Below, one piece after another: positions 1-64,000 of a DNA stretch of 64,000 nucleotides. Source of the DNA: Acidobacteriota bacterium (GTDB lineage: Bacteria; Acidobacteriota; Terriglobia; Bryobacterales; Bryobacteraceae); assembly GCA_017307505.1 (NCBI GenBank), contig JAFKEE010000042.1:1-64000 (forward strand), read 5' to 3'. The notes beneath the pieces were generated by a model. The model was not told the DNA's origin, did not search any database, and worked only from the letters and a program-made list of their open reading frames with translations. The position numbers were made by a program, and so were the translations under genes. Within the stretch, counting starts at the first letter, position 1, and the number at the start of each line of letters is the position of its first letter.

Positions 1-911
1 TCCTTGGTGGGGTGCTCTCCAGCAGAGCCCACCGCCGCTTCACCAGCCGGGATAAGCATGCCTGAGAATAGAAATGCTGGCAATGATTTGTCGGCGAACG
101 GCAACCTGTCCCAAAACTCCGTGTCTCACGAACGGGGGGCGGTCCACTGGCCTGTCACTCTCGATCTATCCGCATCTATTTCCAGGCAACACACTCCAGC
201 AGTCTACGCTGCGCCGCCACCTCCGATCACACTGCCTCCGCCGCCTCCAAGATCTGGTTCTCAGTACCTCGGCCACCCTCGCTGGGGCCGGTTCTCCATA
301 CACCTTCGCCCAAAGCACCGCCCGTTGCCCATGCATCTCTGCCCCAAACGCCCGGTTCCCAAATGGCTGGCCAGATCGGGCGCTGAATGCCGCCTGTTCG
401 CGCAACAGACGAAGGTACGTCAGCCCGTCACAGCGCGAAGAAAACACGGACTGGCCGTCGGCCCCACGTTGAGTATTATGATGCGCTACGTCTGGCGCAA
501 TGAATCGATAGGTATTTATTGAGGCACGCTGGCCGTACGAACAACTGACGCCAAATGAGTGATATTTCTCTGTCGGACTGGATTGATTAGGCGATCCTCG
601 CCGTCTTCTCTCGCACACCGGAAGAAGAGCATCAAGGCGAACGGCGGGATTGGGGCGGGACAATTCAGGGAACATTGGGCGCCCAACTCAGGTGCTCGCA
701 GTTTGCGCTTTGCATTCAAGCGGGCGTGGAAGAGCAGCACGATTCACCTGTCCAAACCTGCTAATACGTAGTCGCAAGACACGGCGTAAGCAGGCGAGGA
801 TGCTGTCGAGGAAGCAATCTTCCTGGCTGGCCCGCTCACCGCGATTGGCACACCGGGTCGTTGCAGTTACCCGGACAACATCGAGGCGCGATGGCGAAGC
901 CGAAGTGATCT
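1..911. other. no supported gene
   Basis: Several overlapping open frames of 60-170 codons occur on both strands. They are proline/arginine rich, carry no recognisable domain, and none has a convincing ribosome-binding site with protein-like composition. The sequence reads like decayed or non-coding DNA left of the two-component operon. The last 40 bases before 951 presumably hold the leader of the response regulator gene. Confidence 0.5.
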
Positions 912-950
912 GTGGCAGGATTTAGTGGACCGTCCCATTGCTCCATACCC

Positions 951-1625
951 ATGTGGATTCTCGTGGTGGAAGACGAAAAGTCCATGTCCGGCCTCTTGCG
1001 CCAGGGGCTGGAGGAAGCCAACCATTCCGTCACTGTGGCCCGGGATGGCCTGGAAGGACTCGCCGCTGTCGAAACTGCGAACTTTGATGCCATTGTCGTG
1101 GATGTAATGATGCCCCGCATGGATGGCATCGAGATGACCCGGCGGATCCGGTCCGCCAGTCAGTCAGTACCCATCCTGATGCTCACAGCTCGCGACGCGC
1201 CCGATGACATCATTCGAGGTCTGGATGCAGGCGCGGATGACTACCTCACCAAACCTTTTGCTTTACAAGTCCTGCTTGCGCGACTCCGCGCCGTCAGCCG
1301 TCGCGCCGAACGTCCGCCGGTTGCCCGGCTGCAGGCAGCGGATCTGCTCCTCGATCCGGCGTCCCAGCAAGTCTTCCGCGCAGGTGTCCAGATTCATCTC
1401 ACAGCGACAGAGTTCCGGCTCCTCGAACACCTGATGCGGCGCGCCGGCCGCGCCTCCTCCCGAGCCTCTATCATCGAAGCCGTTTGGGGCTTCGAGACGG
1501 ATGTCGAGTCCAACACCGTCGACGTCTTTATCAAACTCCTCCGGGAAAAAATTGACCAGGGCCGCTCCCGCAAGCTGATTCAGACCGTTCGCGGATATGG
1601 CTATATTCTCCGGGAGGAACCATGA
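951..1625 (+). CDS. OmpR-family response regulator
   Basis: A DNA-binding response regulator of about 224 residues. The receiver domain (about 1-115) begins WILVVEDE, giving the acidic pocket, with the phospho-acceptor at D51 in VVDVMMPRMDG. It is followed by a winged-helix Trans_reg_C domain ending in the usual RGYGY signature. The ATG at 951 is preferred because an earlier in-frame start (912) adds 13 residues that do not belong to the receiver fold. The stop overlaps the start of the downstream histidine kinase by 4 bases, so the two are co-translated and form a cognate pair. The pair resembles CusRS/heavy-metal type regulators, but the stimulus cannot be read from sequence. Confidence 0.93.
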   Translation: MWILVVEDEKSMSGLLRQGLEEANHSVTVARDGLEGLAAVETANFDAIVVDVMMPRMDGIEMTRRIRSASQSVPILMLTARDAPDDIIRGLDAGADDYLTKPFALQVLLARLRAVSRRAERPPVARLQAADLLLDPASQQVFRAGVQIHLTATEFRLLEHLMRRAGRASSRASIIEAVWGFETDVESNTVDVFIKLLREKIDQGRSRKLIQTVRGYGYILREEP

Positions 1626-3004
1626 ACCGCCGGTCCATCCGCTGGCGTCTCACCGCCTGGTATGCAGCCGTCCTCGCGGTCACGTTCGCTCTCACCGGCG
1701 CCGGAGTCTGGTGGGCTATCCGGGATAGCATTCATGAAACCGTCGACAAGGACCTGCGCACCCGAGCCAGTTCGATGCGAGCCTACCTGACACGGAACGC
1801 CGAACAACGACGCTTCGAATCGCTCGCCGACGAACTGGCCGAGCAGATCGAACTGGCGCCGTCCGCAATCGCCTACCGCGTCGCTGGCAATGACGGAAGC
1901 TGGGTCTACGTCTCGCCCGGGACGCAGGACTGGACTCAGCAGCCACCTGACGCCAGGAGCTTGCCGGACAAAGGCAGAATCATAACCATGGGCTCCGCAA
2001 AGCGCCCTTACCGGGTGCTCTCCGCGCCGCTGCCCGATGGGCTCGTTCAGATCGGTGTCCCGGTCGGTGAGTACTACGAGATGCTCGACCACGTTACGTG
2101 GACAGGGGTTCTAGCCAGTCCCGTCGTCCTGCTGCTAGCCTCCCTGGGTGGCTACTGGATGAGTCGGCGGGCGCTTGAGCCAGTTGACCGCATAACGACG
2201 GCCGCCGCCGAAATCGAGGAACAGAACCTGTCACGGCGCCTTCCGTTGACCGGAGCTGACGACGAACTCGATCATCTGTCGCAAACACTAAACTCCATGC
2301 TCGGCCGGCTGGAAGCTTCTTTCCGCCGGATGGCTCAGTTCACCGCGGACGCTTCTCACGAATTGCGAACACCGATCGCCATCATCCGGATGAACGCCGA
2401 AGTGGCATTGGCCCGGCAGCGCGATCCTGAGGAATACCGGGAAGTCCTGCTGCGGATCCTCGCAGAAACTGAGCGGACCACCCGGCTGATCGAGGACCTC
2501 ATGGCGCTCACCCGAGCCGATGCAGGGGCCGCCGAACTCCTCCTGGAACCCGTGGATCTCGCCGAGGTCATACGCGATCGCTGCGCGGAAATGCAGGTCC
2601 TTGCCTCGTCCACCGCGATCATTCTCTCCACTGAACTGCCCGCCTCATGCATGGTTCTCGGCGATGCCAACATGCTGGGACGTCTGTTTCTCATCCTCCT
2701 CGACAATGCCATTCGTTATACGCCAGCCTCGGGCCTCATCACCGTCAGCCTCCAATCCAACCCCGCGGCAAAAACCGCCGTTGCCGTGGTTCGCGACACA
2801 GGGATAGGGATCACCCCGGAGGACCTTCCCCACGTCTTTGAACGCTTCTACCGCGCGGCGAAGGACCGTTCCCGAGAAACCGGAGGCGCCGGCCTCGGCC
2901 TCGCCATTGCCCAGTGGATCGCCCGTCGCCACGGCGGCGACCTCGCAGTCGATAGTACCGTCGGTGTCGGTTCCGCCTTCTCTCTAACCTGCCCGCTCGC
3001 CTGA
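1622..3004 (+). CDS. HAMP-containing sensor histidine kinase
   Basis: A 460-residue inner-membrane histidine kinase, partner of the response regulator whose stop it overlaps. Two membrane segments (about residues 13-35 and 160-180) bracket a periplasmic sensor region of about 125 residues. HAMP follows, then HisKA with the phospho-acceptor H246 in the motif SHELRTP. The HATPase domain shows an N box (LDNAIRYTP), G1 (DTGIGI) and G2 (GAGLGLAIA). The architecture fits the heavy-metal sensor kinase class (CusS/IrlS-like). The genes just downstream (PepSY-like protein, TonB receptor) are possible targets, since PepSY proteins often accompany such pairs; this is inference. Confidence 0.93.
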   Translation: MNRRSIRWRLTAWYAAVLAVTFALTGAGVWWAIRDSIHETVDKDLRTRASSMRAYLTRNAEQRRFESLADELAEQIELAPSAIAYRVAGNDGSWVYVSPGTQDWTQQPPDARSLPDKGRIITMGSAKRPYRVLSAPLPDGLVQIGVPVGEYYEMLDHVTWTGVLASPVVLLLASLGGYWMSRRALEPVDRITTAAAEIEEQNLSRRLPLTGADDELDHLSQTLNSMLGRLEASFRRMAQFTADASHELRTPIAIIRMNAEVALARQRDPEEYREVLLRILAETERTTRLIEDLMALTRADAGAAELLLEPVDLAEVIRDRCAEMQVLASSTAIILSTELPASCMVLGDANMLGRLFLILLDNAIRYTPASGLITVSLQSNPAAKTAVAVVRDTGIGITPEDLPHVFERFYRAAKDRSRETGGAGLGLAIAQWIARRHGGDLAVDSTVGVGSAFSLTCPLA

Positions 3005-3064
3005 ATTTGCCCGTTTTCAGAACTTCTTCAGAATTGGCCTCCACACTGGGTTCTGGAGCCACTT

Positions 3065-3514
3065 ATGAAGCTAGCCAACTTCTCCGGAATCCTCTGCCTC
3101 ACCCTCGCCTGTGTCTTCGCCGCCGAAGGTGCCACAAAGCTGAAACTGAAGGATCTTCCGCCGGCAGTCAGGAAGAGCGTGGAGGCCGAAACGGCCAATG
3201 CCACCATCATTGGAATCGTCCGGGAGATCGAGGATGGCAAGACAATCTATGAAGTCGAAATGAAGACGAATGGCCGCACTCGCAGCGTCGATCTCGATCC
3301 CCAGGGCAATGTCCTGTCCACTGAGGAGGAGGTTGCCTTTGAATCATTACCCGCTGCTGCGCAGGCCGCCATCTTGAAACGCGCGGCAGGGGCCAAGGTG
3401 ACCAGGGTCGAAAAGGTTGTTGCCTCCGGCCGGGTCTCCTACGAAGCCACACTCGCAGGGAAAGGCCCCCAAACCGAATTCGTTGTCGGCGAAGATGGCT
3501 CCATTCTCAAATGA
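3065..3514 (+). CDS. secreted PepSY-like protein
   Basis: A 149-residue protein with an N-terminal signal peptide (cleavage near residue 22, after AEGA). It has two tandem PepSY-like halves: each begins with a short helix of the type LP..V...V followed by beta strands with the pattern T/ISYEVE/EATL (about residues 28-85 and 92-149). Such periplasmic domains are thought to inhibit or sense proteases or bind ligands. It lies 60 bp after the histidine kinase and its stop codon overlaps the start region of the TonB receptor, suggesting a four-gene operon. The exact role is unknown. Confidence 0.85.
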   Translation: MKLANFSGILCLTLACVFAAEGATKLKLKDLPPAVRKSVEAETANATIIGIVREIEDGKTIYEVEMKTNGRTRSVDLDPQGNVLSTEEEVAFESLPAAAQAAILKRAAGAKVTRVEKVVASGRVSYEATLAGKGPQTEFVVGEDGSILK

Positions 3515-6138
3515 TGAAACGGGCGACGGCACAAGATAGAACCTCGATTCCCTCCATGCAACCTCTCTCCACACTGGCCGTCCTTCTCCTGCTTGGGAGC
3601 CTCGCTGCGGCCCAGTCGCCCTCTGGCGGTTTTACGGCGGCCGGTAGCGTTGTCGACCCAACCGGAGCGGGAATTCCGAATGCCCAATTGAAACTGCAGC
3701 GGCAGGGCGCATCCTTCTCACGCACGACGCGCAGCGATGGTGCCGGGACCTTTCGTCTCTCCGGCCTGCCCTCCGGTGACTACACCCTCGACGTAACGGC
3801 CGGGGGCTTCTCACCCGCTGTCCTGAACCTGCGAATCGACGGCCACGACGCGTCCGCCATACGCTGTACCCTCCAACTGGCCGGAGTCCGACAGGAAGTG
3901 ACTGTCAGCGACGATTCTTCCCAAGTGACCACCCAGGCGGCCGGTAACCTCGATGCCGTCACCCTCGACCGCGCGTTGCTGGACGACCTGCCGGTGTTCG
4001 ATCAGAATTACGTCGCCGCGATGACTCAGTTCCTCGATCCAGGCTCCGTCGGGACAAACGGCGTCACCCTCGTCGTCAACGGGATGGAACAGCGCAACAT
4101 CGGAGTGTCTGCCTCAGCCATCCAGCAGGTCAAGATCAATCAGAACCCCTACTCCGCTGAATTCTCACGCCCCGGGCGGGGACGCATCGAAGTTCTCACC
4201 AAACCCGGCGGGCAGTCCTACCACGGTACCTTCAACTTCCTCTACCGCGACGCACATCTCAATGCCCGCGACCCGTTCTCTCTCGTCCGCGCGCCAGAGC
4301 AGAGGCGCATCTATGAGGGAAGCCTGTTCGGCCCTCTCGGCCGTAGTGGGAAGAACTCATTCTTCCTCTCCGCCAATCGACAGGAACAGGACCTCCAGTC
4401 CGTCGTCTATGCGTCGACACCTGCCGGTCTCTTCCAGGCCAACATCCCCAACCCGCAGCGCGATACGGAAGTTTCTGCAGGCGTGACTCATCAATTCAGC
4501 GATGGTCACATCGCCTCGTTCCGCGTCAGTTATCACAACACCACCGATCGCAATCGCGGTGTGGGCGGATTCGTCCTGCCGGAGGCCGGAGTCAACTATC
4601 AGGATCGAGAGGACGAACTCTACTACAACGACAGCCTGGTGATCTCTTCTCACCTCTTGAACCAGTTTCGGATTGTCTTTGGGCGGCAGCACACACCAAC
4701 AAGCAGCGTCACCCAGGCCCCTGGTTTGAATGTCGCTGGATCGTTCGTGGGCGGCGGTGCTCAGGCGGATCGCCTGCAGACTGAGAACCATGTCAATGTC
4801 AACGAAATCCTCACCTGGACCGCGGCCAAACACGAACTGCGCGTGGGCATCAATATCCCCGACATCAGCCGCCGTGGCCTGAACGACTATACGAATCTCG
4901 CAGGAACTTACTCCTTTTCCACCCTCGCTGACTTCCAGCAGAATCGGCCCTACTCCCTCATTCGTCAGGCAGGTGACGGTCATGTCGTCTTCGTCGAGGG
5001 CGTTGCGGGCGGCTTCATCCAGGACGAGTACCACCTTCGTCCCAACGTCACGATCTCCGCCGGTCTGCGCTACGACTGGCAGAACTTCCTGCACGACCGC
5101 AACAACTTCTCCCCGCGCGTGGCACTGGCTTTCGCGCCCACCAAAGACCGCAAGACAGTACTCCGCGTCGGCGGCGGGCTCTTCTACGACCGGACCGGTC
5201 CCGGCCCGCTCTTTGACCTCAAACGCTACAACGGACTCCGGATGAGGCAGGCTGTCATCACCAATCCAACCTTCCCCTTCACCCTCCCCGGTGACGGCCT
5301 CGCCGCCTTTCCAACGTCCATCGTTCGGTTCGACCCATCCGTTCAGTTGCCCTATACGGCCCAGTTCAGTGCTGTCCTGGAAAGGCAGGTTCGCAAAGGA
5401 GCGACGCTCTCCATCAGCTATTGGGCTACGCGCGGCGTTGGTCTGTTCCGATCTCGGGATGTCAACGCGCCGCCGCCCCCGCTCTACGATTCCCGGCCCA
5501 ACCCCTCCTTCGGGCTATGGAGGCAGATCGAATCCTCGGGCCACTTGCAGGGCGATGCCTTGGAAGTCGCCTTTCGAGGCAGGATAACCAAGTACTTCAG
5601 CGGCATGGCTCAGTACACCCTGGGTAGAACATACAACGATGTGCCGGGCAATTACTCCGCCAGCACTCGAGGGTCAGGCATCAATGCATATCCCGCTAAC
5701 AACTACGACCTTTCCGGAGAATGGGGCCGGGCAGACTATGACCAGCGTCACCGGTTTAACCTGCTTGGTAGCACACACGCCGCGCGATACCTCGACCTCG
5801 GCATCGGCCTCGCCCTGGATTCCGGCTCGCCTTACACCATGACAACGGGCCGTGATGACTATCACACCGGCTTCGCGAACGCCCGGCCTCCCGGCGTGAC
5901 CAGGAATACCTTGCAAGGCCCCCGCTATCTCCAACTCGATCTGCGCTGGTTCCACGACTTCGTGCTGACCACCCGGAAAGACAGCCCCGCCATCCGCATC
6001 TCTGTCGATGCCTTCAACGTGACGAACCGCGTCAATTACGCTTCCTATGTCGGCAATCTCAGCTCGCCCTTCTTCGGGCAGGCTGTCTCATCCCGGCCGC
6101 CGCGCCGATTGCAGGTCTCGGCAAGATTTTCGTTCTGA
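3511..6138 (+). CDS. TonB-dependent receptor, Oar-like
   Basis: An 875-residue outer-membrane protein. A signal sequence precedes a carboxypeptidase-regulatory-like domain (about 30-115), then a plug region (about 120-240) and a long beta-barrel ending in a terminal phenylalanine (RFSF), typical of BamA substrates. It is shorter than usual Oar-like acidobacterial receptors (about 1000-1200 residues). Starts at 3511/3514 overlap the upstream stop and keep basic residues in front of the hydrophobic core; an ATG at 3556 would give a signal peptide without positive charge. Substrate is unknown. Membership of the operon with the two-component system suggests regulated uptake or surface function. 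Confidence 0.9.
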   Translation: MMKRATAQDRTSIPSMQPLSTLAVLLLLGSLAAAQSPSGGFTAAGSVVDPTGAGIPNAQLKLQRQGASFSRTTRSDGAGTFRLSGLPSGDYTLDVTAGGFSPAVLNLRIDGHDASAIRCTLQLAGVRQEVTVSDDSSQVTTQAAGNLDAVTLDRALLDDLPVFDQNYVAAMTQFLDPGSVGTNGVTLVVNGMEQRNIGVSASAIQQVKINQNPYSAEFSRPGRGRIEVLTKPGGQSYHGTFNFLYRDAHLNARDPFSLVRAPEQRRIYEGSLFGPLGRSGKNSFFLSANRQEQDLQSVVYASTPAGLFQANIPNPQRDTEVSAGVTHQFSDGHIASFRVSYHNTTDRNRGVGGFVLPEAGVNYQDREDELYYNDSLVISSHLLNQFRIVFGRQHTPTSSVTQAPGLNVAGSFVGGGAQADRLQTENHVNVNEILTWTAAKHELRVGINIPDISRRGLNDYTNLAGTYSFSTLADFQQNRPYSLIRQAGDGHVVFVEGVAGGFIQDEYHLRPNVTISAGLRYDWQNFLHDRNNFSPRVALAFAPTKDRKTVLRVGGGLFYDRTGPGPLFDLKRYNGLRMRQAVITNPTFPFTLPGDGLAAFPTSIVRFDPSVQLPYTAQFSAVLERQVRKGATLSISYWATRGVGLFRSRDVNAPPPPLYDSRPNPSFGLWRQIESSGHLQGDALEVAFRGRITKYFSGMAQYTLGRTYNDVPGNYSASTRGSGINAYPANNYDLSGEWGRADYDQRHRFNLLGSTHAARYLDLGIGLALDSGSPYTMTTGRDDYHTGFANARPPGVTRNTLQGPRYLQLDLRWFHDFVLTTRKDSPAIRISVDAFNVTNRVNYASYVGNLSSPFFGQAVSSRPPRRLQVSARFSF

Positions 6139-6177
6139 TAGGGCGTCTTCCGGAATCAATGGCTATGCATCGGCATT

Positions 6178-6230
6178 GGGAAGCATGTTGGCCCGCCAGC
6201 TCCACTCCACGGCGAGCCGACATGCTTCCC
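6178..6230. terminator. 15-bp hairpin after TonB receptor gene
   Basis: Arms at 6178-6192 and 6216-6230 pair over 15 positions with a single G-T wobble and a 23-base loop. No T-run follows, so it is not a canonical intrinsic terminator. Placed between the plus-strand receptor and the convergent minus-strand ADOP gene, it may act as a transcript-end structure for either. Confidence 0.4.
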
Positions 6231-6334
6231 GTGTCGACGGAGTGACAATCCTACTCGTCCAACCTCTGCTGGTGCGATCGGCCAAGGCACCCACGCCTTA
6301 CCGTCTGGTCCGTCCATCTAAGTCCGACCCCCAC

Positions 6335-9049
6335 TCACTCCCCCCGCAGCGTATCCACCGGATCCAACCCCGCCGCCTTCCGCGCCGGCACATAGCTCGC
6401 GATGAACGCAATCACGCCCAGCAGTCCGCTCGCCGCACCCAGCGAAACGAAGTCCTGCGCCGGCAGGTGATACAGCATTGATGCCGCCGCCCGGCTGGCC
6501 CACAACGACAGCACCAGCCCGATGGGCAGCCCGATCCCCAGCAGCAGGAACGCTTCCCGCAGCACCAGCCGGATCACATTCATTCGGTCCGCGCCCAGCG
6601 CAATCCGCACCCCAATCTCATTCCGCCGCCGCGCCACCATATAGGCGATTACGCCGTACAGGCCAAGCGTCGCCAGCAGTGCCGCCAGGAATCCGAACGC
6701 GCCCGAAAGCACCGCCAATAGCTTCTCGCGCAGCAGCGACTCCTCCAGTTCGGTCGACAACGGCTTCCACTCAACCCCCATGGATGGATCGAGCGAGAGC
6801 ACCGTCTCCTTCACCGCGCCCACACACCGGCCTACGGGACCCGAAACGCGCAGCACGAACCATGCCCTGTTGCCGGGCTCGCCCCTCTGCCCCAAGGGGA
6901 AGAACGCGACCGGCTGGACCTCTTCCTTCACGGACGCGTACTTGGCGTTGCCCACCAGTCCCACGATCTCGAACACCGGTTCTGCCTGGCCTGCATCGGC
7001 AGCCAGGTGGAATGTGCGCCCAATCGGCTGGGCCGCCCCGTAAAGCTGTTTGGCGAACGCCTGGTTGACGATGGCCACCTTGGGCGCGGTTCGGTTGTCG
7101 TGCTCGTCGAAGTCGCGGCCCGCGATAAGACGCGTGCGCATCGTTCCGAAATAGCCGGGACTCACTTCGGCCAGGAAGGCCGGTCGTCCGCCGCTCGCCG
7201 GCGTCGCGCCCTGAATGCCCACCAGATTGTCCCACCCGCCACGGCCACTCAGCGGGACCGTGCTGGTTTGCGCCGCCGACTGCACACCCGGCACAGCCGC
7301 AAGCCGGCTGCGGAGCTCGCGGATCACTGCCTCACGCCGCTCCACCGGATAGTGGCCGCGCGTGTAGTCGACGGACACCGACAGCAGACCCTCCGTCTGG
7401 AAGCCCGTATCCACGGTCATCAGGTTGTGCAGGCTGCGCACGAACAGCAGTGCGCCCACCAGCAGCACCAGCGACAGCGCCACCTGCCCGGCGAGCAGGG
7501 CCCTCCGCAGGGCAGACTGCTCACGGCCCGCCGTCGAACCACGCGCACCCCCGCGCATCGCCGAGGCCGGAGCAAGCCGCGTGCCGCGCCATGCAGGTAG
7601 CAGCCCGAACAGCACGCACGTCAGCAACGACAGCGCCGCCGTGAAGGCCAGCACCCGCCCATCCATCGAGATGTCCACGAACACCGGATTTCGAGCCGTG
7701 CTGAGGAACGCGATCAGCGCACGGCTCAGGCCCAACGCCAGCCCCGCGCCCAGCACCGCTCCGGTGACGGCCAGCAGCAGGCTCTCGGCGAGCAGTTGCC
7801 GGATTAGCCGCCAGCGCGACGCGCCAATGGCAAGCCGTATGGCGATCTCCGGCGCGCGCACGGTGGAGCGTGCCAGCAACAGATTCGCCAGATTGGCACA
7901 CGCGATCAGCAGCACCATCCCCGTGGCCGCCATCAACAGCAACAACGGGCTCTCATACTGCGCTCGAAGCGGGGACGTGCCGGTCCCGGCCGCCACCGCC
8001 GTGAGTTGATTCGCCAGATACCGTTTGGCCAGCTCCGGCTGATAGGTCGGCGGCAGCGTGGCCCGCATCACCGCCGGTGAAATCGCACGCAGGTGCGCAT
8101 CGGCGCTCTGCAGGGTCCAGCCCGGCTTCAGCCGTCCCATCGCCGACAGCCACCATGTCGCGGGCTGCGGCGCACGGCCCCGCCCGTCCTCCGACATCAT
8201 CCGGTCTGCGCAAAGCGGGATCGCCACGTCATATCGGCTGCCTACCTCCACACCGAAGAACGCGGGCGGCGTCACCCCGACGACCGGGATGGCATGGCCA
8301 TCCAGACTCACGGTCCGCGCCAGCACACCGGGATCGCCGCCGAATTCCCGTTGCCAGAATGCATAGCTGACCACCGCGCTCGGGGTGCAGGCGGCCCTAT
8401 CGTCCGCGGCCGTGAAGGTGCGGCCCAGCATGGCGTCCACACCCAGCTCCTGGAAGAAGCCGCCGCTCACATACAACCCTTCCGCGAACCGCGGTTCGCC
8501 GCCGGCCGTCAGATTGAAACGCGCGATGCTCCATGCCAATAGCCCGGAGAAGGACTGCTGGCGGCGGAGGATTTCCTCCCACTCGGGATGCGTCATCACC
8601 GCGTCACGAGTGGGCCACCAACCGGAGCGTGCCGCCCCCTCCCGGAAGTCGATCGTCACCAGTTGTCCGGGCTCCCGCACCGGCAACGCCTTCAGCCGGA
8701 TCGCGTCGATCAGTTGGAAAATCGCGGTGTTGGCGCCGATGCCCAACGCAAGCGAGAGAATCGCGACGGTGGCAAAGCCCGGGTTCCGCCTTAGTTGACG
8801 CAGCCCGTACAGCAGATCCGCGCGCGTCTCATCCAGCCATCCGGCGATATCCATAGCCCGCGTCCTTTCCTTCTGCAGCGTGTAGTTGCCCAGCCGCCGC
8901 CGCGCCTCGCGGAGCGCTTCCCGCTCCGTCATCCCGCCTTCCGTCAGGCGGTCAACCGTCTCGGCCAGGTGATACTGCAGCTCTCGCTCCAACTCGTCAT
9001 CGAGCGCCTCGGGTCGAAATACATTACGCCACCGCCGGTACCAGGACAT
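6335..9049 (-). CDS. ADOP-family ABC permease (MacB/FtsX type)
   Basis: A 904-residue membrane protein of the acidobacterial duplicated orphan permease type. An N-terminal cytosolic helical region (about 1-70, MTEREALREARRRLGN) precedes two copies of the MacB periplasmic-core plus FtsX permease unit. The first helix lies around residues 95-115, three further helices around 365-490, then a second periplasmic core and the last three helices in the C-terminal 150 residues. No ATPase domain is present, as in the family. It is 15 bp downstream of a PadR gene and clearly co-transcribed. Such permeases are presumed to need an ATPase encoded elsewhere; substrates are unknown. Confidence 0.92.
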   Translation of the reverse strand: MSWYRRWRNVFRPEALDDELERELQYHLAETVDRLTEGGMTEREALREARRRLGNYTLQKERTRAMDIAGWLDETRADLLYGLRQLRRNPGFATVAILSLALGIGANTAIFQLIDAIRLKALPVREPGQLVTIDFREGAARSGWWPTRDAVMTHPEWEEILRRQQSFSGLLAWSIARFNLTAGGEPRFAEGLYVSGGFFQELGVDAMLGRTFTAADDRAACTPSAVVSYAFWQREFGGDPGVLARTVSLDGHAIPVVGVTPPAFFGVEVGSRYDVAIPLCADRMMSEDGRGRAPQPATWWLSAMGRLKPGWTLQSADAHLRAISPAVMRATLPPTYQPELAKRYLANQLTAVAAGTGTSPLRAQYESPLLLLMAATGMVLLIACANLANLLLARSTVRAPEIAIRLAIGASRWRLIRQLLAESLLLAVTGAVLGAGLALGLSRALIAFLSTARNPVFVDISMDGRVLAFTAALSLLTCVLFGLLPAWRGTRLAPASAMRGGARGSTAGREQSALRRALLAGQVALSLVLLVGALLFVRSLHNLMTVDTGFQTEGLLSVSVDYTRGHYPVERREAVIRELRSRLAAVPGVQSAAQTSTVPLSGRGGWDNLVGIQGATPASGGRPAFLAEVSPGYFGTMRTRLIAGRDFDEHDNRTAPKVAIVNQAFAKQLYGAAQPIGRTFHLAADAGQAEPVFEIVGLVGNAKYASVKEEVQPVAFFPLGQRGEPGNRAWFVLRVSGPVGRCVGAVKETVLSLDPSMGVEWKPLSTELEESLLREKLLAVLSGAFGFLAALLATLGLYGVIAYMVARRRNEIGVRIALGADRMNVIRLVLREAFLLLGIGLPIGLVLSLWASRAAASMLYHLPAQDFVSLGAASGLLGVIAFIASYVPARKAAGLDPVDTLRGE

Positions 9050-9064
9050 GCCAGATCTCCTGCC

Positions 9065-9400
9065 TCACGAATAGCGCAGCACGCGCGTCACGCCGCGTGT
9101 CAGCCGGTCCCACGTGGCCTCTTCCTCGGCCAACTGCTGCTGTCCGCGCACTGTAATCGAATAGAACTTCGCGCTGCGGCCTTTGTTGGTGACCCGCCAC
9201 TCCGCGGCAATCCACCCGTCCTGCTCCATACGATGCAGCGCCGGATACAGCGAACCCTCCTCCACTTGCAGCAACTCATCGGAGACCGTGTGGATGTGCT
9301 CGCACAAGCCGTAGCCATGCAGCGCCCCCCGAGAAGCGAGTGTCCGCAGCACGAGCAGCGTGAGCGTGCCCTGGAGTTTATCGTTCCGGCTCTTAGGCAT
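9065..9400 (-). CDS. PadR-family transcriptional regulator
   Basis: A 111-residue winged-helix repressor. It starts with the typical KLQGTLTLLVLRTL helix, carries the wing signature VEEGSLYPALHRMEQDGWI, and ends in a short C-terminal dimerisation helix. In Acidobacteriota this type regularly precedes ADOP permease genes and is believed to control them. Here it is the first gene of a two-gene minus-strand operon. An imperfect palindrome overlaps its start codon, consistent with autoregulation. No Shine-Dalgarno sequence is evident upstream of the ATG. Confidence 0.93.
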   Translation of the reverse strand: MPKSRNDKLQGTLTLLVLRTLASRGALHGYGLCEHIHTVSDELLQVEEGSLYPALHRMEQDGWIAAEWRVTNKGRSAKFYSITVRGQQQLAEEEATWDRLTRGVTRVLRYS

Positions 9401-9414
9401 AACTAGCTAGGTAT
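9399..9414. promoter_or_regulatory. candidate PadR operator
   Basis: The 16-base stretch ATAACTAGCTAGGTAT is an inverted repeat with one mismatched pair, centred on the self-complementary CTAGCTAG. It overlaps the padR start codon. Binding by the PadR product is inference. Confidence 0.4.
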
Positions 9415-9591
9415 GATTCTGGAGGTTCAAACGGCCCATGTCAACGGACAAAAGCAGGACGGGCTAGTGTTTACAGAGGTAGCGCAAATCGGAGTCCGCC
9501 ACGGCCACCCATTTCGCATTGTTCCGCGCGCCCGAGCCGAAGTCGCACCCGCGCTGACACATCGAACCCAGAACGGGGATCTCCCGCCGCC
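9415..9591. other. intergenic, no gene seen
   Basis: The stretch holds the promoter side of padR and the DNA in front of the intron-ORF remnant. I see no protein-like frame, and no recognisable upstream part of the reverse transcriptase. Confidence 0.4.
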
Positions 9592-10058
9592 GTGCTGATC
9601 GAGTTTGGCAGATTCGCTCAGAACAACCGGCAGCAGCGTGGTGAACGCGAACCGGAGAGCTTCACGTTACTGGGTTCAACCACCCGCGTGGGCGCAACAT
9701 TCTCGGGCGATTCACAATCTCGCGGCGCACGGCGAGGAAGCGCTTGGAGGCAAAACTGCAGCAAGTTAAGCAGACGCTTCGCCAGCGGATGCACGAACCG
9801 GTGCCGAAAGTGGGGGAGTGGCTCGGGCGCGTGCTTAACGGTTTCTACCAATACCATTTAGTGCCGGCTAACTGGGCGAGCCTGGACCGATTCTGCGAGC
9901 GCATAGGGCGATATTGGTGGCGCGTATTACAACGGCGCAGCCAGAAAGCCCGAGTGAGCGCCGCGCGCGCAACTCGACTCTTCGAGCGCTGGCTGCCACG
10001 CCCTCGGCACCGGCATCCACATCCGGCAGTGCGCTTTGACGCCAGATATCCGAGGTAG
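9592..10058 (+). pseudogene. group II intron maturase, 3' fragment
   Basis: Reading 9592-9674 gives the end of a group II intron reverse transcriptase (LIEFGRFA, then RGE, then ESFTLLG). The frame must shift by one base at 9673-9674 to continue as FNHPRGRN, TISRRTARKRLEAKL, and then the maturase/HNH-side tail with GEWLGRVLNGFYQYH, RRSQK and WLP, ending in RYPR at 10058. The reverse transcriptase catalytic part (YADD region) is absent. This is a 5'-truncated and frameshifted remnant of a bacterial intron-encoded protein, so not functional. Recognition rests on the characteristic C-terminal motifs. Confidence 0.8.
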
Positions 10059-10132
10059 TAGCCGGTATGAGTGAGCAGCGCCAGTACGGATCTGCGCGGG
10101 GGGCGACCAGCAATGGCCGTCCCTACCGCGAC
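10059..10132 (+). other. group II intron domain V/VI-like 3' end
   Basis: Directly after the maturase fragment lies AGCCGGTATGAG, then AGTACGGATCT, resembling the two strands of domain V. A second stem follows (GGGCG-ACCA, loop GCAA, TGGC-CGTCCC, 10100-10123), ending in CTACCGCGAC, which matches the usual domain VI and 3' splice end of bacterial introns. Domain V pairing looks weakened, consistent with decay. Confidence 0.5.
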
Positions 10133-10254
10133 ACTTTTCCACATATCAGGACGTCCACCCCTTCAAGGAAGACCGCGGTGTGACGGGTGTCCCGTTTGCC
10201 ACCGCGAGGGGAGGCGACGACATGCGACGCTGCCGTCTGTTATGTTGTCGCTTG

Positions 10255-11484
10255 ATGCCACCGTCCACAATTTTGGAGATCGAGCGTTTGATCCGGGATC
10301 AGGTTCAGGAGAACATCCATCTGGACTACAAGGCTTCCAAAGCGATTACCCTTGCCGCCCGTGACGAAATAGCTAAGGACGTTTCCGCCTTCGCCAACTC
10401 GGACGGCGGTGTGCTGGTTTACGGCGTTGAAGAAAAAGACCATCTCCCGGTGCGGATTGATGACGGGGTGGACGATGCCGTTTGTTCACGAGAGTGGATA
10501 GAGAATACGATCACGAGCCGCATAAGCCCTAAGGTGAGTGACGTTCGGATTCTTCCGCTCCCCTTATCGCCCGGAAGATCGCTGTACGTGATTTCCGTGG
10601 CGAAGAGCTTCCGGGGGCCACATCAGGCGTCAGACAAACGGTTCTATAAGCGGCACAATTTCAAGTCTGAACCGATGGAAGAGTACGAGATCAATGATGT
10701 AAGGAATCGCAGGGAACGGGTTTCGCCGTTAGTGACGTTTGAGATCTTCGATTATCGCCGCTTCGTTGCGGCCTTCGACGTGAGCAACGTCAGTGACTTG
10801 GTTGCGGAGGATGTTGATTTTGCATTCATGCCGGACATACCGTGGCCCGAGGAAGGGAAGCCGCCGCTCTTCGCGAACGGAATTCGCAAATTCCCGCCGA
10901 AGCAGCAATTCCGTTTTCTGTACTTTCCTTTCCACCAAATTCTGAACGAGGCGAATCAGATTCCCTCGGCATTTTCTGTTTCCATCGGCTACTACCACCC
11001 ACAGTTCGGGAGACGTGTGGTTGACGAATGGCCTGTTAACTTTGAAGCATTCCGACATTCTATGGCGATCCGGTCCGAAATTGAGGAACAGGTGAAGGAC
11101 GTGGCGGAGGGGCTAAAGAAGCTCACCGAACAAGTTCAAGCTGTGAATAGGTCGATGGAGAAGTTCTTGCCCATCGCCGGGAGTACCGGGCTGGACTTGT
11201 CCATTCCGGCCCTGCGGGGTCTCAAGCGGGCGATTGTGGACGGGAAGGAACCCGCACCGATCCACCCGAAAGGCTGTGACTTTGGCGTGATTCGGGAAAT
11301 CCTTGGAACCGATCCTGAGATGAGTAGAGCGATTTGGCTAACGCTCGGCCACCGTTACTCACCTGAAAGATTGAAGGACATACCCGGCATGACGGACGAC
11401 CTGATGACAAGGATCCGGGCCTCATTCGTGTTGGAACCGGACCTGGACAAATTGGCTAGCGACAACCAGCCGAATGGTGGCTAA
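10255..11484 (+). CDS. AlbA_2 (Schlafen-like) domain protein
   Basis: A protein of about 409 residues. Residues about 8-125 form an AlbA_2 domain: EIERLIRDQVQE, then LDYKAS, DVSAFANSDGGVLVYGVEE, and the later FYKRHNFKSEPM strand. This domain is seen in nucleic-acid-related and defence-associated proteins and is distantly related to Schlafen nucleases. The rest (about 150-409) contains a beta-rich section, a short coiled-coil-like helix (EIEEQVKDVAEGLKKLTEQV) and a C-terminal helical part with no family I recognise. The ATG at 10255 is chosen because the 25 preceding residues are cysteine/arginine rich and unrelated to the domain. It lies alone beside an intron remnant; exact function is unknown. 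Confidence 0.8.
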   Translation: MPPSTILEIERLIRDQVQENIHLDYKASKAITLAARDEIAKDVSAFANSDGGVLVYGVEEKDHLPVRIDDGVDDAVCSREWIENTITSRISPKVSDVRILPLPLSPGRSLYVISVAKSFRGPHQASDKRFYKRHNFKSEPMEEYEINDVRNRRERVSPLVTFEIFDYRRFVAAFDVSNVSDLVAEDVDFAFMPDIPWPEEGKPPLFANGIRKFPPKQQFRFLYFPFHQILNEANQIPSAFSVSIGYYHPQFGRRVVDEWPVNFEAFRHSMAIRSEIEEQVKDVAEGLKKLTEQVQAVNRSMEKFLPIAGSTGLDLSIPALRGLKRAIVDGKEPAPIHPKGCDFGVIREILGTDPEMSRAIWLTLGHRYSPERLKDIPGMTDDLMTRIRASFVLEPDLDKLASDNQPNGG

Positions 11485-12102
11485 CGAATCAATTGAATGT
11501 CCGAACGCAGATCGGCCCCAAATGTGGCAACCCGAACTCACTCGAGATGCGCAATCGAGATCGGCAAGCATTTGGCGAGCAACCTTTCAGCTTGACCCAC
11601 TGCCTCGCGAATCACCAAATCCAAGCCAGTTTTGGGATTTCACCCGGGAACTCAGTCAAGGCGGCCCTCCCTTCTACGTTTCGGTCGGTCGATCTTCGAT
11701 CGAACCCGGAAGGGCGATCCCTCCCCATCCTACGGACCGAACTCCGCGTCATAGCCCACAGCAAGCACAACGCAGTATGCATTCAGGAAGGGCAAAATCC
11801 GATTGGGACACGGGCGACGGCCCTCTGCGCACCTGCTCGAATCCCAGCCATTCTCACACTGCGCCGATCCGGTTGAACCGGCGAGCAATCACCCAAGGTA
11901 ACAACCGGGCAGCCCTTCGCCGCCACTTCGAAGCCGCCTCGAGCAACGCCCTCCCCGTCGCCCCACCCCCACTTCTCCCCCATTTCCCGCATGAAGCCAT
12001 TTTCATTCACAGGGGTTTGGAATATTTTTATCCTTTATTTGCAACGCCGCCCTCCCAAAAACCACATCTACCCCCTTGACGCACCCCTTACCCTGGAATC
12101 GC
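11485..12102. other. no supported gene
   Basis: The only long frame (about 200 codons, plus strand) is rich in proline, serine and histidine and has no domain-like pattern. I treat the stretch as non-coding or decayed. An AT-rich patch (about 12010-12040) and a TTGACG at 12076-12081 could belong to a promoter for the 12150 gene, but no good -10 is seen. Confidence 0.5.
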
Positions 12103-12125
12103 GCCGGCTCCCATGCCGGCTTTTT
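12103..12125 (+). terminator. GC hairpin with T-run
   Basis: The arms GCCGGC (12103-12108) and GCCGGC (12115-12120) enclose a 6-base loop and are followed by five T residues. This is the form of an intrinsic terminator or attenuator, placed 25 bases before the start codon of the 12150 gene. It could end leftward-origin transcription or attenuate that gene. Confidence 0.6.
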
Positions 12126-12149
12126 CTATTTCTAAGGAGATTCGTCATC

Positions 12150-12815
12150 ATGGCTTCCGCTGCTCAAATCACCGCCAACCAGGCCAACGCTCAATAGTCC
12201 ACCGGGCCCGTCACCGCCCAGGGCAAAACCCGTTCCGCTCAGAACGCCCGCCGTCACGGCCTCACCGCCCGCAACCCCCACATCCCCGAAGAAGATCGCG
12301 CCGAGTTCGCAGCCCTCGAAACCCGCCTCCGCCGGGAGACCCAGCCCAAGTCCTGCCTCGAGGAGGAGGTCTTCCACCGCATCCTCGCCCACACCTGGAA
12401 CCTCCGCCGCATCGAAGCCTTCGAATCCGCCATCCTCGCCGAAACGGACCCAATCGACTTCTCCGAGACCGACGCGGCCCGCCTGAACCACTTCGCCCGC
12501 TACCGCCGCGACCTCGAACGCTCCCTTTATCGCGCCATGAATGAGCTCCGCAAACTCCAGACCGAGCGCGCGTTGCTCCAACTCCAGAGTCCCTTTGCCA
12601 TCCACGCCCTGACCGAAGCTGCGCCCATGGCCGAAGTTTCGAAAGTCCAGCCGCGCCTCGGCGAATACTTCGTCGGTCACAACGCCGACCAGGTCCTGGT
12701 GCGAAGGCGGTTCACTTCCGGCGCGAAATCCGCCATCCAGTTCAGCAAATCCTGGACCGACGCCTGGCTCAAGGTCGCAGGCAAAGACCAACTGCTGGCT
12801 AAATCCGCGGCGTGA
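12150..12815 (+). pseudogene. 'STGP' family protein, interrupted by TAG
   Basis: The frame starts with ATG at 12150 behind a strong AAGGAGA site. It reads MASAAQITANQANAQ, meets TAG at 12195-12197, then continues in frame for 206 codons (STGPVTAQGKTRSAQNARRHGL and a helical body with paired arginines) to 12815. The related protein at 45448 has arginine at the matching position (AQRSTGP), so the TAG most simply replaces a lysine or arginine codon by one substitution. The family has a conserved N-terminal motif N.QRSTGP...GK.RS..N...HG and a charged helical body; I know of no function. Readthrough or a downstream restart at 12537 cannot be excluded. Confidence 0.7.
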
Positions 12816-12960
12816 CTATCTGCCAGTCAGATCACACGAAACACACCCAGCCCTGAGCACCCCATGCCACCGCCGGCATGAAGGCTACTCCCTGATCTTT
12901 GACATTCAAAACGCACACCGCACTCGCGACAGGTACCGCGGACGGAGGTACCCCGCATGA

Positions 12961-13075
12961 AGCGGTCCATAAGCTAACAAACCTTCATCAAGCACCGGCC
13001 ATAACTTCCGATGGGGGCTGCTGAAAGAGATTCCTCTTTGCGGCGGCGGGGCTTCGTGTTAGCTTATGGACTGCT
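12961..13075. repeat. 19-bp inverted repeat
   Basis: The left arm 12961-12979 (AGCGGTCCATAAGCTAACA) and right arm 13057-13075 are reverse complements over 19 positions with one mismatch; the inner 15 are perfect. The 77-base spacer holds no gene. The element sits in the 340-base gap before the hybrid kinase and could be a protein-binding site pair, a hairpin, or the ends of a small mobile element. Nothing else is visible in the gap 12816-13156. Confidence 0.6.
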
Positions 13076-13156
13076 GTGAAGCCGCCGGTCCATCTGGGCT
13101 CCGTCTCTTCGAATGCCCTTCGCGACTACTGCGAGTATTCAGGCTAGGAGCGCATT

Positions 13157-16100
13157 TTGAGCCGGCCCGATGACTGCTTCGTACCTCTCTCCACCCGGGA
13201 TGAGCAATTCCGCAAGGCCGTGGAGAACTGTGAGGCCGGCTACTTTCTGGCCAATCTCGATGGCACCCTCCGCTGGGTGAATTCCGCCTGGCTCCGGCTC
13301 TTCGGCTTCTCCACCCCTTCTGAAATCCTGGGGCGCCATTTCAGTGTCACTTTACTGACAGAAGATATCGCTGCAGCGGAACGGCTCATGGCTCAGGTGA
13401 TCGCCGGCGAGCCGGCACGCCCCGCCGAGTTTGCCCGCCGCCTGGCGGATGGCCGCGTTGGTTACCACACGTTCACCGCGCAGCCCATCCGCGAGAACGG
13501 CGTCGTCACCGGCGTCGAGGGCTTCCTCATCGACAAACCGCCGGTCCACAACCTGGAAGAGCTTCATCAGCTCATGCCAGGCGAGGGCAAGGATGGCTTT
13601 GCCATGCTCGAGCCGGTCCTCGATGATTGCGGAAGAACAGCTGACCTGCGCTACCTGGTCGTGAACTCTCAGTTCGCGCAGTGGGTCGGCCGCCCCGCCG
13701 GCGACATTCCGGGACAGTCCCTGCGCGAACTGTTTCCCGAAACGAAGCCAGATTGGCTGGAGGCTGGCGCCCGGGTCCTCCTCACCGGCGCCCCCGCGCG
13801 TCTCGATGTCTCCTGGCCAGGACTGGAGCAGTGGTTCGAGGTGCTCTTCTTCCGCGTCGATCGCGGAAGGCTCGGCCTGATGCTGCGCGATGTCACGGAA
13901 CGCCACCGTGTCGATTCCGTTCTGCGAGCGAATCACAAGCTCCTGCGCGCCACCCAGGAGATCGCAGGCCTCGGCAGCTACGTCCTCGATATCCTGAAAG
14001 ACCGCTGGACCAGCTCCGATGTGCTCGACCAGGTCTTTGGGATCGATGAGTCCTTTGAGCGCACCAGCGCCTCCTGGCTTCAGATTGTTCACCCCGGCTA
14101 CCGGCAGCTGGCCGCCGATCACTTCCGGAACCAGGTCGTGGCCCGCCGCGGCCGCTTCGATCTCGAGTACAGGATCATCCGTATCTCGGATGGGCAGGTG
14201 CGCTGGGTGCACGGGCTCGGCGAGCTGATCCTTGACGCCGAGGGCCAGCCCATCCGCATGATCGGGACCATCCAGGACATCAGCGAGCGGAAGCAGCACG
14301 AGACGGAACAGGAATGGGCGGTCTCCTTCCTGCGCCTGCTCAACACGGCCGGCAGCCTGGACGACCTTGGCCGCAGCATCATCGAGTTCCTGCTCTCCAT
14401 TACTGGAATCGAGTCCGCCGCCATCCGGCTTCGCGAGGACGACCGGTTCCCCTATCTCTACTCTTCCGGTCTGCCTGACTCCCTCAAGTGCGCCTGGGAC
14501 TCACCACTCCACCAGACCTTCGAGGAGCCGTGGATCCTCTGTCTCTGCGGAGCCGTCTTGTCCGGTCCCGGAGAGAGCGGCCAGGACGAGGTTCTCGGCG
14601 GCGCATTCACGCCCGATGGCAGCTTCTGGTCCGCCCGCTTCACACCGCCGGCAGACTCCAGCGACAACTCCGTCCGCGCCCTGCAACTACGGCCTGCCTG
14701 CCCTCTGAAGGTCTTCTCGACCCTGGCTCTCATTCCGCTTCGCTTCGGAGGCCGTACCCTGGGCCTGCTCCAGTTCGGGGACCGGAATCCCGGACGCCTG
14801 AACGGCCGCATGATCCCGCTCCTCGAGCGGCTGGCGGCCAGTCTGGCCATCGCCGTAGAACAACGCCTCTCGCAGGCGGCCCTGCGGGAGAACGAAGAGC
14901 GCTACCGGATGATCTCCGAGAACACCGGCGATGTCATCTGGCTCTATGATCTGGCGGCCCGGAACTTCACTTACATCAGTCCATCGGTGCGCCGGTCCAG
15001 CGGCCTGCCCATGGAGGCCTATATGCGCCGCAGCCTGCAGCAGGTGCTCACGCCCCGTTCCTATGAAGTGGCTATGCGCAAGCTCGAACGGCGCATCGCG
15101 GCCATCGAGGCCGGTGATCTGTCGGCCGTGCATGACGTCGACGAGTTTGAGCAACTCCGCTCCGGCGGCGGCGTCGTCGACACCGAAGTCGTAACCACCC
15201 TCCTGCTCAACGGACAGGGGCGCGTGACCAGGATCCTGGGGGTCAGCCGCGACATCACGGAGCGCAAACAGGCCGAGGCGCGCCTCATGCAGGCACAGAA
15301 GATGGAGTCTGTGGGCCGGCTGGCAGGCGGCGTCGCTCACGATTTCAACAACCAGCTCACTGTCATCAATGGCTACAGCCAGCTCATGCTGGCGACCCTG
15401 CCTGCCGGCAGTCCATTCCGCCCTCATGTCGAGCAGATCTTCGCCGCCGGCGAACGGGCCGCCAGCCTGACCAAGCAGTTGCTGGCCTTCAGCCGCAAGC
15501 AGATGATGAATCTCCAGGACCTCAACCTGAATCAGGTGGTCGTCACGCTCCAGCCGATGCTCACCCGTCTGGTGGGGGAAGACGTCCAGGTCCGCGTCAC
15601 CCGATTTCCCGGCGCCGCCCTCGTCCGGGCCGACCTGCATCAGATGGAACAGGTCATCATGAACCTGGCCGTCAACGCCCGGGATGCTATGCCGTCCGGG
15701 GGCTCTCTGCACATCGAAACCTCCATCGTCGATTGGGACGAAACGGACGTCATCGATCATCCGGACCGCCGCGCCGGCCGCTTCGTGCGCCTCGCCGTCG
15801 GCGACACCGGCCATGGTATGGATGAAGCGACGCGGAGCCGCATCTTCGAGCCCTTCTTTACCACCAAGGAAGTGGGCAAAGGCACCGGGCTCGGGCTCTC
15901 GATGGTCCAGGGGGTCGTGTCCCAATGCAACGGAATCATTGAGGTCCACAGCGCGCCAGGCGAGGGAGCGGTATTCGAGATCTACCTCCCCGCTGCATCC
16001 GCGTCATTGCCCGCCCGCTCCGAAGGAACTCAGGCCATCGCCCCCGTTGGCCACGAAACCGTCCTCGTGGTGGAGGATCAGGACGCCGTTAGGGAATTCG

Positions 16101-16423
16101 CGGTTCAGGTGCTCACCTCTTACGGCTACTCCGTCATCAGCTCATCCAGTGCGAAAGCCGCCATCGAGATCGCGCGCGCCGGGGACCGCTCCCTGGACCT
16201 GCTGCTCACCGACGTCATCATGCCGGAGATGGATGGCGTGGAGTTGACGCGCCAGGTGCGGGACATCTTCCCGGGCATCAAGTGGCTCTACATGTCGGGT
16301 TATAGCGGCGCCGCCATCTCGGAACGGAGCCATCTGGACATGAGCAGCGAGTTCATCCAGAAGCCCTTCAGCCCGGAACAACTCGCCTTGAAGGTGCGTG
16401 CCGTCCTCGGCGGGCAATCCTGA
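13157..16423 (+). CDS. hybrid histidine kinase, PAS/GAF/receiver
   Basis: A 1088-residue soluble hybrid kinase without membrane segments. PAS domains lie at about 12-130, 140-250, 255-380 (with a PAC end, IGTIQDISERKQ) and 590-710 (GVSRDITERKQ). A GAF-like domain lies at about 385-575. HisKA follows with H728 in GGVAHDFNN, then HATPase (NLAVNARDAM, DTGHGM, GKGTGLGLSMV). A C-terminal receiver has D1019 in LLTDVIMPEMDG. The start is TTG at 13157, six bases after TAGGAG; no ATG fits. No dedicated response-regulator gene adjoins it, so phosphate may pass to an output protein elsewhere. Ligands are unknown. Confidence 0.92.
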   Translation: MSRPDDCFVPLSTRDEQFRKAVENCEAGYFLANLDGTLRWVNSAWLRLFGFSTPSEILGRHFSVTLLTEDIAAAERLMAQVIAGEPARPAEFARRLADGRVGYHTFTAQPIRENGVVTGVEGFLIDKPPVHNLEELHQLMPGEGKDGFAMLEPVLDDCGRTADLRYLVVNSQFAQWVGRPAGDIPGQSLRELFPETKPDWLEAGARVLLTGAPARLDVSWPGLEQWFEVLFFRVDRGRLGLMLRDVTERHRVDSVLRANHKLLRATQEIAGLGSYVLDILKDRWTSSDVLDQVFGIDESFERTSASWLQIVHPGYRQLAADHFRNQVVARRGRFDLEYRIIRISDGQVRWVHGLGELILDAEGQPIRMIGTIQDISERKQHETEQEWAVSFLRLLNTAGSLDDLGRSIIEFLLSITGIESAAIRLREDDRFPYLYSSGLPDSLKCAWDSPLHQTFEEPWILCLCGAVLSGPGESGQDEVLGGAFTPDGSFWSARFTPPADSSDNSVRALQLRPACPLKVFSTLALIPLRFGGRTLGLLQFGDRNPGRLNGRMIPLLERLAASLAIAVEQRLSQAALRENEERYRMISENTGDVIWLYDLAARNFTYISPSVRRSSGLPMEAYMRRSLQQVLTPRSYEVAMRKLERRIAAIEAGDLSAVHDVDEFEQLRSGGGVVDTEVVTTLLLNGQGRVTRILGVSRDITERKQAEARLMQAQKMESVGRLAGGVAHDFNNQLTVINGYSQLMLATLPAGSPFRPHVEQIFAAGERAASLTKQLLAFSRKQMMNLQDLNLNQVVVTLQPMLTRLVGEDVQVRVTRFPGAALVRADLHQMEQVIMNLAVNARDAMPSGGSLHIETSIVDWDETDVIDHPDRRAGRFVRLAVGDTGHGMDEATRSRIFEPFFTTKEVGKGTGLGLSMVQGVVSQCNGIIEVHSAPGEGAVFEIYLPAASASLPARSEGTQAIAPVGHETVLVVEDQDAVREFAVQVLTSYGYSVISSSSAKAAIEIARAGDRSLDLLLTDVIMPEMDGVELTRQVRDIFPGIKWLYMSGYSGAAISERSHLDMSSEFIQKPFSPEQLALKVRAVLGGQS

Positions 16424-16436
16424 GAGTCGCGAAGAC

Positions 16437-17636
16437 CTAGAAGCCCACGCCCTGCAGCACGGCCATCAGATCCTCTTTGCTGCGCGACCCGCTGAGGAAG
16501 CGCACCACCTGGCCGTTCGTGTCGATGATGAAGATACTCGGGATCGAGCGGATCCGGTACAGCCTGTGCGCCTTCTCGCTGGAATCGTCCAGGGTAGGGA
16601 AGGAGAGCACGGCCTTGGCCGCATACTCTTTTGCGACACCCTTCCCTTCGTTATTGATGCCGTAAACGTACAGGCCCTTCTTGCTCAGCCGGTCGTAAAT
16701 GTCGGCCAGCCCTGGCAGTTCGCGGCGGCAGGGTCCGCACCAGCTCGCCCAGAAGTTCAGCAGCACCACTTTCCCCCGCAGGTCCGACAACCGGACTTTT
16801 TCGCCATCGAGCGTCTTCAGTTCGAAATCGGGCGCCGGCTTGTTCAGCAACAGCGAGCCCGTCTGGCCGGGAATGGGCACGGCGTCTACCCGCTTGGCGT
16901 TCTTCGGCGGCGCGAACTCGAAGGTGGAATCCGGCACCGCGTCGTCCCAACGGAAGCTCGTGTACTCCATGGTCATGCGGAGCAGCGTCCGTTCGCCGTT
17001 CCGGGTCCGCGTGTTGGCCCACACCACATGGCCGATGTCCAGGGTCCCGGGTTGCACGGCCATCTCGATATAGATGCGGCCTGTCTCCGGGTCCTCCTTG
17101 GACATCACCCGGATCAGCGGCCACTTGTCCTTGCGGCCCTCGAACTTCACCGGAGCCAGGCCGTTCTGGTCCGCGCTGTCGGCCGTCTTGAACATATTTG
17201 CCATCCCGGGCACCACCATCTTCGTGAAGGTCTCCGCCAGGTCCCGCTCGTTGTCCGAATCGTCATCCCCCTCCTCGCCTTCCAGCGAAGCGCCCTCTTC
17301 CTCGGTGAACTGCTTCAACTTCGGCACATAGGCCCAGCGCTTCTGGCCGTTGGAGATCAGCTGGTACTCGTCCTTCTCTTCCGCTTCGAGGCGCAGGAAC
17401 GATCGGCCCTCCGGCCCGCTGGCCAGCTTGAACTTCGCCTTGGACAGCACCCGCGAAGGATCCTTGCCCTTCTGTCCTTCCAGCACCAGGGTGCCTTCCA
17501 TCGAGTACCGCTGGGCTCGCTCCGCACGCGTAGCGACGCTCTTGATGATCTTGCTGACTTCGATTTGCGACAGCTCCTGGGCCGTCGCGAGAGAAAAAAA
17601 TACAGAAAAGGAAAGTATTATCGGAACAACACGCAT
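16437..17636 (-). CDS. TlpA-like thioredoxin with LolA-like domain
   Basis: A 399-residue exported protein with a signal peptide (cleavage near ATAQ, residue 19). Residues about 25-250 resemble the LolA/outer-membrane-lipoprotein-sorting fold, with an acidic insert of glutamates and aspartates around 120-135. A linker leads to a C-terminal TlpA/ResA thioredoxin domain (about 265-399) with the redox motif WASWCGPCRRE and cis-proline in RSIPSIFII. It probably acts as a periplasmic thiol-disulphide reductase linked to a lipid- or lipoprotein-binding domain. It is last of a three-gene minus-strand group after a CDF transporter and an unknown protein. Its ribosome-binding site lies in a 13-bp hairpin. 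Confidence 0.88.
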   Translation of the reverse strand: MRVVPIILSFSVFFSLATAQELSQIEVSKIIKSVATRAERAQRYSMEGTLVLEGQKGKDPSRVLSKAKFKLASGPEGRSFLRLEAEEKDEYQLISNGQKRWAYVPKLKQFTEEEGASLEGEEGDDDSDNERDLAETFTKMVVPGMANMFKTADSADQNGLAPVKFEGRKDKWPLIRVMSKEDPETGRIYIEMAVQPGTLDIGHVVWANTRTRNGERTLLRMTMEYTSFRWDDAVPDSTFEFAPPKNAKRVDAVPIPGQTGSLLLNKPAPDFELKTLDGEKVRLSDLRGKVVLLNFWASWCGPCRRELPGLADIYDRLSKKGLYVYGINNEGKGVAKEYAAKAVLSFPTLDDSSEKAHRLYRIRSIPSIFIIDTNGQVVRFLSGSRSKEDLMAVLQGVGF

Positions 17637-17642
17637 GAGACG

Positions 17643-17677
17643 CCTCGGATAATGACCGGATTGTTCATTATCCGAGG
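17643..17677 (-). promoter_or_regulatory. hairpin sequestering ribosome-binding site
   Basis: CCTCGGATAATGA (17643-17655) and TCATTATCCGAGG (17665-17677) are a perfect 13-bp inverted repeat with a 9-base spacer. Read on the minus strand, the 3' arm ends in GAGG, the only Shine-Dalgarno candidate of the TlpA-like gene, six bases before its ATG. No T-run follows, so a terminator is unlikely. The structure could block initiation until opened, for example by a ribosome finishing the upstream gene, or be a DNA operator. Confidence 0.6.
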
Positions 17678-17695
17678 ATTGAACGAGCGATGCAA

Positions 17696-18802
17696 TTAGC
17701 GGCCTTGCAGGTGAGTATAAAGGTGATGGACGAACGCCAGGTTGTCGCTCTGCACATAATGCATAGTGCCGCCCATGCGCGAAAAGCTTTTGCAGAAACG
17801 CAGGTAATAGGCCGGATTGGTCTTGGGCGGTTCGCCTTTGGTCCAGTCCCAGCCGCCGCCATCCTGCAGGTCAACGACGTAAATAGTAAGGCCGCTGACA
17901 GTGGGACGGCCCGCCTGCAGCCTCAGGTTGTTCACGCAGCTCAATGTCTTTTCGAACACCTGCGGCGCCATGATGGCGGAGCCGACGGAGAGCACCACCC
18001 CGTTGTCCAGCGACTCGGCCGAGTCGCCGAACAGGCGGAAGTCCAGCCCGCCCGCGCGGCCGATCACCGCTCCGTCGAACATCGGATGGTTCGAAATGAT
18101 GTCGTAGCCGATGCCGGGATGCACCGTCGCCGGCACCTCGTGCCGGAACGCCTGGGCGAGGATCGACGCCTGCTTCCACTTGTGCTCGACGCTGATCCGG
18201 CCGCTCGGCAGCCCGTGCCTCTGCATCAGCCGCAGCAGGTCGGCTCGCGCGCCCGTCAGGGGATGTCCGGGCTCACTGGCGATGGCCTGTTCCAGTTCAG
18301 CGGCGGATGGCAGCGTTACGCCGTCTTCCCAGATGAACCGGCCCAGTGAGACTCCATACCCTTCGCCGCGCAGCGCACCGGCCAGCAGGGCCAGGTGGAG
18401 ATTGCGGCCTGTCTCGTCCCACGCTCCGAATGTGCCCGTGGCCACATTCTCTTCCACGCTTTCGGTCGAGCGGCCCAGCCAGGAATACTCCCAGTCGTGG
18501 ATCGTCCCCGCGCCATTCGTGCAGACATGGGTCAGCCAGCCCGCGGCCATCATCTTTTCGAGGATCAGGGCGGAGCCATTCCGCAGCAGGTGGGCCCCAT
18601 ACATCAGCGCCACTCCGGCGCCACGCTCTCGCGCCGCCAGAATAGTCCTGGCACACTCCGCCGTAGCCTGGTCAACTTCCGGCGCGCAGGCCTTCGGCTC
18701 GGCGTCTGGCGGAACCAGGATCTGTTCGACTTGCGTGAGGCTTTTCCGGGTGGCTAGCGGGTAGACCTTCAAGGTCTCCCAATTCAAACTGGCAGGCTTC
18801 AA
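17696..18802 (-). CDS. conserved protein of unknown function
   Basis: A 368-residue cytosolic protein. It has glycine-rich alternating strand/helix segments suggesting a Rossmann-like fold: GVALMYGAHLLRNG, THVCTNGAGTIHDWE, TGTFGAWDETG, HPGIGYDIISNHPMFDG and VVLSVGSAIMAPQVFEK. The pattern reminds me of a family sometimes compared with deoxyhypusine synthase-like NAD-binding proteins, but I cannot assign a reaction. It starts 30 bp after the CDF transporter stop and ends 59 bp before the TlpA-like start, all on the minus strand. No signal peptide or membrane segment is seen. Confidence 0.85.
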   Translation of the reverse strand: MKPASLNWETLKVYPLATRKSLTQVEQILVPPDAEPKACAPEVDQATAECARTILAARERGAGVALMYGAHLLRNGSALILEKMMAAGWLTHVCTNGAGTIHDWEYSWLGRSTESVEENVATGTFGAWDETGRNLHLALLAGALRGEGYGVSLGRFIWEDGVTLPSAAELEQAIASEPGHPLTGARADLLRLMQRHGLPSGRISVEHKWKQASILAQAFRHEVPATVHPGIGYDIISNHPMFDGAVIGRAGGLDFRLFGDSAESLDNGVVLSVGSAIMAPQVFEKTLSCVNNLRLQAGRPTVSGLTIYVVDLQDGGGWDWTKGEPPKTNPAYYLRFCKSFSRMGGTMHYVQSDNLAFVHHLYTHLQGR

Positions 18803-18832
18803 TACACGGGTCCTTTCTGACCCTTCAGTATC

Positions 18833-19726
18833 TCAGGCCAGGGGGCATCCGTGGCACAAAGGCGGTCCCGAAGCTTCCACCTGGAGTGTAGTATGGGCGA
18901 TGCCGAAACGGCTCCGCAGGTTCTCGTGAACGGCGCCGAGAAACCCGTTGTCCAGGCGCTCATGGTTCACCACCAGGTGCGCGGTCAGCGCGGACTCCGT
19001 GGTGCTGAGGCTCCAGACGTGCAGGTCGTGGGTGCCGGTCACTCCCGGCATGGCCAGCAGCGCCGCCCGCACCTCCGGCAGATCGATGTTGGCCGGCACC
19101 CCATCGGCCACCATCCGCCACGACTCCAGGCAGACCGGCCAGCTGCTGCGCAGGGTCAGTCCTACAATGGTCAGGGCCAGCGCACCGTCGATCCAGCGCC
19201 AGCCGGTGACCGCGCTGATTCCGGCTCCGGCCAGTACCGCCAGCGAGACGCCCGCGTCGGTCGCCATATGCAGATAGGCGGCGCGGGTATTCAGATCGTG
19301 CTCCGATCCTTTGTGGAGACCCCAGGCGGTCCAGCCGTTCACGAGCAGGGCGATCGCGGCGGTGACCATCACTACCCCGTACTTCATCGGGCTTTGGTCA
19401 TTCCAGTGGGTGATCGCTTCAAACGCGATGAAGCCCAGCGTGCCCAGCAGGACCACGGCGTTCACAAACGCGCAGATCGCGGTCAAGCGCCGGTGGCCAT
19501 ATGTTCGCTCCGCCGTCGCCGGCCGGCGCGCGGCGACACGGGCGCCCCACGCCAGCAGCAGGGAAAGCGTGTCGCTCAGGTTGTGAGTCGCGTCGGCCAG
19601 CAGCGCGGCCGAACCGGTCCACGCGCCGACGGCGAACTCACCCGCGACCAGCAGGCCGTTCCACACGCTGCCCCAGGCGAAGGCCGAGTCCGAATGCGAA
19701 TGATGATGGTGGCCGCTACAGGACAT
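18833..19726 (-). CDS. CDF-family zinc/cation efflux transporter
   Basis: A protein of about 297 residues with six predicted membrane helices, exporting divalent cations (Zn, Co, Cd) by proton antiport in the inner membrane. A histidine-rich N terminus (GHHHHSHSD) precedes the helices. The metal site motifs are DATHNLSD in helix 2 and HMATDAGVS in helix 5. A cytosolic C-terminal dimerisation domain ends with a CHGC motif. The start at 19726 is chosen because AGAGGAG lies eight bases upstream; an upstream ATG adds eight residues. It is the first gene of a minus-strand group with the unknown protein and the TlpA-like protein. It is closest to CzcD/ZitB in type. Confidence 0.92.
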   Translation of the reverse strand: MSCSGHHHHSHSDSAFAWGSVWNGLLVAGEFAVGAWTGSAALLADATHNLSDTLSLLLAWGARVAARRPATAERTYGHRRLTAICAFVNAVVLLGTLGFIAFEAITHWNDQSPMKYGVVMVTAAIALLVNGWTAWGLHKGSEHDLNTRAAYLHMATDAGVSLAVLAGAGISAVTGWRWIDGALALTIVGLTLRSSWPVCLESWRMVADGVPANIDLPEVRAALLAMPGVTGTHDLHVWSLSTTESALTAHLVVNHERLDNGFLGAVHENLRSRFGIAHTTLQVEASGPPLCHGCPLA

Positions 19727-19814
19727 CCCGTGCTCCTCTCTTCCTTGCATACCCTATACCCCTATCCTGCGCCTTGCCTGGGCCGATGTCAATAGATACC
19801 CCTGGGGGCTATAC

Positions 19815-19851
19815 AAAGAAAAGGCGGCAGACCCCGTGGGGTCTGCCGCCT
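19815..19851 (-). terminator. intrinsic terminator of TonB receptor gene
   Basis: AGGCGGCAGACCCC (19822-19835) and its perfect 14-base complement (19838-19851) form a hairpin with a 2-base centre. On the minus strand it is followed by TTTTCTTT (19822-19815). It lies 24 bases past the stop of the minus-strand TonB receptor gene. Confidence 0.9.
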
Positions 19852-19875
19852 GGCTAGTGTCTGTTGGGACGTTTA

Positions 19876-22800
19876 TTAGAAGTTGAAGCGCAGGCCGAAC
19901 TGCATGGTGCGAGGATCGGTTGCGCTCGTAATCTGGCCGAAGTTGGAGGCGCCCATCGTGGTGCCAACGCCCCACCAGGACAGGTGATTCGGCGCGTCGT
20001 AGAACTCCGCGCGGAACTGCAGGCTGGTTGATTCGTTGAAGCGGAAGAACTTCTGCAGCGACGCATCCCAGTTGTTGACGCCCGGTCCGATGAGGACGTT
20101 GCGTCCGAGGTTGCCGAAGGTGCCGGCGGCGGGCAAAGCGAAAGCCGCCGTGTTGAACCACTGCAGGCGTTGGCGTGCGCCCTGGTTCCAGTCGCCCACC
20201 ACGTCAGGCCGCTGGCTGGTCTGGCCGATGCCGGCCTGGTCGGGGTTGATGCTCAGGTTGAGCGGTGTGCCCGACTGCAGCGTCGTCACACCGGAGACCT
20301 GCCATCCACCCAGCGCCTTCTTGTACCATTCGGCGCCGGTTCTCCAGAAGGGCAGCGGATAGATGTAGCTGAACACGAAGACGTGCGCGCGGTGGTAGGT
20401 GGCCAGGCCGCGTTCCGCCTTGAAGTTGTAGCTGTCCATCGGCTGCTCGTTGTACGCGCTGGCATCGGTGATGGCTCGCGACCACGTGTAGGCGAGGTTC
20501 AATAGGCCGCCGCCTCTCATCTGCCGCTTCACCGATGTCTGCAGCGAGTTGTAGATGAAGTTGGAGCCGGTCACATACATATTGATGTTGGCGTAGCCGG
20601 GGTAGGGACGCAGGGCGTTCGTGTTGACGCCTGGATTCTTCTGCAGTGTCCCCGCGCGCAACTGGTTATAGTTCAGGGTGCGCGCAAGGTTCGCGGCGCT
20701 GGAGCCGACATAGGCGACATCCAGCGTAGTCATGGAGTCGATCTTGTGCTGCACGCCGAAGCTCCAGTTCATGATCCGCGGCACCTTCATGTCGGGGAAG
20801 TGGGAATTGGAGATGGCGGCGGGATAGCTCAGCCGGCTGCCGCCAGTGGGATTCTCGATGTTGGCATCGTAGATATCCGACTGCGAGATGAACGGCGGGT
20901 TGTTGATCGCGCTGAAGATGAAATTGCCTTCCACGCGCTCGTAGAACACGCCGTAGCCGCCGCGCACTACCGTCTTCTGCTTGCCGGTGAGATCCAGGGC
21001 GAAGCCGAGGCGTGGGCCCCACGTGCCCCAATACTTGTTCGCCGTCTCTTTCGGAATGCCCCGGAACAGCGCCAGCACGGCCGGATCGCTGGTCTGGGCG
21101 ATGCGCTGCTTGGCGGCCTCTGGGAATTCCGTGCCACCCAGCACGAGGCCGTTGTACGGATCGTAGTTGCCGGCGAGGATCTGGCCATTGGCCGGGTTGA
21201 TCTGCGGAGCCTTGCTCAGGCTGTAGTACTGCGGCAGCCACATGACGCAATTCTGCAGCGCGCAGTATTGCGGCTGCATGTACTGGTAGCGGAACCCCAT
21301 GTTGACCGTGAGCCGGGAGTTCACCTTCCAGTCGTCCTGCACATACGGCTCGATCTGCGTGAAGCGGTACCAGCCCTCGCGGTTGGTGTTCGCTTCCGTG
21401 TACTGCGAGAAGTTCCCCAGCAAGGCGTCGCCCATGGCGTTTCCGGTCGAATTGGAGTGGCCGGTGGCATAGGTGATGGTGCCATTCACCGCGGGCCAGT
21501 TGTCCTGGTTTTTGCGGCTGCGCATGATCAGGATGCCGGCTTTGATGTTGTGGTTGCCGAGGTATTTCGAGAAGTCGTCCTTGAAATTAAACAACCGGTT
21601 GAAGTTGTTCCAGTTCACATTGGACGCGCCCAGCCCGTTGTAGCCGGCGATGTTCACCGTTGGGATGGTGTTGTTGGTGCCGTAGATCATGGGCAGGGTG
21701 ATGCCCTGGCCGGCACGCGTGTAATCGTTCAGGAACACCGGATTGGCGGCGAAGTCACCCTGCAGGATGACATTGCCGCTGAACGAAGCCTGGAACGTAT
21801 TCACCGTGGTGGCATTGGCGATGTGGGTCCACTGGGCCTTGGTGTTGGTCCCGGGGATCTTACGCGTATAGGTCACCAGCGAGGTGAGGTTGTTCAGGTT
21901 CGTGTAGTAGTCGTGCAGGAAGTGAACCGAGATCTGGTTCTTGTTGCTCAGGATGTAGTCGCCCTTGATGAAGTATTGCGTGGCGTCGTTCGGGGCGGTG
22001 GTGGGGAAGACGAAGTTTCCACCGGATCCGCTGAAGTTCGGCGCGGGGAAGTTCTGGATCAGCCGCGACATGTTCTTGCTGATGCGCGTGCTCGGGATGA
22101 TACCGCCGGGGAACACGGCTCCGGTGCTGGGATCCTTCGGCCAGGTGGAGGAGGCCGCGCCCGAGAAGTCGCCGTTGCGCAGGGCTGGGGTCGGGACGAC
22201 CCAGGTGTTGATCGCACCCTGCCGCAGCCGTTTGAACTCCATGCCGCCGAAGGCGAACAGCTTGCTCCGGTCGCTGTTGAACTTGCCGGGGATGTAAACC
22301 GGACCGCCCAGGTTCCAGCCGAAGTTGTTGAAGCGCAGCTTCTGCTTCGTGATGGCGTTGAACGCGCGGGCATCGAAGGCGTCGTTGCGGACGAATTCGT
22401 ACATGCCGCCATGGAAATCCTTCGTGCCGCTCTTCATGGCGAGGTTGATGATGGCGCCGGCATTCTGGCCATACTCGGCGCTGTAGTTCGTCGTCAGCAC
22501 CTTGAATTCGGCGATGGCATCGGGGTTGATGTTGACGAAGTTGTTCCCGCCGCCGCCGTTGTCCTTGTTGTCCACGCCGTCAATGTTCCACGAGAACGTG
22601 TCGGTGCGGGACCCGTTGGCGGACTGTGCGCTCATGTTGGAGCCGTAACCGCCGAACAGGTCCATCGCTGAACGGTTCGTGGTGGAGACGCCGGGAATCA
22701 ATGACAGGAGTTGGGTGAAATTCCGGCCGTTTAACTGAAGGTTGGTGGCCTGCTGTCCCGTAATGAGACGGCCCACCTCGCCGGAACTGGTTTCCACCTG

Positions 22801-23166
22801 GGCTGAGTCGGCGCTGACGGTCACTGAGTCCGTCACCGATCCTACTTCCAGGGTTGTCTCCACATCGGGCTTGGCGTTGACCGCCACCACCACGTTCTTC
22901 TGCGTGACCCTCTTAAAGCCGGGTGCTTCGACGGTCACTTCATAGAGGCCGATGGGAATGCTCGGTACGACCCAGTTGCCGGATTCATTCACGACGGCGT
23001 TCCTGACCTGGCCGGTGTCGACGTGCAGGACGGACACTTTCGCGGTGGTGACCACGGCGCCCGAGGCGTCGTGAACCGTCCCCGAAAGCTGTTGGGTTGT
23101 GGATTGTGCCCAGAGGGCAATGGCGGACATTGCCACTGTGGTCAAGATTTGGACCAGTCGCTTCAT
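19876..23166 (-). CDS. TonB-dependent receptor, Oar-like
   Basis: An outer-membrane protein of about 1096 residues. The signal peptide (MKRLVQILTTVAMSAIALWAQ) is followed by a carboxypeptidase-regulatory-like domain (about 25-110: LSGTVHDASGAVV and GLYEVTVEAPGFK), then the TonB plug (RNFTQLLSLIPGVS onwards) and a long barrel ending MQFGLRFNF. The start at 23166 has GGGAG eight bases upstream; a longer frame adds 24 unlikely residues. Oar-like receptors are numerous in Solibacter-type genomes and are presumed to take up large carbohydrate or peptide substrates. A strong terminator follows. The gene is divergent from the membrane-anchored protein at 23377. Confidence 0.93.
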   Translation of the reverse strand: MKRLVQILTTVAMSAIALWAQSTTQQLSGTVHDASGAVVTTAKVSVLHVDTGQVRNAVVNESGNWVVPSIPIGLYEVTVEAPGFKRVTQKNVVVAVNAKPDVETTLEVGSVTDSVTVSADSAQVETSSGEVGRLITGQQATNLQLNGRNFTQLLSLIPGVSTTNRSAMDLFGGYGSNMSAQSANGSRTDTFSWNIDGVDNKDNGGGGNNFVNINPDAIAEFKVLTTNYSAEYGQNAGAIINLAMKSGTKDFHGGMYEFVRNDAFDARAFNAITKQKLRFNNFGWNLGGPVYIPGKFNSDRSKLFAFGGMEFKRLRQGAINTWVVPTPALRNGDFSGAASSTWPKDPSTGAVFPGGIIPSTRISKNMSRLIQNFPAPNFSGSGGNFVFPTTAPNDATQYFIKGDYILSNKNQISVHFLHDYYTNLNNLTSLVTYTRKIPGTNTKAQWTHIANATTVNTFQASFSGNVILQGDFAANPVFLNDYTRAGQGITLPMIYGTNNTIPTVNIAGYNGLGASNVNWNNFNRLFNFKDDFSKYLGNHNIKAGILIMRSRKNQDNWPAVNGTITYATGHSNSTGNAMGDALLGNFSQYTEANTNREGWYRFTQIEPYVQDDWKVNSRLTVNMGFRYQYMQPQYCALQNCVMWLPQYYSLSKAPQINPANGQILAGNYDPYNGLVLGGTEFPEAAKQRIAQTSDPAVLALFRGIPKETANKYWGTWGPRLGFALDLTGKQKTVVRGGYGVFYERVEGNFIFSAINNPPFISQSDIYDANIENPTGGSRLSYPAAISNSHFPDMKVPRIMNWSFGVQHKIDSMTTLDVAYVGSSAANLARTLNYNQLRAGTLQKNPGVNTNALRPYPGYANINMYVTGSNFIYNSLQTSVKRQMRGGGLLNLAYTWSRAITDASAYNEQPMDSYNFKAERGLATYHRAHVFVFSYIYPLPFWRTGAEWYKKALGGWQVSGVTTLQSGTPLNLSINPDQAGIGQTSQRPDVVGDWNQGARQRLQWFNTAAFALPAAGTFGNLGRNVLIGPGVNNWDASLQKFFRFNESTSLQFRAEFYDAPNHLSWWGVGTTMGASNFGQITSATDPRTMQFGLRFNF

Positions 23167-23376
23167 TTTGCTCCCTTCCAACGTGGATGAACGAGAGGCT
23201 GAACCTCTGTAGCTGGTCCATTCTTTGTTGGAATCCACAATCTGAACAGGCGCACGACAGTCCTGTACGGTCCAGGGCGATCCTGGTCACGCATTTTCAG
23301 CACGTTACGGTGGAGTTAACGATTTTACTCAACTTAAGTACTCGACGCCTCGAAATGGAGCATACAATGAATCTCG

Positions 23377-24600
23377 ATGCGTGAAACGTTAGCGGAAAAG
23401 TCTCGACGCATCTGCCTCGACCCGGTGCCCGAGGAACAGATCCGGGCGCAGCTTGAGCGTGTGCTCGCCAGCCCGCCATTCCGCAACAGCCGGCGCTGCC
23501 AGCTGCTGCTGCGTTATGCGGTCGAGAAGGCGTGCGAGGGCCACCTCGATGAGTTGAAGGAGCGCGTGGTCGGCAGCGCCGTCTTTGGACGCGATGCCAG
23601 CTACGACACCAACCAGGACGCCGTGGTACGGAATGCTGCGGCCGAGGTCCGCAAGAAACTCGCCCAGTATTACCTGGAGCCCGGCCACGCCAATGAGCCG
23701 CGGATCGACCTGCCGCCAGGGTCCTACCTGCCCGAATTCCACATTCTCAACCCGGAGCCTAAGACCGAGACCCCGCCGCAGTTGCGCCGGGCCCGCTGGC
23801 CCCTGGTGGCGTTCAGCGTCCTGGCGGGCGGCCTCCTCTTCGCCGCCGGCCTCTATGTCGGTCGTCCCCAGCCGGCGCCGGTTACCGTTCTTGACAGCTT
23901 CTGGGCGCCGATTATGGAGGCTAAAGGGGAAGTCCAATTCTGCATCGGGCAGACGAAGACGCACTCCTTTGTAGGACAGCTGCCTGCCAATGCGGCCGGA
24001 GCCGTGGATGCGAAAGCCACAATCCCGGTCGCGAAACTCGTCCCCAATGTCGAACGCTTTGTCTGGATGGGTGATGCCGTGGCCCTGTCCAAGGTGAATG
24101 GTTTCCTGAGTAGCCGCGGCAAGGAAGCGCGCTATCGCTGGGCGACCTCCACGCCTTACTCCGAACTGCGCGGGAAAAGCGCCGTAATGATCGGCCTCTT
24201 CAATAACGACTGGACCATCCGCCTCACGGAAGGACTTCGTTTCTCCCTGGTCCGCAATGACACCGAGGGCTGGCGCGGTGTGAAGGACCATTCGTCTCCG
24301 GCTCCTTTCTCCTGGCGCGTCTTTCGCAAAGGGGGCGCCGGCAGCGATGAGACCGACTACGCCATGGTGACGAGGGTGTTGGACCCCAGTACCGAACAGT
24401 TTGTCGTGGCGGCCGGCGGCATCACGCATTTGGGGACGATGATGACCGGCGACTTCCTCACGAACCCTGCCTACCTGAGCGAAGCTCTGCGCGGAGCCCC
24501 TGCGGACTGGGCCCGGCGGAACATGCAGATTGTACTGGAGACCCACATCGTGGGCGGGACGCCGGGGCCGCCGAAGGTCCTGGCCATCCACTTCTGGTAG
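23377..24600 (+). CDS. acidobacterial membrane-anchored winged-helix-like protein
   Basis: A 407-residue protein. The N-terminal 110 residues carry the signature LASPPFRNSRRCQLLLRYAVEKA, then ELKERVVGSAVFGRDASYDTNQDAVVRNAAAEVRKKLAQYY. This is a family I know from Acidobacteriota as uncharacterised proteins with a predicted DNA-binding-like head. One membrane helix (about 143-162) separates it from an extracytoplasmic C-terminal domain of about 240 residues without a known family. The layout suggests a one-component transmembrane sensor. It is divergent from the TonB receptor across 210 bases, so regulation of that receptor is plausible but unproven. Confidence 0.8.
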   Translation: MRETLAEKSRRICLDPVPEEQIRAQLERVLASPPFRNSRRCQLLLRYAVEKACEGHLDELKERVVGSAVFGRDASYDTNQDAVVRNAAAEVRKKLAQYYLEPGHANEPRIDLPPGSYLPEFHILNPEPKTETPPQLRRARWPLVAFSVLAGGLLFAAGLYVGRPQPAPVTVLDSFWAPIMEAKGEVQFCIGQTKTHSFVGQLPANAAGAVDAKATIPVAKLVPNVERFVWMGDAVALSKVNGFLSSRGKEARYRWATSTPYSELRGKSAVMIGLFNNDWTIRLTEGLRFSLVRNDTEGWRGVKDHSSPAPFSWRVFRKGGAGSDETDYAMVTRVLDPSTEQFVVAAGGITHLGTMMTGDFLTNPAYLSEALRGAPADWARRNMQIVLETHIVGGTPGPPKVLAIHFW

Positions 24601-24691
24601 GCGATCACCCTAACCCACTGCGGCCTCGATGCTTGTGCCCGGCCCGGGAAACTGATAAGCCATGGCATGGACGACCCCGGAGGATCGCCAG

Positions 24692-27247
24692 ATGCCGCGC
24701 GTCTATAGTTTTCACGTCTCGCCCAAACTGCCGCAACGGCTGAACTGCCTGAATGAACTTTCCCTGAATCTTCGCTGGTCGTGGCACCACCCCACCATCG
24801 AACTCTTTCGCAGTATCGATCCCGATCTGTGGGAAGAGACGGGACACAACCCGCGCTGGATGCTGGGTCGGGTGGATCAGAAACGCCTGGCCGAACTCGA
24901 AGGCGACGAGGCCTTCCTGGCCCAGATGGACCGTGCCGCCGAGGACCTCGACGATTATCTGGGCAGCGTAGGCCGCTTTGCCCTGGAACATCCGCAGGAT
25001 CTGTCTCTGGTGGTGGCCTACTTTTCCGCGGAGTTCGGGCTGTCGGAATGCATTCCCAACTACGCCGGCGGTCTGGGCATCCTCGCCGGCGACCATCTGA
25101 AATCCGCCAGCGATCTCGGCCTGCCGCTGGTGGCTGTGGGCCTTTTATACCAGGGCGGCTATTTTCATCAATACCTGAACGCCGATGGGTGGCAGCAGGA
25201 AACCTATCCCATCAACGATTTCCATACCCTGCCCATCACGCCGGTCCTGGATGCGAATGGCGCTCCTTCATTCATCTCGGTCGACTTCCCGGGGCGCCCG
25301 GTCTTCGCCAGGATCTGGAAGATCCAGGTGGGCCGGATTCCCTTGTTTCTGCTGGATACCAACGTCAAACAGAACAGGCCGGACGACTGCAAAGTCACCG
25401 GCGCGCTCTATGGCGGCGACCGCGAGCTGCGCATGCAGCAGGAGATCGTGCTTGGCATCGGCGGCATGCGGGCGCTCAAGGCTCTGGGCATCTATCCAAC
25501 CGTCTGTCATATGAACGAAGGCCACTCGGCGTTTCTCGGTCTGGAGCGCTCGAGGATGACCATGGAGGAGTACGGCCTGCCGTACTACCAGGCACGCCAG
25601 CTCTCGGCGGCAGGCAGTGTCTTCACGACGCATACCCCTGTGCCCGCGGGCTTCGACCGCTTCGACACCTGGCTGATGGAAAAGTACTTCCGTCCGTATG
25701 TGGATAGCCTGGGCCTGACCTTCGACCGGCTGCTCGAGTATGGCCGCCAGGACCAGTCGCGCAAGGACGATCCGTTCAATATGGCGTTTCTGGCCGCCCG
25801 CCATAGCGCCTACTGCAATGGTGTCAGCCGTCTGCATGGCGAGGTGACGCGCAAGATGGCGCATGCGATGTGGTCCGGCTACTCGCTACACGAAGTGCCC
25901 ATCGGCTATGTGACGAACGGCATCCACACGCGGTCGTGGATCTCGATGGAGATGAGCGCCCTGCTGACTCGTTACCTGGGGCCGCGCTGGGCGGAGGAGC
26001 CGCCCGGCAAAGCCATCTGGGAGCGCATCGACCGCATCCCCGATGGCGAGCTGTGGCGCGTGCACCAGATCCGCCGGGAGCGGCTAATCAACTATGCGCG
26101 CGTCCGCCTGGCAGGCCAGCTGCGGCGCCGCGGAGCGACGGATTCCGAGGTCGCCGACTGCGCCGGCGTGCTGGGGCAGGGCGTGCTGACCATCGGCTTC
26201 GCGCGCCGGTTCGCAACCTACAAACGGGCCACGCTGCTGTTGCGCGATCCGGCCCGGCTGAAACGGATCCTGAACAACCCGGAACGGCCGGTGCAGATCC
26301 TCATCGCCGGCAAGGCCCATCCGCACGACAACGACGGCAAGGAACTGATCCGGCGCATCATCCACTTCGCGAGGGATCCGGAGGTGCGCCGCAGCATCGT
26401 GTTCCTGGAGGATTACGACATCTCCGTGGCCCGCTACCTGGTGCAGGGTGTCGACGTTTGGTTGAACACGCCCCAGCGGCCCAACGAAGCCAGTGGCACC
26501 AGCGGGATGAAGCTGCTGGCCAACGGCGGCCTGAACCTCTCCATTCTCGATGGATGGTGGGACGAAGCGTATGCGCCGGAAGTCGGCTGGGCGATCGGCC
26601 ATGGGGAGAACTACACCGATGCCGAAACCCAGGACCAGATCGAGTCGGAGGCGCTCTACAACCTGCTGGAACACGAGGTGGTGCCGCTGTTCTATCATCG
26701 CGACTCCGCGGATGTACCACGCGGCTGGGTGAGCCGGATGAAGGCATCCATGACCCGACTGTCTCCTGTCTTCTGCACGAATCGCATGGTGGCGGAATAC
26801 GCCGAACGGTTCTACCTGCCGGCGCACCGCCGGCATCAGAGGTTGGCGGCCGACAATGCGGCGCGGGTCAAACCGCTGGTGGATTGGCGGCGCAGGGTGC
26901 TGGAGTTCGGTCCCCAGGTGCGCGTGGTCAACGTCGACTCAAACGTCCTGCAGGAGACGCAGGTTGGGGCGGAAGTGAAGGTGACAGTGCGGGTGCAACT
27001 CGCGGCCCTGTCGTCGCAGGATGTGAGGGTACAGATCTACTATGGCGCGGTGGATGCTGATGGCAACATCGCGAAGGGCCAGCCCGTGGAGATGGATCAT
27101 CAGGGCCAGATCGGCGGCGATCATCTCTATACCGGACGCTTCGAGTGCCGGGACAGCGGATCGAGCGGGTTCTCCGTGCGTGTGGTCCCGTTCCACGAGG
27201 ACGCCATCGTCCCGTATGAGATGCCATGGGTGCAGTGGGCGGAGTGA
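24692..27247 (+). CDS. glgP: alpha-glucan phosphorylase
   Basis: A glycosyltransferase family 35 enzyme of about 851 residues that phosphorolyses alpha-1,4-glucans to glucose-1-phosphate with pyridoxal phosphate. The N-terminal DUF3417 region (about 10-115: LNELSLNLRWSWHHPT) is typical of the bacterial/archaeal alpha-glucan phosphorylase subfamily. The core follows (YFSAEFGLSE; NYAGGLGILAGDHLKSASDLG; HMNEGHSAFL). The cofactor lysine lies in SGTSGMK (K607). The ATG at 24692 has GGAGG eight bases upstream and is preferred over 24662. A roughly 100-residue beta-rich C-terminal extension is present. It acts in cytosolic glycogen or maltodextrin breakdown; no other glycogen gene adjoins. Confidence 0.93.
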   Translation: MPRVYSFHVSPKLPQRLNCLNELSLNLRWSWHHPTIELFRSIDPDLWEETGHNPRWMLGRVDQKRLAELEGDEAFLAQMDRAAEDLDDYLGSVGRFALEHPQDLSLVVAYFSAEFGLSECIPNYAGGLGILAGDHLKSASDLGLPLVAVGLLYQGGYFHQYLNADGWQQETYPINDFHTLPITPVLDANGAPSFISVDFPGRPVFARIWKIQVGRIPLFLLDTNVKQNRPDDCKVTGALYGGDRELRMQQEIVLGIGGMRALKALGIYPTVCHMNEGHSAFLGLERSRMTMEEYGLPYYQARQLSAAGSVFTTHTPVPAGFDRFDTWLMEKYFRPYVDSLGLTFDRLLEYGRQDQSRKDDPFNMAFLAARHSAYCNGVSRLHGEVTRKMAHAMWSGYSLHEVPIGYVTNGIHTRSWISMEMSALLTRYLGPRWAEEPPGKAIWERIDRIPDGELWRVHQIRRERLINYARVRLAGQLRRRGATDSEVADCAGVLGQGVLTIGFARRFATYKRATLLLRDPARLKRILNNPERPVQILIAGKAHPHDNDGKELIRRIIHFARDPEVRRSIVFLEDYDISVARYLVQGVDVWLNTPQRPNEASGTSGMKLLANGGLNLSILDGWWDEAYAPEVGWAIGHGENYTDAETQDQIESEALYNLLEHEVVPLFYHRDSADVPRGWVSRMKASMTRLSPVFCTNRMVAEYAERFYLPAHRRHQRLAADNAARVKPLVDWRRRVLEFGPQVRVVNVDSNVLQETQVGAEVKVTVRVQLAALSSQDVRVQIYYGAVDADGNIAKGQPVEMDHQGQIGGDHLYTGRFECRDSGSSGFSVRVVPFHEDAIVPYEMPWVQWAE

Positions 27248-27268
27248 TCCGCCCACGCGCCTGATTCG

Positions 27269-28762
27269 CTAGGACCAGCGGCCGGCCAGCGGAGCCGGCG
27301 GATGTGCGATGGACTGGAAACGGACCACGCGCACTTCGTCGCTGTTCTTGAGCGACGCCAGCGGCATGAGCCCGAGCTCAACGATGATGTTCGCCCCGCG
27401 CTCGGCCATGAGGACCTCGGCGCAGGGTTGCGCGACGCTTTCTCCATCGCGTTTGCGGACGTCCACCGGCAGGCCCCCCAGGTTGGCGAAGCGGCCGGGA
27501 CGCATGCTCCAGCGATCTTCGGTGAAGGCTTCCGCCATGAGCGCGGCACAGACGAAGGCCGAATTCCCCCAGAGGTATTCCTCGTGATCGAGGTCGGCGC
27601 CGAGTTCTTCAAATGGGAACAGCTCGCACTCATCCGACTGCTTGCCATAGGGCATGCGGAGCAGGAACCGCGGCAGAATCAGCCCCACCGAAGGAGCGAT
27701 CTCCGAGCGGCGCAGGGCTTCCCAATTCTCGTTCTTCAGCGGCCTCCAGTCGCTGTAATCGGGCACCGCGGCCATGGAGGGGCAGCCGAGGAACTCCGGA
27801 GCGGCAGCGGATATCCAGGGTGCCTCCAGCGCGCCCGCAATGGTCCCCAACTGCATGAGCAGCCGCAGGTCCTCGTTCTCATGGCCAAACGTGTAGTTGC
27901 CGATGATCACGCCCCAGGGGTCGCCGCCGGCGACCCCGGTAGAGGACTCAGCCAGTGCGCGGAAGGTGCCGGACTCGGGCAGTCCATTGAGGTCGGCCAG
28001 ATCCTCCGCGAGTTCCTCCTTCGAGACGTCGAGGACGTAAATCTGCAGGTCAGTGCCTGTCTCGACACGGCGGACGAGAAAGAACAGCGAGCGCCAGGCT
28101 GCCTCGAGCGACTGCAGCGCGGAGCTGTGCAGCAGCGCGCGCATCTGCACGCTGGATGCCTGGTCGATCAGTGCCCGGCGCTCAGTGACACTGGCGTCTT
28201 CCGGGGCGATCACATGCGGAGCGACCTGCGCATCCAGCCAGCGGGAGAAGGCATCCTTCGATCTGGCTCCCTGTCCACCCGTCCGCGTTTCGGTGGCTTC
28301 CACCGCCTGGTCCAGCAGGCTGCCGAAATCGAACTTGGGCGCCGGGCCCGCGGGGGCGGCTGGCGCCGGAGGTGGCGGCGGCGCAGCGGCCCGGCTCTCG
28401 GTCACCATCTTCTCGGGGTTCCTGCGCGCTTCGCGCAGCCCACGGAAAAACTCAGTGGATTCGTAGATGCGGTCCGGTTGAAAGTCATCCAGTTCCTGGA
28501 AGCGCAGAGTCCCGGCGGCCGGCAGTTCAATCCGCGGGTTGAGGCGAGCGAGCACCTCCTCAAAGTTGTCGCGATCGACCAGGATGGGCCGCCTGGCGGC
28601 CAGCTTCCGTCCTGTCTCGCTGACTCCTCGATTGGCCCTGCCGCTGAAGTCGCCCAGCACCAGAATGCGGAACGGGGTGCCGGGATCCGGGGTGGCGACC
28701 GCCCGCTCCCTGCCGGTGGAGACGTCCAGATTCACTCCGCCCAGACTGTAAGTTTTGTCCAT
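27269..28762 (-). CDS. TssB-TssC fusion, T6SS sheath-like
   Basis: A protein of about 497 residues. Residues about 20-115 match the small sheath protein TssB/VipA (PFRILVLGDFSGR, RPILVDRDNFEEVLARLNPRIEL, LRFQELDDFQPDRIYE). A proline-rich linker (about 140-165) joins a TssC/VipB-type region (RALLHSSALQSLEAAWRSLFFLVRR; LQIYVLDVSKEELAEDL; WGVIIGNYTFGHE; PWISAAAPEFLG). Separate TssB and TssC normally co-assemble into the contractile sheath of type VI secretion. Here they are one chain and no other T6SS gene lies in the window. The ATG at 28762 has GAGGG upstream. Whether it forms a contractile sheath or a repurposed tube is unknown. Confidence 0.85.
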   Translation of the reverse strand: MDKTYSLGGVNLDVSTGRERAVATPDPGTPFRILVLGDFSGRANRGVSETGRKLAARRPILVDRDNFEEVLARLNPRIELPAAGTLRFQELDDFQPDRIYESTEFFRGLREARRNPEKMVTESRAAAPPPPPAPAAPAGPAPKFDFGSLLDQAVEATETRTGGQGARSKDAFSRWLDAQVAPHVIAPEDASVTERRALIDQASSVQMRALLHSSALQSLEAAWRSLFFLVRRVETGTDLQIYVLDVSKEELAEDLADLNGLPESGTFRALAESSTGVAGGDPWGVIIGNYTFGHENEDLRLLMQLGTIAGALEAPWISAAAPEFLGCPSMAAVPDYSDWRPLKNENWEALRRSEIAPSVGLILPRFLLRMPYGKQSDECELFPFEELGADLDHEEYLWGNSAFVCAALMAEAFTEDRWSMRPGRFANLGGLPVDVRKRDGESVAQPCAEVLMAERGANIIVELGLMPLASLKNSDEVRVVRFQSIAHPPAPLAGRWS

Positions 28763-28851
28763 CAAGCCCTCGATTCTTACGCAAGGATAGCGCCAAAGTA
28801 ACGGCAAGGCGAGAGCCTCACCCCAGGTTCACGCAATATTCTTGCGGCGGC

Positions 28852-31194
28852 TCAGTTCCGCTTCAATAGCCATACCTCGGCCAGCCGGGAATGCTGCCGC
28901 CAGTTCAGGTGGCTCTCGTCCTCCGGGATGGCCCAGGTGAGCACTAGGCGGCCGTCTTTGAGCGACTCCGGCGGGACCGGGAACTCCTTGAACTCGCCCA
29001 TCTGCCTGCCGTCGATGCGAGGTGTCGCCCGCTGTCCATCTATACTCAACAGGCTTTGGCCATAGCCTCCGGTGCGCACGACGTACGTGCCTTGGGGGTC
29101 CAGTCCTTCATAGACCATGCGTGCCGGCCACATGGTGGTCTGCCAGGAGAGGCGGGCACGGCTTCTACCGCTGTCCCACCACCAGAACGTCGGCTCGGGG
29201 GCGCGGAAAGACTCCGGTTCCTGCTCGGCGTCGCCGTCGACATGCGGAGACTTTGCTTCATTCCCGATGTCGTCGTAGAAACTGCCCTCACCCGGGTGCT
29301 CCCAGCCGGCCAGGACATGGAGCCGGGCGGTCCTCTCCTGCTCGGTGGGCAGGGCTGCCACCTTCTTGAACTCGTCCTCCAGCCACCAGCGGTTGTTCAG
29401 CGGAGCGTCGACGAAGTCGAGCACGGCGCCGCGTTCCGCTCCGCTGGCGTGGTACTTCTGCACGCTGGTCTGCAGTCCGATGGACTGGAAGAGCTTCTCG
29501 CAAAGTTCCACGATGCGGGCTTTCAGGTCCGGGCTGATGGGCTCTGCGGTCGCGCGGTTCAGGATCGCTTGCGACCGGCTCATCGCGTCAGCGGAGCCGC
29601 CGTCCTTCGCCGCGGCCAGGACGCGGTTGACCTCATCCTCCAGACCCGACTCGTAGATCATGCGGCGGCGGACATAGGTGTCGTAGACGGCGCGCAGCAG
29701 GCACATCTGCCAGCGCCAGTTGGCTTCCAGTTGCGGAGCCTTCGACTCGAGCCCTTTCCAGGTGAGCAGGGTTCCCTCCACTGCTCCGTTGTCGGCGAGG
29801 GGCCCCTGCCAGTTCCGCTCCAGCGCCAGGATCGCGTCGGCGATTGCCCAGGAGAGGCCGGAGGAGAAGTGTAAGCTGGCGTACTCACGCAGGATGGTGC
29901 GGACGGGCGTGTTGGGGTCCCAGGCAAGGGCGCTCCAGACTACCTTGTTCACGTCGTCGTGCACTCCGTCGGAGTAGGAGAGGAAGCCGTCACTGGCCGC
30001 GGCGTAGCGGTTGTGGATGGCGGCGTACTCCGCTGGACGCGGGTTCACCGCTTCGCGGCCCAGCGTGAGGGCATAGGCCTGATCCCAGTGGGGCACCTGA
30101 TACTGGCAGATCTTGTTGTGGGTGAGGTCGGGATAGAGCCGCAGGCCGTACTGGCGCGGCAGGCGCTGGCGGGTCCGGGCGATGGGCGGGCTGGAGGGGC
30201 CCGCAACCAGGCCGCCGAGCCACGTGGGCTGCTTCTGCTCGATGTAGCGGTAGACCCACTCCTCCTTTTCCTTGTTGAAGCCCTGCAGAGAGAGCCAGAC
30301 CTTAGCCTTGGGATGCAAGGGAGCCATGCGTTTGGCGATGTCCTCCAGGAAAGGCATGACCAACTCCGGAGGGTTCGAGCCGGGATCCCCGCCGGGCACG
30401 AAAACGCCGGTCAACACGAGGCTATCGGCGAACATCTCGTCGAACTTGCCCAGCAGGGCAGCCCGCTTCGCTTCGTCTTTGAGATCGATATCGGCCGGCG
30501 TCCAGACCCAGTAGTCCAGGCCATACTTGCGGCAGATTCCGGTCATCGCGCGGTTCATCTCCTTGCGTGGGACCTTCATCAGCGGATTGTGCCGGTCGTC
30601 CTGGAAGGGGATGTTCTCGATGCTGTTGACGCCGAAGAGCGCCAGGTCCCGGATGTACTGGTCAAACTGCTGGATGGTCCACGCGTCCCAGCTATTCGCG
30701 GTATTCCGGTAGCCGAGCTGATGGCCTCGAATCGGCGAAGCCGGCGATGTAGAGACGGCGAGCGGGGTCAGGCTGAGCTGGCCGCGGTTCCAGTCCGCTT
30801 TGCGAAGAAAGGCACCCACGCCGTAGAGCAGCCCGCGCGTGTCAGTTCCCACAATCCAGAGCGTCTTCCGCGGGCCGGCGGTGTCGGTAATCAACTGGTA
30901 GCCTTCCGCGCGGAGTGGAGCCAGCCCGGCGGCGAGTTGCGCGGGCGACTGGGTGGTGAGGATGATCGACTGGCGTCCCGGGACAGGCTCCGCGGCAATC
31001 GCCAGTTTCAGCCCGGTGCGGCGCTCGACCTCTTCCTGCAGGACCGTTGCCGCGGTCCGACCCGCCTCCGCGCGGACGATCAGCGCCGCCTGGCTGAGGT
31101 CCAAAGCGACCGGCTGGGCGTAGCTGCGTGCCGCGGCAGCACTGAATAATACGGCCGCAACCGGCCAGGATCCGAGGAGAGAAGGCTTCATCAC
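28852..31194 (-). CDS. secreted glycosidase, GH67N-type N-terminus
   Basis: A 780-residue exported protein (signal peptide cleaved near YAQ, residue 27). The N-terminal part (about 30-150: AALIVRAEAGRTAATVLQEEVERRTG, LWIVGTDTRGLLYGVGAFLR) matches the alpha-glucuronidase GH67 N-terminal-like domain, which precedes many bacterial glycosidase barrels. The middle (about 160-500) looks like a TIM barrel (LFGVNSIENIPFQDD, YGLDYWVWTPADID, GVFVPGGDPGSNPP). The C-terminal 180 residues are beta-rich and may bind carbohydrate. It probably acts on plant glucuronoxylan-like or related glycans; substrate and family number remain open. It is 89 bp upstream of the TssB-TssC fusion and divergent from the esterase. 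Confidence 0.82.
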   Translation of the reverse strand: MMKPSLLGSWPVAAVLFSAAAARSYAQPVALDLSQAALIVRAEAGRTAATVLQEEVERRTGLKLAIAAEPVPGRQSIILTTQSPAQLAAGLAPLRAEGYQLITDTAGPRKTLWIVGTDTRGLLYGVGAFLRKADWNRGQLSLTPLAVSTSPASPIRGHQLGYRNTANSWDAWTIQQFDQYIRDLALFGVNSIENIPFQDDRHNPLMKVPRKEMNRAMTGICRKYGLDYWVWTPADIDLKDEAKRAALLGKFDEMFADSLVLTGVFVPGGDPGSNPPELVMPFLEDIAKRMAPLHPKAKVWLSLQGFNKEKEEWVYRYIEQKQPTWLGGLVAGPSSPPIARTRQRLPRQYGLRLYPDLTHNKICQYQVPHWDQAYALTLGREAVNPRPAEYAAIHNRYAAASDGFLSYSDGVHDDVNKVVWSALAWDPNTPVRTILREYASLHFSSGLSWAIADAILALERNWQGPLADNGAVEGTLLTWKGLESKAPQLEANWRWQMCLLRAVYDTYVRRRMIYESGLEDEVNRVLAAAKDGGSADAMSRSQAILNRATAEPISPDLKARIVELCEKLFQSIGLQTSVQKYHASGAERGAVLDFVDAPLNNRWWLEDEFKKVAALPTEQERTARLHVLAGWEHPGEGSFYDDIGNEAKSPHVDGDAEQEPESFRAPEPTFWWWDSGRSRARLSWQTTMWPARMVYEGLDPQGTYVVRTGGYGQSLLSIDGQRATPRIDGRQMGEFKEFPVPPESLKDGRLVLTWAIPEDESHLNWRQHSRLAEVWLLKRN

Positions 31195-31328
31195 AGTCCA
31201 CCATCATCGCAACTTCCACCCTCGGATCGGGGTGTCGGAACAGCTGCCGGATTCGTGGTGATAGCATCATTGCGGAGCCGCGTGTCCTGTCACCAGACCG
31301 GACCGCTATCCGGATTCGAGTCATCGAT

Positions 31329-32900
31329 ATGCGTCCTTCTTACCAACTGTCTGCCTGCGCCCCCTTCCTGCTTGCCGCGTGCGCCTTCGCCGCAGCCGAC
31401 AACAGCCCTATCGCCGACACGGCCGCGGGCAAAGTGCGCGGAGTGGCCCTGCCCGCGCCTGGCGGCGCCGTGTTCAAGGGCATCCCTTTTGCTCAGCCTC
31501 CCGTCGGCGACCTTCGGTGGAAACCTCCGGTTGCGGCGAAGGCCTGGACCGGCGTGCGTGAGGCTACGGAATATGGCGCGCCCTGCGCGCAGGTCTCCGC
31601 CGAGTGGAACGCGAAGACCGCGGCCGCCGGCAGCGAGGATTGCCTGACGTTGAACGTCTGGACTCCGCAGTGGCCTGCCCGCGGAGCCAGGCCTGTCATG
31701 GTTTGGATCCACGGCGGCGCCAACATGGGCGGGTCAGCCCGGGGGGCGGGCGGGATCGAACCCGCCTTCGACGGAGCCAGCCTGGCGAGCCGGGGCGTGG
31801 TGGTCGTCACGGTCCAATACCGCCTGGGCATCTTCGGCTTCTTCGCTCATCCGGAGTTAACAGCGGAATCGGCCCACCATGGATCGGGCAATTATGGCCT
31901 GCTGGATCTGGCCGCCGCGCTGCAATGGGTCAAGGCGAATATCGCGCAGTTTGGCGGAGATCCAAAGAATGTCACGATCTTCGGCCAGTCCGCCGGAGCC
32001 ATGGACGTGGGATACCTGATGGTTTCGCCGCTGGCCCAGGGCCTGTTCCACCGTGCCATCGCCCAGAGCGGCACAGTCCTCATCGGCGGGCGGCCGACCG
32101 CGACGCTCGCGCAGGCGGAAGAGACCGGGCGGCAACTGGCCGCGAAGATGAATGCCCCGGCCACGGGTGCGCCTGCGTACCTGCGCAAACTCTCCACGGC
32201 CGAAGTGCTGAAGGCCTCCCCGCCATATGGAGGCGGCGGTCCGCTGCGGCCGGCGCCGGACGTGGATGGCTACTTCCTGACGAAATCGCCGGGTGAACTG
32301 TTTGCTTCCGGCGCGCAGGCAGCTGTACCGCTGATGATCGGAAACAATGGCCGGGAGTGGAACTTCACGGGTCCCGAGGATGGATTGAAAAAGGGGATCG
32401 CCGCTACATTTGGATCCCTTGCTCCGCAGGCGTTGAAGTTGTACGGCCTCGACGGCGGGGCTCCCCAGCAGGGCTATCCTCCTTACGGCAACGCCGGGTC
32501 GCAGTTTTCCACCGACACCTCGTTCCGCTGCCCGTCGGTTCTGATTGCCGGCCAACACAGCCGGCGCGCACCCACCTACCAGTACGAGTTCACGGTGGGG
32601 CCGGTGGAGAAGGGCACGCCGCACTCCGGCGAACTGCAGTACGTCTTCGGCGTGCGCGGAGTGCAGGAGACGGCGGATCCGGACCCCACCCAAACGAAGC
32701 GGGTACAGGGCTACTGGGTGAACTTCGCGAAGTCCGGCGATCCGAATGGGGCGGGTCTGCCGCGGTGGCCGAAGTACGATGCCGCGAAGCGCGAGTACCT
32801 TGAATTGAGTAATGAAGGCCCCATCGTCAAAGCCGACCTGCGGGGCAAGGTGTGCAGCCTGTTCATCGAGGCGATTCAACAGACGGCGCAGCGGCCATAG
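31329..32900 (+). CDS. type B carboxylesterase
   Basis: A 523-residue exported alpha/beta-hydrolase of the carboxylesterase/para-nitrobenzyl esterase family. After a signal peptide (about 1-23) the family signatures appear in order: VFKGIPFAQPPVGDLRWK, SEDCLTLNVW, MVWIHGG (oxyanion loop) and FGQSAGAMD with nucleophile S221. Most relatives have GESAG; the GQSAG form is a variant. The acid is probably the glutamate in GNNGREW and the histidine that in GTPHSGEL. It cleaves carboxylic esters; the neighbouring secreted glycosidase hints at deacylation of plant polysaccharides, which is inference. Confidence 0.9.
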   Translation: MRPSYQLSACAPFLLAACAFAAADNSPIADTAAGKVRGVALPAPGGAVFKGIPFAQPPVGDLRWKPPVAAKAWTGVREATEYGAPCAQVSAEWNAKTAAAGSEDCLTLNVWTPQWPARGARPVMVWIHGGANMGGSARGAGGIEPAFDGASLASRGVVVVTVQYRLGIFGFFAHPELTAESAHHGSGNYGLLDLAAALQWVKANIAQFGGDPKNVTIFGQSAGAMDVGYLMVSPLAQGLFHRAIAQSGTVLIGGRPTATLAQAEETGRQLAAKMNAPATGAPAYLRKLSTAEVLKASPPYGGGGPLRPAPDVDGYFLTKSPGELFASGAQAAVPLMIGNNGREWNFTGPEDGLKKGIAATFGSLAPQALKLYGLDGGAPQQGYPPYGNAGSQFSTDTSFRCPSVLIAGQHSRRAPTYQYEFTVGPVEKGTPHSGELQYVFGVRGVQETADPDPTQTKRVQGYWVNFAKSGDPNGAGLPRWPKYDAAKREYLELSNEGPIVKADLRGKVCSLFIEAIQQTAQRP

Positions 32901-32997
32901 CCCAATTCAGCGAGCTGGGTTGGAGGGGCGTGTGCGCAACGAGGTGCAGGTATCTTTCGTCAAGTGCCTGCAGCGCCCGCCCCTTCGCAACCAACCG

Positions 32998-34452
32998 CTA
33001 CCGGAGGACTTCCAGAGGCCGCAGATCGACCACCGGGGACGGATACAAATCCGCACCCACCACGGCGTCATTCGGCCGTCCGGCCGTGCGCCCAGCCTGG
33101 ACGTCGTAGAAGTAGTAGTTGCTGCCGGCCTTGGCCTCATACTGGTTGCCTTGGCCGTCCGTCAGGCGTACGCGCCCGCCCAGGATATCGTTCACCGCTT
33201 CCCGACGCTGGTCTGAAGCCGCCATGCGGTCCCAGAACGCTTTCTGCTGCACTTCGGCCGAGGCGCGCATCTGATTCAGCGTGGCCTGCACATCCTGCGC
33301 CGCCGCCTGGCGATTGGCGGCGATCCACTGGTAGTTGTGCTCCCAGTTGGTTTCCATGTAGCCGCCAATGCGGGCCAGTTGAGTGCCGCTGCCGGCCGGG
33401 CCCATATACCCTTTGATCTCCGTTTCGAAGTTGCCGCCCAACAAGTCGGGGCTCTGGCTCCACAGCATGCGTGTCATGCCCAGCAGGCGCCCCTCCACCG
33501 GCCGGCCGTTCCTGGTTGCGCGAAAAGTGATTTCTCCATAGAGGTGCTGAAAGCCCCGCACCCCCATCCGCAGCGGAACCTGATCTGCCTGCGAACTCAG
33601 ATCGGTTCTATCCTGCCGTTGCACGAGCTCGAGCCCGCTCAGCCCCAGTTCAGAGACCCAGATCTGCCGCAGATACCATTCCGCCATCTGGAGCCCGCTC
33701 TGGTGTGCGCCCGCCCGCCAGCCGCGGCCCAGTTGCGCCGGCGGCATCCCCTGGCGTCCCGGCACCAGTACCTTATCCAAGCGGACGTCGTTGAACTGGA
33801 TCAGCGAGGCGCCATCGGGGCTCCATACCCGGATGCCGCCGCGCACGTCGGTGTTGGAAAGACGCTGGATGCCGCCCTGGACGTGCCAGCCCTCCGGGAT
33901 GGGCACCACGAACGCCCCTTCATTGGCCTCGCGCCACTTGGTCATGCGGGGCAGGGCAGCGGGAGCCGCGTTGGCCTGCGCCACCGCCGTGCCTCCTCCG
34001 CCGTACTTGAAGCTCCGCAGGATCGAGGTCATCACCGGTTGCTCCCGGGCGAAGTCCGCCGCCGGGGACGCAATGCCGTACAACATGCCGGTGCGGGCGC
34101 TGGTCTCCGCGCACAGCACCGCGCCGCGGCTTTGCCGCTGGTTGAAGAAGAAACGAGCGACGGCGCTGCGGTTGCCCGGTTCCACCGTCAGGTCCGTTAC
34201 TGCAGGGAAGGCCGCCCACCCGCCGTTGAGGTTCAGCTTCAACGACGACGCGCAGTCGCGGGTCCTGCCCAGAATCGGCATGATCAGCACAAACTGCGAG
34301 GGCGACGACCCGTGAAAGGACACCACGCCGCCGTCGTACTTGCGCACCTGCCAGCCCTCCGGCAGGTTCACGCTGAAACCGCTGTCGTCCCGATATTCCC
34401 TGGCCATACCTGTCAGCACGAACAGCACCGCCACTGCATAGTGTTTGATCAT
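32998..34452 (-). CDS. secreted protein of unknown function
   Basis: A 484-residue protein with a short signal peptide (about 1-18, ending near TGMA). Two halves are visible. Residues 18-150 and 170-350 each begin with the same kind of strand pattern (SGFSVNLPEGWQVRKYDGG and GAFVVPIPEGWHVQGGIQ), resembling domains that occur in PsbP/DUF-type secreted proteins. A helical stretch (about 375-425, many Q and R) and a C-terminal YYFYDVQAGR section follow. It is divergent from the ECF sigma factor gene and is otherwise alone. I cannot assign a role. Confidence 0.8.
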   Translation of the reverse strand: MIKHYAVAVLFVLTGMAREYRDDSGFSVNLPEGWQVRKYDGGVVSFHGSSPSQFVLIMPILGRTRDCASSLKLNLNGGWAAFPAVTDLTVEPGNRSAVARFFFNQRQSRGAVLCAETSARTGMLYGIASPAADFAREQPVMTSILRSFKYGGGGTAVAQANAAPAALPRMTKWREANEGAFVVPIPEGWHVQGGIQRLSNTDVRGGIRVWSPDGASLIQFNDVRLDKVLVPGRQGMPPAQLGRGWRAGAHQSGLQMAEWYLRQIWVSELGLSGLELVQRQDRTDLSSQADQVPLRMGVRGFQHLYGEITFRATRNGRPVEGRLLGMTRMLWSQSPDLLGGNFETEIKGYMGPAGSGTQLARIGGYMETNWEHNYQWIAANRQAAAQDVQATLNQMRASAEVQQKAFWDRMAASDQRREAVNDILGGRVRLTDGQGNQYEAKAGSNYYFYDVQAGRTAGRPNDAVVGADLYPSPVVDLRPLEVLR

Positions 34453-34603
34453 CCGCCCCTCTCCCCGGTAAGCGGAGCCACGCAGGGGATTGACTCATCG
34501 CATCCTCCAGATCCGGCTGCCGCGAAAGAAACCTGTTCCGCCGCCAACTCCGCGGGGTCTGACCCAATAACGGGCGCAGTGACGGGCTGTGCTCGCAGCC
34601 GCA

Positions 34604-35233
34604 ATGTTACTAGTGCAGGAAGTTCAGGAAGAGACCCTCAGCGATGAGGTGTTGATCATACGGTTTCAGTCCGCGCTGACTGAGCAGGAAGCAAATGCTC
34701 ACGCGGATGAGTTGTTTACCCGTTACCGGCGCAAGGTCGCGGCATGGTGTTACCGCTACGCGGGCGACCGCGAGACCGCCCTCGATCTGGCTCAGGACGT
34801 CTTTCTGAAGGCCTACCAGAACCTGAAGGGCTTTCGCGCGGATTCCAAGTTCTCCACCTGGCTGTTTACCATCATGCGCAACAACTGCCTGAACCACGTC
34901 AGGCAGCGCTCGGGCGAACCGCTGGACGCCAGCGAACCCATCCTGCTGCTGGAACCGGTGGATGCCCGGAGTTGGGATACAGCGGCCGTGATGGAGCGGG
35001 CCGCGTCGCTCCGGGCCATGCGGAACCTTATTCGCGAGACTCTCGACGAGACGGAGCAGCAGGTGATGGTCATGCACTATTCCGACGAGCTGCCGCTGGA
35101 GGCGGTCACCCGCGTACTGGGCTTGAAGAATGCCAGTGGGGCCAAGGCGTTCATCGTCAGCGCAAAGAGAAAGCTGCAGACCGCCGTCCGCCGCATGCAG
35201 GCGAAGCAGGAACGCAGGGGGCCCGCCCAATGA
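34604..35233 (+). CDS. ECF RNA polymerase sigma factor
   Basis: A sigma-70 family extracytoplasmic-function factor of about 209 residues. Region 2 (about 30-95) shows DELFTRYRRKVAAWCYRYAGDRETALDLAQDVFLKAY and STWLFTIMRNNCLNH. Region 4 (about 140-190) shows ETEQQVMVMHYSDELPLEAV. The ATG at 34604 is used; a GTG at 34589 in the same frame is possible and no clear ribosome-binding site decides. The next gene, 14 bp on, encodes a zinc-finger anti-sigma factor, so activity is probably held off until that partner releases it. The regulon likely includes the genes that follow. Confidence 0.92.
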   Translation: MLLVQEVQEETLSDEVLIIRFQSALTEQEANAHADELFTRYRRKVAAWCYRYAGDRETALDLAQDVFLKAYQNLKGFRADSKFSTWLFTIMRNNCLNHVRQRSGEPLDASEPILLLEPVDARSWDTAAVMERAASLRAMRNLIRETLDETEQQVMVMHYSDELPLEAVTRVLGLKNASGAKAFIVSAKRKLQTAVRRMQAKQERRGPAQ

Positions 35234-35247
35234 CAAGGAGAAGTGCG

Positions 35248-35949
35248 ATGGTGCTGGATGATCGGGAGACGTTGAAGGAACTGTTCGGACCCACTGAGGA
35301 GTGCCTGCCTGTCGAACAGATTGCTGCCTGGCGGGAGAACCGGGATGCCGTCACGCAGGCCCACCTGGCCAGTTGCACCTACTGCGCGTCGCAACAGGCC
35401 GCCTACTTCGCCTTTCTGCATCCGGCGGAGGCTCGGACCGAAGCTCTACCGGTGAACTGGGTGGCCAACCGCATTCCCATGCCCTGGGCCGCTGCCGCTG
35501 CCCGGCCTTCGTGGCTTGCCCGTTTCTTCGCGATGCGCGCACTGCCCACTCTGGCCATAGCGATGGCGGCCCTGGTGATCACCGTCGGCCTCGGCCTCCG
35601 CAGCCGCACCACGGTCTTTTCCGCCCAGGACCTGCTGCAGAGCGCAGAGCGATCCCAGAGCATTGAACTCATCGCGCCGAAGGGCGATCTCGACAAAGCA
35701 CCTGGAGAACTGCGCTGGGCCGCCGTGGCCGGCGCCGCCCAATACAAAGTGAAGATCATGGAAGTGGATCACGTTCTGCTCTGGCAGGCCACCACGGCCT
35801 CTCTGATGCTTCCTGTGCCCGCCGGCGTGCAGAGCAAATCTCTGCCCGGCAAGCGGCTGATTTGGCAGGTGGAGGCGTTGGATGCCGGCGGACGGGAGAT
35901 CGCCCAAAGCAGCCAGAGCTTCCGCAAGAAACCAGGCTCGAATCACTAA
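35248..35949 (+). CDS. zinc-finger anti-sigma factor
   Basis: A membrane protein of about 233 residues. The N-terminal cytosolic domain carries the anti-sigma zinc motif HX3CX2C (H39, C43, C46 in HLASCTYC). A membrane helix follows (about 95-115: LPTLAIAMAALVITVGLGL), then an extracytoplasmic part of about 115 residues with an FN3-like strand pattern (ELRWAAVAGAAQYKVKIMEVD). It should bind and inhibit the ECF sigma factor encoded just upstream. The ATG at 35248 has AAGGAG seven bases before it; an ATG at 35230 overlapping the sigma stop adds six residues. Confidence 0.88.
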   Translation: MVLDDRETLKELFGPTEECLPVEQIAAWRENRDAVTQAHLASCTYCASQQAAYFAFLHPAEARTEALPVNWVANRIPMPWAAAAARPSWLARFFAMRALPTLAIAMAALVITVGLGLRSRTTVFSAQDLLQSAERSQSIELIAPKGDLDKAPGELRWAAVAGAAQYKVKIMEVDHVLLWQATTASLMLPVPAGVQSKSLPGKRLIWQVEALDAGGREIAQSSQSFRKKPGSNH

Positions 35950-35972
35950 AGTCCACCTTCAGGGAATTCCCC

Positions 35973-37124
35973 ATGCTGCAATCCACGAAGATCATGTTGA
36001 CCGCGCTTGGCGCCGTCTCCCTGCTGAACTACCCCGCGGCCGCCCAACAGAAGCGAAATCCGGCGCCCGCCGTGGGATCTGAAATCCGTGTACTGGATGA
36101 GACCCAGCCCGCCGGCGGCACTGTCCAACTGAAGGTCAGCCTTACCGAGCCGAAGCCGATCTCCAGCGGCACGAAGCGCCTGGTGCTGGATCCCTTCGCG
36201 GTCGACGAGATCCTCGGCATTTCGCTCTGGAGCCCGCTTGGCGACGTCTTCGGTGTTGCCCGCGTCACGGACGGCAACCTCTCTGTGAACGCGATCTCCC
36301 CGCTGGGCTCGTTTGGGACGGTGGTGGATTATCCGATCCTTACCGTCGCGGCGCACATCCGCACCGATGCCATTGCGGGCATGACCTTCCCGCTGTCGCT
36401 GGATCCGTCCTCCTCGTTCGTCGACTCGCTGGGCCTGGTGGAGCCGTTCCTCCCGTCGAAACCCGGCATCCTGACGATTGGCGGCTCGGCCTCCATTCAC
36501 AATGTCATCCCAGGTGGCGGCATCTGGCCGGCCGGAACGCAGATTCGCATTGTGGGATCGGGCTTCGATCCCGCCGCAAGGATCCGCACAAAGTTCAAGA
36601 CTAAATCGGCCAAGGTTGTCAGCCCCAGCGAGATCCAACTGGTGCTGGGCGAGACCGTCGAGATGGACGCACAGAAGATCAGTGTCACCAACCCGAACAA
36701 GGATTCGGTCGACTACTACTCCTACCTGCGGGCCATCCCACAGGGCGCAAGCCTGCAGCCCGCCGTGGCCGCGGCCCATCCCATCTTCCCGCGCTCGTTC
36801 AAGGCCACTCAGGCGAGAACGGCTCAGCAGGCCCAAGGCGCAACTGGAACCGTGCTCACCGCCCTGGCTATCCAGAACTCGAACGCTGCGACGGCGGAGA
36901 TCCGGCTCGAAGCCTGGACACCTGCCTCCGGGGTGTTGGCGCAAGCCGCGCTTACGCTGGCCAGTGGCGAATCGATCACGCGCGAGTTGGGGGAATACTT
37001 CCAGACGAAGCTCAGCGCGGGTACGCAGGTGCGTGTGATCGCGACTGTTCCCGTGCAGGTGGTCAGCTTCACCGCGGATGCTGCGACGGGTGAGCTGCGC
37101 CCACTGATGCCGGTGCCTTTCTGA
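35973..37124 (+). CDS. secreted cohesin/IPT-like protein
   Basis: A protein of about 383 residues with a signal peptide (about 1-25, ending AAAQ). Residues about 35-170 look like a cohesin-type beta sandwich (GSEIRVLDETQPAGGTVQLKVSLTEPKPISSG; FGVARVTDGNLSVNAISP). Residues about 185-270 resemble an IPT/TIG fold (IHNVIPGGGIWPAGTQIRIVGSGF). A third beta domain ends the chain. These are extracellular adhesion or structural folds; no catalytic residues are seen. It lies 23 bp after the anti-sigma gene, so is likely part of that operon. Its last 56 bases overlap the convergent CHAT gene. Confidence 0.82.
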   Translation: MLQSTKIMLTALGAVSLLNYPAAAQQKRNPAPAVGSEIRVLDETQPAGGTVQLKVSLTEPKPISSGTKRLVLDPFAVDEILGISLWSPLGDVFGVARVTDGNLSVNAISPLGSFGTVVDYPILTVAAHIRTDAIAGMTFPLSLDPSSSFVDSLGLVEPFLPSKPGILTIGGSASIHNVIPGGGIWPAGTQIRIVGSGFDPAARIRTKFKTKSAKVVSPSEIQLVLGETVEMDAQKISVTNPNKDSVDYYSYLRAIPQGASLQPAVAAAHPIFPRSFKATQARTAQQAQGATGTVLTALAIQNSNAATAEIRLEAWTPASGVLAQAALTLASGESITRELGEYFQTKLSAGTQVRVIATVPVQVVSFTADAATGELRPLMPVPF

Positions 37125-39510
37125 TCTTCGCGGCCCACCACAACACCAGCAGCAACAGCAGCACTACGGCGCCGGCCAGTGCCGGGAACAACGTGGAGCG
37201 CGGAGCGCGTACGGTGGCGTCGCCGTTCAGCACGTAGCCGGCCCAGTAGCGGGGGTGCGCCAGCGCCTCGCCCGATCGCCGGAACTCCAGCTTCGCTGCC
37301 CGCAGTGCCTCCGATACGCTCTGGCCCTCGTTCAAGGCCGAATAGAAACTGCTCATGAATCCGGCGGAGGGCCTGTCCGAAATGCGCCACAGCGTGGATA
37401 CCGTCGCCCTGGCGCCCGCCCCCAGGAACGACCGGCTGATGCCCTGCATACCTTCGCCGGCCACCGGTTGCCCTAACTCCGTGTCGCACGCGGCCAGGGT
37501 CACCAGCGACGTGGTGGAAAGATCCAGTGCCGCCACTTCGCGGGCAAAGAGAAAGTCGTACTGCCGGGCCGGGTCCGACGAAGTGAATACCAGCCGCGAA
37601 CGATCCACATCGGCGCTATCGGCCACCGCGTGCGTCGCGAAATGCAGGAGGGGCACTCCGCGCAAATCCGCACTGCTCACATACCGTTTCAGATTGGACT
37701 CGCCGGCATGCACGAGCGCTCGTCCGGATATGGCCGAGGCCGCGGCTCGCGCCTCTTCCGTCGCGCCCGGCAGGTCCGCCAGTCCTTCCGTGAACAGCCT
37801 GGATCCCGACGAAGATGCCGGTTGATTCGGGCTGGCGAAGGCCACCAGGATCGTGCGCCACGGCGAAGCCCAGTCACGGCCGGCCTGCGCGCCAGCCAGC
37901 ATGGACGCAGAAGGCAGGTAGCTCACCGTGAAGCGGTCGATCAGTAGCTGATTGAAGCCTGGAGCTTGGAGCGATTCAAACGGCAGCGATTGGAGCCGGC
38001 CGTCGCCGACGATGATCAGTTGGTCGACTACCGGCAATTTCCCAAGCACGCCCAGCGTCGCTTTGCCCAGTTTCTCCGACGCCGCCCGCCAATCAGCCCG
38101 GCCTGATCGCAGCGACTCGAGATACGCTTCGATCGCCCCGGCCTCCGGTGCCTTGAATCTCACCAGGCCCGCGGCGGCGGAAGTGATCCATAGGACGGCC
38201 CCGTGCGGTTCCGCTACCCAGAATTCCAGTAAGGCCGTGTGCGGAGCCAGACGGCGCTGGATGTCTGCGATCGAAGCCGGGTTGGCTGTCTCGCGGATGC
38301 GGTCTTTCAACGCGCGGGCGCGGCCCTGCTCCATGTAGCGGAAGATCTCTTCCAGACCTGGCGATTCCTCCGCCGCCAGTAACGCGATGGCCGCATCGTA
38401 GACATCGCGCTTATCGCCCAGGAAGCCCGCCCTCAGGCCGACTGTGGAGATGCCGGTCCGCATGGCTTCAATCGCTGCAATGGCCTCCCGATAGAAGCCC
38501 AGCGCCTCGGCCCGTTGCCCGGCGTCTTCCGCCACGCGCCCCAGTTCGAAGCGCGCCTTCCAGGTCTCTTCCGTCGCGTGAATCTGTTCCGCCGACTGCA
38601 ACGCCCGCGACGCCATCCGCCGCGCCTGCGGCAGGAGCCGCCGCCGACGCGACGATTCGCTCAGATAGAGCAGGGCCTGCGTTGCCTCCCTGCGATTGCC
38701 CGACTGCTCCGCCAGGTGGAGCGCCCGTTCAAAGTTGGGTTGGGCGGCGGCCGGATCTTCCAGGTCCTGCCCCAGGGCGATGCCCATGTTCTTGATGACG
38801 CCGATTTCGCCGTCGCTGTCATGGTTGGCCGCGAACAGAGCCTGCGCCTCGCGGTAGCGGTCCAGTGCTTTGTAGGGATCCCCCAGCCGCCGGTACAGGA
38901 CGCCCATGTTTGCCAGCAGTTGAGCGCGCTCACCGGGAGCGAGCGCACTGCGCGTCGACGACAGCTCCTGATAGATCGCCAGCGCCCTCTGATACTGGCC
39001 CAGCTTCTGGTAGAGCACGGCGATATTGGCGCGTGTCATCTGCAGCCGGCGGGCATACCAATCGGCCTGATTGTTTCTCTTCAGAATCTCCAGCGCATCC
39101 TCATAACGGCCATGCGCCTCGCTGTAGCGGCCGAGGAAGTAGAAGACATTGCCTTCGTTGTTGAGGAGCGTCACTTCGGCGGAGATCAGGCCGGAACCGC
39201 GAGCTACCTGCCTGGCGGAGGCATAAGCGCCCAGCGCGCCCTCATACTCGCCCGAGTTCACCATGGCGCGGCCGACCGTGGTTCGGCAATCGACCTCTGC
39301 GGTCGCCAGGTGAATTGATCGGTTTAGATCGGCACACTCCGTGGCGTGGCGAATCGCATCTGGGTATTGCCCGCCGGCCAGCTCATTCTCCGCCCGGGTC
39401 GCGAGCAACTCAGCCTTTAGCCGTTGGTCTTCGGCCGCCGCGCCTTGCGCCGGAATCAGGGCGGCCAAGCTGCAACAGACGCTCCAGCAGAGAATGATAC
39501 GGCTTCTCAC
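37069..39510 (-). CDS. CHAT domain protein with TPR repeats
   Basis: An 813-residue protein. A signal sequence (about 1-24) leads into at least six tetratricopeptide repeats (about 35-330; for example GNVFYFLGRYSEAHGRYEDAL). The CHAT peptidase domain (about 480-760) has the caspase/separase-type dyad H627 (LHFATHAV) and C675 (TLAACDTELG), plus the following MQGISRSFLGAGARATVSTLW. A C-terminal helix (about 780-800) anchors it. CHAT proteases are activated by partner binding through TPRs, as in separase-like and Craspase-type systems. It is next to an ECF sigma/anti-sigma operon, a pairing common in Acidobacteriota; a regulated envelope protease is inferred. Confidence 0.9.
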   Translation of the reverse strand: MRSRIILCWSVCCSLAALIPAQGAAAEDQRLKAELLATRAENELAGGQYPDAIRHATECADLNRSIHLATAEVDCRTTVGRAMVNSGEYEGALGAYASARQVARGSGLISAEVTLLNNEGNVFYFLGRYSEAHGRYEDALEILKRNNQADWYARRLQMTRANIAVLYQKLGQYQRALAIYQELSSTRSALAPGERAQLLANMGVLYRRLGDPYKALDRYREAQALFAANHDSDGEIGVIKNMGIALGQDLEDPAAAQPNFERALHLAEQSGNRREATQALLYLSESSRRRRLLPQARRMASRALQSAEQIHATEETWKARFELGRVAEDAGQRAEALGFYREAIAAIEAMRTGISTVGLRAGFLGDKRDVYDAAIALLAAEESPGLEEIFRYMEQGRARALKDRIRETANPASIADIQRRLAPHTALLEFWVAEPHGAVLWITSAAAGLVRFKAPEAGAIEAYLESLRSGRADWRAASEKLGKATLGVLGKLPVVDQLIIVGDGRLQSLPFESLQAPGFNQLLIDRFTVSYLPSASMLAGAQAGRDWASPWRTILVAFASPNQPASSSGSRLFTEGLADLPGATEEARAAASAISGRALVHAGESNLKRYVSSADLRGVPLLHFATHAVADSADVDRSRLVFTSSDPARQYDFLFAREVAALDLSTTSLVTLAACDTELGQPVAGEGMQGISRSFLGAGARATVSTLWRISDRPSAGFMSSFYSALNEGQSVSEALRAAKLEFRRSGEALAHPRYWAGYVLNGDATVRAPRSTLFPALAGAVVLLLLLVLWWAAKIRKAPASVGAAHPSQHPR

Positions 39511-39661
39511 TCAACTACCGATTGTACCGTCGGACCCTCGGACCCAAACTTTTCCGCTTCCCTGTTCAATTGCCTGTTCCTTCCACTGCGGATTCGTGTC
39601 TGAGGGGGCAGTTACACCGCCGCGGTTGGCGGCGGAAATGTTAGGGGTGGAGCAAATCAAA

Positions 39662-41194
39662 ATGAAAAGCTGGTTGCGAAACACTTCCCTGGCAGTGCTT
39701 GTGTCGCTGCTTCCAGGTGCATCCTTTTTACGGGCCGACAATGGCTCATCGGGGTCAGGCAAGAACGAAGTCGAATTCACGGGCCGCATCGACATGCTGC
39801 CGGCCGGCGGCAGCACGGGGAACTGGCAGATCGGAGGCCGGGCCGTTGCGGTATCCGCCAGTACGGAGGTCCGGGCCGATAAGGGTCCCATTGCGGTAGG
39901 CTCGCTAGCCGAGGTGAGAGGCACGGCCCAGTCAGACGGCTCGGTGGCCGCCACGCGTGTTCGGATTGAGGATGGGCCGGTGGCGCAGCCCTCCACGAGT
40001 CCGTCGCCGGGCACCAATCCCGTGCCTCAGCCGCAAGTCGAAGGAATCAAGGGCCTGGTGGAAAAGATGCCAGCCGGCGGCGCGCTCGGCGACTGGACCA
40101 TCTCAGGACGCGTCGTCCGCGTCACCGCCGACACGAAGCTGGAGCAGAATGCAGGAACGCTCGGCGTCGGCGCCCTGGTGGAGGTGAAAGGCACTACGGC
40201 TTCTGACGGAGCCCTGCTGGCCAGCAAGATCGAAGTCACTGCCGGAGCCGGCAACCCGCCGGTGAATCCCGCCGCGCCCGCCGAAGTGACCGGCGTTGTT
40301 CAGTTCCTGCCGGCCGACATCCGCAATGGCGACTGGATTGTGAGCGGCAACACAATCCGTGTTACCGCCGCTACGTTCATCAGTTCGTCCAGGGGTATCC
40401 CCGCCGTAGGTTCCACGGTGGAAGTGCACGGCTCACTGGCCTCGGCCGGCGTTATCCTTGCCACCAGCATCGAGGTGAAGTCCGCCTCCAACCCCGTCAG
40501 CCCAATGACACTCACCACGGTGCTGGGCGTTGTCCGCAGCCGGCCCACGCAGAACGGCGAGGGCGAGTGGCGCATCAACGACCGGACCGTGCATGTGGAC
40601 AACAGCACCCTGCTCGATTCCTCTGATGGCTCGCTCGGTGTCGGCGCGGTGGTTCAGGTGAACGGCTGGCAGGCTGACGACAAGAGCATCCACGCTGAGT
40701 CTGTGAGTAGCCGGCCCGAACCGCCGCAGGACAATCCGGGCGCTCGCCTGGCCCGCTTCAGCGGCCGCGTGACCGAGGACTTCGGTCAGGATCGCGGGAA
40801 GGTCGACGATCGCCTCGTCACCGTCAACGCCTCCACCCTGCTGGGCTCGGCCTTGCAGGCACTCACTGCCGGTACGGAGGTCGAGGTCCGCGGCTTCCTG
40901 CTCGACGACGGATCCTTTGTCGCGACAAAGGTGGAAATCCGGCCGTCGCCGTCCACTGCGGCTCGACCCAGTCTGGCCGACAAACAGGTAGGGGAAGTCG
41001 AGGCTGCCGACGATTCCGGAAATCACGGCACCCTGCGTGTCTCGGGCCGCTCCGTCCGAGTCACCTCCTCCACGCGCATCCAGCAGGAGCGCGGCGCTCT
41101 GGGCGTGGGTGCTTCCGTGTCCGTCCACGGCTGGCTCCATCCCGATGGCTTCCTGGAGGCCACCGAGATTGAGGTGCTGTCCGGAAAGAAATAA
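39662..41194 (+). CDS. secreted DUF5666 six-repeat protein
   Basis: A protein of about 510 residues with a signal peptide (about 1-27). The rest consists of six repeats of about 70-80 residues following the DUF5666 pattern: V.G.V..LP....G.W.I.GR.V.V...T......G...VG..VEV.G....DG...A..IEV. The first three keep the pattern best; the fourth and fifth diverge. DUF5666 is an OB-like beta fold of unknown function found in exported proteins. The ATG at 39662 has GGAG about ten bases upstream; an ATG at 39638 is an alternative. It is divergent from the CHAT gene and followed by a terminator. Confidence 0.88.
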   Translation: MKSWLRNTSLAVLVSLLPGASFLRADNGSSGSGKNEVEFTGRIDMLPAGGSTGNWQIGGRAVAVSASTEVRADKGPIAVGSLAEVRGTAQSDGSVAATRVRIEDGPVAQPSTSPSPGTNPVPQPQVEGIKGLVEKMPAGGALGDWTISGRVVRVTADTKLEQNAGTLGVGALVEVKGTTASDGALLASKIEVTAGAGNPPVNPAAPAEVTGVVQFLPADIRNGDWIVSGNTIRVTAATFISSSRGIPAVGSTVEVHGSLASAGVILATSIEVKSASNPVSPMTLTTVLGVVRSRPTQNGEGEWRINDRTVHVDNSTLLDSSDGSLGVGAVVQVNGWQADDKSIHAESVSSRPEPPQDNPGARLARFSGRVTEDFGQDRGKVDDRLVTVNASTLLGSALQALTAGTEVEVRGFLLDDGSFVATKVEIRPSPSTAARPSLADKQVGEVEAADDSGNHGTLRVSGRSVRVTSSTRIQQERGALGVGASVSVHGWLHPDGFLEATEIEVLSGKK

Positions 41195-41271
41195 AGGACC
41201 GTCCGCTTACTCCTCCACGGACGGAATGAGCCTGCGACGGCAGGCTCCTGCACGCCAGGCCGGCGTGCTGC

Positions 41272-41313
41272 GGGGCGGCGGAGAGGGCCATGCTCTCCAC
41301 CGCCCCGGTTTTG
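41272..41313 (+). terminator. intrinsic terminator after DUF5666 gene
   Basis: GGGGCGG-C-GGAGAG (41272-41285) pairs with CTCTCC-A-CCGCCCC (41293-41306) with one mismatch and a 7-base loop, then GGTTTTG. Two weaker 7-bp hairpins (41199-41224 and 41229-41246) precede it. It ends the plus-strand transcript just before the convergent cysteine synthase-like gene. Confidence 0.7.
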
Positions 41314-41322
41314 TCTGGACGG

Positions 41323-42267
41323 TCATCCGCGGCTGAGTAAGGCCCCGTAAGTTTTGAGGTACTTCATGCCGGTGTCGCACAGGATCGTGACGATATTTGC
41401 CTTCGGACCCAACTCCTCGGCGAGCCGGAAGGCGGCCACGACATTGGCGCCGGTGGAGGTGCCGGCAAATAGTCCCTCCTCCCGGGCGAGGCGCAGCGCC
41501 ATGGCCGTCGCCTCTTCCGTCGATACCTTCTCAATCCGGCTGGCAATGCCTGGCTGCCACAGCGGCACGACATAGCCGGCTCCGATCCCATCCATCTTGT
41601 GCGATCCGGGACTTCCGCCCGACAGCACCGGCGACTCCGCCGGTTCCACGGCCACGATCCGGATCTGGTCATTCTTCCGCCGCAATCCTTCCGCATTGCC
41701 GCGCAGTGAACCCGCGGTCCCCACGCTCTGGACGAAGCCGTCGATGTCGCCCTCCGTCTGCAGCCAGATCTCTTCGGCCATGCGGTGGTAGGCGGTCAGC
41801 GGAGCCGGATTCTTCATCTGGTCCATCCACACGGCGCCGGTCTCCAACGCGATAATGCGTGCGGCCTCGATCATGTCCTGAGTGAGCTTCTTCGTCATGC
41901 CGCCGCTGTCGCTGCGTACAATTTGCAGGCGCGCCCCGAGGATCCGCATGTGATCGAGTTTCTCCTGCGAGAACGCGTCCGACGAGACGATGTGCAATGG
42001 ATAGCCCTTCACCGCACAGACCAGGGACAGAGATACACCCGTACTGCCACCCGTATACTCAACGACCGCGCCTCCTGCCTTCAGCCGGCCTTCCGCCTCC
42101 GCTGCCTCGATCATGGCTAGCGCCATGCGGTCTTTTATGCTGCCGGTGGGATTCTCGCTCTCCATCTTCAGCAGGATCCGCGCGCCGTTCGCCGGCACCA
42201 CCCGGTGTAAGGCCAGAAGGGAAGTGTTGCCGATGTTCTGGAGAATGCCCCGCCGCAAGCCGCTCAT
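41323..42267 (-). CDS. cysteine synthase-family PLP enzyme
   Basis: A 314-residue fold-type II pyridoxal-phosphate enzyme. The Schiff-base lysine lies in PTGSIKDRMA. The substrate/phosphate loop reads EYTGGSTGVSLS rather than the EPTSGNTG of classical CysK. The cofactor-binding SVGTAGSLRG replaces the common GTGGT.TG. The C-terminal part ends TILCDTGMKYL, as in cysteine synthase/cystathionine beta-synthase relatives. It probably makes or breaks a C-S bond (cysteine synthase or related beta-replacement enzyme), but the loop changes make the substrate uncertain. No cysE or sulphur gene adjoins. It is divergent from the GntR operon. Confidence 0.88.
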   Translation of the reverse strand: MSGLRRGILQNIGNTSLLALHRVVPANGARILLKMESENPTGSIKDRMALAMIEAAEAEGRLKAGGAVVEYTGGSTGVSLSLVCAVKGYPLHIVSSDAFSQEKLDHMRILGARLQIVRSDSGGMTKKLTQDMIEAARIIALETGAVWMDQMKNPAPLTAYHRMAEEIWLQTEGDIDGFVQSVGTAGSLRGNAEGLRRKNDQIRIVAVEPAESPVLSGGSPGSHKMDGIGAGYVVPLWQPGIASRIEKVSTEEATAMALRLAREEGLFAGTSTGANVVAAFRLAEELGPKANIVTILCDTGMKYLKTYGALLSRG

Positions 42268-42407
42268 GATGCAGTTCTACCAGGAAGAAGTGGTTCCGTG
42301 CAGGATGGGAGCCGAACCCCGCCTGGCAGAACACACACTGAGGGATCTCAGCGCGAGATGCCGCGGCCCCGAGGCGACTCCTCTCTGAGGAAATTCCCCT
42401 TGCCGCT

Positions 42408-42434
42408 AGGTGAACTATGTGCAATAGTACACCT
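42408..42434. promoter_or_regulatory. YtrA-type GntR operator
   Basis: AGGTGAACTAT (42408-42418) and ATAGTACACCT (42424-42434) are reverse complements with one mismatch and a 5-base spacer. The half-site GTGTACTAT is the kind bound by YtrA-subfamily GntR repressors. It overlaps the ATG at 42417 and abuts an in-frame GTG at 42435, so autorepression is very likely. Confidence 0.7.
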
Positions 42435-42833
42435 GTGGTCCCCTTCCGGCTGTCGTTTGTGCCCGGCATTCCGTTGTTTGAGCAGGTCGTCTACGCGGCC
42501 CGCAAGGCGATTGTCAGCGGAAAGCTTCGTCCCGGCGACGCCTTCCCGTCCATTCGAGGGCTCAGCCGAGAGTTGAAGATCAACCCCAATACAGCCCACA
42601 AAGTCATCGCTCATCTCATCAACGAAGGGCTACTCGAGGTGAAGCCGGGCATCGGGGCATTTGTGGCCGAACCGAGAAGCTCGACACGCGCCCAGCGCCG
42701 GCAGTTGCTGGAAACGGAGCTTGAGCACCTGGTGGTGGAGGCCCGCAAGCTCGGCCTGGGCCTGGCGGACGTGCAGGACGGTATCGCCGAACACTGGCGG
42801 AAACTGGAACCGCCTTCCGGAGAAGACGCATGA
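42417..42833 (+). CDS. GntR regulator, YtrA subfamily
   Basis: A 138-residue repressor. The winged-helix domain (about 10-80: PLFEQVVYAARKAIVSGKLRPGDAFPSIRGLSRELKINPNTAHKVIAHLINEGLLEV) is followed by only a short helical tail with no ligand-binding domain, which is the hallmark of the YtrA subfamily. It is first in a GntR-ATPase-permease operon with 4-base stop/start overlaps, and should repress that operon through the operator at its own start. The ATG at 42417 has AGGTG upstream; a GTG at 42435, giving MVPFRLSF, matches the usual N terminus and is an alternative. Confidence 0.93.
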   Translation: MCNSTPVVPFRLSFVPGIPLFEQVVYAARKAIVSGKLRPGDAFPSIRGLSRELKINPNTAHKVIAHLINEGLLEVKPGIGAFVAEPRSSTRAQRRQLLETELEHLVVEARKLGLGLADVQDGIAEHWRKLEPPSGEDA

Positions 42834-43723
42834 GCATGGCAATTCACACTGAACGCCTGACCAAGCGGTATGGGAGCACCGAGGCCCTGCGCGGCCTCGG
42901 CCTGGATGTGCCCGAGGGCTCGATCTATGCCTTCGTCGGGCCGAACGGAGCAGGGAAGACCACCGCTATCCAGACCATCCTGAACCTGCGCCAGCCTACT
43001 ACGGGCAGAGCCCAGGTGCTCGGTACGGACAGCCGCGCGCTCACCCACGAGAACTTCCAGCACATCGGGTATGTTTCGGAGAACCAGCGGCTGCCGGAGT
43101 GGATGACCGTCAAGGAGTTCTTTGAGTACCTCCGACCGCTTTACAAAACATGGGACGCGGAGTTGCACGCAGAGCTGCACCGCCAGTTCGACCTGCCTCC
43201 AGGCCGCAAGCTCAAGCAACTATCACGAGGAATGAAGATGAAGGCGGCCCTCGCCTCGGCCCTGGTGTTCCGTCCACAACTTCTCATCCTCGACGAGCCC
43301 TTCACAGGACTCGATCCGCTCGTCCGCGACGAACTCATTCAGGGTTTGCTCGACCGCGCGGAGGGCATGACGATCTTCGTCTCCTCGCACGATCTGGCCG
43401 AGATCGAATCCTTCGCCAGCCACGTCGGCTATCTGGAAAACGGCCGCCTGTGCCTCTCCGAGGAGATGAACGTCCTCACTGAGCGCTTCCGCGAAGTCCA
43501 GGTGATCTTTGATGGCGAGGTCACACGGCCGGCCACTTGGCCAAAGGACTGGCTTTCGCCGGAGCAGTCCGGCTCCATCCTGCGTTTTGTCGATACTCGG
43601 TACAATCCTGCACTCTGTCAGGCCTCTTTTCCCGCGGCGCGCGGCATCGAGGCCCAGCCGATGAACCTTCGAACCATCTTCGTAGCCCTGGCGCGCAGCG
43701 GCCGCGAGGGAGTCCGGTCATGA
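42830..43723 (+). CDS. ABC transporter ATP-binding protein
   Basis: A 297-residue cytosolic ATPase subunit. Walker A is GPNGAGKTT (about 38-46), the signature is LSRGMKMK (about 132-139, LSGGQ-like), Walker B is LLILDEPFTGLD (about 153-164), and the H-loop SSHD follows. A C-terminal extension of about 80 residues after the core is typical of the CcmA/YtrB type. It overlaps the GntR gene by 4 bases and the permease gene by 4 bases, so the three are translationally coupled. It powers export by the adjacent permease; in the family this is linked to cell-envelope or antibiotic stress. Substrate is unknown. Confidence 0.95.
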   Translation: MSMAIHTERLTKRYGSTEALRGLGLDVPEGSIYAFVGPNGAGKTTAIQTILNLRQPTTGRAQVLGTDSRALTHENFQHIGYVSENQRLPEWMTVKEFFEYLRPLYKTWDAELHAELHRQFDLPPGRKLKQLSRGMKMKAALASALVFRPQLLILDEPFTGLDPLVRDELIQGLLDRAEGMTIFVSSHDLAEIESFASHVGYLENGRLCLSEEMNVLTERFREVQVIFDGEVTRPATWPKDWLSPEQSGSILRFVDTRYNPALCQASFPAARGIEAQPMNLRTIFVALARSGREGVRS

Positions 43724-45249
43724 AACTCATCCTGCATCTGCTTCACAAGGACATTCGGCAATGGTGGTACGAGATCGCGATGACCCTGCTCGTACTTTTC
43801 TCCGCGGCGTTCACCGCGGCGGATCTCCGAATCCCGTCGATCGCCCTCCTCATCTCCTTTCTCTCCACCTTTCTCTCGCCGATAGCGATGGTCCTTCTCG
43901 CCGGCCGGGTGGTGCAGGCCGAACGCTGGCCGTCACCTCTGGAGGATTGGCGGACACGCCCGGTCTCCCGCTTCCACCTGTTGTCGGCCAAGGCGATCTT
44001 CCTTCTCGTGTTCCTCGTGCTTCCCACTTTGCTGAGCTACCTGATCGTCTTCCGTTCTTTGGGCTACAGTTCCGCTGTCTGGTGGAATCAGTCCCCCCTC
44101 CTCATTTTCGGTGCACTGGTTCTCTGCATCCTCCCGGCCGCCGCAATTGCCGCCGTCTCCGCCAGTGTTGGGCAGGCGGTTCTCATGGCGGTCGGGCTTC
44201 TGGCTGGTGTTTTATTGACCCTATGGGGCTTCGACGCGGGCCGCCCCTCAGCCCCCGAAGAGTGGCGGGTGACGTTGCTTCTATTGAGCCTGTTCGCCCT
44301 GGTCACGTTGGCTTGCCTCTACTGCCAGATCATCCTCAACAGGACTGCGGTTGCTCGCATCGTCCTGGCTCTCGGCACGATTGGCGTGGCTGGCCTCTCG
44401 ACCTGGCCGCCGCTTCGCGACAACACTACGCTGCGCGACTGGATGTCTCCCTTGCCCGCTACGCTGCGCACGATGAAGGTGAACATAGTGAGTCCGGAGC
44501 GTAACCAGGTGCCCATCACGTCTCGGAACTATACGGGCTTGGTTACCCTGCGGTTTCCTACAGAGATCACGGGAACTCCCAGCGATATGTGGGCAATATC
44601 TGGTCCGGCCAGCCTCACCGTTCGCGGGCCAGGACGAAAGGAATACCGCCTGCCGGTGTCGCAGTTGGGATCCGCGGCCACACTGTCTCAGGTCTACTCA
44701 TTTCTTCTTCCGCGCAAAGAATACGTGGAACTGAGCGGCCATCCGGTGGAACTGGATCTTCAGGTCTGGGCATTCGTGTACGCGGATGCTGTCTCATATA
44801 CGGCCACCATACGGGACCATGGATTTGATATTCCCGATGTGTTGCGTTGTGGCCCAGTCCGGTACCTGAACTTCACATCACGCACCGGACTCCCGCTGGA
44901 GTGCGACACGGCTGTCTCCAATGTCCAACGGTTGGAAGCGAGCTGGCAAAAGGTCAACGAGTCTTATCAGCCTGCGGTAACCGTCTATGGCGATCACAAT
45001 TCCTCGTTCGCCCGCGGCGTCGGAGGCAGAGCCCTCATCAACCACGTCTACTCCGGCGACCTCCTACCCGGTGTTAGAGACGGCGAACAGATCCAGGTCC
45101 GCCACTACCAGACCGTCCACCAGTGGCACAAAACCATTCATCTCTCCGGCGTCCGTCTTGACGACTACCGCCAAACTGCTCCAGGCGAACGATCGGAAGC
45201 GCCAGCGGCAGGAATTAGTGACTCTACGGCATCGCCCAGGCAGAACTGA
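43720..45249 (+). CDS. ABC permease with extracytoplasmic domain
   Basis: A 509-residue membrane protein. Six or more hydrophobic helices occupy about 1-270 (MTLLVLFSAAFTAADLRI; LLISFLSTFLSPIAMVLLAG; IFLLVFLVLPTLLSYLIVF; LLIFGALVLCILPAAAIAAVSA). A large C-terminal section (about 280-500) is beta-rich and probably outside the membrane. It is the third gene of the GntR-controlled operon and the partner of the upstream ATPase. The ATG at 43720 overlaps the ATPase stop. No ABC-2 signature of a known substrate class is visible. Confidence 0.88.
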   Translation: MKLILHLLHKDIRQWWYEIAMTLLVLFSAAFTAADLRIPSIALLISFLSTFLSPIAMVLLAGRVVQAERWPSPLEDWRTRPVSRFHLLSAKAIFLLVFLVLPTLLSYLIVFRSLGYSSAVWWNQSPLLIFGALVLCILPAAAIAAVSASVGQAVLMAVGLLAGVLLTLWGFDAGRPSAPEEWRVTLLLLSLFALVTLACLYCQIILNRTAVARIVLALGTIGVAGLSTWPPLRDNTTLRDWMSPLPATLRTMKVNIVSPERNQVPITSRNYTGLVTLRFPTEITGTPSDMWAISGPASLTVRGPGRKEYRLPVSQLGSAATLSQVYSFLLPRKEYVELSGHPVELDLQVWAFVYADAVSYTATIRDHGFDIPDVLRCGPVRYLNFTSRTGLPLECDTAVSNVQRLEASWQKVNESYQPAVTVYGDHNSSFARGVGGRALINHVYSGDLLPGVRDGEQIQVRHYQTVHQWHKTIHLSGVRLDDYRQTAPGERSEAPAAGISDSTASPRQN

Positions 45250-45447
45250 CTTTAGCCGCCCATACGAGCGCATCCCAAACCCCCTCCCCAGTGGCTGGCC
45301 GCCGCGGCAGAGCCACCCAGTTCAGTATTTATTTCGAGTGGAATCAATGGCTTGACGTCGAAAACTTGGAATCTGTGCCGGAAAATGGAATTTGAGGACT
45401 TTGAACTGGTTTTGCTTGATTTCAAACCAATGGAAAGGACTCCTCTC

Positions 45448-46161
45448 ATGGCCACCGACGCTCAACTCACCGCAAACCGCATCAACGCACAACGCTCCAC
45501 CGGACCCCGCTCCGACCAGGGCAAGACCCGCTCTTCCCGCAACAACCTCCGCCACGGATTCCGCTCTTTATCCGTCCTGCTCCCCGGCGACGATCCCGCC
45601 GAGTACGAGGAACTGCTGGCCGAACTCACCGCCCATTTCCAAGTCCGCGACCTCACCGAAGCCCGCTTCGTCCGCGAAATGGCCGACGCCGAATGGCGGC
45701 TCCGCCGTGTGCGCGCCCACCAGGAGGTTCTGCTCACGGCCCGCATCACCGAACTCGCGGCCCAGACCCCGGACGCCGACCCCCTCCTCCTCCAGGCGCT
45801 CGCCTTTCAATCCCTCCATCAGAATTCCAACTTCGGCCTGTTTCTGACGTACGAAGCCAAATTCGAACGCCAATACGAGCGCGCCCACCAGGGCCTGCTC
45901 AAAACGCGCGAGCAACTGAGCCGCTGCGGCACCCGCGAGATGCGGTCCCAAATCGAGTCCCTCGTGCGCCGACCCATTCGGACGGACGAACCCAATTTGC
46001 GTCCCGACCTCCAGCCCAAACCGAAACCCGAGCCCCTCGAAACAGGCTCAGTTTCCACTCCGCGCAACGCCCCCTGCCCCTGCGGCTCCGGCGAGAAGTA
46101 CAAACGCTGCTGCGGACGCCATGCGCCGGCAGTCCTCGGACCAGGAAATCTCGCGGCCTGA
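45448..46161 (+). CDS. 'STGP' family protein with SEC-C tail
   Basis: A protein of about 237 residues. The N-terminal motif ANRINAQRSTGPRSDQGKTRS followed by RNNLRHGF is the same as in the broken gene at 12150. The central part is helical and charged (EEYEELLAELTAHF, FVREMADAEWRLRRVRAHQEVLL). The C terminus adds a SEC-C zinc-binding motif (APCPCGSGEKYKRCCG), the type that ends SecA, often linking proteins to ribosomes or SecB. The ATG at 45448 has GGAAAGGA eight bases upstream. The function of the family is unknown to me; it appears as dispersed single genes. Confidence 0.82.
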   Translation: MATDAQLTANRINAQRSTGPRSDQGKTRSSRNNLRHGFRSLSVLLPGDDPAEYEELLAELTAHFQVRDLTEARFVREMADAEWRLRRVRAHQEVLLTARITELAAQTPDADPLLLQALAFQSLHQNSNFGLFLTYEAKFERQYERAHQGLLKTREQLSRCGTREMRSQIESLVRRPIRTDEPNLRPDLQPKPKPEPLETGSVSTPRNAPCPCGSGEKYKRCCGRHAPAVLGPGNLAA

Positions 46162-46244
46162 CAGCGAAGACCGCACGAAGCGCCGCCCAACTGTTAACAA
46201 ACCTGAAGCCGGAACGCCCGTAGAATACACTCATTGGAGTCACC

Positions 46245-48680
46245 GTGAACCCCCTGACCTGGCTCGCACAGTTCGCCCGTGATCTTCGCTTCGGTGCCCG
46301 CAGTCTGGCGCAGGCGCGCGTCTTCACCGCCATCGCGATCGGCTCTCTCGCCCTGGGCATCGGCGGCAGCACCGCCATGTTCAGCGTTCTGCATGCGGTC
46401 ATCATCGACCCGTTCCCGTACCAGGAACCGGACCGCCTCATGAGCGTCTCCGTGCGCGGCCCGCGCGGCGGCAACGGCAGCCAGTATCCGGTCGACCGCT
46501 TCATTGAGATCGCGCAGAAGAACACGGTCTTCAGCGGCGTCATCGCCTCCACCTGGTCCGACGTGACCATGAAGGGTACGGGCGAGCCGGAACGCCTGCG
46601 CGGCAATCACTGCACTATGAATACGTTCGAGGTGATGGGCGTCCCGCCGCTCATCGGCCGCGTCACCGCACCCTCCGACGAAGCCGAGGCGGCCGAACCC
46701 GTCGTCATCCTTGGCTACAAGTTCTGGCAGCGCCAGTTTGGCGGCGACCCTGGCGTTCTGGGCCGCAAACTGCGCCTCAATGAGAAGACGCGCACCGTCA
46801 TCGGGGTGATGCCGCCACGCTTCATGTGGCGCGGCGCCGATGTCTACCTGCCCGATGTGTTTCGTCCGGGCCAAACGTTGGAGGGCGAAGACAGCGTCCA
46901 TCTGCTGGGCAAGCTGAAGCCCGGCGTCACCCGGGAGCAGGCCACCGCCGGCCTGAGGCCCCTCTTCGAGGAGATGGCGCATCGCTACCCGGACGAGTTC
47001 CCGAAGCAATGGTGGCTGCGCCTGCAGACCTTCGGTGAGACGTTCCCCAGCGACATTAAGGACGCCATCTGGATCCTCTTTGGCGCTGTCGGGCTGCTGC
47101 TGCTCATCGCCTGCGTTAACGTGTCGAACCTGCTGCTCTCCCGTGGGGCGTTCCGGCGCCGGGAGGTCGCCATCCGCGCAGCCATGGGCGCCAGCCGCGG
47201 CCGCATCGTCCGCCAGTTGCTGGCCGAAAGCCTTGTCCTCGCCCTGGGCGGCGCCGTGGTCGGCGTCTTCCTGGCCTTCGTCTGCCTGCGCGGCATCCTG
47301 GCGGTCATCCCGCCGAACACCATTCCGGACGAAGCCCACATCGCGCTGAATGCACCCGTCCTGGGCTTCTCGCTCCTTGTTTCCGTGCTGGTCTCGCTGC
47401 TCTTCGGACTCACGCCGGCGCTGCACCTGGCCGGCGGGGATCTGCTCAAGCCACTGAAGGAGGCCGGCCGCGGCGTCTCCGGCGGTTTGCGCCAGCGCCT
47501 GATGCGCAGCATTCTCGTGGTCGCCGAAGTCGCGCTCTCGCTCGTCCTGCTGGTCGGCGCCAGTCTCATGATCCGCACGCTCCTCTCCATCCAGGGCGCG
47601 GATCTCACCTTCCATCCCGACCGCATCCTTACGCTGCGCATCCCCTTCTCCGAAGAGCGCTACCCCGATGCCGAGCGCCGCAACGCTTTCCTGCAGGAGG
47701 CGCTGCGCCGCATGCAGACGGCGCCCGGAGTCGTGGCTGTGGGTATCAATTCCGGACTCCCGCCCGTCTACAACTGGTCCGCCACGATCGAGGCCGTGGG
47801 CGGTTCCAAGGAAGAAAGCCGCCGAGTGCTGTTGCACCAGATCAACGCGGAATATCCGCGCGTGATGGGGCTGCGGCTTGCCCAGGGCCGGTTCCCCACA
47901 GAGACGGAGGTGGGCTCACGCGTTCACAGCATCACGGTCAACAAGACCCTCGCCCGCCAGTACTTCCCGGGCAGCGAAGCCGTGGGCCGCCTGATCCGGA
48001 TCCCGCGCATGCGCCAGGCGCCGATCAGCCTGGCTGACGATTCCTTCCAGATCGTGGGCATCGTGGACGACACGGTGAACCGGGTTTCCACCAACGAGAT
48101 CCTGCCGGAGCTCTACATGCCCTACACAATCATGGGCCGCGCCGACCGCATCTTCGCCCTCAGCACCGGCCGGCCCGAGTCGCTCGCCGCCGGTCTGAAG
48201 GCACAGGTCTATGCCGTCGATCCGGGCCAGCCCCTGATGGACGTCAAGACCATGGAGACGCTGCTCGCCGAGAACGTCTATGCGCGGCCGCGCTTCAATC
48301 TGATCCTCCTCACCGTTTTCGCCGTGCTGGGCCTGGTGCTGGCTCTGTTCGGAATCTATGGGGTGATCTCGAACCTGGTCGCCCAGCAGACCAGAGAGAT
48401 CGGCATCCGCATCGCACTTGGGGCGACGTTCCAACAGGTGATCGCCATGGTCCTGGGCATTGGAGCGCGCCTGCTGACCGCTGGGGTCGTGGTCGGCCTC
48501 ATTGCCAGCCTGGCGTCGGCCAAACTGCTCTCTGGCCTGGTGACGAACGTCTCCACATTCGACCCATATTCCTTTGTGGCGGTGACGGTTCTGCTCTTCT
48601 CGGCTGGCCTCTTTGCAAGCTTCTGGCCGGCGCGGCGTGCCGCGCGAGTGGATCCCATGGCGGTCCTGCGCGACCAGTAG
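46245..48680 (+). CDS. ADOP-family ABC permease (MacB/FtsX type)
   Basis: An 811-residue permease with two MacB periplasmic-core plus FtsX units. The first helix lies at about 22-45 (VFTAIAIGSLALGIGGSTAMFSV), with helix clusters at about 270-410 and 690-800 and an insertion around 430-450. It starts with GTG at 46245, five bases after GGAG. Compared with the 904-residue homologue at 6335, it lacks the N-terminal cytosolic helical region, and no PadR gene precedes it. The C terminus carries the family signature ARVDPMAVLRDQ. Substrate is unknown. Confidence 0.92.
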   Translation: MNPLTWLAQFARDLRFGARSLAQARVFTAIAIGSLALGIGGSTAMFSVLHAVIIDPFPYQEPDRLMSVSVRGPRGGNGSQYPVDRFIEIAQKNTVFSGVIASTWSDVTMKGTGEPERLRGNHCTMNTFEVMGVPPLIGRVTAPSDEAEAAEPVVILGYKFWQRQFGGDPGVLGRKLRLNEKTRTVIGVMPPRFMWRGADVYLPDVFRPGQTLEGEDSVHLLGKLKPGVTREQATAGLRPLFEEMAHRYPDEFPKQWWLRLQTFGETFPSDIKDAIWILFGAVGLLLLIACVNVSNLLLSRGAFRRREVAIRAAMGASRGRIVRQLLAESLVLALGGAVVGVFLAFVCLRGILAVIPPNTIPDEAHIALNAPVLGFSLLVSVLVSLLFGLTPALHLAGGDLLKPLKEAGRGVSGGLRQRLMRSILVVAEVALSLVLLVGASLMIRTLLSIQGADLTFHPDRILTLRIPFSEERYPDAERRNAFLQEALRRMQTAPGVVAVGINSGLPPVYNWSATIEAVGGSKEESRRVLLHQINAEYPRVMGLRLAQGRFPTETEVGSRVHSITVNKTLARQYFPGSEAVGRLIRIPRMRQAPISLADDSFQIVGIVDDTVNRVSTNEILPELYMPYTIMGRADRIFALSTGRPESLAAGLKAQVYAVDPGQPLMDVKTMETLLAENVYARPRFNLILLTVFAVLGLVLALFGIYGVISNLVAQQTREIGIRIALGATFQQVIAMVLGIGARLLTAGVVVGLIASLASAKLLSGLVTNVSTFDPYSFVAVTVLLFSAGLFASFWPARRAARVDPMAVLRDQ

Positions 48681-48722
48681 CCTCGCCCCCCAAACACGCT
48701 ACACTCGGCCTGCGGGGAGAAT

Positions 48723-50195
48723 ATGCAACGCATCGCCATCACGGGGGCTACCGGCTACATCGGCGGACGGTTGGCGCCCCTGCTGCTGGACTCCGGCTAC
48801 GCCCTGCGGTGTCTGGTCCGCACGCCCCGGAAGCTGGAAGGCCGCAAGTGGACGGAGGATCCACGGGTCGAGATCCGGCAGACGGACCTGGCCGACACAG
48901 CGGCGCTCACTCGAGAGCTTTCCGGCTGCTCGGCCGCCTACTATCTCGTGCATTCGATGATGTCCGCCGGCGGCGAATACGCGCAGCTCGACCTGCAACT
49001 GGCCGAGGAATTCGCCAAGGCAGCGGCGGCGGCCGGCGTGGCCCGCGTCATCTATCTCGGCGGTCTGGGTGAGACCGGCCCGAACCTGAGCCAGCATCTG
49101 GCCTCCAGGCGTGATGTCGAATCCGCCCTGGCTTCCACCGGCGTGCCGGTGACGGTGCTGCGCGCCGCCATGATCGTTGGTTCCGGCTCGGCCTCGTTCG
49201 AGATCCTGCGCTATCTGGTGCAGCGCCTGCCGGTGATGATCACTCCGAAATGGGTCAGCACGCGGTGCCAGCCGATTGCCGTGGAAAACGTGCTCGGGTA
49301 TCTGGTGGGCGTCCTGGCCGTGCCGGAATCAGCCGGGGGGACGTTCGACATTGGCGGCTCAGAAGTGCTCCGCTACAGCGAGATCATGCGCATCATGGCG
49401 GAAGAACTGGACCTGCCCCGGCGCTGGATCATCCCGGTGCCGGTGCTGACACCGCGCTTGAGTTCGTACTGGATTCATCTCGTCACACCCCTGAGCAGCA
49501 GCATCGCGCGGCCCCTGGCCGAGGGACTGAAGAATGAGGTAGTCTGCCGCGAAGACCGGATCACGCATCTCGTTCCGCAAAAGCTGATGAATGTGCGCGA
49601 GGCCATCCGGGCCGCGCTGAACCAGGTGGAGTCGCGGCTGGTGGAGACCAACTGGTCAATGGCCGGGCCCATGCTAGGCGATCCCGACTGGTCGGGCGGT
49701 ACCGTCTTCCGGGATGAGCGCGAGGTCACCATCGAAGTCCCCGCCTGGGCGGCGTTCCGAGCCGTATGCCGCCTGGGCGGCGAGCACGGCTGGTATGCCG
49801 ATTGGCTGTGGAGGATTCGCGGCGCGCTGGACCGGCTCGCCGGTGGCCCCGGACTCCGGCGCGGGCGGCGTCATCCCGAATCATTGAGATATGGGGATGC
49901 CCTGGATTTCTGGCGTGTCGTCCGGGTGGATCGCGACCAGTCGCTTTCACTGCGGGCGGAGATGCGCTTTCCCGGGGAGGCCTTGCTCGATTTCCGGATC
50001 CAGGACAAGGGCGCCCGCCAATGCACGCTCCGGCAAACGGCGCTCTTCGAGCCGCGAGGCCTGTTCGGCCTCCTGTACTGGTATTCGGTGCTCCCCTTCC
50101 ACGGCGTGATCTTCCGCGGCATGCTGGCCGCGATCCAGCGTGACGCCTTTCGGATCGCCACCGCCGAGGCGGCTCGAAGGGAAGACGCCGTCTGA
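48723..50195 (+). CDS. SDR/NmrA-like protein with DUF2867
   Basis: A 490-residue protein. The N-terminal Rossmann domain (about 1-290) has the nucleotide motif TGATGYIGG, then CLVRTPRKL and YYLVHSMM, as in atypical short-chain dehydrogenases of the NmrA/complex-I-assembly type. The C-terminal part (about 330-485) is DUF2867, a START-like fold (FRDEREVTIEVPAWAAFRAV, HGWYADWLWRIRGALD). The same fusion is common in bacteria as 'NAD(P)H-binding protein' of unknown substrate; a redox or lipid-linked role is likely. GGGGAG lies five bases before the ATG. Confidence 0.9.
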   Translation: MQRIAITGATGYIGGRLAPLLLDSGYALRCLVRTPRKLEGRKWTEDPRVEIRQTDLADTAALTRELSGCSAAYYLVHSMMSAGGEYAQLDLQLAEEFAKAAAAAGVARVIYLGGLGETGPNLSQHLASRRDVESALASTGVPVTVLRAAMIVGSGSASFEILRYLVQRLPVMITPKWVSTRCQPIAVENVLGYLVGVLAVPESAGGTFDIGGSEVLRYSEIMRIMAEELDLPRRWIIPVPVLTPRLSSYWIHLVTPLSSSIARPLAEGLKNEVVCREDRITHLVPQKLMNVREAIRAALNQVESRLVETNWSMAGPMLGDPDWSGGTVFRDEREVTIEVPAWAAFRAVCRLGGEHGWYADWLWRIRGALDRLAGGPGLRRGRRHPESLRYGDALDFWRVVRVDRDQSLSLRAEMRFPGEALLDFRIQDKGARQCTLRQTALFEPRGLFGLLYWYSVLPFHGVIFRGMLAAIQRDAFRIATAEAARREDAV

Positions 50196-50264
50196 CCAGC
50201 GTGTGACCCGGTGCGCCTGCCTCCGGATGCTATACTTTTTCGGTCAGAAAGAGAGGCATCCGAT

Positions 50265-51140
50265 TTGTCCCCGACGCTCCAACCGGTTGTGACCATACGT
50301 CCCGCGGCGCCGGAAGACGCGGCCGCCTGTGGCGCGATCTGCTTCGAGGCCTTCTCGAAGATCAATGCCGCCCATGGCTTTCCGTGCGACTTTCCCGGGC
50401 CTGAGGCGCCGATCGGCCTGCTCTCGATGCTGTTCTCCAACCCTTCTGTTTACTGCGTTGTGGCGGAGTCCGGGGGGCGCCTTGTGGGCAGCAACTGCAT
50501 GGACGAGCGATCCAGCATCTTTGGCATTGGGCCCATTACCGTGGATCCTGGCGCTCAAAACCTGGGTGTCGGACGCAAGCTGATGCAGGCGGCGTTGGAC
50601 AGGGCTCAGGCTCGGGGTGCCGCTGGGGTGCGCCTGGTGCAGGCTGCCTTCCACAACCGCTCGTTCTCGCTTTATACGAGGCTCGGCTTCGACATCAGGG
50701 AGCCCCTGGCCTGCCTTCAGGGCCGGCCTCTGGAGAAGCACGTCCCCGGTTGTGAAGTCCGTCCGGCGGAATCGCCAGACCTGGACGCCTGCAACGAGCT
50801 ATCGCGCCGGGTGCATGGCTTCGACCGGGGCGGGGAACTGAGCGATGCGATTCATGGCGGGACCGCGCTGGTGGTGCAGCGCGCGGGCCGCATCACTGGG
50901 TATGCCTCGAGCCTGGCGTTCTTTGGCCATGCCACGGCGGAGACCAATGTGGACCTGCAGGCGCTGATCGCGTCCCGCGAGTCGTTCGGAGGTCCTGGCC
51001 TGCTGGTGCCTGCCCGCAACAGCGCGCTGCTGCGCTGGTGCCTGGGCAACGGCCTGCGCGTCGTGCAGCCGATGAACCTGATGAGCCAGGGACTCTACAA
51101 TGAGCCGGCCGGAGCCTGGCTCCCCTCAATCCTGTTCTAA
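50265..51140 (+). CDS. double GNAT acetyltransferase
   Basis: A protein of about 291 residues. The first GNAT domain (about 5-150) has the acetyl-CoA loop pattern GAQNLGVGRKLMQAAL and a typical ITVDPG strand. The second half (about 160-290) is a degenerate GNAT-like unit. The start is uncertain: TTG at 50265 follows GAGAGG by eight bases and lies downstream of a TATACT box (50231-50236), so I prefer it. GTG at 50211 in the same frame would add 18 residues. The substrate of the N-acetyl transfer is unknown. It follows the SDR gene by about 70 bp. Confidence 0.85.
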   Translation: MSPTLQPVVTIRPAAPEDAAACGAICFEAFSKINAAHGFPCDFPGPEAPIGLLSMLFSNPSVYCVVAESGGRLVGSNCMDERSSIFGIGPITVDPGAQNLGVGRKLMQAALDRAQARGAAGVRLVQAAFHNRSFSLYTRLGFDIREPLACLQGRPLEKHVPGCEVRPAESPDLDACNELSRRVHGFDRGGELSDAIHGGTALVVQRAGRITGYASSLAFFGHATAETNVDLQALIASRESFGGPGLLVPARNSALLRWCLGNGLRVVQPMNLMSQGLYNEPAGAWLPSILF

Positions 51141-51247
51141 CCTGTCCAGCCACATCTGGTGAACCGGCGGCCGCGGAGGAATTCACGCCTGCGGCACGTA
51201 GAGTCATTTTCCCTACAGATTGGCTTCTGGCGACGGCTTCTAAACCC

Positions 51248-51253
51248 TATAAT
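51248..51253 (+). promoter_or_regulatory. -10 box of cysteine protease gene
   Basis: A perfect TATAAT at 51248-51253, with a weak -35 candidate TTCTGG (51224-51229, spacing 18). The start codon of the downstream gene is at 51286 behind AGGAGG (51275-51280). Confidence 0.5.
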
Positions 51254-51285
51254 AGGACCCGTTGGTATCCAGTCAGGAGGATGAC

Positions 51286-51945
51286 ATGGAAACACTACGC
51301 CAAGGCAGCCGGGCGATGCAGGTCAAACTGCTGCAACGATTGCTGAACAAAAAAGGGGCCTCTCCCCGGTTGAGGGAGGATGGTGATTTTGGGGTACTGA
51401 CGCGGTCGGCGGTGGTGGCGTTCCAGGCGCGGGAACGAATCCCGCAGGACGGTGTGGCCGGACCCATGACCTGGTCCAGGCTTGGCGTCACCATCGACAT
51501 CACGCATCCCGTCCAACTGTTCCCTCAACCCACGGGCATGACCTGTTGGTCGGCAGCGGCGACCATGATCGTCGGCAACATGTCGATTGGACCTGGCCGG
51601 GCCACGCTGACACCCAGCGGCGGACTGGAGCCCAGCGCCGCGAACATTGAGCGCTTCGGCCGGGGACTGGGCTGGCGGATGCACTATCCGCAAACCTGGA
51701 CCGTGGCGGGCCTGGCGGGTCTGCTGCGCAACCGGCCGGTTTGGGCGGTAGGCGGCGGAGTCGGCTGGCTTCACGCGATTGTGATCAGCGGCATGTGGAG
51801 CGACGGCGCCGGCGATGCGAGCGGTACGATGATCCGCATCCATGACCCCTGGCCGCCTAACATCGGGTCCGTCTATGGCCGCTTCTATCGGGGCACTGTC
51901 GACGGCTTCGACTTCATTTCGATGTACATCCTGCAGCCGTGTTGA
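51286..51945 (+). CDS. peptidoglycan-binding papain-like protease
   Basis: A protein of about 219 residues. Residues 1-62 form a PG_binding_1 domain (METLRQGSRAMQVKLLQRLLNKKG; DGDFGVLTRSAVVAFQ). The rest resembles the AvrRpt2-type papain-like cysteine protease (peptidase family C70/C39-like), with nucleophile C87 (GMTCWSAAATMI), H163 (WLHAIVISG) and D187 (IRIHDPWPP). No signal peptide is evident, so the route to the cell wall is unclear. Start choice is decided by AGGAGG five bases before the ATG at 51286. It stands alone with its own promoter. It could be an exported toxin or wall-associated protease. Confidence 0.85.
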   Translation: METLRQGSRAMQVKLLQRLLNKKGASPRLREDGDFGVLTRSAVVAFQARERIPQDGVAGPMTWSRLGVTIDITHPVQLFPQPTGMTCWSAAATMIVGNMSIGPGRATLTPSGGLEPSAANIERFGRGLGWRMHYPQTWTVAGLAGLLRNRPVWAVGGGVGWLHAIVISGMWSDGAGDASGTMIRIHDPWPPNIGSVYGRFYRGTVDGFDFISMYILQPC

Positions 51946-52131
51946 GGCGGCGGAATCGCGTCCGCCAGTTTGCTGGGGTCAGTCCGCCACCGTGGAGGGA
52001 TGCCGGAGCGCACGACTTTCGAACCTGGCGCTGGAGTAGGACACTGGCAAGATAATTGATGCCAGATTGCTCGCTCAAATCGCGCCGTCTTGTCCGGCGG
52101 CTGGCTGGAGGATCCTCTACCGGGGGGAGGC

Positions 52132-52860
52132 TTACTGGTCCGCTCTCCAGCCGGCATGCCAGCCGAAGGACTGGAAGGCTTTGTTGCAGTTAACGGCCCC
52201 GTCAGTTTCCGCGACGTTGTAGATGCCAGGCTCACCCCGCGTGACGGCGAGTTCGGCGGCTTTGGCCGCCGCATCGACGTGCACCGAACCGGAGGCGATC
52301 GGCCAGTCAAAGCCGGTCCCGGGACCGTAAAACAGCCCGTAGCGCAAGACAATCCCATCGAGCGGAGCTTCGATCACCTGGCGTTCCAAGCTCATCACGC
52401 CGGCGACCGTTCCGCCATAAACCGGATGAGTCAACGCAAGCAGCGGATCTGTTTCGCCGTGCGGCGTGGGACCTTCCGCGTAGATGAAAGCGATACTCTG
52501 GGCGATCAGGCGCTTGGCGCCTGCATGGACGGCCGCCGCGACTAGGTTTCTTGTTCCTTCGTCCCGGAGTCGCGCATTGCGCTCCAGCGCGTCGGCCATC
52601 TTGGAGGCCTCGAGGGCGTGGGGCAGGTCGGTGAGTTGATGGATCACGACCTCTGGCCGGATGGCGGCCAGGAGTTCTTTCAGCCCAGCGGAATCGAAGA
52701 CGTCAATTACGGCTGGTTCGACTCCCATCTCACGCAACATGGGCGCTTTCTGTGCAGACCGCGTCGAGCCAACTACCCGCCACCCACTACTCACCAGAAG
52801 CGGGCAAAGCCGCCGGCCAATTGCACCCGTCGCGCCCGCCAGGAAGATGCTCTTACTCAT
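52132..52860 (-). CDS. NAD-dependent epimerase/dehydratase relative
   Basis: A 242-residue protein with an extended-SDR Rossmann domain: the glycine motif is AGATGAIGRRL (about 8-18), then the acidic FD loop at about 53-56, VIHQLTDLPHALE, and QSIAFIYAEG where the active-site serine/tyrosine region lies. It is shorter than full epimerases (about 300) because the C-terminal substrate domain is brief. The usual YxxxK is not clear, so catalysis may be altered and NAD(P) binding alone is likely. Substrate is unknown. It is alone on the minus strand, just left of the putative island. Confidence 0.85.
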   Translation of the reverse strand: MSKSIFLAGATGAIGRRLCPLLVSSGWRVVGSTRSAQKAPMLREMGVEPAVIDVFDSAGLKELLAAIRPEVVIHQLTDLPHALEASKMADALERNARLRDEGTRNLVAAAVHAGAKRLIAQSIAFIYAEGPTPHGETDPLLALTHPVYGGTVAGVMSLERQVIEAPLDGIVLRYGLFYGPGTGFDWPIASGSVHVDAAAKAAELAVTRGEPGIYNVAETDGAVNCNKAFQSFGWHAGWRADQ

Positions 52861-53106
52861 GGAAACTCTCCAGGCGCGCCCCTCGGATCGCCGGTTTGCC
52901 GGCTAGGACTTCAGGGTCCACGACGATGCGCTCAGAAAGCAACATATCCAAAGCTTACCGTGTCACTAGGGGGGGCGGGAACCATTCGGTCAGCCATCCG
53001 CGAGTGGGTTGATTTGCTTCGCTGGGCAAGCGGAAAGACCGTTCTGGATTGGTGGTCTTTGGAAGGGGGTTGGTGCTGGATAGCGCCAGTTTGGTGTGCT
53101 TGGAAT

Positions 53107-53192
53107 TGGCTCCTCAGGTAGGACTTGAACCTACAACACTTCGGTTAGCAGCTCCCGCCCGCCCGATGGCGGCGATGCTACCGATTGAGATA
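53107..53192 (-). other. degenerate tRNA-like sequence, possible att site
   Basis: On the minus strand the sequence ends with a perfect tRNA 3' part: T stem GTAGG, loop TTCAAGT, CCTAC (53134-53118), then CTGAGGA, G and CCA (to 53107). Upstream it shows a D-arm-like TCTCAATCGGTAGCAT and a CTGCTAA anticodon-loop-like segment. The acceptor 5' strand (TCCTCAG) and the anticodon stem 5' side are missing, replaced by GC-rich sequence. This fits a tRNA remnant left at an integration boundary, not a working tRNA. Confidence 0.5.
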
Positions 53193-53239
53193 AGTTACTC
53201 GGGATCAAGCGGTTATGGCGGGCCTCTGAAATCCAATAA

Positions 53240-53302
53240 CTGTAGGGACTACCCACTTTTGGGCGCTATTCTGAAGGAGCATCCCTACAAAAGTCCCTAC
53301 AG
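53240..53302. repeat. 11-bp inverted repeat near island edge
   Basis: CTGTAGGGACT (53240-53250) and AGTCCCTACAG (53292-53302) are perfect reverse complements with a 41-base spacer; CCCTACA also recurs directly (53283, 53295). It lies 50 bases from the tRNA-like sequence. It may be an integrase arm site or a folded element. No gene is seen from 53193 to 53481. Confidence 0.5.
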
Positions 53303-53481
53303 GTTTTGGGCCCGTTTTTCTACAACCTTTCGGTTGATGACCGAAAAGTACCCACGCTGACGGTGCCGGTCCTCGTCCAGTCCAACGAGGTATTGAAATC
53401 GCCCGACTCCTCTTCGTCGTGGACAAGATTCCGAACAAGGCCGAGTCACGCGGGACCAAAACCCTAGCGGTCTACGTGGTG

Positions 53482-53961
53482 TCAGCGCCGGTCGGCAATG
53501 AGGAAGACAGCGCCCAGCAATTCGTCGGTGTTCAGGCTCGGAGTTGACGATTCGGTCAGAAGCTTGACCCCGAACGTGGCCTGAACCTCCTGCCCCGCAT
53601 CTTCGAGAACAACATCGTCTGGGAGTCCAAGTGCCCGTCGAGCGATAGCCTGCGCCTTCGACTGGGCACCCACTTTCGTATTGAAGGTGCTTCGATCATG
53701 CCGACTCGCGTCCGCATTCCAAGACGCCTGTTGATTCTTGCTGGACTGGTGCTTTTTGAGGCAAACCGCAACGTGCTGCTGCTGCCGGATCTCAGGCCTG
53801 GCGGAATCAATCCGATAGATCCAACCGGAAAATTCGGAGTCTCTCCAAATGCTCTCCTGAATCATGCCGGCCTGAACCGCTCGGGAGTCGCGCGGATCGA
53901 CCAGTACAACGATTGTCCCGGGTTCTTGTTCTTCGAGCATGGTCACCACGATACCAGGCAT
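53482..53961 (-). CDS. hypothetical protein
   Basis: A 159-residue soluble protein with a plausible composition. The N-terminal half alternates strands and short helices (GTIVVLVDPRDSRAVQAGM, FSGWIYRIDS). A polar middle has several K/Q/N residues, and a C-terminal section reads AQAIARRALGLPDDVVLEDA. I do not recognise the family with confidence. It is the first possible gene after the tRNA-like sequence and is divergent from the cassette at 54079. Its frame has no competing long frame on the plus strand with better features. Confidence 0.55.
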   Translation of the reverse strand: MPGIVVTMLEEQEPGTIVVLVDPRDSRAVQAGMIQESIWRDSEFSGWIYRIDSARPEIRQQQHVAVCLKKHQSSKNQQASWNADASRHDRSTFNTKVGAQSKAQAIARRALGLPDDVVLEDAGQEVQATFGVKLLTESSTPSLNTDELLGAVFLIADRR

Positions 53962-54078
53962 GCTCAGAAATTACAGCTTCGGATCCTACGGACGATCGAC
54001 CGGGTTTTCGGTTGACGACTGAACAGCACCTCTCCTGGAGACTTCGAGGCGACCAAGTCGAGCCAGATTTGTTGGACA

Positions 54079-54483
54079 ATGGCGACTATGCTCGCGCAGC
54101 TTCTTTTCTTTCTCGCGTCGGCTCAGGACGCCTCAAACCGGTTAACAGGCGGGGGCTGGCGGGAATGGACGTTGCACCGCTTCGAGATGACAATGGGCGC
54201 GTCGGGTGCCTGCAAAGCCGGGTCGGTGTACCGGTTTTCCGCCGATCACAAGGTTGCGATCCGGGAGTGCAGAGACGGGCACATCGTCACGACCGATGCC
54301 GACTGGAACGTATCCACCGAGGGGAATGCCGATACCTTCCTCACAATTGGCGGAAGGCGGTATCACCTGTTCTTCAAGAGCGAGAACGGAGTCGAATCCA
54401 TGCGGCTTGAAATCCGGCCTGAGACCAAAGAGCCGATTCAGGATTACGACTTCCGATTGACCAAAAACGGGACGGGCAAATGA
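54079..54483 (+). CDS. small secreted beta-rich protein
   Basis: A 134-residue protein with a short signal peptide (MATMLAQLLFFLASAQ). The mature part is a series of strands (EWTLHRFEMTMGASGACKAG, SVYRFSADHKVAIRECRDGHIV, YHLFFKSENGVESMRLEI) of the lipocalin-like or META-like kind, with two cysteines. I do not know the family. Its stop overlaps the start of the next gene by 4 bases, and it leads a five-gene cassette that includes a caspase-like protease and a metalloprotease. A role as secreted sensor or inhibitor is conjecture. Confidence 0.7.
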   Translation: MATMLAQLLFFLASAQDASNRLTGGGWREWTLHRFEMTMGASGACKAGSVYRFSADHKVAIRECRDGHIVTTDADWNVSTEGNADTFLTIGGRRYHLFFKSENGVESMRLEIRPETKEPIQDYDFRLTKNGTGK

Positions 54484-54947
54484 CCGAGGAGCGCAAGCGC
54501 GTTTGGGACGTCTGGTTCGGGGTGCTCGGACCGATCATTACTGTTGCGGGCATCCTCGTGGGCGTCTGGCAGTTCAATACCGGCGAACGCAACCGTGTTG
54601 AGCTCGCAAACCGATTGCTTCGCGAGAAGGATACGATCGAGTTCAAGCGCAAGCTTTGGCTGGATCGAGTCACCACTTATCGCTCCATTGCGGAATTGGC
54701 CGGAGGCATCGCAGCCAGCGAGAAGAAGGACAAGGATTTCCTCGCGTTGGTACAGAAGTTCCGCGCCTCGTACTGGGGTCTGATGATTCTGGTTGAGGAC
54801 CTCGAGGTGCGCAAGCAGATGGTCAACTTCTGGGCCGATATCCACAATTTCGAAGAGGGGTGGACGGATGCAAACACACTCAAGGTTCGCGCGCAGCAGT
54901 TGGGGGAGGCTTGCCGCGCCTCGATTGAGCGCGGGAGCGTTCTCTAG
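54480..54947 (+). CDS. single-helix membrane protein
   Basis: A 155-residue protein. A short N terminus (MTEERKRVWDVW) is followed by one membrane helix (about 12-32: FGVLGPIITVAGILVGVWQF) and a cytosolic helical domain (FKRKLWLDRVTTYRSIAELAGGIAA, LALVQKFRASYWGLMILVEDLEVRKQMVNFW). The pattern WQFNTGERNR after the helix is common in small membrane proteins of accessory regions. Its start overlaps the upstream stop (ATGA), and the caspase-like gene begins inside its 3' end. It may be a membrane adaptor for the proteases; that is inference. Confidence 0.75.
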   Translation: MTEERKRVWDVWFGVLGPIITVAGILVGVWQFNTGERNRVELANRLLREKDTIEFKRKLWLDRVTTYRSIAELAGGIAASEKKDKDFLALVQKFRASYWGLMILVEDLEVRKQMVNFWADIHNFEEGWTDANTLKVRAQQLGEACRASIERGSVL

Positions 54948-56382
54948 ATCACTCCGAGTCGGACGGTTCTTCGCAATCCTCTTGGGCCTCGTCTTTGCCG
55001 GCGTGCTGATGGCTGCGCCAGACCGTTTCGACGTATTCTTCGTTGCGATCGGGTCCGACAACTATGCGCAGCCCGCGGGCGCGAGCCATTTCTCTCCGCT
55101 CCAGAACGCCGCCGACCGCAGCGGAGAGCGCGTGGCCGACTTGTTGCATCGGGCGGGGGCACGGTTTGGCGTCAGTCTGGTTTCTGACGACACACACTAT
55201 GTGAGCCGCACTGATGTGATGCGTGCTCTGAACCAGGTTCATACACAATTCGTGCAATCGCGTGCCACCCATCCGTTGCTCGTGTTTTACTTTGCAGGGC
55301 ACGGAATATCTGAGGGCATCGGCTGGAATCACTTTTCAGTTCCGGGCGACTTCGCAAGTTCCAGGGACATTGCCACGCTCGGAATTGAAGAATTGACAGC
55401 GGCCACACTGCACGCGGCGGATCTGGTCGGCACCCTGGAGTCGTATAAGATTCCCTTTCTCCTGTTGCTCGATACCTGCTCTGAAGGCAAGCGCGAGGAT
55501 TTCCGACATTCGGTCCTGTCGGGTATGGCTCAACAGAACCTGCGCGACACCGCCGCCATTTTACGTGTGCTGAACGAGTTCCGTGACACCTATCCCGTGC
55601 TCTTCTCAGCCGAGCCGGGTACCGTAGCATCCACGGTAGCGGACCCGCGCGATCCGAACTTTTACTCTCTTGGTCCCTTGGCGCGCCGATTGACGATTAT
55701 CTTCGATCGCGCTAATCAGTCGCATGCGCCGTTTAGCCTGAGCCAACTACTTGCCGACCTGAGCTCGACGACGCTCGACGCGACAACCAAAGCAGCCGTG
55801 TGCCACACTGAAAACCGCGCCTTTCCTCAACTCGTGGGTGACCCGGATAATCCGATTGTTGGTCGCCTCGAACGTCTGAGTGCAACTGCCACTAAAGCTG
55901 CTCTTTGCTGTGCTGCGAAGTCAGTTGCTCAGTCCCCTCCGTCTCCGCAACATGCTGCGGGTGCGCTCGCGATCGACGGTAAGTCGGGCGAATACGTCAC
56001 TGGCGGGCGACCGTTTAGGTTCGTCTCACCTCCCTCGGTATTCCTCATTAACGAGCTGTCGCCACGCAGGATTGCGCTTGAAATCGATGACGGTCCCGGC
56101 GCCCCTTGGCTCGTGAGTTTCGATGCCGGCGACGGCGGCCGGTTCTCAGTCCGCGACTACCCGAATGCACAACGCTTTGATATGGGTGATAGTGCACATC
56201 CGGGAATCGAGATCTCCGGCAACGGTCATGGCTGCAACAGCGTGGCGGGAAGCTTCACCGTTACCGGCGCGGAGTATGCGGCAAGCGGCGCATTGAGCCG
56301 AGTGAAGATGAATTTCACGCAGCTTTGTGACGACGTAAGGATTCCACTCACTGGCTCGCTCGACTTAACCATCCACAAGTGA
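54868..56382 (+). CDS. caspase-like protease (peptidase C14)
   Basis: A protein of about 504 residues. A hydrophobic segment (RFFAILLGLVFAGVLMAAP) lies at about 32-50 and acts as signal or anchor. The caspase-fold domain (about 55-270) has the dyad H145 (LVFYFAGHG) and C204 (FLLLLDTCSEG). The C-terminal 200 residues are beta-rich and end in a possible lipid- or ligand-binding sandwich. The ATG at 54868 has GAGGGG seven bases upstream but lies within the preceding gene; TTG at 54925 or ATG at 55009 are alternatives. Bacterial caspase-like proteases often execute regulated death or cleave partner proteins. It is exported or membrane-bound here, unlike the usual cytosolic defence caspases. Confidence 0.85.
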   Translation: MQTHSRFARSSWGRLAAPRLSAGAFSRSLRVGRFFAILLGLVFAGVLMAAPDRFDVFFVAIGSDNYAQPAGASHFSPLQNAADRSGERVADLLHRAGARFGVSLVSDDTHYVSRTDVMRALNQVHTQFVQSRATHPLLVFYFAGHGISEGIGWNHFSVPGDFASSRDIATLGIEELTAATLHAADLVGTLESYKIPFLLLLDTCSEGKREDFRHSVLSGMAQQNLRDTAAILRVLNEFRDTYPVLFSAEPGTVASTVADPRDPNFYSLGPLARRLTIIFDRANQSHAPFSLSQLLADLSSTTLDATTKAAVCHTENRAFPQLVGDPDNPIVGRLERLSATATKAALCCAAKSVAQSPPSPQHAAGALAIDGKSGEYVTGGRPFRFVSPPSVFLINELSPRRIALEIDDGPGAPWLVSFDAGDGGRFSVRDYPNAQRFDMGDSAHPGIEISGNGHGCNSVAGSFTVTGAEYAASGALSRVKMNFTQLCDDVRIPLTGSLDLTIHK

Positions 56383-56462
56383 AGAGCAGCGATTCGGCCG
56401 TTGCCTGTCCGCGCCGACTGCTGACTGAACTACAATAGCGACTCAGGTGTCGGACGCAATCT

Positions 56463-57053
56463 ATGCAAAATCGGCTCGCGTTCCTGAGGCTAATCGGATT
56501 CGCCCTGCTCGCGGGTCTCGCGATCTGGATCGGCGCATCCGTAATGCATGGTGTCGGCCGCGAGGCTCCGAGGCTGCTCGATGACAGCCATGCTTTTGAA
56601 GGCAACGCGCAATTGCCAGCAGCGGAAATTCAGAAACAGCTCACGGAGGCCCGTGAGCGCATGGACGCCCGCTACCAGTACAGCCAATGGACGCGGTACG
56701 CCGGTATGGCTGGTGACTGGCTGGCTTTCTTGTTAACCGCCGTGATAACGCTGATTGCGGGCTATCATGGCCGTGTGCTCGCTGTCGGAGCACCCGATCC
56801 CGCAAAGATAGCCGACTTGGTGAAGGACCAATCCGCTCGATTCACACGTACAGTTGGGCTAGTCGCTGCTGCCGCCGCCATATGCACCGCCCTTTCTGCC
56901 AAGGCGAAAGATGTCTCCGACGGCTTTTACAACGATGCGTCGGCGATCCAGGCAGCTGCTATGAACGCGCGCAGGGACCTTGTCAAAGCATCGGACGCAT
57001 CGTCAGCGCAGGACATATTGGACCAGCTCAAGCAGAACCTCGCAAAGCATTGA
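56463..57053 (+). CDS. three-helix membrane protein
   Basis: A 196-residue protein. The first helix is at about 9-28 (LRLIGFALLAGLAIWIGASV), then an extracytoplasmic helical section (PAAEIQKQLTEARERMDARYQYSQWTRYAG), a second helix (about 82-100: DWLAFLLTAVITLIAGYHG), and a third (about 128-144: TVGLVAAAAAICTALSA). A C-terminal helical tail follows. No family is recognised. It lies 80 bp after the caspase-like gene and 11 bp before the metalloprotease gene, so it likely shares their transcript. Confidence 0.75.
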   Translation: MQNRLAFLRLIGFALLAGLAIWIGASVMHGVGREAPRLLDDSHAFEGNAQLPAAEIQKQLTEARERMDARYQYSQWTRYAGMAGDWLAFLLTAVITLIAGYHGRVLAVGAPDPAKIADLVKDQSARFTRTVGLVAAAAAICTALSAKAKDVSDGFYNDASAIQAAAMNARRDLVKASDASSAQDILDQLKQNLAKH

Positions 57054-57064
57054 CTTTTGGCTTT

Positions 57065-57931
57065 ATGATTCGTCCGGGTCTTGCCTTCCTGACTGCCGTG
57101 CTCGTTGCACTCGGGGCCTGTCAGACGGCGCCCCGGGCCGCAGCTTGCCGACCCGAAGAGTACGGACTTGAGGAATGGACTGTGCATCCCGAAGCTCTGG
57201 ACAAGGCGGTCACACTTGTCAATGGCATCCTCAGTGGCGATGGCAAATTCCACCTGATAACGCCCCGCGTCTCTGCAGGAGCAGGTCAACCTATCTCCGT
57301 GTTTGAGGTTCATGGGTCATTTGTCGCGGACGCTGATGTGGCGATGGTGGCTGAAGGCCGCTGCGTCTTCGTGAGCCGCAATTGGAGACAGCAACTTGCA
57401 CCGTTTTTCGGTGGGGGCACGCAGGCTGCAATGGATCTTGAACCGCCGGACGCCCTTGCGATCATCCTCCTGCATGAGGTAGGACATATCCAGAAGGAGA
57501 GTCTTCCCCAGGACGCCGCCATCGCGACTCTGCTAGCGAGCTTGGGGGACACCAAACGCGAAGAGATGCGCGCCGATGCGTTCGCCGCACGTCAGCTCGC
57601 GAAAGCGTTCAATCACAACTGGGATTCAGGGGTGGCCCCTTTTTCGTTGAGTATGGCCTTAACGCATATCACCTGGAACCTTCAGGCCAATCGCGAGCTC
57701 AATCATTTCGGTGCGACGATTATGCATTCGTCAGACGTCTTTAACGAGACCGGCGATTCTCACCCCAATCTCGAATTGCGATTCCTGGTGATCAACTATC
57801 TCGTGCGTCCTGCGCCGGACGCCCTCGCTCTGCTCAATGAATTTCTCGATGCGCGAGCCCATCCGGCAGGAGTCCTCTACCAGAGCAGTCCGCGCTCACC
57901 GTACTCCCTGTTTCCGAATAACCGCCCTTGA
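57065..57931 (+). CDS. zinc metalloprotease lipoprotein
   Basis: A protein of about 288 residues. The signal peptide carries a lipobox (VALGAC) with the acylated cysteine near residue 18. The zinc site HEVGH (H137, E138, H141) lies in IILLHEVGHIQKE. A later EEMRADAFAARQ helix offers the third ligand, as in M48-like gluzincins. The C-terminal 110 residues are helical. It should act as a membrane-tethered protease in the periplasm. It is last in the five-gene cassette with the caspase-like protease, giving two unrelated proteases in one unit. The family is not one I can name beyond the motif. Confidence 0.8.
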   Translation: MIRPGLAFLTAVLVALGACQTAPRAAACRPEEYGLEEWTVHPEALDKAVTLVNGILSGDGKFHLITPRVSAGAGQPISVFEVHGSFVADADVAMVAEGRCVFVSRNWRQQLAPFFGGGTQAAMDLEPPDALAIILLHEVGHIQKESLPQDAAIATLLASLGDTKREEMRADAFAARQLAKAFNHNWDSGVAPFSLSMALTHITWNLQANRELNHFGATIMHSSDVFNETGDSHPNLELRFLVINYLVRPAPDALALLNEFLDARAHPAGVLYQSSPRSPYSLFPNNRP

Positions 57932-58236
57932 CTGCCCCGCAGCATGCGTGCCTTCGCAAGTTTGTCGACAGGAAACCAAGAGTGACGGCCAATGAATAAA
58001 TCGATCGTAGATTGCAAATAAAGAATTTAGCGTCTACGGCGCCGATGCTGACGATCCCAAGCTACTGATTCTACAGGGGCGGATTTTCCGCGTCCGTTAA
58101 TGGACTCTTATTGGACTCTGGATTTCCAAGCCGAGTCCAATAAACTCCGAAGTCGGAGCGCGGGATACAGGCATGCCACCCTTACTCAATGTGTCGGGGC
58201 TTGTCAAGAACTCCCGACGTTTCGTAAAATCGAGAT
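57932..58236. promoter_or_regulatory. intergenic with inverted repeat and promoter
   Basis: No gene is seen. TTATTGGACTC (58108-58118) and GAGTCCAATAA (58133-58143) form a perfect 11-bp inverted repeat with a 14-base spacer; TGGACTCT also occurs at 58101. Further on, TTGTCA (58201-58206) and TAAAAT (58225-58230) form a good promoter with an 18-base spacer, which would start transcription at or next to the AbiEi start codon (58237). Confidence 0.55.
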
Positions 58237-58842
58237 ATGCCGCCTGCCGAGCCGATTGCCAGGGTCGCTGCACTCGCGAAAGCCGCCGGCGTTCTGCGTC
58301 CCCGCGATCTGGATGCACATGGCATCGCTCGCCAGTATCTACGGCTGGCTGAACAACAAGGCCTCGTTGTGAAGTCCGGCCGTGGACTCTACACGTCCAC
58401 CGACGCACCCATCACTGAACTCCATACGATCGCTGAAGCGTCGAAGAGAGTACCCCGCGGCGTCGTCTGCCTGCTTTCCGCTCTGCGGTTTCATGACATC
58501 GGAACGCAGAACCCGTTCGAAGTATGGATCGCGATTGGCGAGAAAGACCGCCGTCCCGTGGCTGAGCTCCCTCGCCTCCGCGTGGTTCGCTTCTCCAAGC
58601 ACACGCTTAGCTTCGGCCAGGAGACTCACGACATGGAAGGAGTACCGACCCGGATCTTCTCTGTCGCGAAGACCGTGGCCGATTGCTTCAAGTACCGAAA
58701 CAAGATTAGTCTCGATGTCGCGCTGGAAGCTCTGCGTGAATGCCTCAAGCAGCGTAAGGCAACCACCGCGGAACTGTGGGAAGCCGCCAAGGTATGCCGG
58801 GTGGCGAACGTCATGAAGCCGTACCTGGAGGCGCTTGCGTGA
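58237..58842 (+). CDS. AbiEi-type antitoxin
   Basis: A 201-residue protein of the AbiEi type IV antitoxin/regulator family. The N-terminal winged-helix part (about 5-55: RVAALAKAAGVLRPRDLDAHGIARQYLRLAEQQGLVVKSGRGLY) is followed by the C-terminal domain with VPRGVVCLLSALRFHDIG, VWIAIGEKDRRP and the SVAKTVADCFKYRNKISLDVALEALRE core. AbiEi normally neutralises the nucleotidyltransferase toxin AbiEii encoded next to it and represses the operon. No AbiEii is visible here, only a 40-codon frame starting at GTGA. Transcription may be leaderless. Confidence 0.88.
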   Translation: MPPAEPIARVAALAKAAGVLRPRDLDAHGIARQYLRLAEQQGLVVKSGRGLYTSTDAPITELHTIAEASKRVPRGVVCLLSALRFHDIGTQNPFEVWIAIGEKDRRPVAELPRLRVVRFSKHTLSFGQETHDMEGVPTRIFSVAKTVADCFKYRNKISLDVALEALRECLKQRKATTAELWEAAKVCRVANVMKPYLEALA

Positions 58843-58961
58843 TACACGATCGCACATGGACGTCGCTTGGCGACGCAGACTTCCAGAGGAGTTTGCTCAA
58901 ACGACTTGCCAAGCGATTTCCCACCGTCAACGGGCCACTCAAGATCTCGGAGCTTGCCTAG
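58839..58961 (+). CDS. possible 40-residue ORF after abiEi
   Basis: GTG at 58839 overlaps the AbiEi stop, the usual arrangement for a coupled toxin gene. The frame ends after 40 codons (IHDRTWTSLGDADFQRSLLKRLAKRF, then PTVNGPLKISELA). It shows no AbiEii motif. It could be a real tiny protein, the stub of a replaced toxin, or chance. The stretch 58962-59052 holds nothing else I can support. Confidence 0.25.
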   Translation: MIHDRTWTSLGDADFQRSLLKRLAKRFPTVNGPLKISELA

Positions 58962-59052
58962 CCGAATCGCCGGGATTCCCGTGTCGGCCAGCAAGTCCCA
59001 CGTCGGCGAGACCGAACCTTTGGGCAGCAGGCCCTGGCAATGAAGCGCAACC

Positions 59053-59086
59053 TAGTCTATCATCCCTTGATAGACTACTTGATAGG
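59053..59086. promoter_or_regulatory. palindromic operator before HTH-ietAS
   Basis: TAGTCTATCA (59053-59062) and TGATAGACTA (59068-59077) are perfect complements with a 5-base spacer, followed by a third half-site TTGATAG (59080-59086). It ends 27 bases before the HTH gene start, so binding by that protein and autoregulation of the operon are likely. Confidence 0.65.
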
Positions 59087-59113
59087 AGAGGCCGTCGACG
59101 CCGTCTCGCAAAC

Positions 59114-59383
59114 ATGCTTTATCAACGTTCACTAGACATAGAGACCAGGTTGGATTCGGTGCTCCAGCTGATTCGCATTGGCGGATACTCGACCCCGAAG
59201 CTCGCAGAGAAGCTGCGCGTATCGATACCGACGGTCTCGCGCGATGTAACGGCTTTGAGGCAACGCGGACATGCCATCCGTTCGATGCGGACGGATGAGG
59301 GCTGGAGTTTCGTACTGGACCAGAAAAAGCCGCCGAATGTCATCCGAATGACGAATCCGCAATTGAAAGTAGCCCAGGGGTGA
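59114..59383 (+). CDS. small HTH DNA-binding protein
   Basis: An 89-residue protein: LDIETRLDSVLQLIRIGGYSTPKLAEKLRVSIPTVSRDVTALRQRGHAI is a complete winged helix-turn-helix of the HTH_11/DeoR-like kind, followed by a short wing (SMRTDEGWSFVL). No effector domain is present. It lies 46 bp upstream of ietA and just after a palindrome, and probably represses its own operon. The ATG at 59114 is the first in-frame start that fits the fold; no strong ribosome-binding site precedes it. Confidence 0.75.
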   Translation: MLYQRSLDIETRLDSVLQLIRIGGYSTPKLAEKLRVSIPTVSRDVTALRQRGHAIRSMRTDEGWSFVLDQKKPPNVIRMTNPQLKVAQG

Positions 59384-59429
59384 CTATGTTTCACCAAGGG
59401 CACGAGAACAGAAAGCGCAGGAGGGCTCT

Positions 59430-60455
59430 ATGGACGCCGACATTATAAAACGTGTAGTCCGGGCCATTGCCGAACGCTCTCAAGGTGATCTCGACCGTCT
59501 CGCTCCCAAAATAGTGGACAGCGAGAGGCGTGTGGGTCATAACAAGCTGGCAGATCAACTGGACGCAATCCTAAGGCAACCGCGACCACGCACCAACGGA
59601 GGCAATGCTCTCGCGACGATGCCGGAACGGGCAAGTGCACCCGAGCGGAACCTCTTTGAATTGCCGCTGAGCCGGCGGCACGGCGATTCCCTCGCAACAC
59701 TGATTCCGTCTGAGAAGCTCGAACATCACATGGTGCTTCCCAGAGAGACCGAAGAGCGCTTCGCTAGAATCGAGAGCGAATTTGCTGCCAGGGATCGGCT
59801 GAGCACGTTTGGTCTCAAGCCGCGCAAAACCGTGCTTCTCTACGGCCCTCCGGGCTGCGGGAAGTCGTTGGGTGCCAAGCGCATCGCATGGAATGTCGGA
59901 TTGCCTCTTCTGAAGGTCCGTTTCGACGCGCTGATTTCCTCCTATTTCGGAGAGTCCGCTACCAATCTCCGTTCGCTTTTCGCAGCCGCAAAAGAGAGCC
60001 CATGCGTGCTGCTGTTGGATGAGTGCGATTTTATAGCGCGCTCCCGAGTGACGAACAAGGATATCGGCGAGGCTTCGCGTATCGTCAACACGCTGCTTCA
60101 ATTGATGGAGGAATACGACGCACCTGGCCTGCTCGTCGCGACTACCAACATCGAGGCGTCTCTTGATTCGGCGCTATTCAGGCGGTTCGATGACGTTTTC
60201 ATGGTGCCGCCACCCGGTCACGCGCAGATTGAGGAACTTCTCCGAATGACGCTTTCCGCCGTGAAGGTGTCCGAGCCGTTTAACTGGAGCGACCTGGCGG
60301 ACCAGCTAAGCGGTGCACCCGCTGCGATGGTGGTCAAGGCCGCTCGTGACGCGGCGAAAGCGGCCGTACTGCAGAACCGCCGAATCGTCACTGAGGCGAA
60401 TGTCCGTGAGGCCGCTGCGGAGTTGCACATCAACGAGACACTGCGCAAAGAATAA
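59430..60455 (+). CDS. ietA: IetA-like AAA+ ATPase
   Basis: A 341-residue AAA+ ATPase. A helical N-terminal domain (about 1-95) is followed by the ATPase core with Walker A GPPGCGKSLGAKRIAW (about 138-155), Walker B VLLLDECDF (about 190-198), sensor 1 ATTNIEASLD and arginine finger in FRRFD. The lid ends in VREAAAELHINETL. A strong GGAGG lies seven bases before the ATG. It ends 2 bp before the subtilase gene, a pairing that matches IetAS, described as a plasmid incompatibility factor in Agrobacterium and later as an anti-phage system. The ATPase presumably loads or unfolds targets for the protease. Confidence 0.8.
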   Translation: MDADIIKRVVRAIAERSQGDLDRLAPKIVDSERRVGHNKLADQLDAILRQPRPRTNGGNALATMPERASAPERNLFELPLSRRHGDSLATLIPSEKLEHHMVLPRETEERFARIESEFAARDRLSTFGLKPRKTVLLYGPPGCGKSLGAKRIAWNVGLPLLKVRFDALISSYFGESATNLRSLFAAAKESPCVLLLDECDFIARSRVTNKDIGEASRIVNTLLQLMEEYDAPGLLVATTNIEASLDSALFRRFDDVFMVPPPGHAQIEELLRMTLSAVKVSEPFNWSDLADQLSGAPAAMVVKAARDAAKAAVLQNRRIVTEANVREAAAELHINETLRKE

Positions 60456-60457
60456 CT

Positions 60458-63139
60458 ATGCCTGGACAGCATCACTTCGAGCATCTCCCGCTGATCTTGC
60501 GCGAGCAGGGCCGTGCAAAGCTCAAAGGGGGCGGCAAGGCATCGCCCCAGACGATCGCCAACAGGAATGCTCGCCAGGCGCACAGCACAGCGCTCTCCAC
60601 CGCCGCACAATCTCTGAAAACCAACTGGGGGATTATCAAGGCTCAGAGCGCCGCGCAGGGCGTCCCAATCATCCCTCAGGGCATTCCCATCCTGCTGAAG
60701 ATAGATCCCCAGCTTGATCTGGATGTCTTGCGCGAGAAGTTCGAGTTTGAAATCGTCGCGGAACAGGAAGAGGGCTATGTCATCGTCGCAGCTGAAGACA
60801 TCGAATTGACGCCCTTCGTCCAGATGGTGAACGAGTTTGCTGTCGAAATACATGGTTCGGCCAGAATTGCGGAAGTCCACCGGCTTTTCGACGATCCTGC
60901 CGACCGGCTTCGCCGCATCCTCTCCGATCGGCTGCTGGAGATCTGGCCCACTATCACGGATGCGCAGATCTTCATTGTCGATGTCGGCATCGCTTGTTCC
61001 GGCACCAAGGAGATACCGAAACGTCCCGCCAAAGGAAAACGCATGACGGATGCGGATTGGGCGAAGCGGGAAGCGGAATGGTCGCAGGCGCGCGCCGACG
61101 CGTACAGCTCATGGGACTCGATCAAGCAAGAGCGCGAAACCGAGATCGAGGGATTCGCAACGCACTACGGAGCGGAGATCATCCACCTTGTGGACGGTGC
61201 GCCGTTCGATGCGGCCGTGCTCCCGGACAGTTTCACGGTCCGTGTCAGGATCACGGGCAAGGGTCTCCGCGATTTCGTATTGAACTACCCATACATCTTT
61301 GAAGTCGTCGAGCCCGAAGACATCGCCCTGCCACAAAATCCCGCCGTCCCGGCACCCGCAGCGGCTCGTCAGATCGCTCCGGTGGCACCCGAGGCCGATG
61401 CACCCACTGTCTGCGTTATCGACAGCGGCATCCAAGAAGCCCACATCTTCATTCAGCCTGCCATTGATCAACCAACGTCATTTTGTTTCCTGCCCGGCAG
61501 ACCAGCGACGGACGTCGGCGATTTTGTGGGGCCGGGCGGGCACGGCACGCGCGTCAGCGGCGCCGTCCTATACGGCGAGACGGTGCCCCCGAACGGGACG
61601 CCGAAGCTTCCTTGCTGGGTTCAGAACGCACGCGTCCTCGACGAACAGAACAAAATGCCCGAGGATCTCTTCCCGCCGGAGGTATTGCGGGCCGCAGTCA
61701 CCCGATTTCATGGCAGTCCCCGGCAAACCAGGATCTTCAATCACTCCATCAATGCAAACGGATATTGCCGTACCCGGTATATGTCGGCTTGGGCCGCCGA
61801 GATCGACCTTCTGAGCGCCACGTATGACATCCTGATCGTGCAGAGCGCCGGCAACCTCCCGACGAAGGGTCCGGTACCCTACATCGGCGTCAAGGATCAT
61901 CTTGATGCCGGGAGGCCCTATCCGAGATACCTCGATGAGGATTCAGCTCGCGTCGCAAATCCGGCGCAGAGTCTCCAGGCCCTCACCGTCGGCTCGATCA
62001 CCTATGGTGCCTTCGACGAGAACGGCTGGCGAAGTTTCGGACGCGAGGATGGCCACCCGTCCGCCTTTTCCCGTTCGGGGCCCGGTATTTGGAGCGTCAT
62101 AAAACCGGAAGTCGTCGAGTATGGGGGCGACGACAGCCGAACTTCCAACGATCCTGTGGACGTCCGAAACGGCGGAATTGCTGGGGCCTGTCCCGAGCTG
62201 ATCCGGTCCACGATGTTCCCTCCTGGGCCCGCGTACGACCGCGATGCCGTCGGCACGTCGTTCGCGGCGCCGAAGGTGACGCGGATTGCCGCCAGGCTGC
62301 AAGCCGTCCTCCCCGACGAACCAGCTCTTCTATATCGTGCCCTCATCGTCCAATCCGCACGTTGGCCCGACTGGGCTGAGGGCTTGATGACGCAACTTCG
62401 CCTGACCGCCGACCTGCAGGAGCGCCAGGCCTTGATCGATAAGGTTTCGCGTGTCATCCGCTGTCTCGGTTACGGATTGCCCGATGTGGTGCGCGCCACA
62501 ACGAATACCGACCACCGCACAACGTTCATCACGAGCGGTTCGGTGTCTATCAAGCCTCTTGAAGCTCATATCTACCAGGTGCCGATCCCAGAGGAACTTC
62601 GCGGCGCCGGCGACGAGTACGACATTCGTATCGAAGTGACGTTGTCTTACGTGGCGCAACCGCGCCGTACCCGCCGACACTTGCGAAGGTACCTTTCGAC
62701 GTGGGTGGACTGGATAAGTAGCAGCCTTGGCGAAAGTATCGCATCCTTTCGTGTTCGCGCCATCAAGGAAACACCGGCGGACGACAGTCCGCAGCCGGGC
62801 GAGACACTTCCTTGGGTGCTGCAGGACCAGCCCCACCACGGTCTCATACGCGGCACTAAACGAAATAACGGCACCGTACAGAAAGACTGGGCCGTGGTGA
62901 AGTCCAATGCTCTGCCCAGGGACTTTTGCATCGCCGTGCGCGGTCACGAGGGCTGGAGCCGCGATCCCGATTCTACGGCGAGCTACAGCCTAGCCGTTAC
63001 CTTCGAGATTATGGGTCAGGAAATTCCGATCTACGACGCGCTGCGAACGGCCGTCATCGAGTTGCAGGAACTTCAGGCGGAAGCGGAGATCGAGGAAATC
63101 GAGACGGAGGAAGAGGTGGAAATCGAGGTCGATGAGTAA
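60458..63139 (+). CDS. ietS: IetS-like subtilisin-family protease
   Basis: An 893-residue S8 peptidase without signal peptide. A large N-terminal region (about 1-300) precedes the subtilase domain with the triad D322 (VCVIDSGIQ), H362 (GGHGTRVSG) and S601 (GTSFAAPKV). A C-terminal beta-rich section and an acidic tail (EIEEIETEEEVEIEVDE) follow. It is coupled to the AAA+ ATPase gene (2 bp gap), which fits the two-gene IetAS module. Cytosolic location plus ATPase coupling implies selective cleavage of phage or host proteins. The preceding HTH gene and AbiEi suggest a defence island. Confidence 0.85.
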   Translation: MPGQHHFEHLPLILREQGRAKLKGGGKASPQTIANRNARQAHSTALSTAAQSLKTNWGIIKAQSAAQGVPIIPQGIPILLKIDPQLDLDVLREKFEFEIVAEQEEGYVIVAAEDIELTPFVQMVNEFAVEIHGSARIAEVHRLFDDPADRLRRILSDRLLEIWPTITDAQIFIVDVGIACSGTKEIPKRPAKGKRMTDADWAKREAEWSQARADAYSSWDSIKQERETEIEGFATHYGAEIIHLVDGAPFDAAVLPDSFTVRVRITGKGLRDFVLNYPYIFEVVEPEDIALPQNPAVPAPAAARQIAPVAPEADAPTVCVIDSGIQEAHIFIQPAIDQPTSFCFLPGRPATDVGDFVGPGGHGTRVSGAVLYGETVPPNGTPKLPCWVQNARVLDEQNKMPEDLFPPEVLRAAVTRFHGSPRQTRIFNHSINANGYCRTRYMSAWAAEIDLLSATYDILIVQSAGNLPTKGPVPYIGVKDHLDAGRPYPRYLDEDSARVANPAQSLQALTVGSITYGAFDENGWRSFGREDGHPSAFSRSGPGIWSVIKPEVVEYGGDDSRTSNDPVDVRNGGIAGACPELIRSTMFPPGPAYDRDAVGTSFAAPKVTRIAARLQAVLPDEPALLYRALIVQSARWPDWAEGLMTQLRLTADLQERQALIDKVSRVIRCLGYGLPDVVRATTNTDHRTTFITSGSVSIKPLEAHIYQVPIPEELRGAGDEYDIRIEVTLSYVAQPRRTRRHLRRYLSTWVDWISSSLGESIASFRVRAIKETPADDSPQPGETLPWVLQDQPHHGLIRGTKRNNGTVQKDWAVVKSNALPRDFCIAVRGHEGWSRDPDSTASYSLAVTFEIMGQEIPIYDALRTAVIELQELQAEAEIEEIETEEEVEIEVDE

Positions 63140-63370
63140 TCCGGGCTTCCCCGTCCGACCGATATCTCCGATTCAGATTTGTTGAAACCGACAGCGCTCT
63201 GCCAACCAGGGCTGTGTACCTCAACCGTTTTTCAGCCTTCGTGAACGAGACTTGAAGCAGGCCTTCAAAACAGGAACTCTCTTACGTCATCCTCGGCATT
63301 GAATTAAATCATTGAACCTCCCCTGGACTAGCTTGCTCACTGTAGCGCCCCACCGATTCAGGTCGTTTCC

Positions 63371-64000
63371 TTAGTCCAGACCGGGAGGCACTCCATCGGC
63401 GGTCTGTGCCTGGGTTCCACTGCCTTGCCCAATTCTGGTAACGACTTCGTTCATTGTGTAATGCACAAACTGCTCGCCGAGTCCCGTCAAGACGTATGGC
63501 TTGATATCCTCGAACGCCGATTCGATTGTGTTTGACACCGGCTGCCGGGATTTCGGGCGTCTCTTCCGTAAGAATTGGCCAGCTTGGTTCGTTTCGCGAT
63601 CCTGCCGAATGACGCCGCCGGTGCTCAGATCGCGGATCAGGAAGCGGTACAAATCAGCTTCCGCGGAATCCTCACGCGGTAACTCGCCATAGATCTGATC
63701 CCAAATCTCGAAGCGGGTGATCCCGCGGTTTGCGTAGATCGTGCGTATGACCGCAAAGTGCGACTCATGATATGTATTCAGCCAGTCGAGAAAAAGCCTT
63801 ACGACGTCATCCGAGCATAGTCGCGTACCCGCAGAGTTCGCGAGAACGTTCCCGACATATCGCCTCTTTTCTTCGGTGGCAGCATCATCCCACACGCGGA
63901 AAGCGCGTCTGACCAGTTGAAGATATCCTTCGCTCTGAATGCGCGCGTCAATCGTGTCACCGAGACTTTCAAAGCGGTTCACGACGGATTCAAGTGTGGC
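63371..64000 (-). CDS. conserved hypothetical protein, partial
   Basis: The frame is open from the window edge, so the N terminus probably lies outside; a GTG at 63982 would give 203 residues. The sequence is helical and charged: EGYLQLVRRAFRVWDDAATEEKRRYVGNVLANSAGTRL, DDVVRLFLDWLNTYHESHFAVIRTIY and AEADLYRFLIRDLSTGGVIRQDRE, the last parts resembling a winged helix. I recognise it as a widespread but unnamed family of accessory genome regions. It is convergent with ietS across 230 bases that hold no gene. Confidence 0.75.
   Translation of the reverse strand, partial: ATLESVVNRFESLGDTIDARIQSEGYLQLVRRAFRVWDDAATEEKRRYVGNVLANSAGTRLCSDDVVRLFLDWLNTYHESHFAVIRTIYANRGITRFEIWDQIYGELPREDSAEADLYRFLIRDLSTGGVIRQDRETNQAGQFLRKRRPKSRQPVSNTIESAFEDIKPYVLTGLGEQFVHYTMNEVVTRIGQGSGTQAQTADGVPPGLD

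Follow-up and report, generated by a model that had tools for sequence, protein, structure and literature searches.

The last two genes of a five-gene cassette (g1 to g5) were observed to recur as an adjacent pair in other genomes, and in three of the four loci that hold the pair a caspase-fold gene is located upstream on the same strand, one or two genes away. The cassette lies among defence genes in the window (the whole stretch of 64,000 nucleotides analysed, from an Acidobacteriota bacterium). The recurrence of g4-g5 near caspase-like proteases may point to a cell-death or defence module that has so far gone unrecognised. We tentatively interpret it as a conflict module of the membrane, acquired laterally, with a constant pair of a three-helix membrane protein (3TM, g4) and a metalloprotease (g5) that would be governed by a swappable caspase-fold protease. 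The existence of the module as such is moderately supported.

Gene content of the cassette

An earlier note on this DNA had described five packed genes, and the coordinates, overlaps and coding bias agree with this (Table 1): g1 to g5 are coding-biased reading frames on one strand that overlap or lie at most 80 nt apart. The g1 and g2 frames overlap by 4 nt (ATGA), the largest gap (80 nt) separates g3 from g4, and 11 nt separate g4 from g5. Four further window genes served to train a small codon model, in which the in-frame log-odds of all five genes were positive (0.04 to 0.24) and exceeded those of the five alternative frames at the same positions. An internal promoter was rejected: the only promoter-like site in 53400-58400 is found at 58201, 3' of g5. 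Terminator-like sites number 10 compared with 4.6 in shuffled sequences and lie inside genes or, at 58092, 3' of g5. An RNA gene or a tRNA-bound insertion was rejected given the absence of tRNA genes from the window and of Rfam matches from 52500-58500. A phage or prophage origin was rejected as five viral-contig scans and a search of phage records with the L014 protease gave no relative.

Table 1. Genes of the cassette and adjoining defence genes, in window coordinates
Gene	Position	Strand	Description
g1	54079..54483	+	134 aa, open reading frame with coding bias
g2	54480..54947	+	155 aa, one N-terminal TM helix, rest charged
g3	54868..56382	+	caspase-like (C14) protease, start uncertain
g4	56463..57053	+	196 aa, three-helix membrane protein, recurring partner of g5
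g5	57065..57931	+	288 aa, HEVGH zinc-protease-like lipoprotein
AbiEi-type antitoxin (neighbour, not cassette)	58237..58842	+	PADLOC AbiEi 5e-81
IetA (neighbour, not cassette)	59430-60455	+	PADLOC 1e-66
IetS (neighbour, not cassette)	60458-63139	+	PADLOC 1.6e-56

Secretion of g1 is plausible given its short hydrophobic N-terminus, although no segment of the protein exceeds the threshold of a Kyte-Doolittle scan. No family match was found for g1 in Pfam, PADLOC, NCBIfam or PHROGs. Its homologue comparison covered the fetched loci, where tblastn gave a weak match on the minus strand of locus L002: 56 aa at 30% identity, with E 0.002 against this single locus. The same type of scan places a single helix at residues 11-29 of g2, as expected from its earlier description as a one-helix membrane protein. 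No plasmid record matched g2, and its only occurrence among 61 kin genomes is in the window genome itself; full-length relatives were absent from kin genomes, plasmids and fetched loci, the window genome aside.

The caspase similarity of g3 is weak but motif-complete. Its match to Pfam C14 reaches 15.8-16 of the 21.4 bits required by the gathering cut-off (E=0.0098-0.012), and the alignment (residues 49-174 of a 467-aa reading) includes both YFAGHG and LDTCSEG, which we take to be the catalytic His-Gly and Asp-x-Cys motifs of a p20-like domain. The proposed pair H145/C204 is numbered from an ATG at 54868 (504 aa), while the 467-aa stretch from 54979, used in most searches, has the same residues as H108/C167. 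The true start is possibly TTG 54982, 34 nt past the end of g2, since the in-frame coding signal begins only at about 54925-54980; ATG 54868 and ATG 55009 are the other candidates. One hydrophobic segment, at the N-terminus (31-49), was observed in the Kyte-Doolittle scan. The earlier reading of a caspase-like protease beside a HExxH lipoprotein is upheld, with one correction: the family match of g3 stays below the Pfam cut-off. A C-terminal domain, separate from the caspase-like part, has relatives in loci L005 and L006. Among 61 kin genomes g3 occurs only in the window genome, and no other full-length relative was found in kin genomes, viral contigs or fetched loci. Solved structures gave no match to g3, and an AlphaFold2 model built without an alignment was unusable (mean pLDDT 34).

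Three segments of g4 (5-23, 80-98 and 127-145) were identified in the Kyte-Doolittle scan, the last of them marginal, which bears out its reading as a three-helix membrane protein. Its profile matched only SMC coiled coils among solved structures (E 0.21), and a 3TM gene was found in one of 181 genomes, the window genome itself.

The N-terminal hydrophobic segment of g5 in the same scan ends in LGAC, which reads as lipobox-like with Cys19, and the alignments place H137, E138, H141 and E167, together with P234-N235 and R239, in this protein; the zinc motif and Cys19 support the proposed HEVGH lipoprotein. Residues H137, E138, G140, H141, E167, A170 and D171 are invariant in all nine aligned family members, and a clear lipobox is absent from the L004 protease. 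None of the curated family cut-offs is reached by g5, which has gluzincin motifs only. Its profile found peptide deformylases alone among solved structures (E ~1) and a single true match in 399 genomes of the class, again the window genome. The Lit protease excludes phage, and eight of the nine family members match the Lit model at E<=1 (best 1.8e-6, 27.4 of 274 bits; another 1.6e-5). Two of four other HExxH proteins taken as controls also match it (0.0026 and 0.0042). A kinship with Lit is not claimed because the window g5 (0.015) scores no better than these two unrelated zinc proteases.

Recurrence of the g4-g5 pair

The g5 family was collected as ten distinct loci, the window included; the plasmid records H4-H6 and H8, being near-identical, were merged into L002 and L003. 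Matches in G1039, G1552 and G1487 (E 9e-4 to 9e-6) are outside this set. Candidates L008 and L009 were rejected since they look like other zinc-protease families, L009 being LoiP/BepA-like. A g4 homologue is located immediately 5' of the g5 homologue in four of the ten loci: the window, L010 (Acidobacteriota, Bryobacterales), L004 (Pseudomonadota, Rhizobium) and L014 (Bacteroidota). The two genes overlap by 4 nt in L004 and L014 and are 11 nt apart in the window and 20 nt apart in L010. Adjacent homologues of g4 (68% identity) and g5 (58% identity) in the L010 genome indicate that the cassette is more than a chance arrangement.

Homology among the 3TM proteins was assessed with HMMs built without the target sequence. 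The L014 protein was found at 3.9e-10 by an HMM of the window and L010 proteins, and the L004 protein at 1.6e-8 when L014 was added; it was missed by g4 alone (E 0.26) and by the window and L010 together (0.48). A profile-profile comparison gave E 1.1e-9. These misses of the L004 protein count against the module reading, as do other points: only two helices of the L004 and L014 proteins exceed the threshold of the hydropathy scan, the window and L010 pairs are close relatives, and the 3TM-protease loci number only four.

The remaining six loci are without g4, and no caspase-fold gene was observed among their neighbours scanned or read, so g5 also exists apart from the other genes. Four of them have a gene for a lipoprotein-like protein of ~280 aa downstream of the g5 homologue; of the other two homologues, one lies in an exopolysaccharide locus and one faces an unrelated gene head to head. 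In the g5-family tree the linkage to 3TM requires at least two changes, and its clustering is not significant (67 of 500 shuffles were as low). Outside the window, the complete g1-g5 set was not found in the searches and fetched loci. As g3 and g2 gave no full-length relatives in these searches and the pair is found elsewhere, the recurring unit is g4-g5 together with some caspase-fold protease. The earlier note had asked for at least three of the five genes together in unrelated genomes; L010 and L004 provide this if differing caspase-fold families are treated as one slot, and not otherwise. Independent scatter of the homologues, which that note had regarded as evidence against a system, is seen in part, namely in these six loci.

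Caspase-fold neighbours

The upstream caspase-fold genes are of different kinds. In the window the C14-like g3 directly precedes the 3TM gene, and in L010 this position is occupied by a TPR-CHAT gene (CHAT 3.6e-48). In L004 one small gene separates the 3TM gene from an SGNH-C14 gene (C14 1.3e-20). Base rates were counted in the replicons concerned: the 2.5-Mb L004 plasmid has one C14 gene, the neighbour of the pair, and no CHAT gene, the L010 genome has 1 C14 and 13 CHAT genes in 7.8 Mb, and the window genome has no C14 match and 9 CHAT genes in 9.4 Mb. The chance of three of four pairs lying within 2 kb of a caspase-fold gene is a few in 10 million by a post hoc hand estimate from these base counts, which ignores the clustering of defence genes. 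No caspase-fold gene was found near the L014 pair, the nine of that genome being on other contigs or more than 200 kb away. The L004 SGNH-caspase matched 50 plasmid records wholly or partly (11 over more than 80% of its length), and the L004 protease matched only its own record. The 3TM-protease pair was absent from the three neighbourhoods of plasmid SGNH-caspase relatives that were read.

Proposed mechanism and alternatives

In the proposed module, the constant core would be formed by g4 in the inner membrane and exported g5, which probably form one unit through two outward-facing stretches of g4. The slot one or two genes upstream would accept a C14-like (window), SGNH-C14 (Rhizobium) or TPR-CHAT (Bryobacterales) protease, sometimes accompanied by a small membrane-helix protein such as g2. 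Sensing of infection or envelope disturbance may fall to the caspase-fold protease itself or to its attached domains and g2, and would render the protease active. It would then cut or free the 3TM-metalloprotease pair, which in turn would attack envelope proteins and lead to cell death or arrest, possibly as a protection against phage. The topology is awkward because no N-terminal hydrophobic segment was detected in the L010 and L004 caspases by the Kyte-Doolittle scan and g5 is presumably outside, with 3TM as the sole possible bridge. The more specific proposal of an undescribed envelope death switch, with an exported zinc protease locked by 3TM and wired to varying caspase-fold sensors in a cascade across the inner membrane, is rather unlikely.

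The signal might also flow in the opposite direction, where 3TM and g5 would be the envelope sensor and g5 would cut and activate a caspase-fold executioner in an initiator-to-executioner manner. The pair is expected in the envelope, the place to notice adsorption or the entry of DNA, g3 carries a hydrophobic N-terminal segment, and in conflict systems it is commonly the effectors that vary (Kaur 2020). We nevertheless consider this direction less likely, as no caspase-fold neighbour to activate was found for L014 and the 3TM-less g5 homologues and the apparently cytosolic TPR-CHAT and SGNH-caspase proteins would be beyond the reach of an exported g5. Alternatively, two or three unrelated units may simply abut in the island, for example g1-g2-g3 as an EACC1-like membrane caspase pair beside g4-g5. 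Defence genes cluster anyway, the largest gap of the cassette falls between g3 and g4, no significant relative of g1-g3 was found beside g4-g5 homologues by phmmer (best 0.02), and the upstream caspase-fold genes are unlike one another (g3 and the L004 caspase give a BLASTP E of 0.18, and that of L010 is a CHAT protein). Three kinds of same-strand upstream caspase-fold genes are improbable given their base rates in the pair genomes, which makes packing alone unlikely.

A role in envelope maintenance, with g4-g5 as an M48-like quality-control pair (compare LoiP/BepA) and the caspase-like protein as a secreted processing enzyme outside any conflict, is very improbable. It would fit the M48-like gluzincin motif (four of nine g5-family members match Pfam M48 at E<=1, best 0.0052) and the homologue among exopolysaccharide genes; the mobile-element and defence-island settings, and the absence of g2, g3, 3TM and g5 from the sampled relatives, argue against it.

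To our knowledge, bacterial caspase-fold proteases are widespread and mostly without a known substrate. Defence modules mostly target nucleic acids or NAD, or act in the cytosol. If the conflict-module reading is true, each of three caspase-fold families would gain a candidate substrate or partner in this pair, caspase-to-metalloprotease signalling in the envelope would become testable with two small genes, and an exported protease would join the repertoire of defence modules.

Comparison with known systems

The earlier note knew of no named system with this set; consistent with this, none of the five proteins matched a PADLOC model at E<=1, and no account of the set was found in the literature searched, which covered few subscription journals and no bioRxiv preprints. 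The nearest published idea is the EACC1-caspase membrane system, but g2 and g3 fall short of its family models: Pfam includes an EACC1 model and g2 is without any Pfam match at E<=10, and against the NF047832 caspase model g3 scores 16.1 of 140 bits and the L004 caspase 18.8. In the sections of the 2020 article available to us (PMC7159879), the caspase-family gene has on its 5' side a gene whose product is a one-helix membrane protein, as g2 directly precedes g3. At least one third of the caspase proteins there have TM helices, their attached domains vary and proteolytic activation at the membrane is proposed; those sections make no mention of any 3TM-metalloprotease pair.

The canu system, as described in the available part of Tuck et al. 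2025 (PMC12799240), likewise combines a caspase-family protease that is island-borne and carries a C-terminal domain with small partner genes, features shared by this locus. Proteolytic activation and tests against phage are reported there, along with an effector-protease pair repeatedly acquired by different systems. Unlike that system, the linked gated MBL-type nuclease is absent here, no nuclease family being detected among g1-g5 in Pfam, PADLOC or NCBIfam, and the partner that recurs is a zinc-protease-like protein, presumably exported, together with a membrane protein. Prokaryotic metacaspases, in the portion of Asplund-Samuelsson 2012 (PMC3501461) consulted, include proteins whose caspase domain follows an N-terminal helix or signal, as in g3, and a GDSL-caspase fusion; proteolysis genes are recorded in 23 operons, and that portion does not mention the 3TM-metalloprotease pair.

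The TPR-CHAT protein of L010 weakly resembles Csx29 of Craspase (6.2e-6), but only at 25.3 of 300 bits, the window protein is C14-like and not CHAT, and no CRISPR genes were observed in the part of L010 read. With the M48 gluzincins LoiP, BepA and HtpX, g5 shares HExxH, the downstream E..AD and the PN...R stretch, and the model name of LoiP marks it as a lipoprotein, as g5 is lipoprotein-like; the difference is that g5 stays below the Pfam M48 cut-off (11.1 of 20.3 bits).

Genomic setting

The defence surroundings noticed earlier are confirmed by the PADLOC matches of the neighbours (Table 1) and extend just beyond the window to SIR2-pAgo (E=0) and PDC-S28 (6.2e-106). GC content changes from ~0.65 to ~0.57 at the cassette, with the drop at ~53 kb; this is not unique since values of 0.59-0.61 were also found at 44-46 kb. 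In L010, a small protein encoded before the CHAT gene matches the phage-defence candidate PDC-M35B (2.6e-5), and the L014 pair sits behind a tyrosine integrase.

The recurring membrane protein and metalloprotease pair

A recurring module was found by sequence comparison. It consists of a three-helix membrane protein (3TM; g4 in the window) and a metalloprotease (g5) with an exchangeable caspase-fold neighbour, and its function is a predicted one. In a Bryobacterales (Acidobacteriota) locus, L010, the 3TM protein is 68% identical to g4 and the protease 58% identical to g5, with 20 nt between their genes, and the pair sits 113 nt 3' of a 963-aa TPR-CHAT gene (CHAT 3.6e-48). In the Rhizobium plasmid locus L004 an SGNH-C14 gene (C14 1.3e-20) is followed by a two-helix protein of 121 aa and then by a 3TM homologue, which the protease overlaps by 4 nt. 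The same overlap was observed in L014 of Chryseolinea (Bacteroidota), where the pair lies behind a tyrosine integrase. A model of the window and L010 sequences matched the L014 3TM protein at 3.9e-10, and the L004 protein, not significant from g4 alone (0.26) nor from that model (0.48), was matched at 1.6e-8 once L014 joined it. Profile comparison of the two halves of the 3TM set gave an E-value of 1.1e-9. The sub-alignments used for these values were cut from one four-member alignment, which is a slight bias. Hydropathy scans place three helices in the window and L010 proteins and two over threshold in those of L004 and L014. With the same models, no 3TM protein with E below 0.3 was found in L002, L003, L011, L012, L013 or L032, the other loci of the g5 family. 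The protease tree, which is rough because of long branches, has 3TM-linked members on either side of its deepest split. At least two changes are required, with 67 of 500 shuffles equally low. This pattern agrees with an ancient pair that some lineages lost, or with two separate pairings.

The five-gene cassette

The earlier note had read 54079-57931 as a cassette of five genes. Five ORFs on one strand do occupy exactly this stretch, with a g1/g2 overlap of 4 nt and gaps of 80 nt (g3-g4) and 11 nt (g4-g5), and the codon log-odds peak in frame for each under a small codon model trained on four other window genes. The full set does not recur as a system in the data reached; the smaller 3TM-metalloprotease module does.

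No family match at E<=1 was obtained for g1, g2 or g4 in Pfam or PADLOC, and weak NCBIfam matches of g2 were taken as chance. Relatives of g2 were absent from 61 genomes and from plasmids, as were full-length relatives of g3 from 61 kin genomes, viral contigs and plasmids. The g3 protein matches Pfam caspase C14 weakly (E about 0.01, under the cut-off) with both catalytic motifs within the alignment. A candidate start at ATG 54868 would give the H145/C204 numbering and a hydrophobic segment preceded by a basic stretch, but the coding signal in this frame starts only at about 54925-54980 by the codon model. The candidate start TTG 54982 retains most of the hydrophobic segment and ATG 55009 would lose it. 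The C-terminal part of g3 (about 325-466 of 467), which no Pfam family covers above chance, has matches (L005/L006) in one Streptomyces protein, whose N-terminus resembles a signal peptide, and at two nearby places in one Photobacterium locus. These relatives suggest, and no more, that g3 acts outside the cytosol.

The nearest known idea is the EACC1-caspase system, described in PMC7159879 as a one-helix gene followed by a caspase gene, at the membrane. The g2-g3 genes show the same layout and may work in this manner, but they fail the available family models and are not placed in that system by them.

The g5 protease family

The g5 protein carries a lipobox-like Cys19, HEVGH and, further downstream, E..AD and PN...R. 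Residues H137, E138, G140, H141, E167, A170, D171, P234, N235 and R239 are invariant in all nine aligned members. By motif g5 is a predicted gluzincin, and it reached no cut-off of the curated family models. Eight of 9 members show similarity to Lit, a protease of phage exclusion; kinship with Lit is not claimed, as two unrelated zinc proteases score no worse than g5 itself.

Ten distinct loci were collected (the window, L002, L003, L004, L010-L014 and L032), with relatives on Bradyrhizobium and Rhizobium plasmids. About 85,000 genomes were scanned once by pattern, an approach that distant members can escape; of 380 pattern matches five loci were kept, and sampled genome searches added L032. 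True members numbered 1 in 399 genomes (two more matches were judged other families), 1 in 291, 1 in 296, 1 in 347 (one weak match uncounted) and 2 in 299 (two weak matches uncounted), where the first positive in every tally is the window's own genome or that at the centre of the search.

In four alphaproteobacterial loci a similar lipoprotein-like gene of about 280 aa, by reading, lies 3' of the protease, and restriction, HNH or ubiquitin-like genes occur near three of these four pairs. The protease family thus has a second kind of pairing. In L011 (Burkholderiales) the homologue of g5 and a gene with VWA7-N and Het-C matches lie head to head, and the latter is followed by another zinc-protease-like gene.

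Coordinates of features in the window and compared loci
Feature	Location	Strand	Remark
g1	54079-54483	+	
g2	54480-54947	+	
g3	to 56382	+	caspase-like
g4	56463-57053	+	3TM
g5	57065-57931	+	HEVGH
CHAT-domain gene	37219-38079	-	within ORF 37069-39510
SGNH-caspase gene	L004:4336-6291		
g5-like protease/lipoprotein-like gene	L002:9224-9994; L003:9124-9960; L012:9233-10069; L013:8981-9871		
g5 homologue and VWA7-N/Het-C gene	L011:4263-7293		
SIR2-fused pAgo and adjacent PDC-S28 helicase	L023:3535-9314 (contig about 67535-73314)	-	PADLOC pAgo E=0

Caspase-fold neighbours

A caspase-fold neighbour was observed in three of the four 3TM loci, and none among the neighbours scanned (one or two each) or read from annotation or ORF lists in the other six loci. 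C14 and CHAT matches number 0 and 9 in the window genome, 1 and 13 in that of L010, 4 and 5 in that of L014 (none near the pair) and 1 and 0 on the L004 plasmid. Chance adjacency in three of four loci is unlikely, and any figure for it is weakened because defence genes cluster and the choice was made after the fact. The partners are of different kinds: g3 and the caspase of L004 are not significantly similar, and the third, in L010, is a CHAT protein. One of the nine CHAT matches of the window genome lies elsewhere in the window.

Among the 30 plasmid records listed out of 50 (H12-H41), genes annotated as amidase, S8 or trypsin-like peptidase also match the SGNH portion of the caspase in L004, which by sequence looks as if it were an adaptor exchanging its enzymes. 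On Rhizobium and Sinorhizobium plasmids (L035, L036, L037) SGNH-caspase genes lie near C1, C25 or trypsin-like peptidases, and also near a YEATS-associated helix protein, L,D-transpeptidase or chitosanase, the set differing by plasmid.

Proposed working

The swappable caspase-fold protease, with its varying extra domains, would sense or trigger, and the constant pair of 3TM protein and protease would act as the effector. In a positive-inside reading by eye, g4 would have its N-terminus and the short loop that follows helix 2 inside. Its C-tail and the stretch between helix 1 and helix 2 would face outward, where exported g5 could bind. The proposed order is made plausible by a published case in which different immune systems recruit an effector-protease pair (PMC12799240). 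The order may also be the opposite, with the pair acting before the caspase-fold protease. Weak points of the proposal are the lack of any caspase-fold gene near the pair in L014, the six proteases without a 3TM protein, and the apparently cytosolic location of two of the three caspase-fold partners.

Genomic setting

The GC content falls from 0.63-0.67 at 46-53 kb to 0.54-0.61 at 53-64 kb, and is also 0.59-0.61 at 44-46 kb. AbiEi, IetA and IetS lie 3' of the cassette. Within 58237-59383 no AbiEii toxin was recognised directly 3' of AbiEi, where the next ORF (58835-59383) lies outside the family-library searches. The company of g5-family loci is mostly accessory conflict genes, such as type I restriction in L012, HNH and UvrD-type genes in L002 and ThiF/E1-like genes in L003; the exception is L032, where the homologue lies inside an exopolysaccharide locus. 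The island extends past the window end, as the SIR2-pAgo and PDC-S28 genes are located just beyond it.
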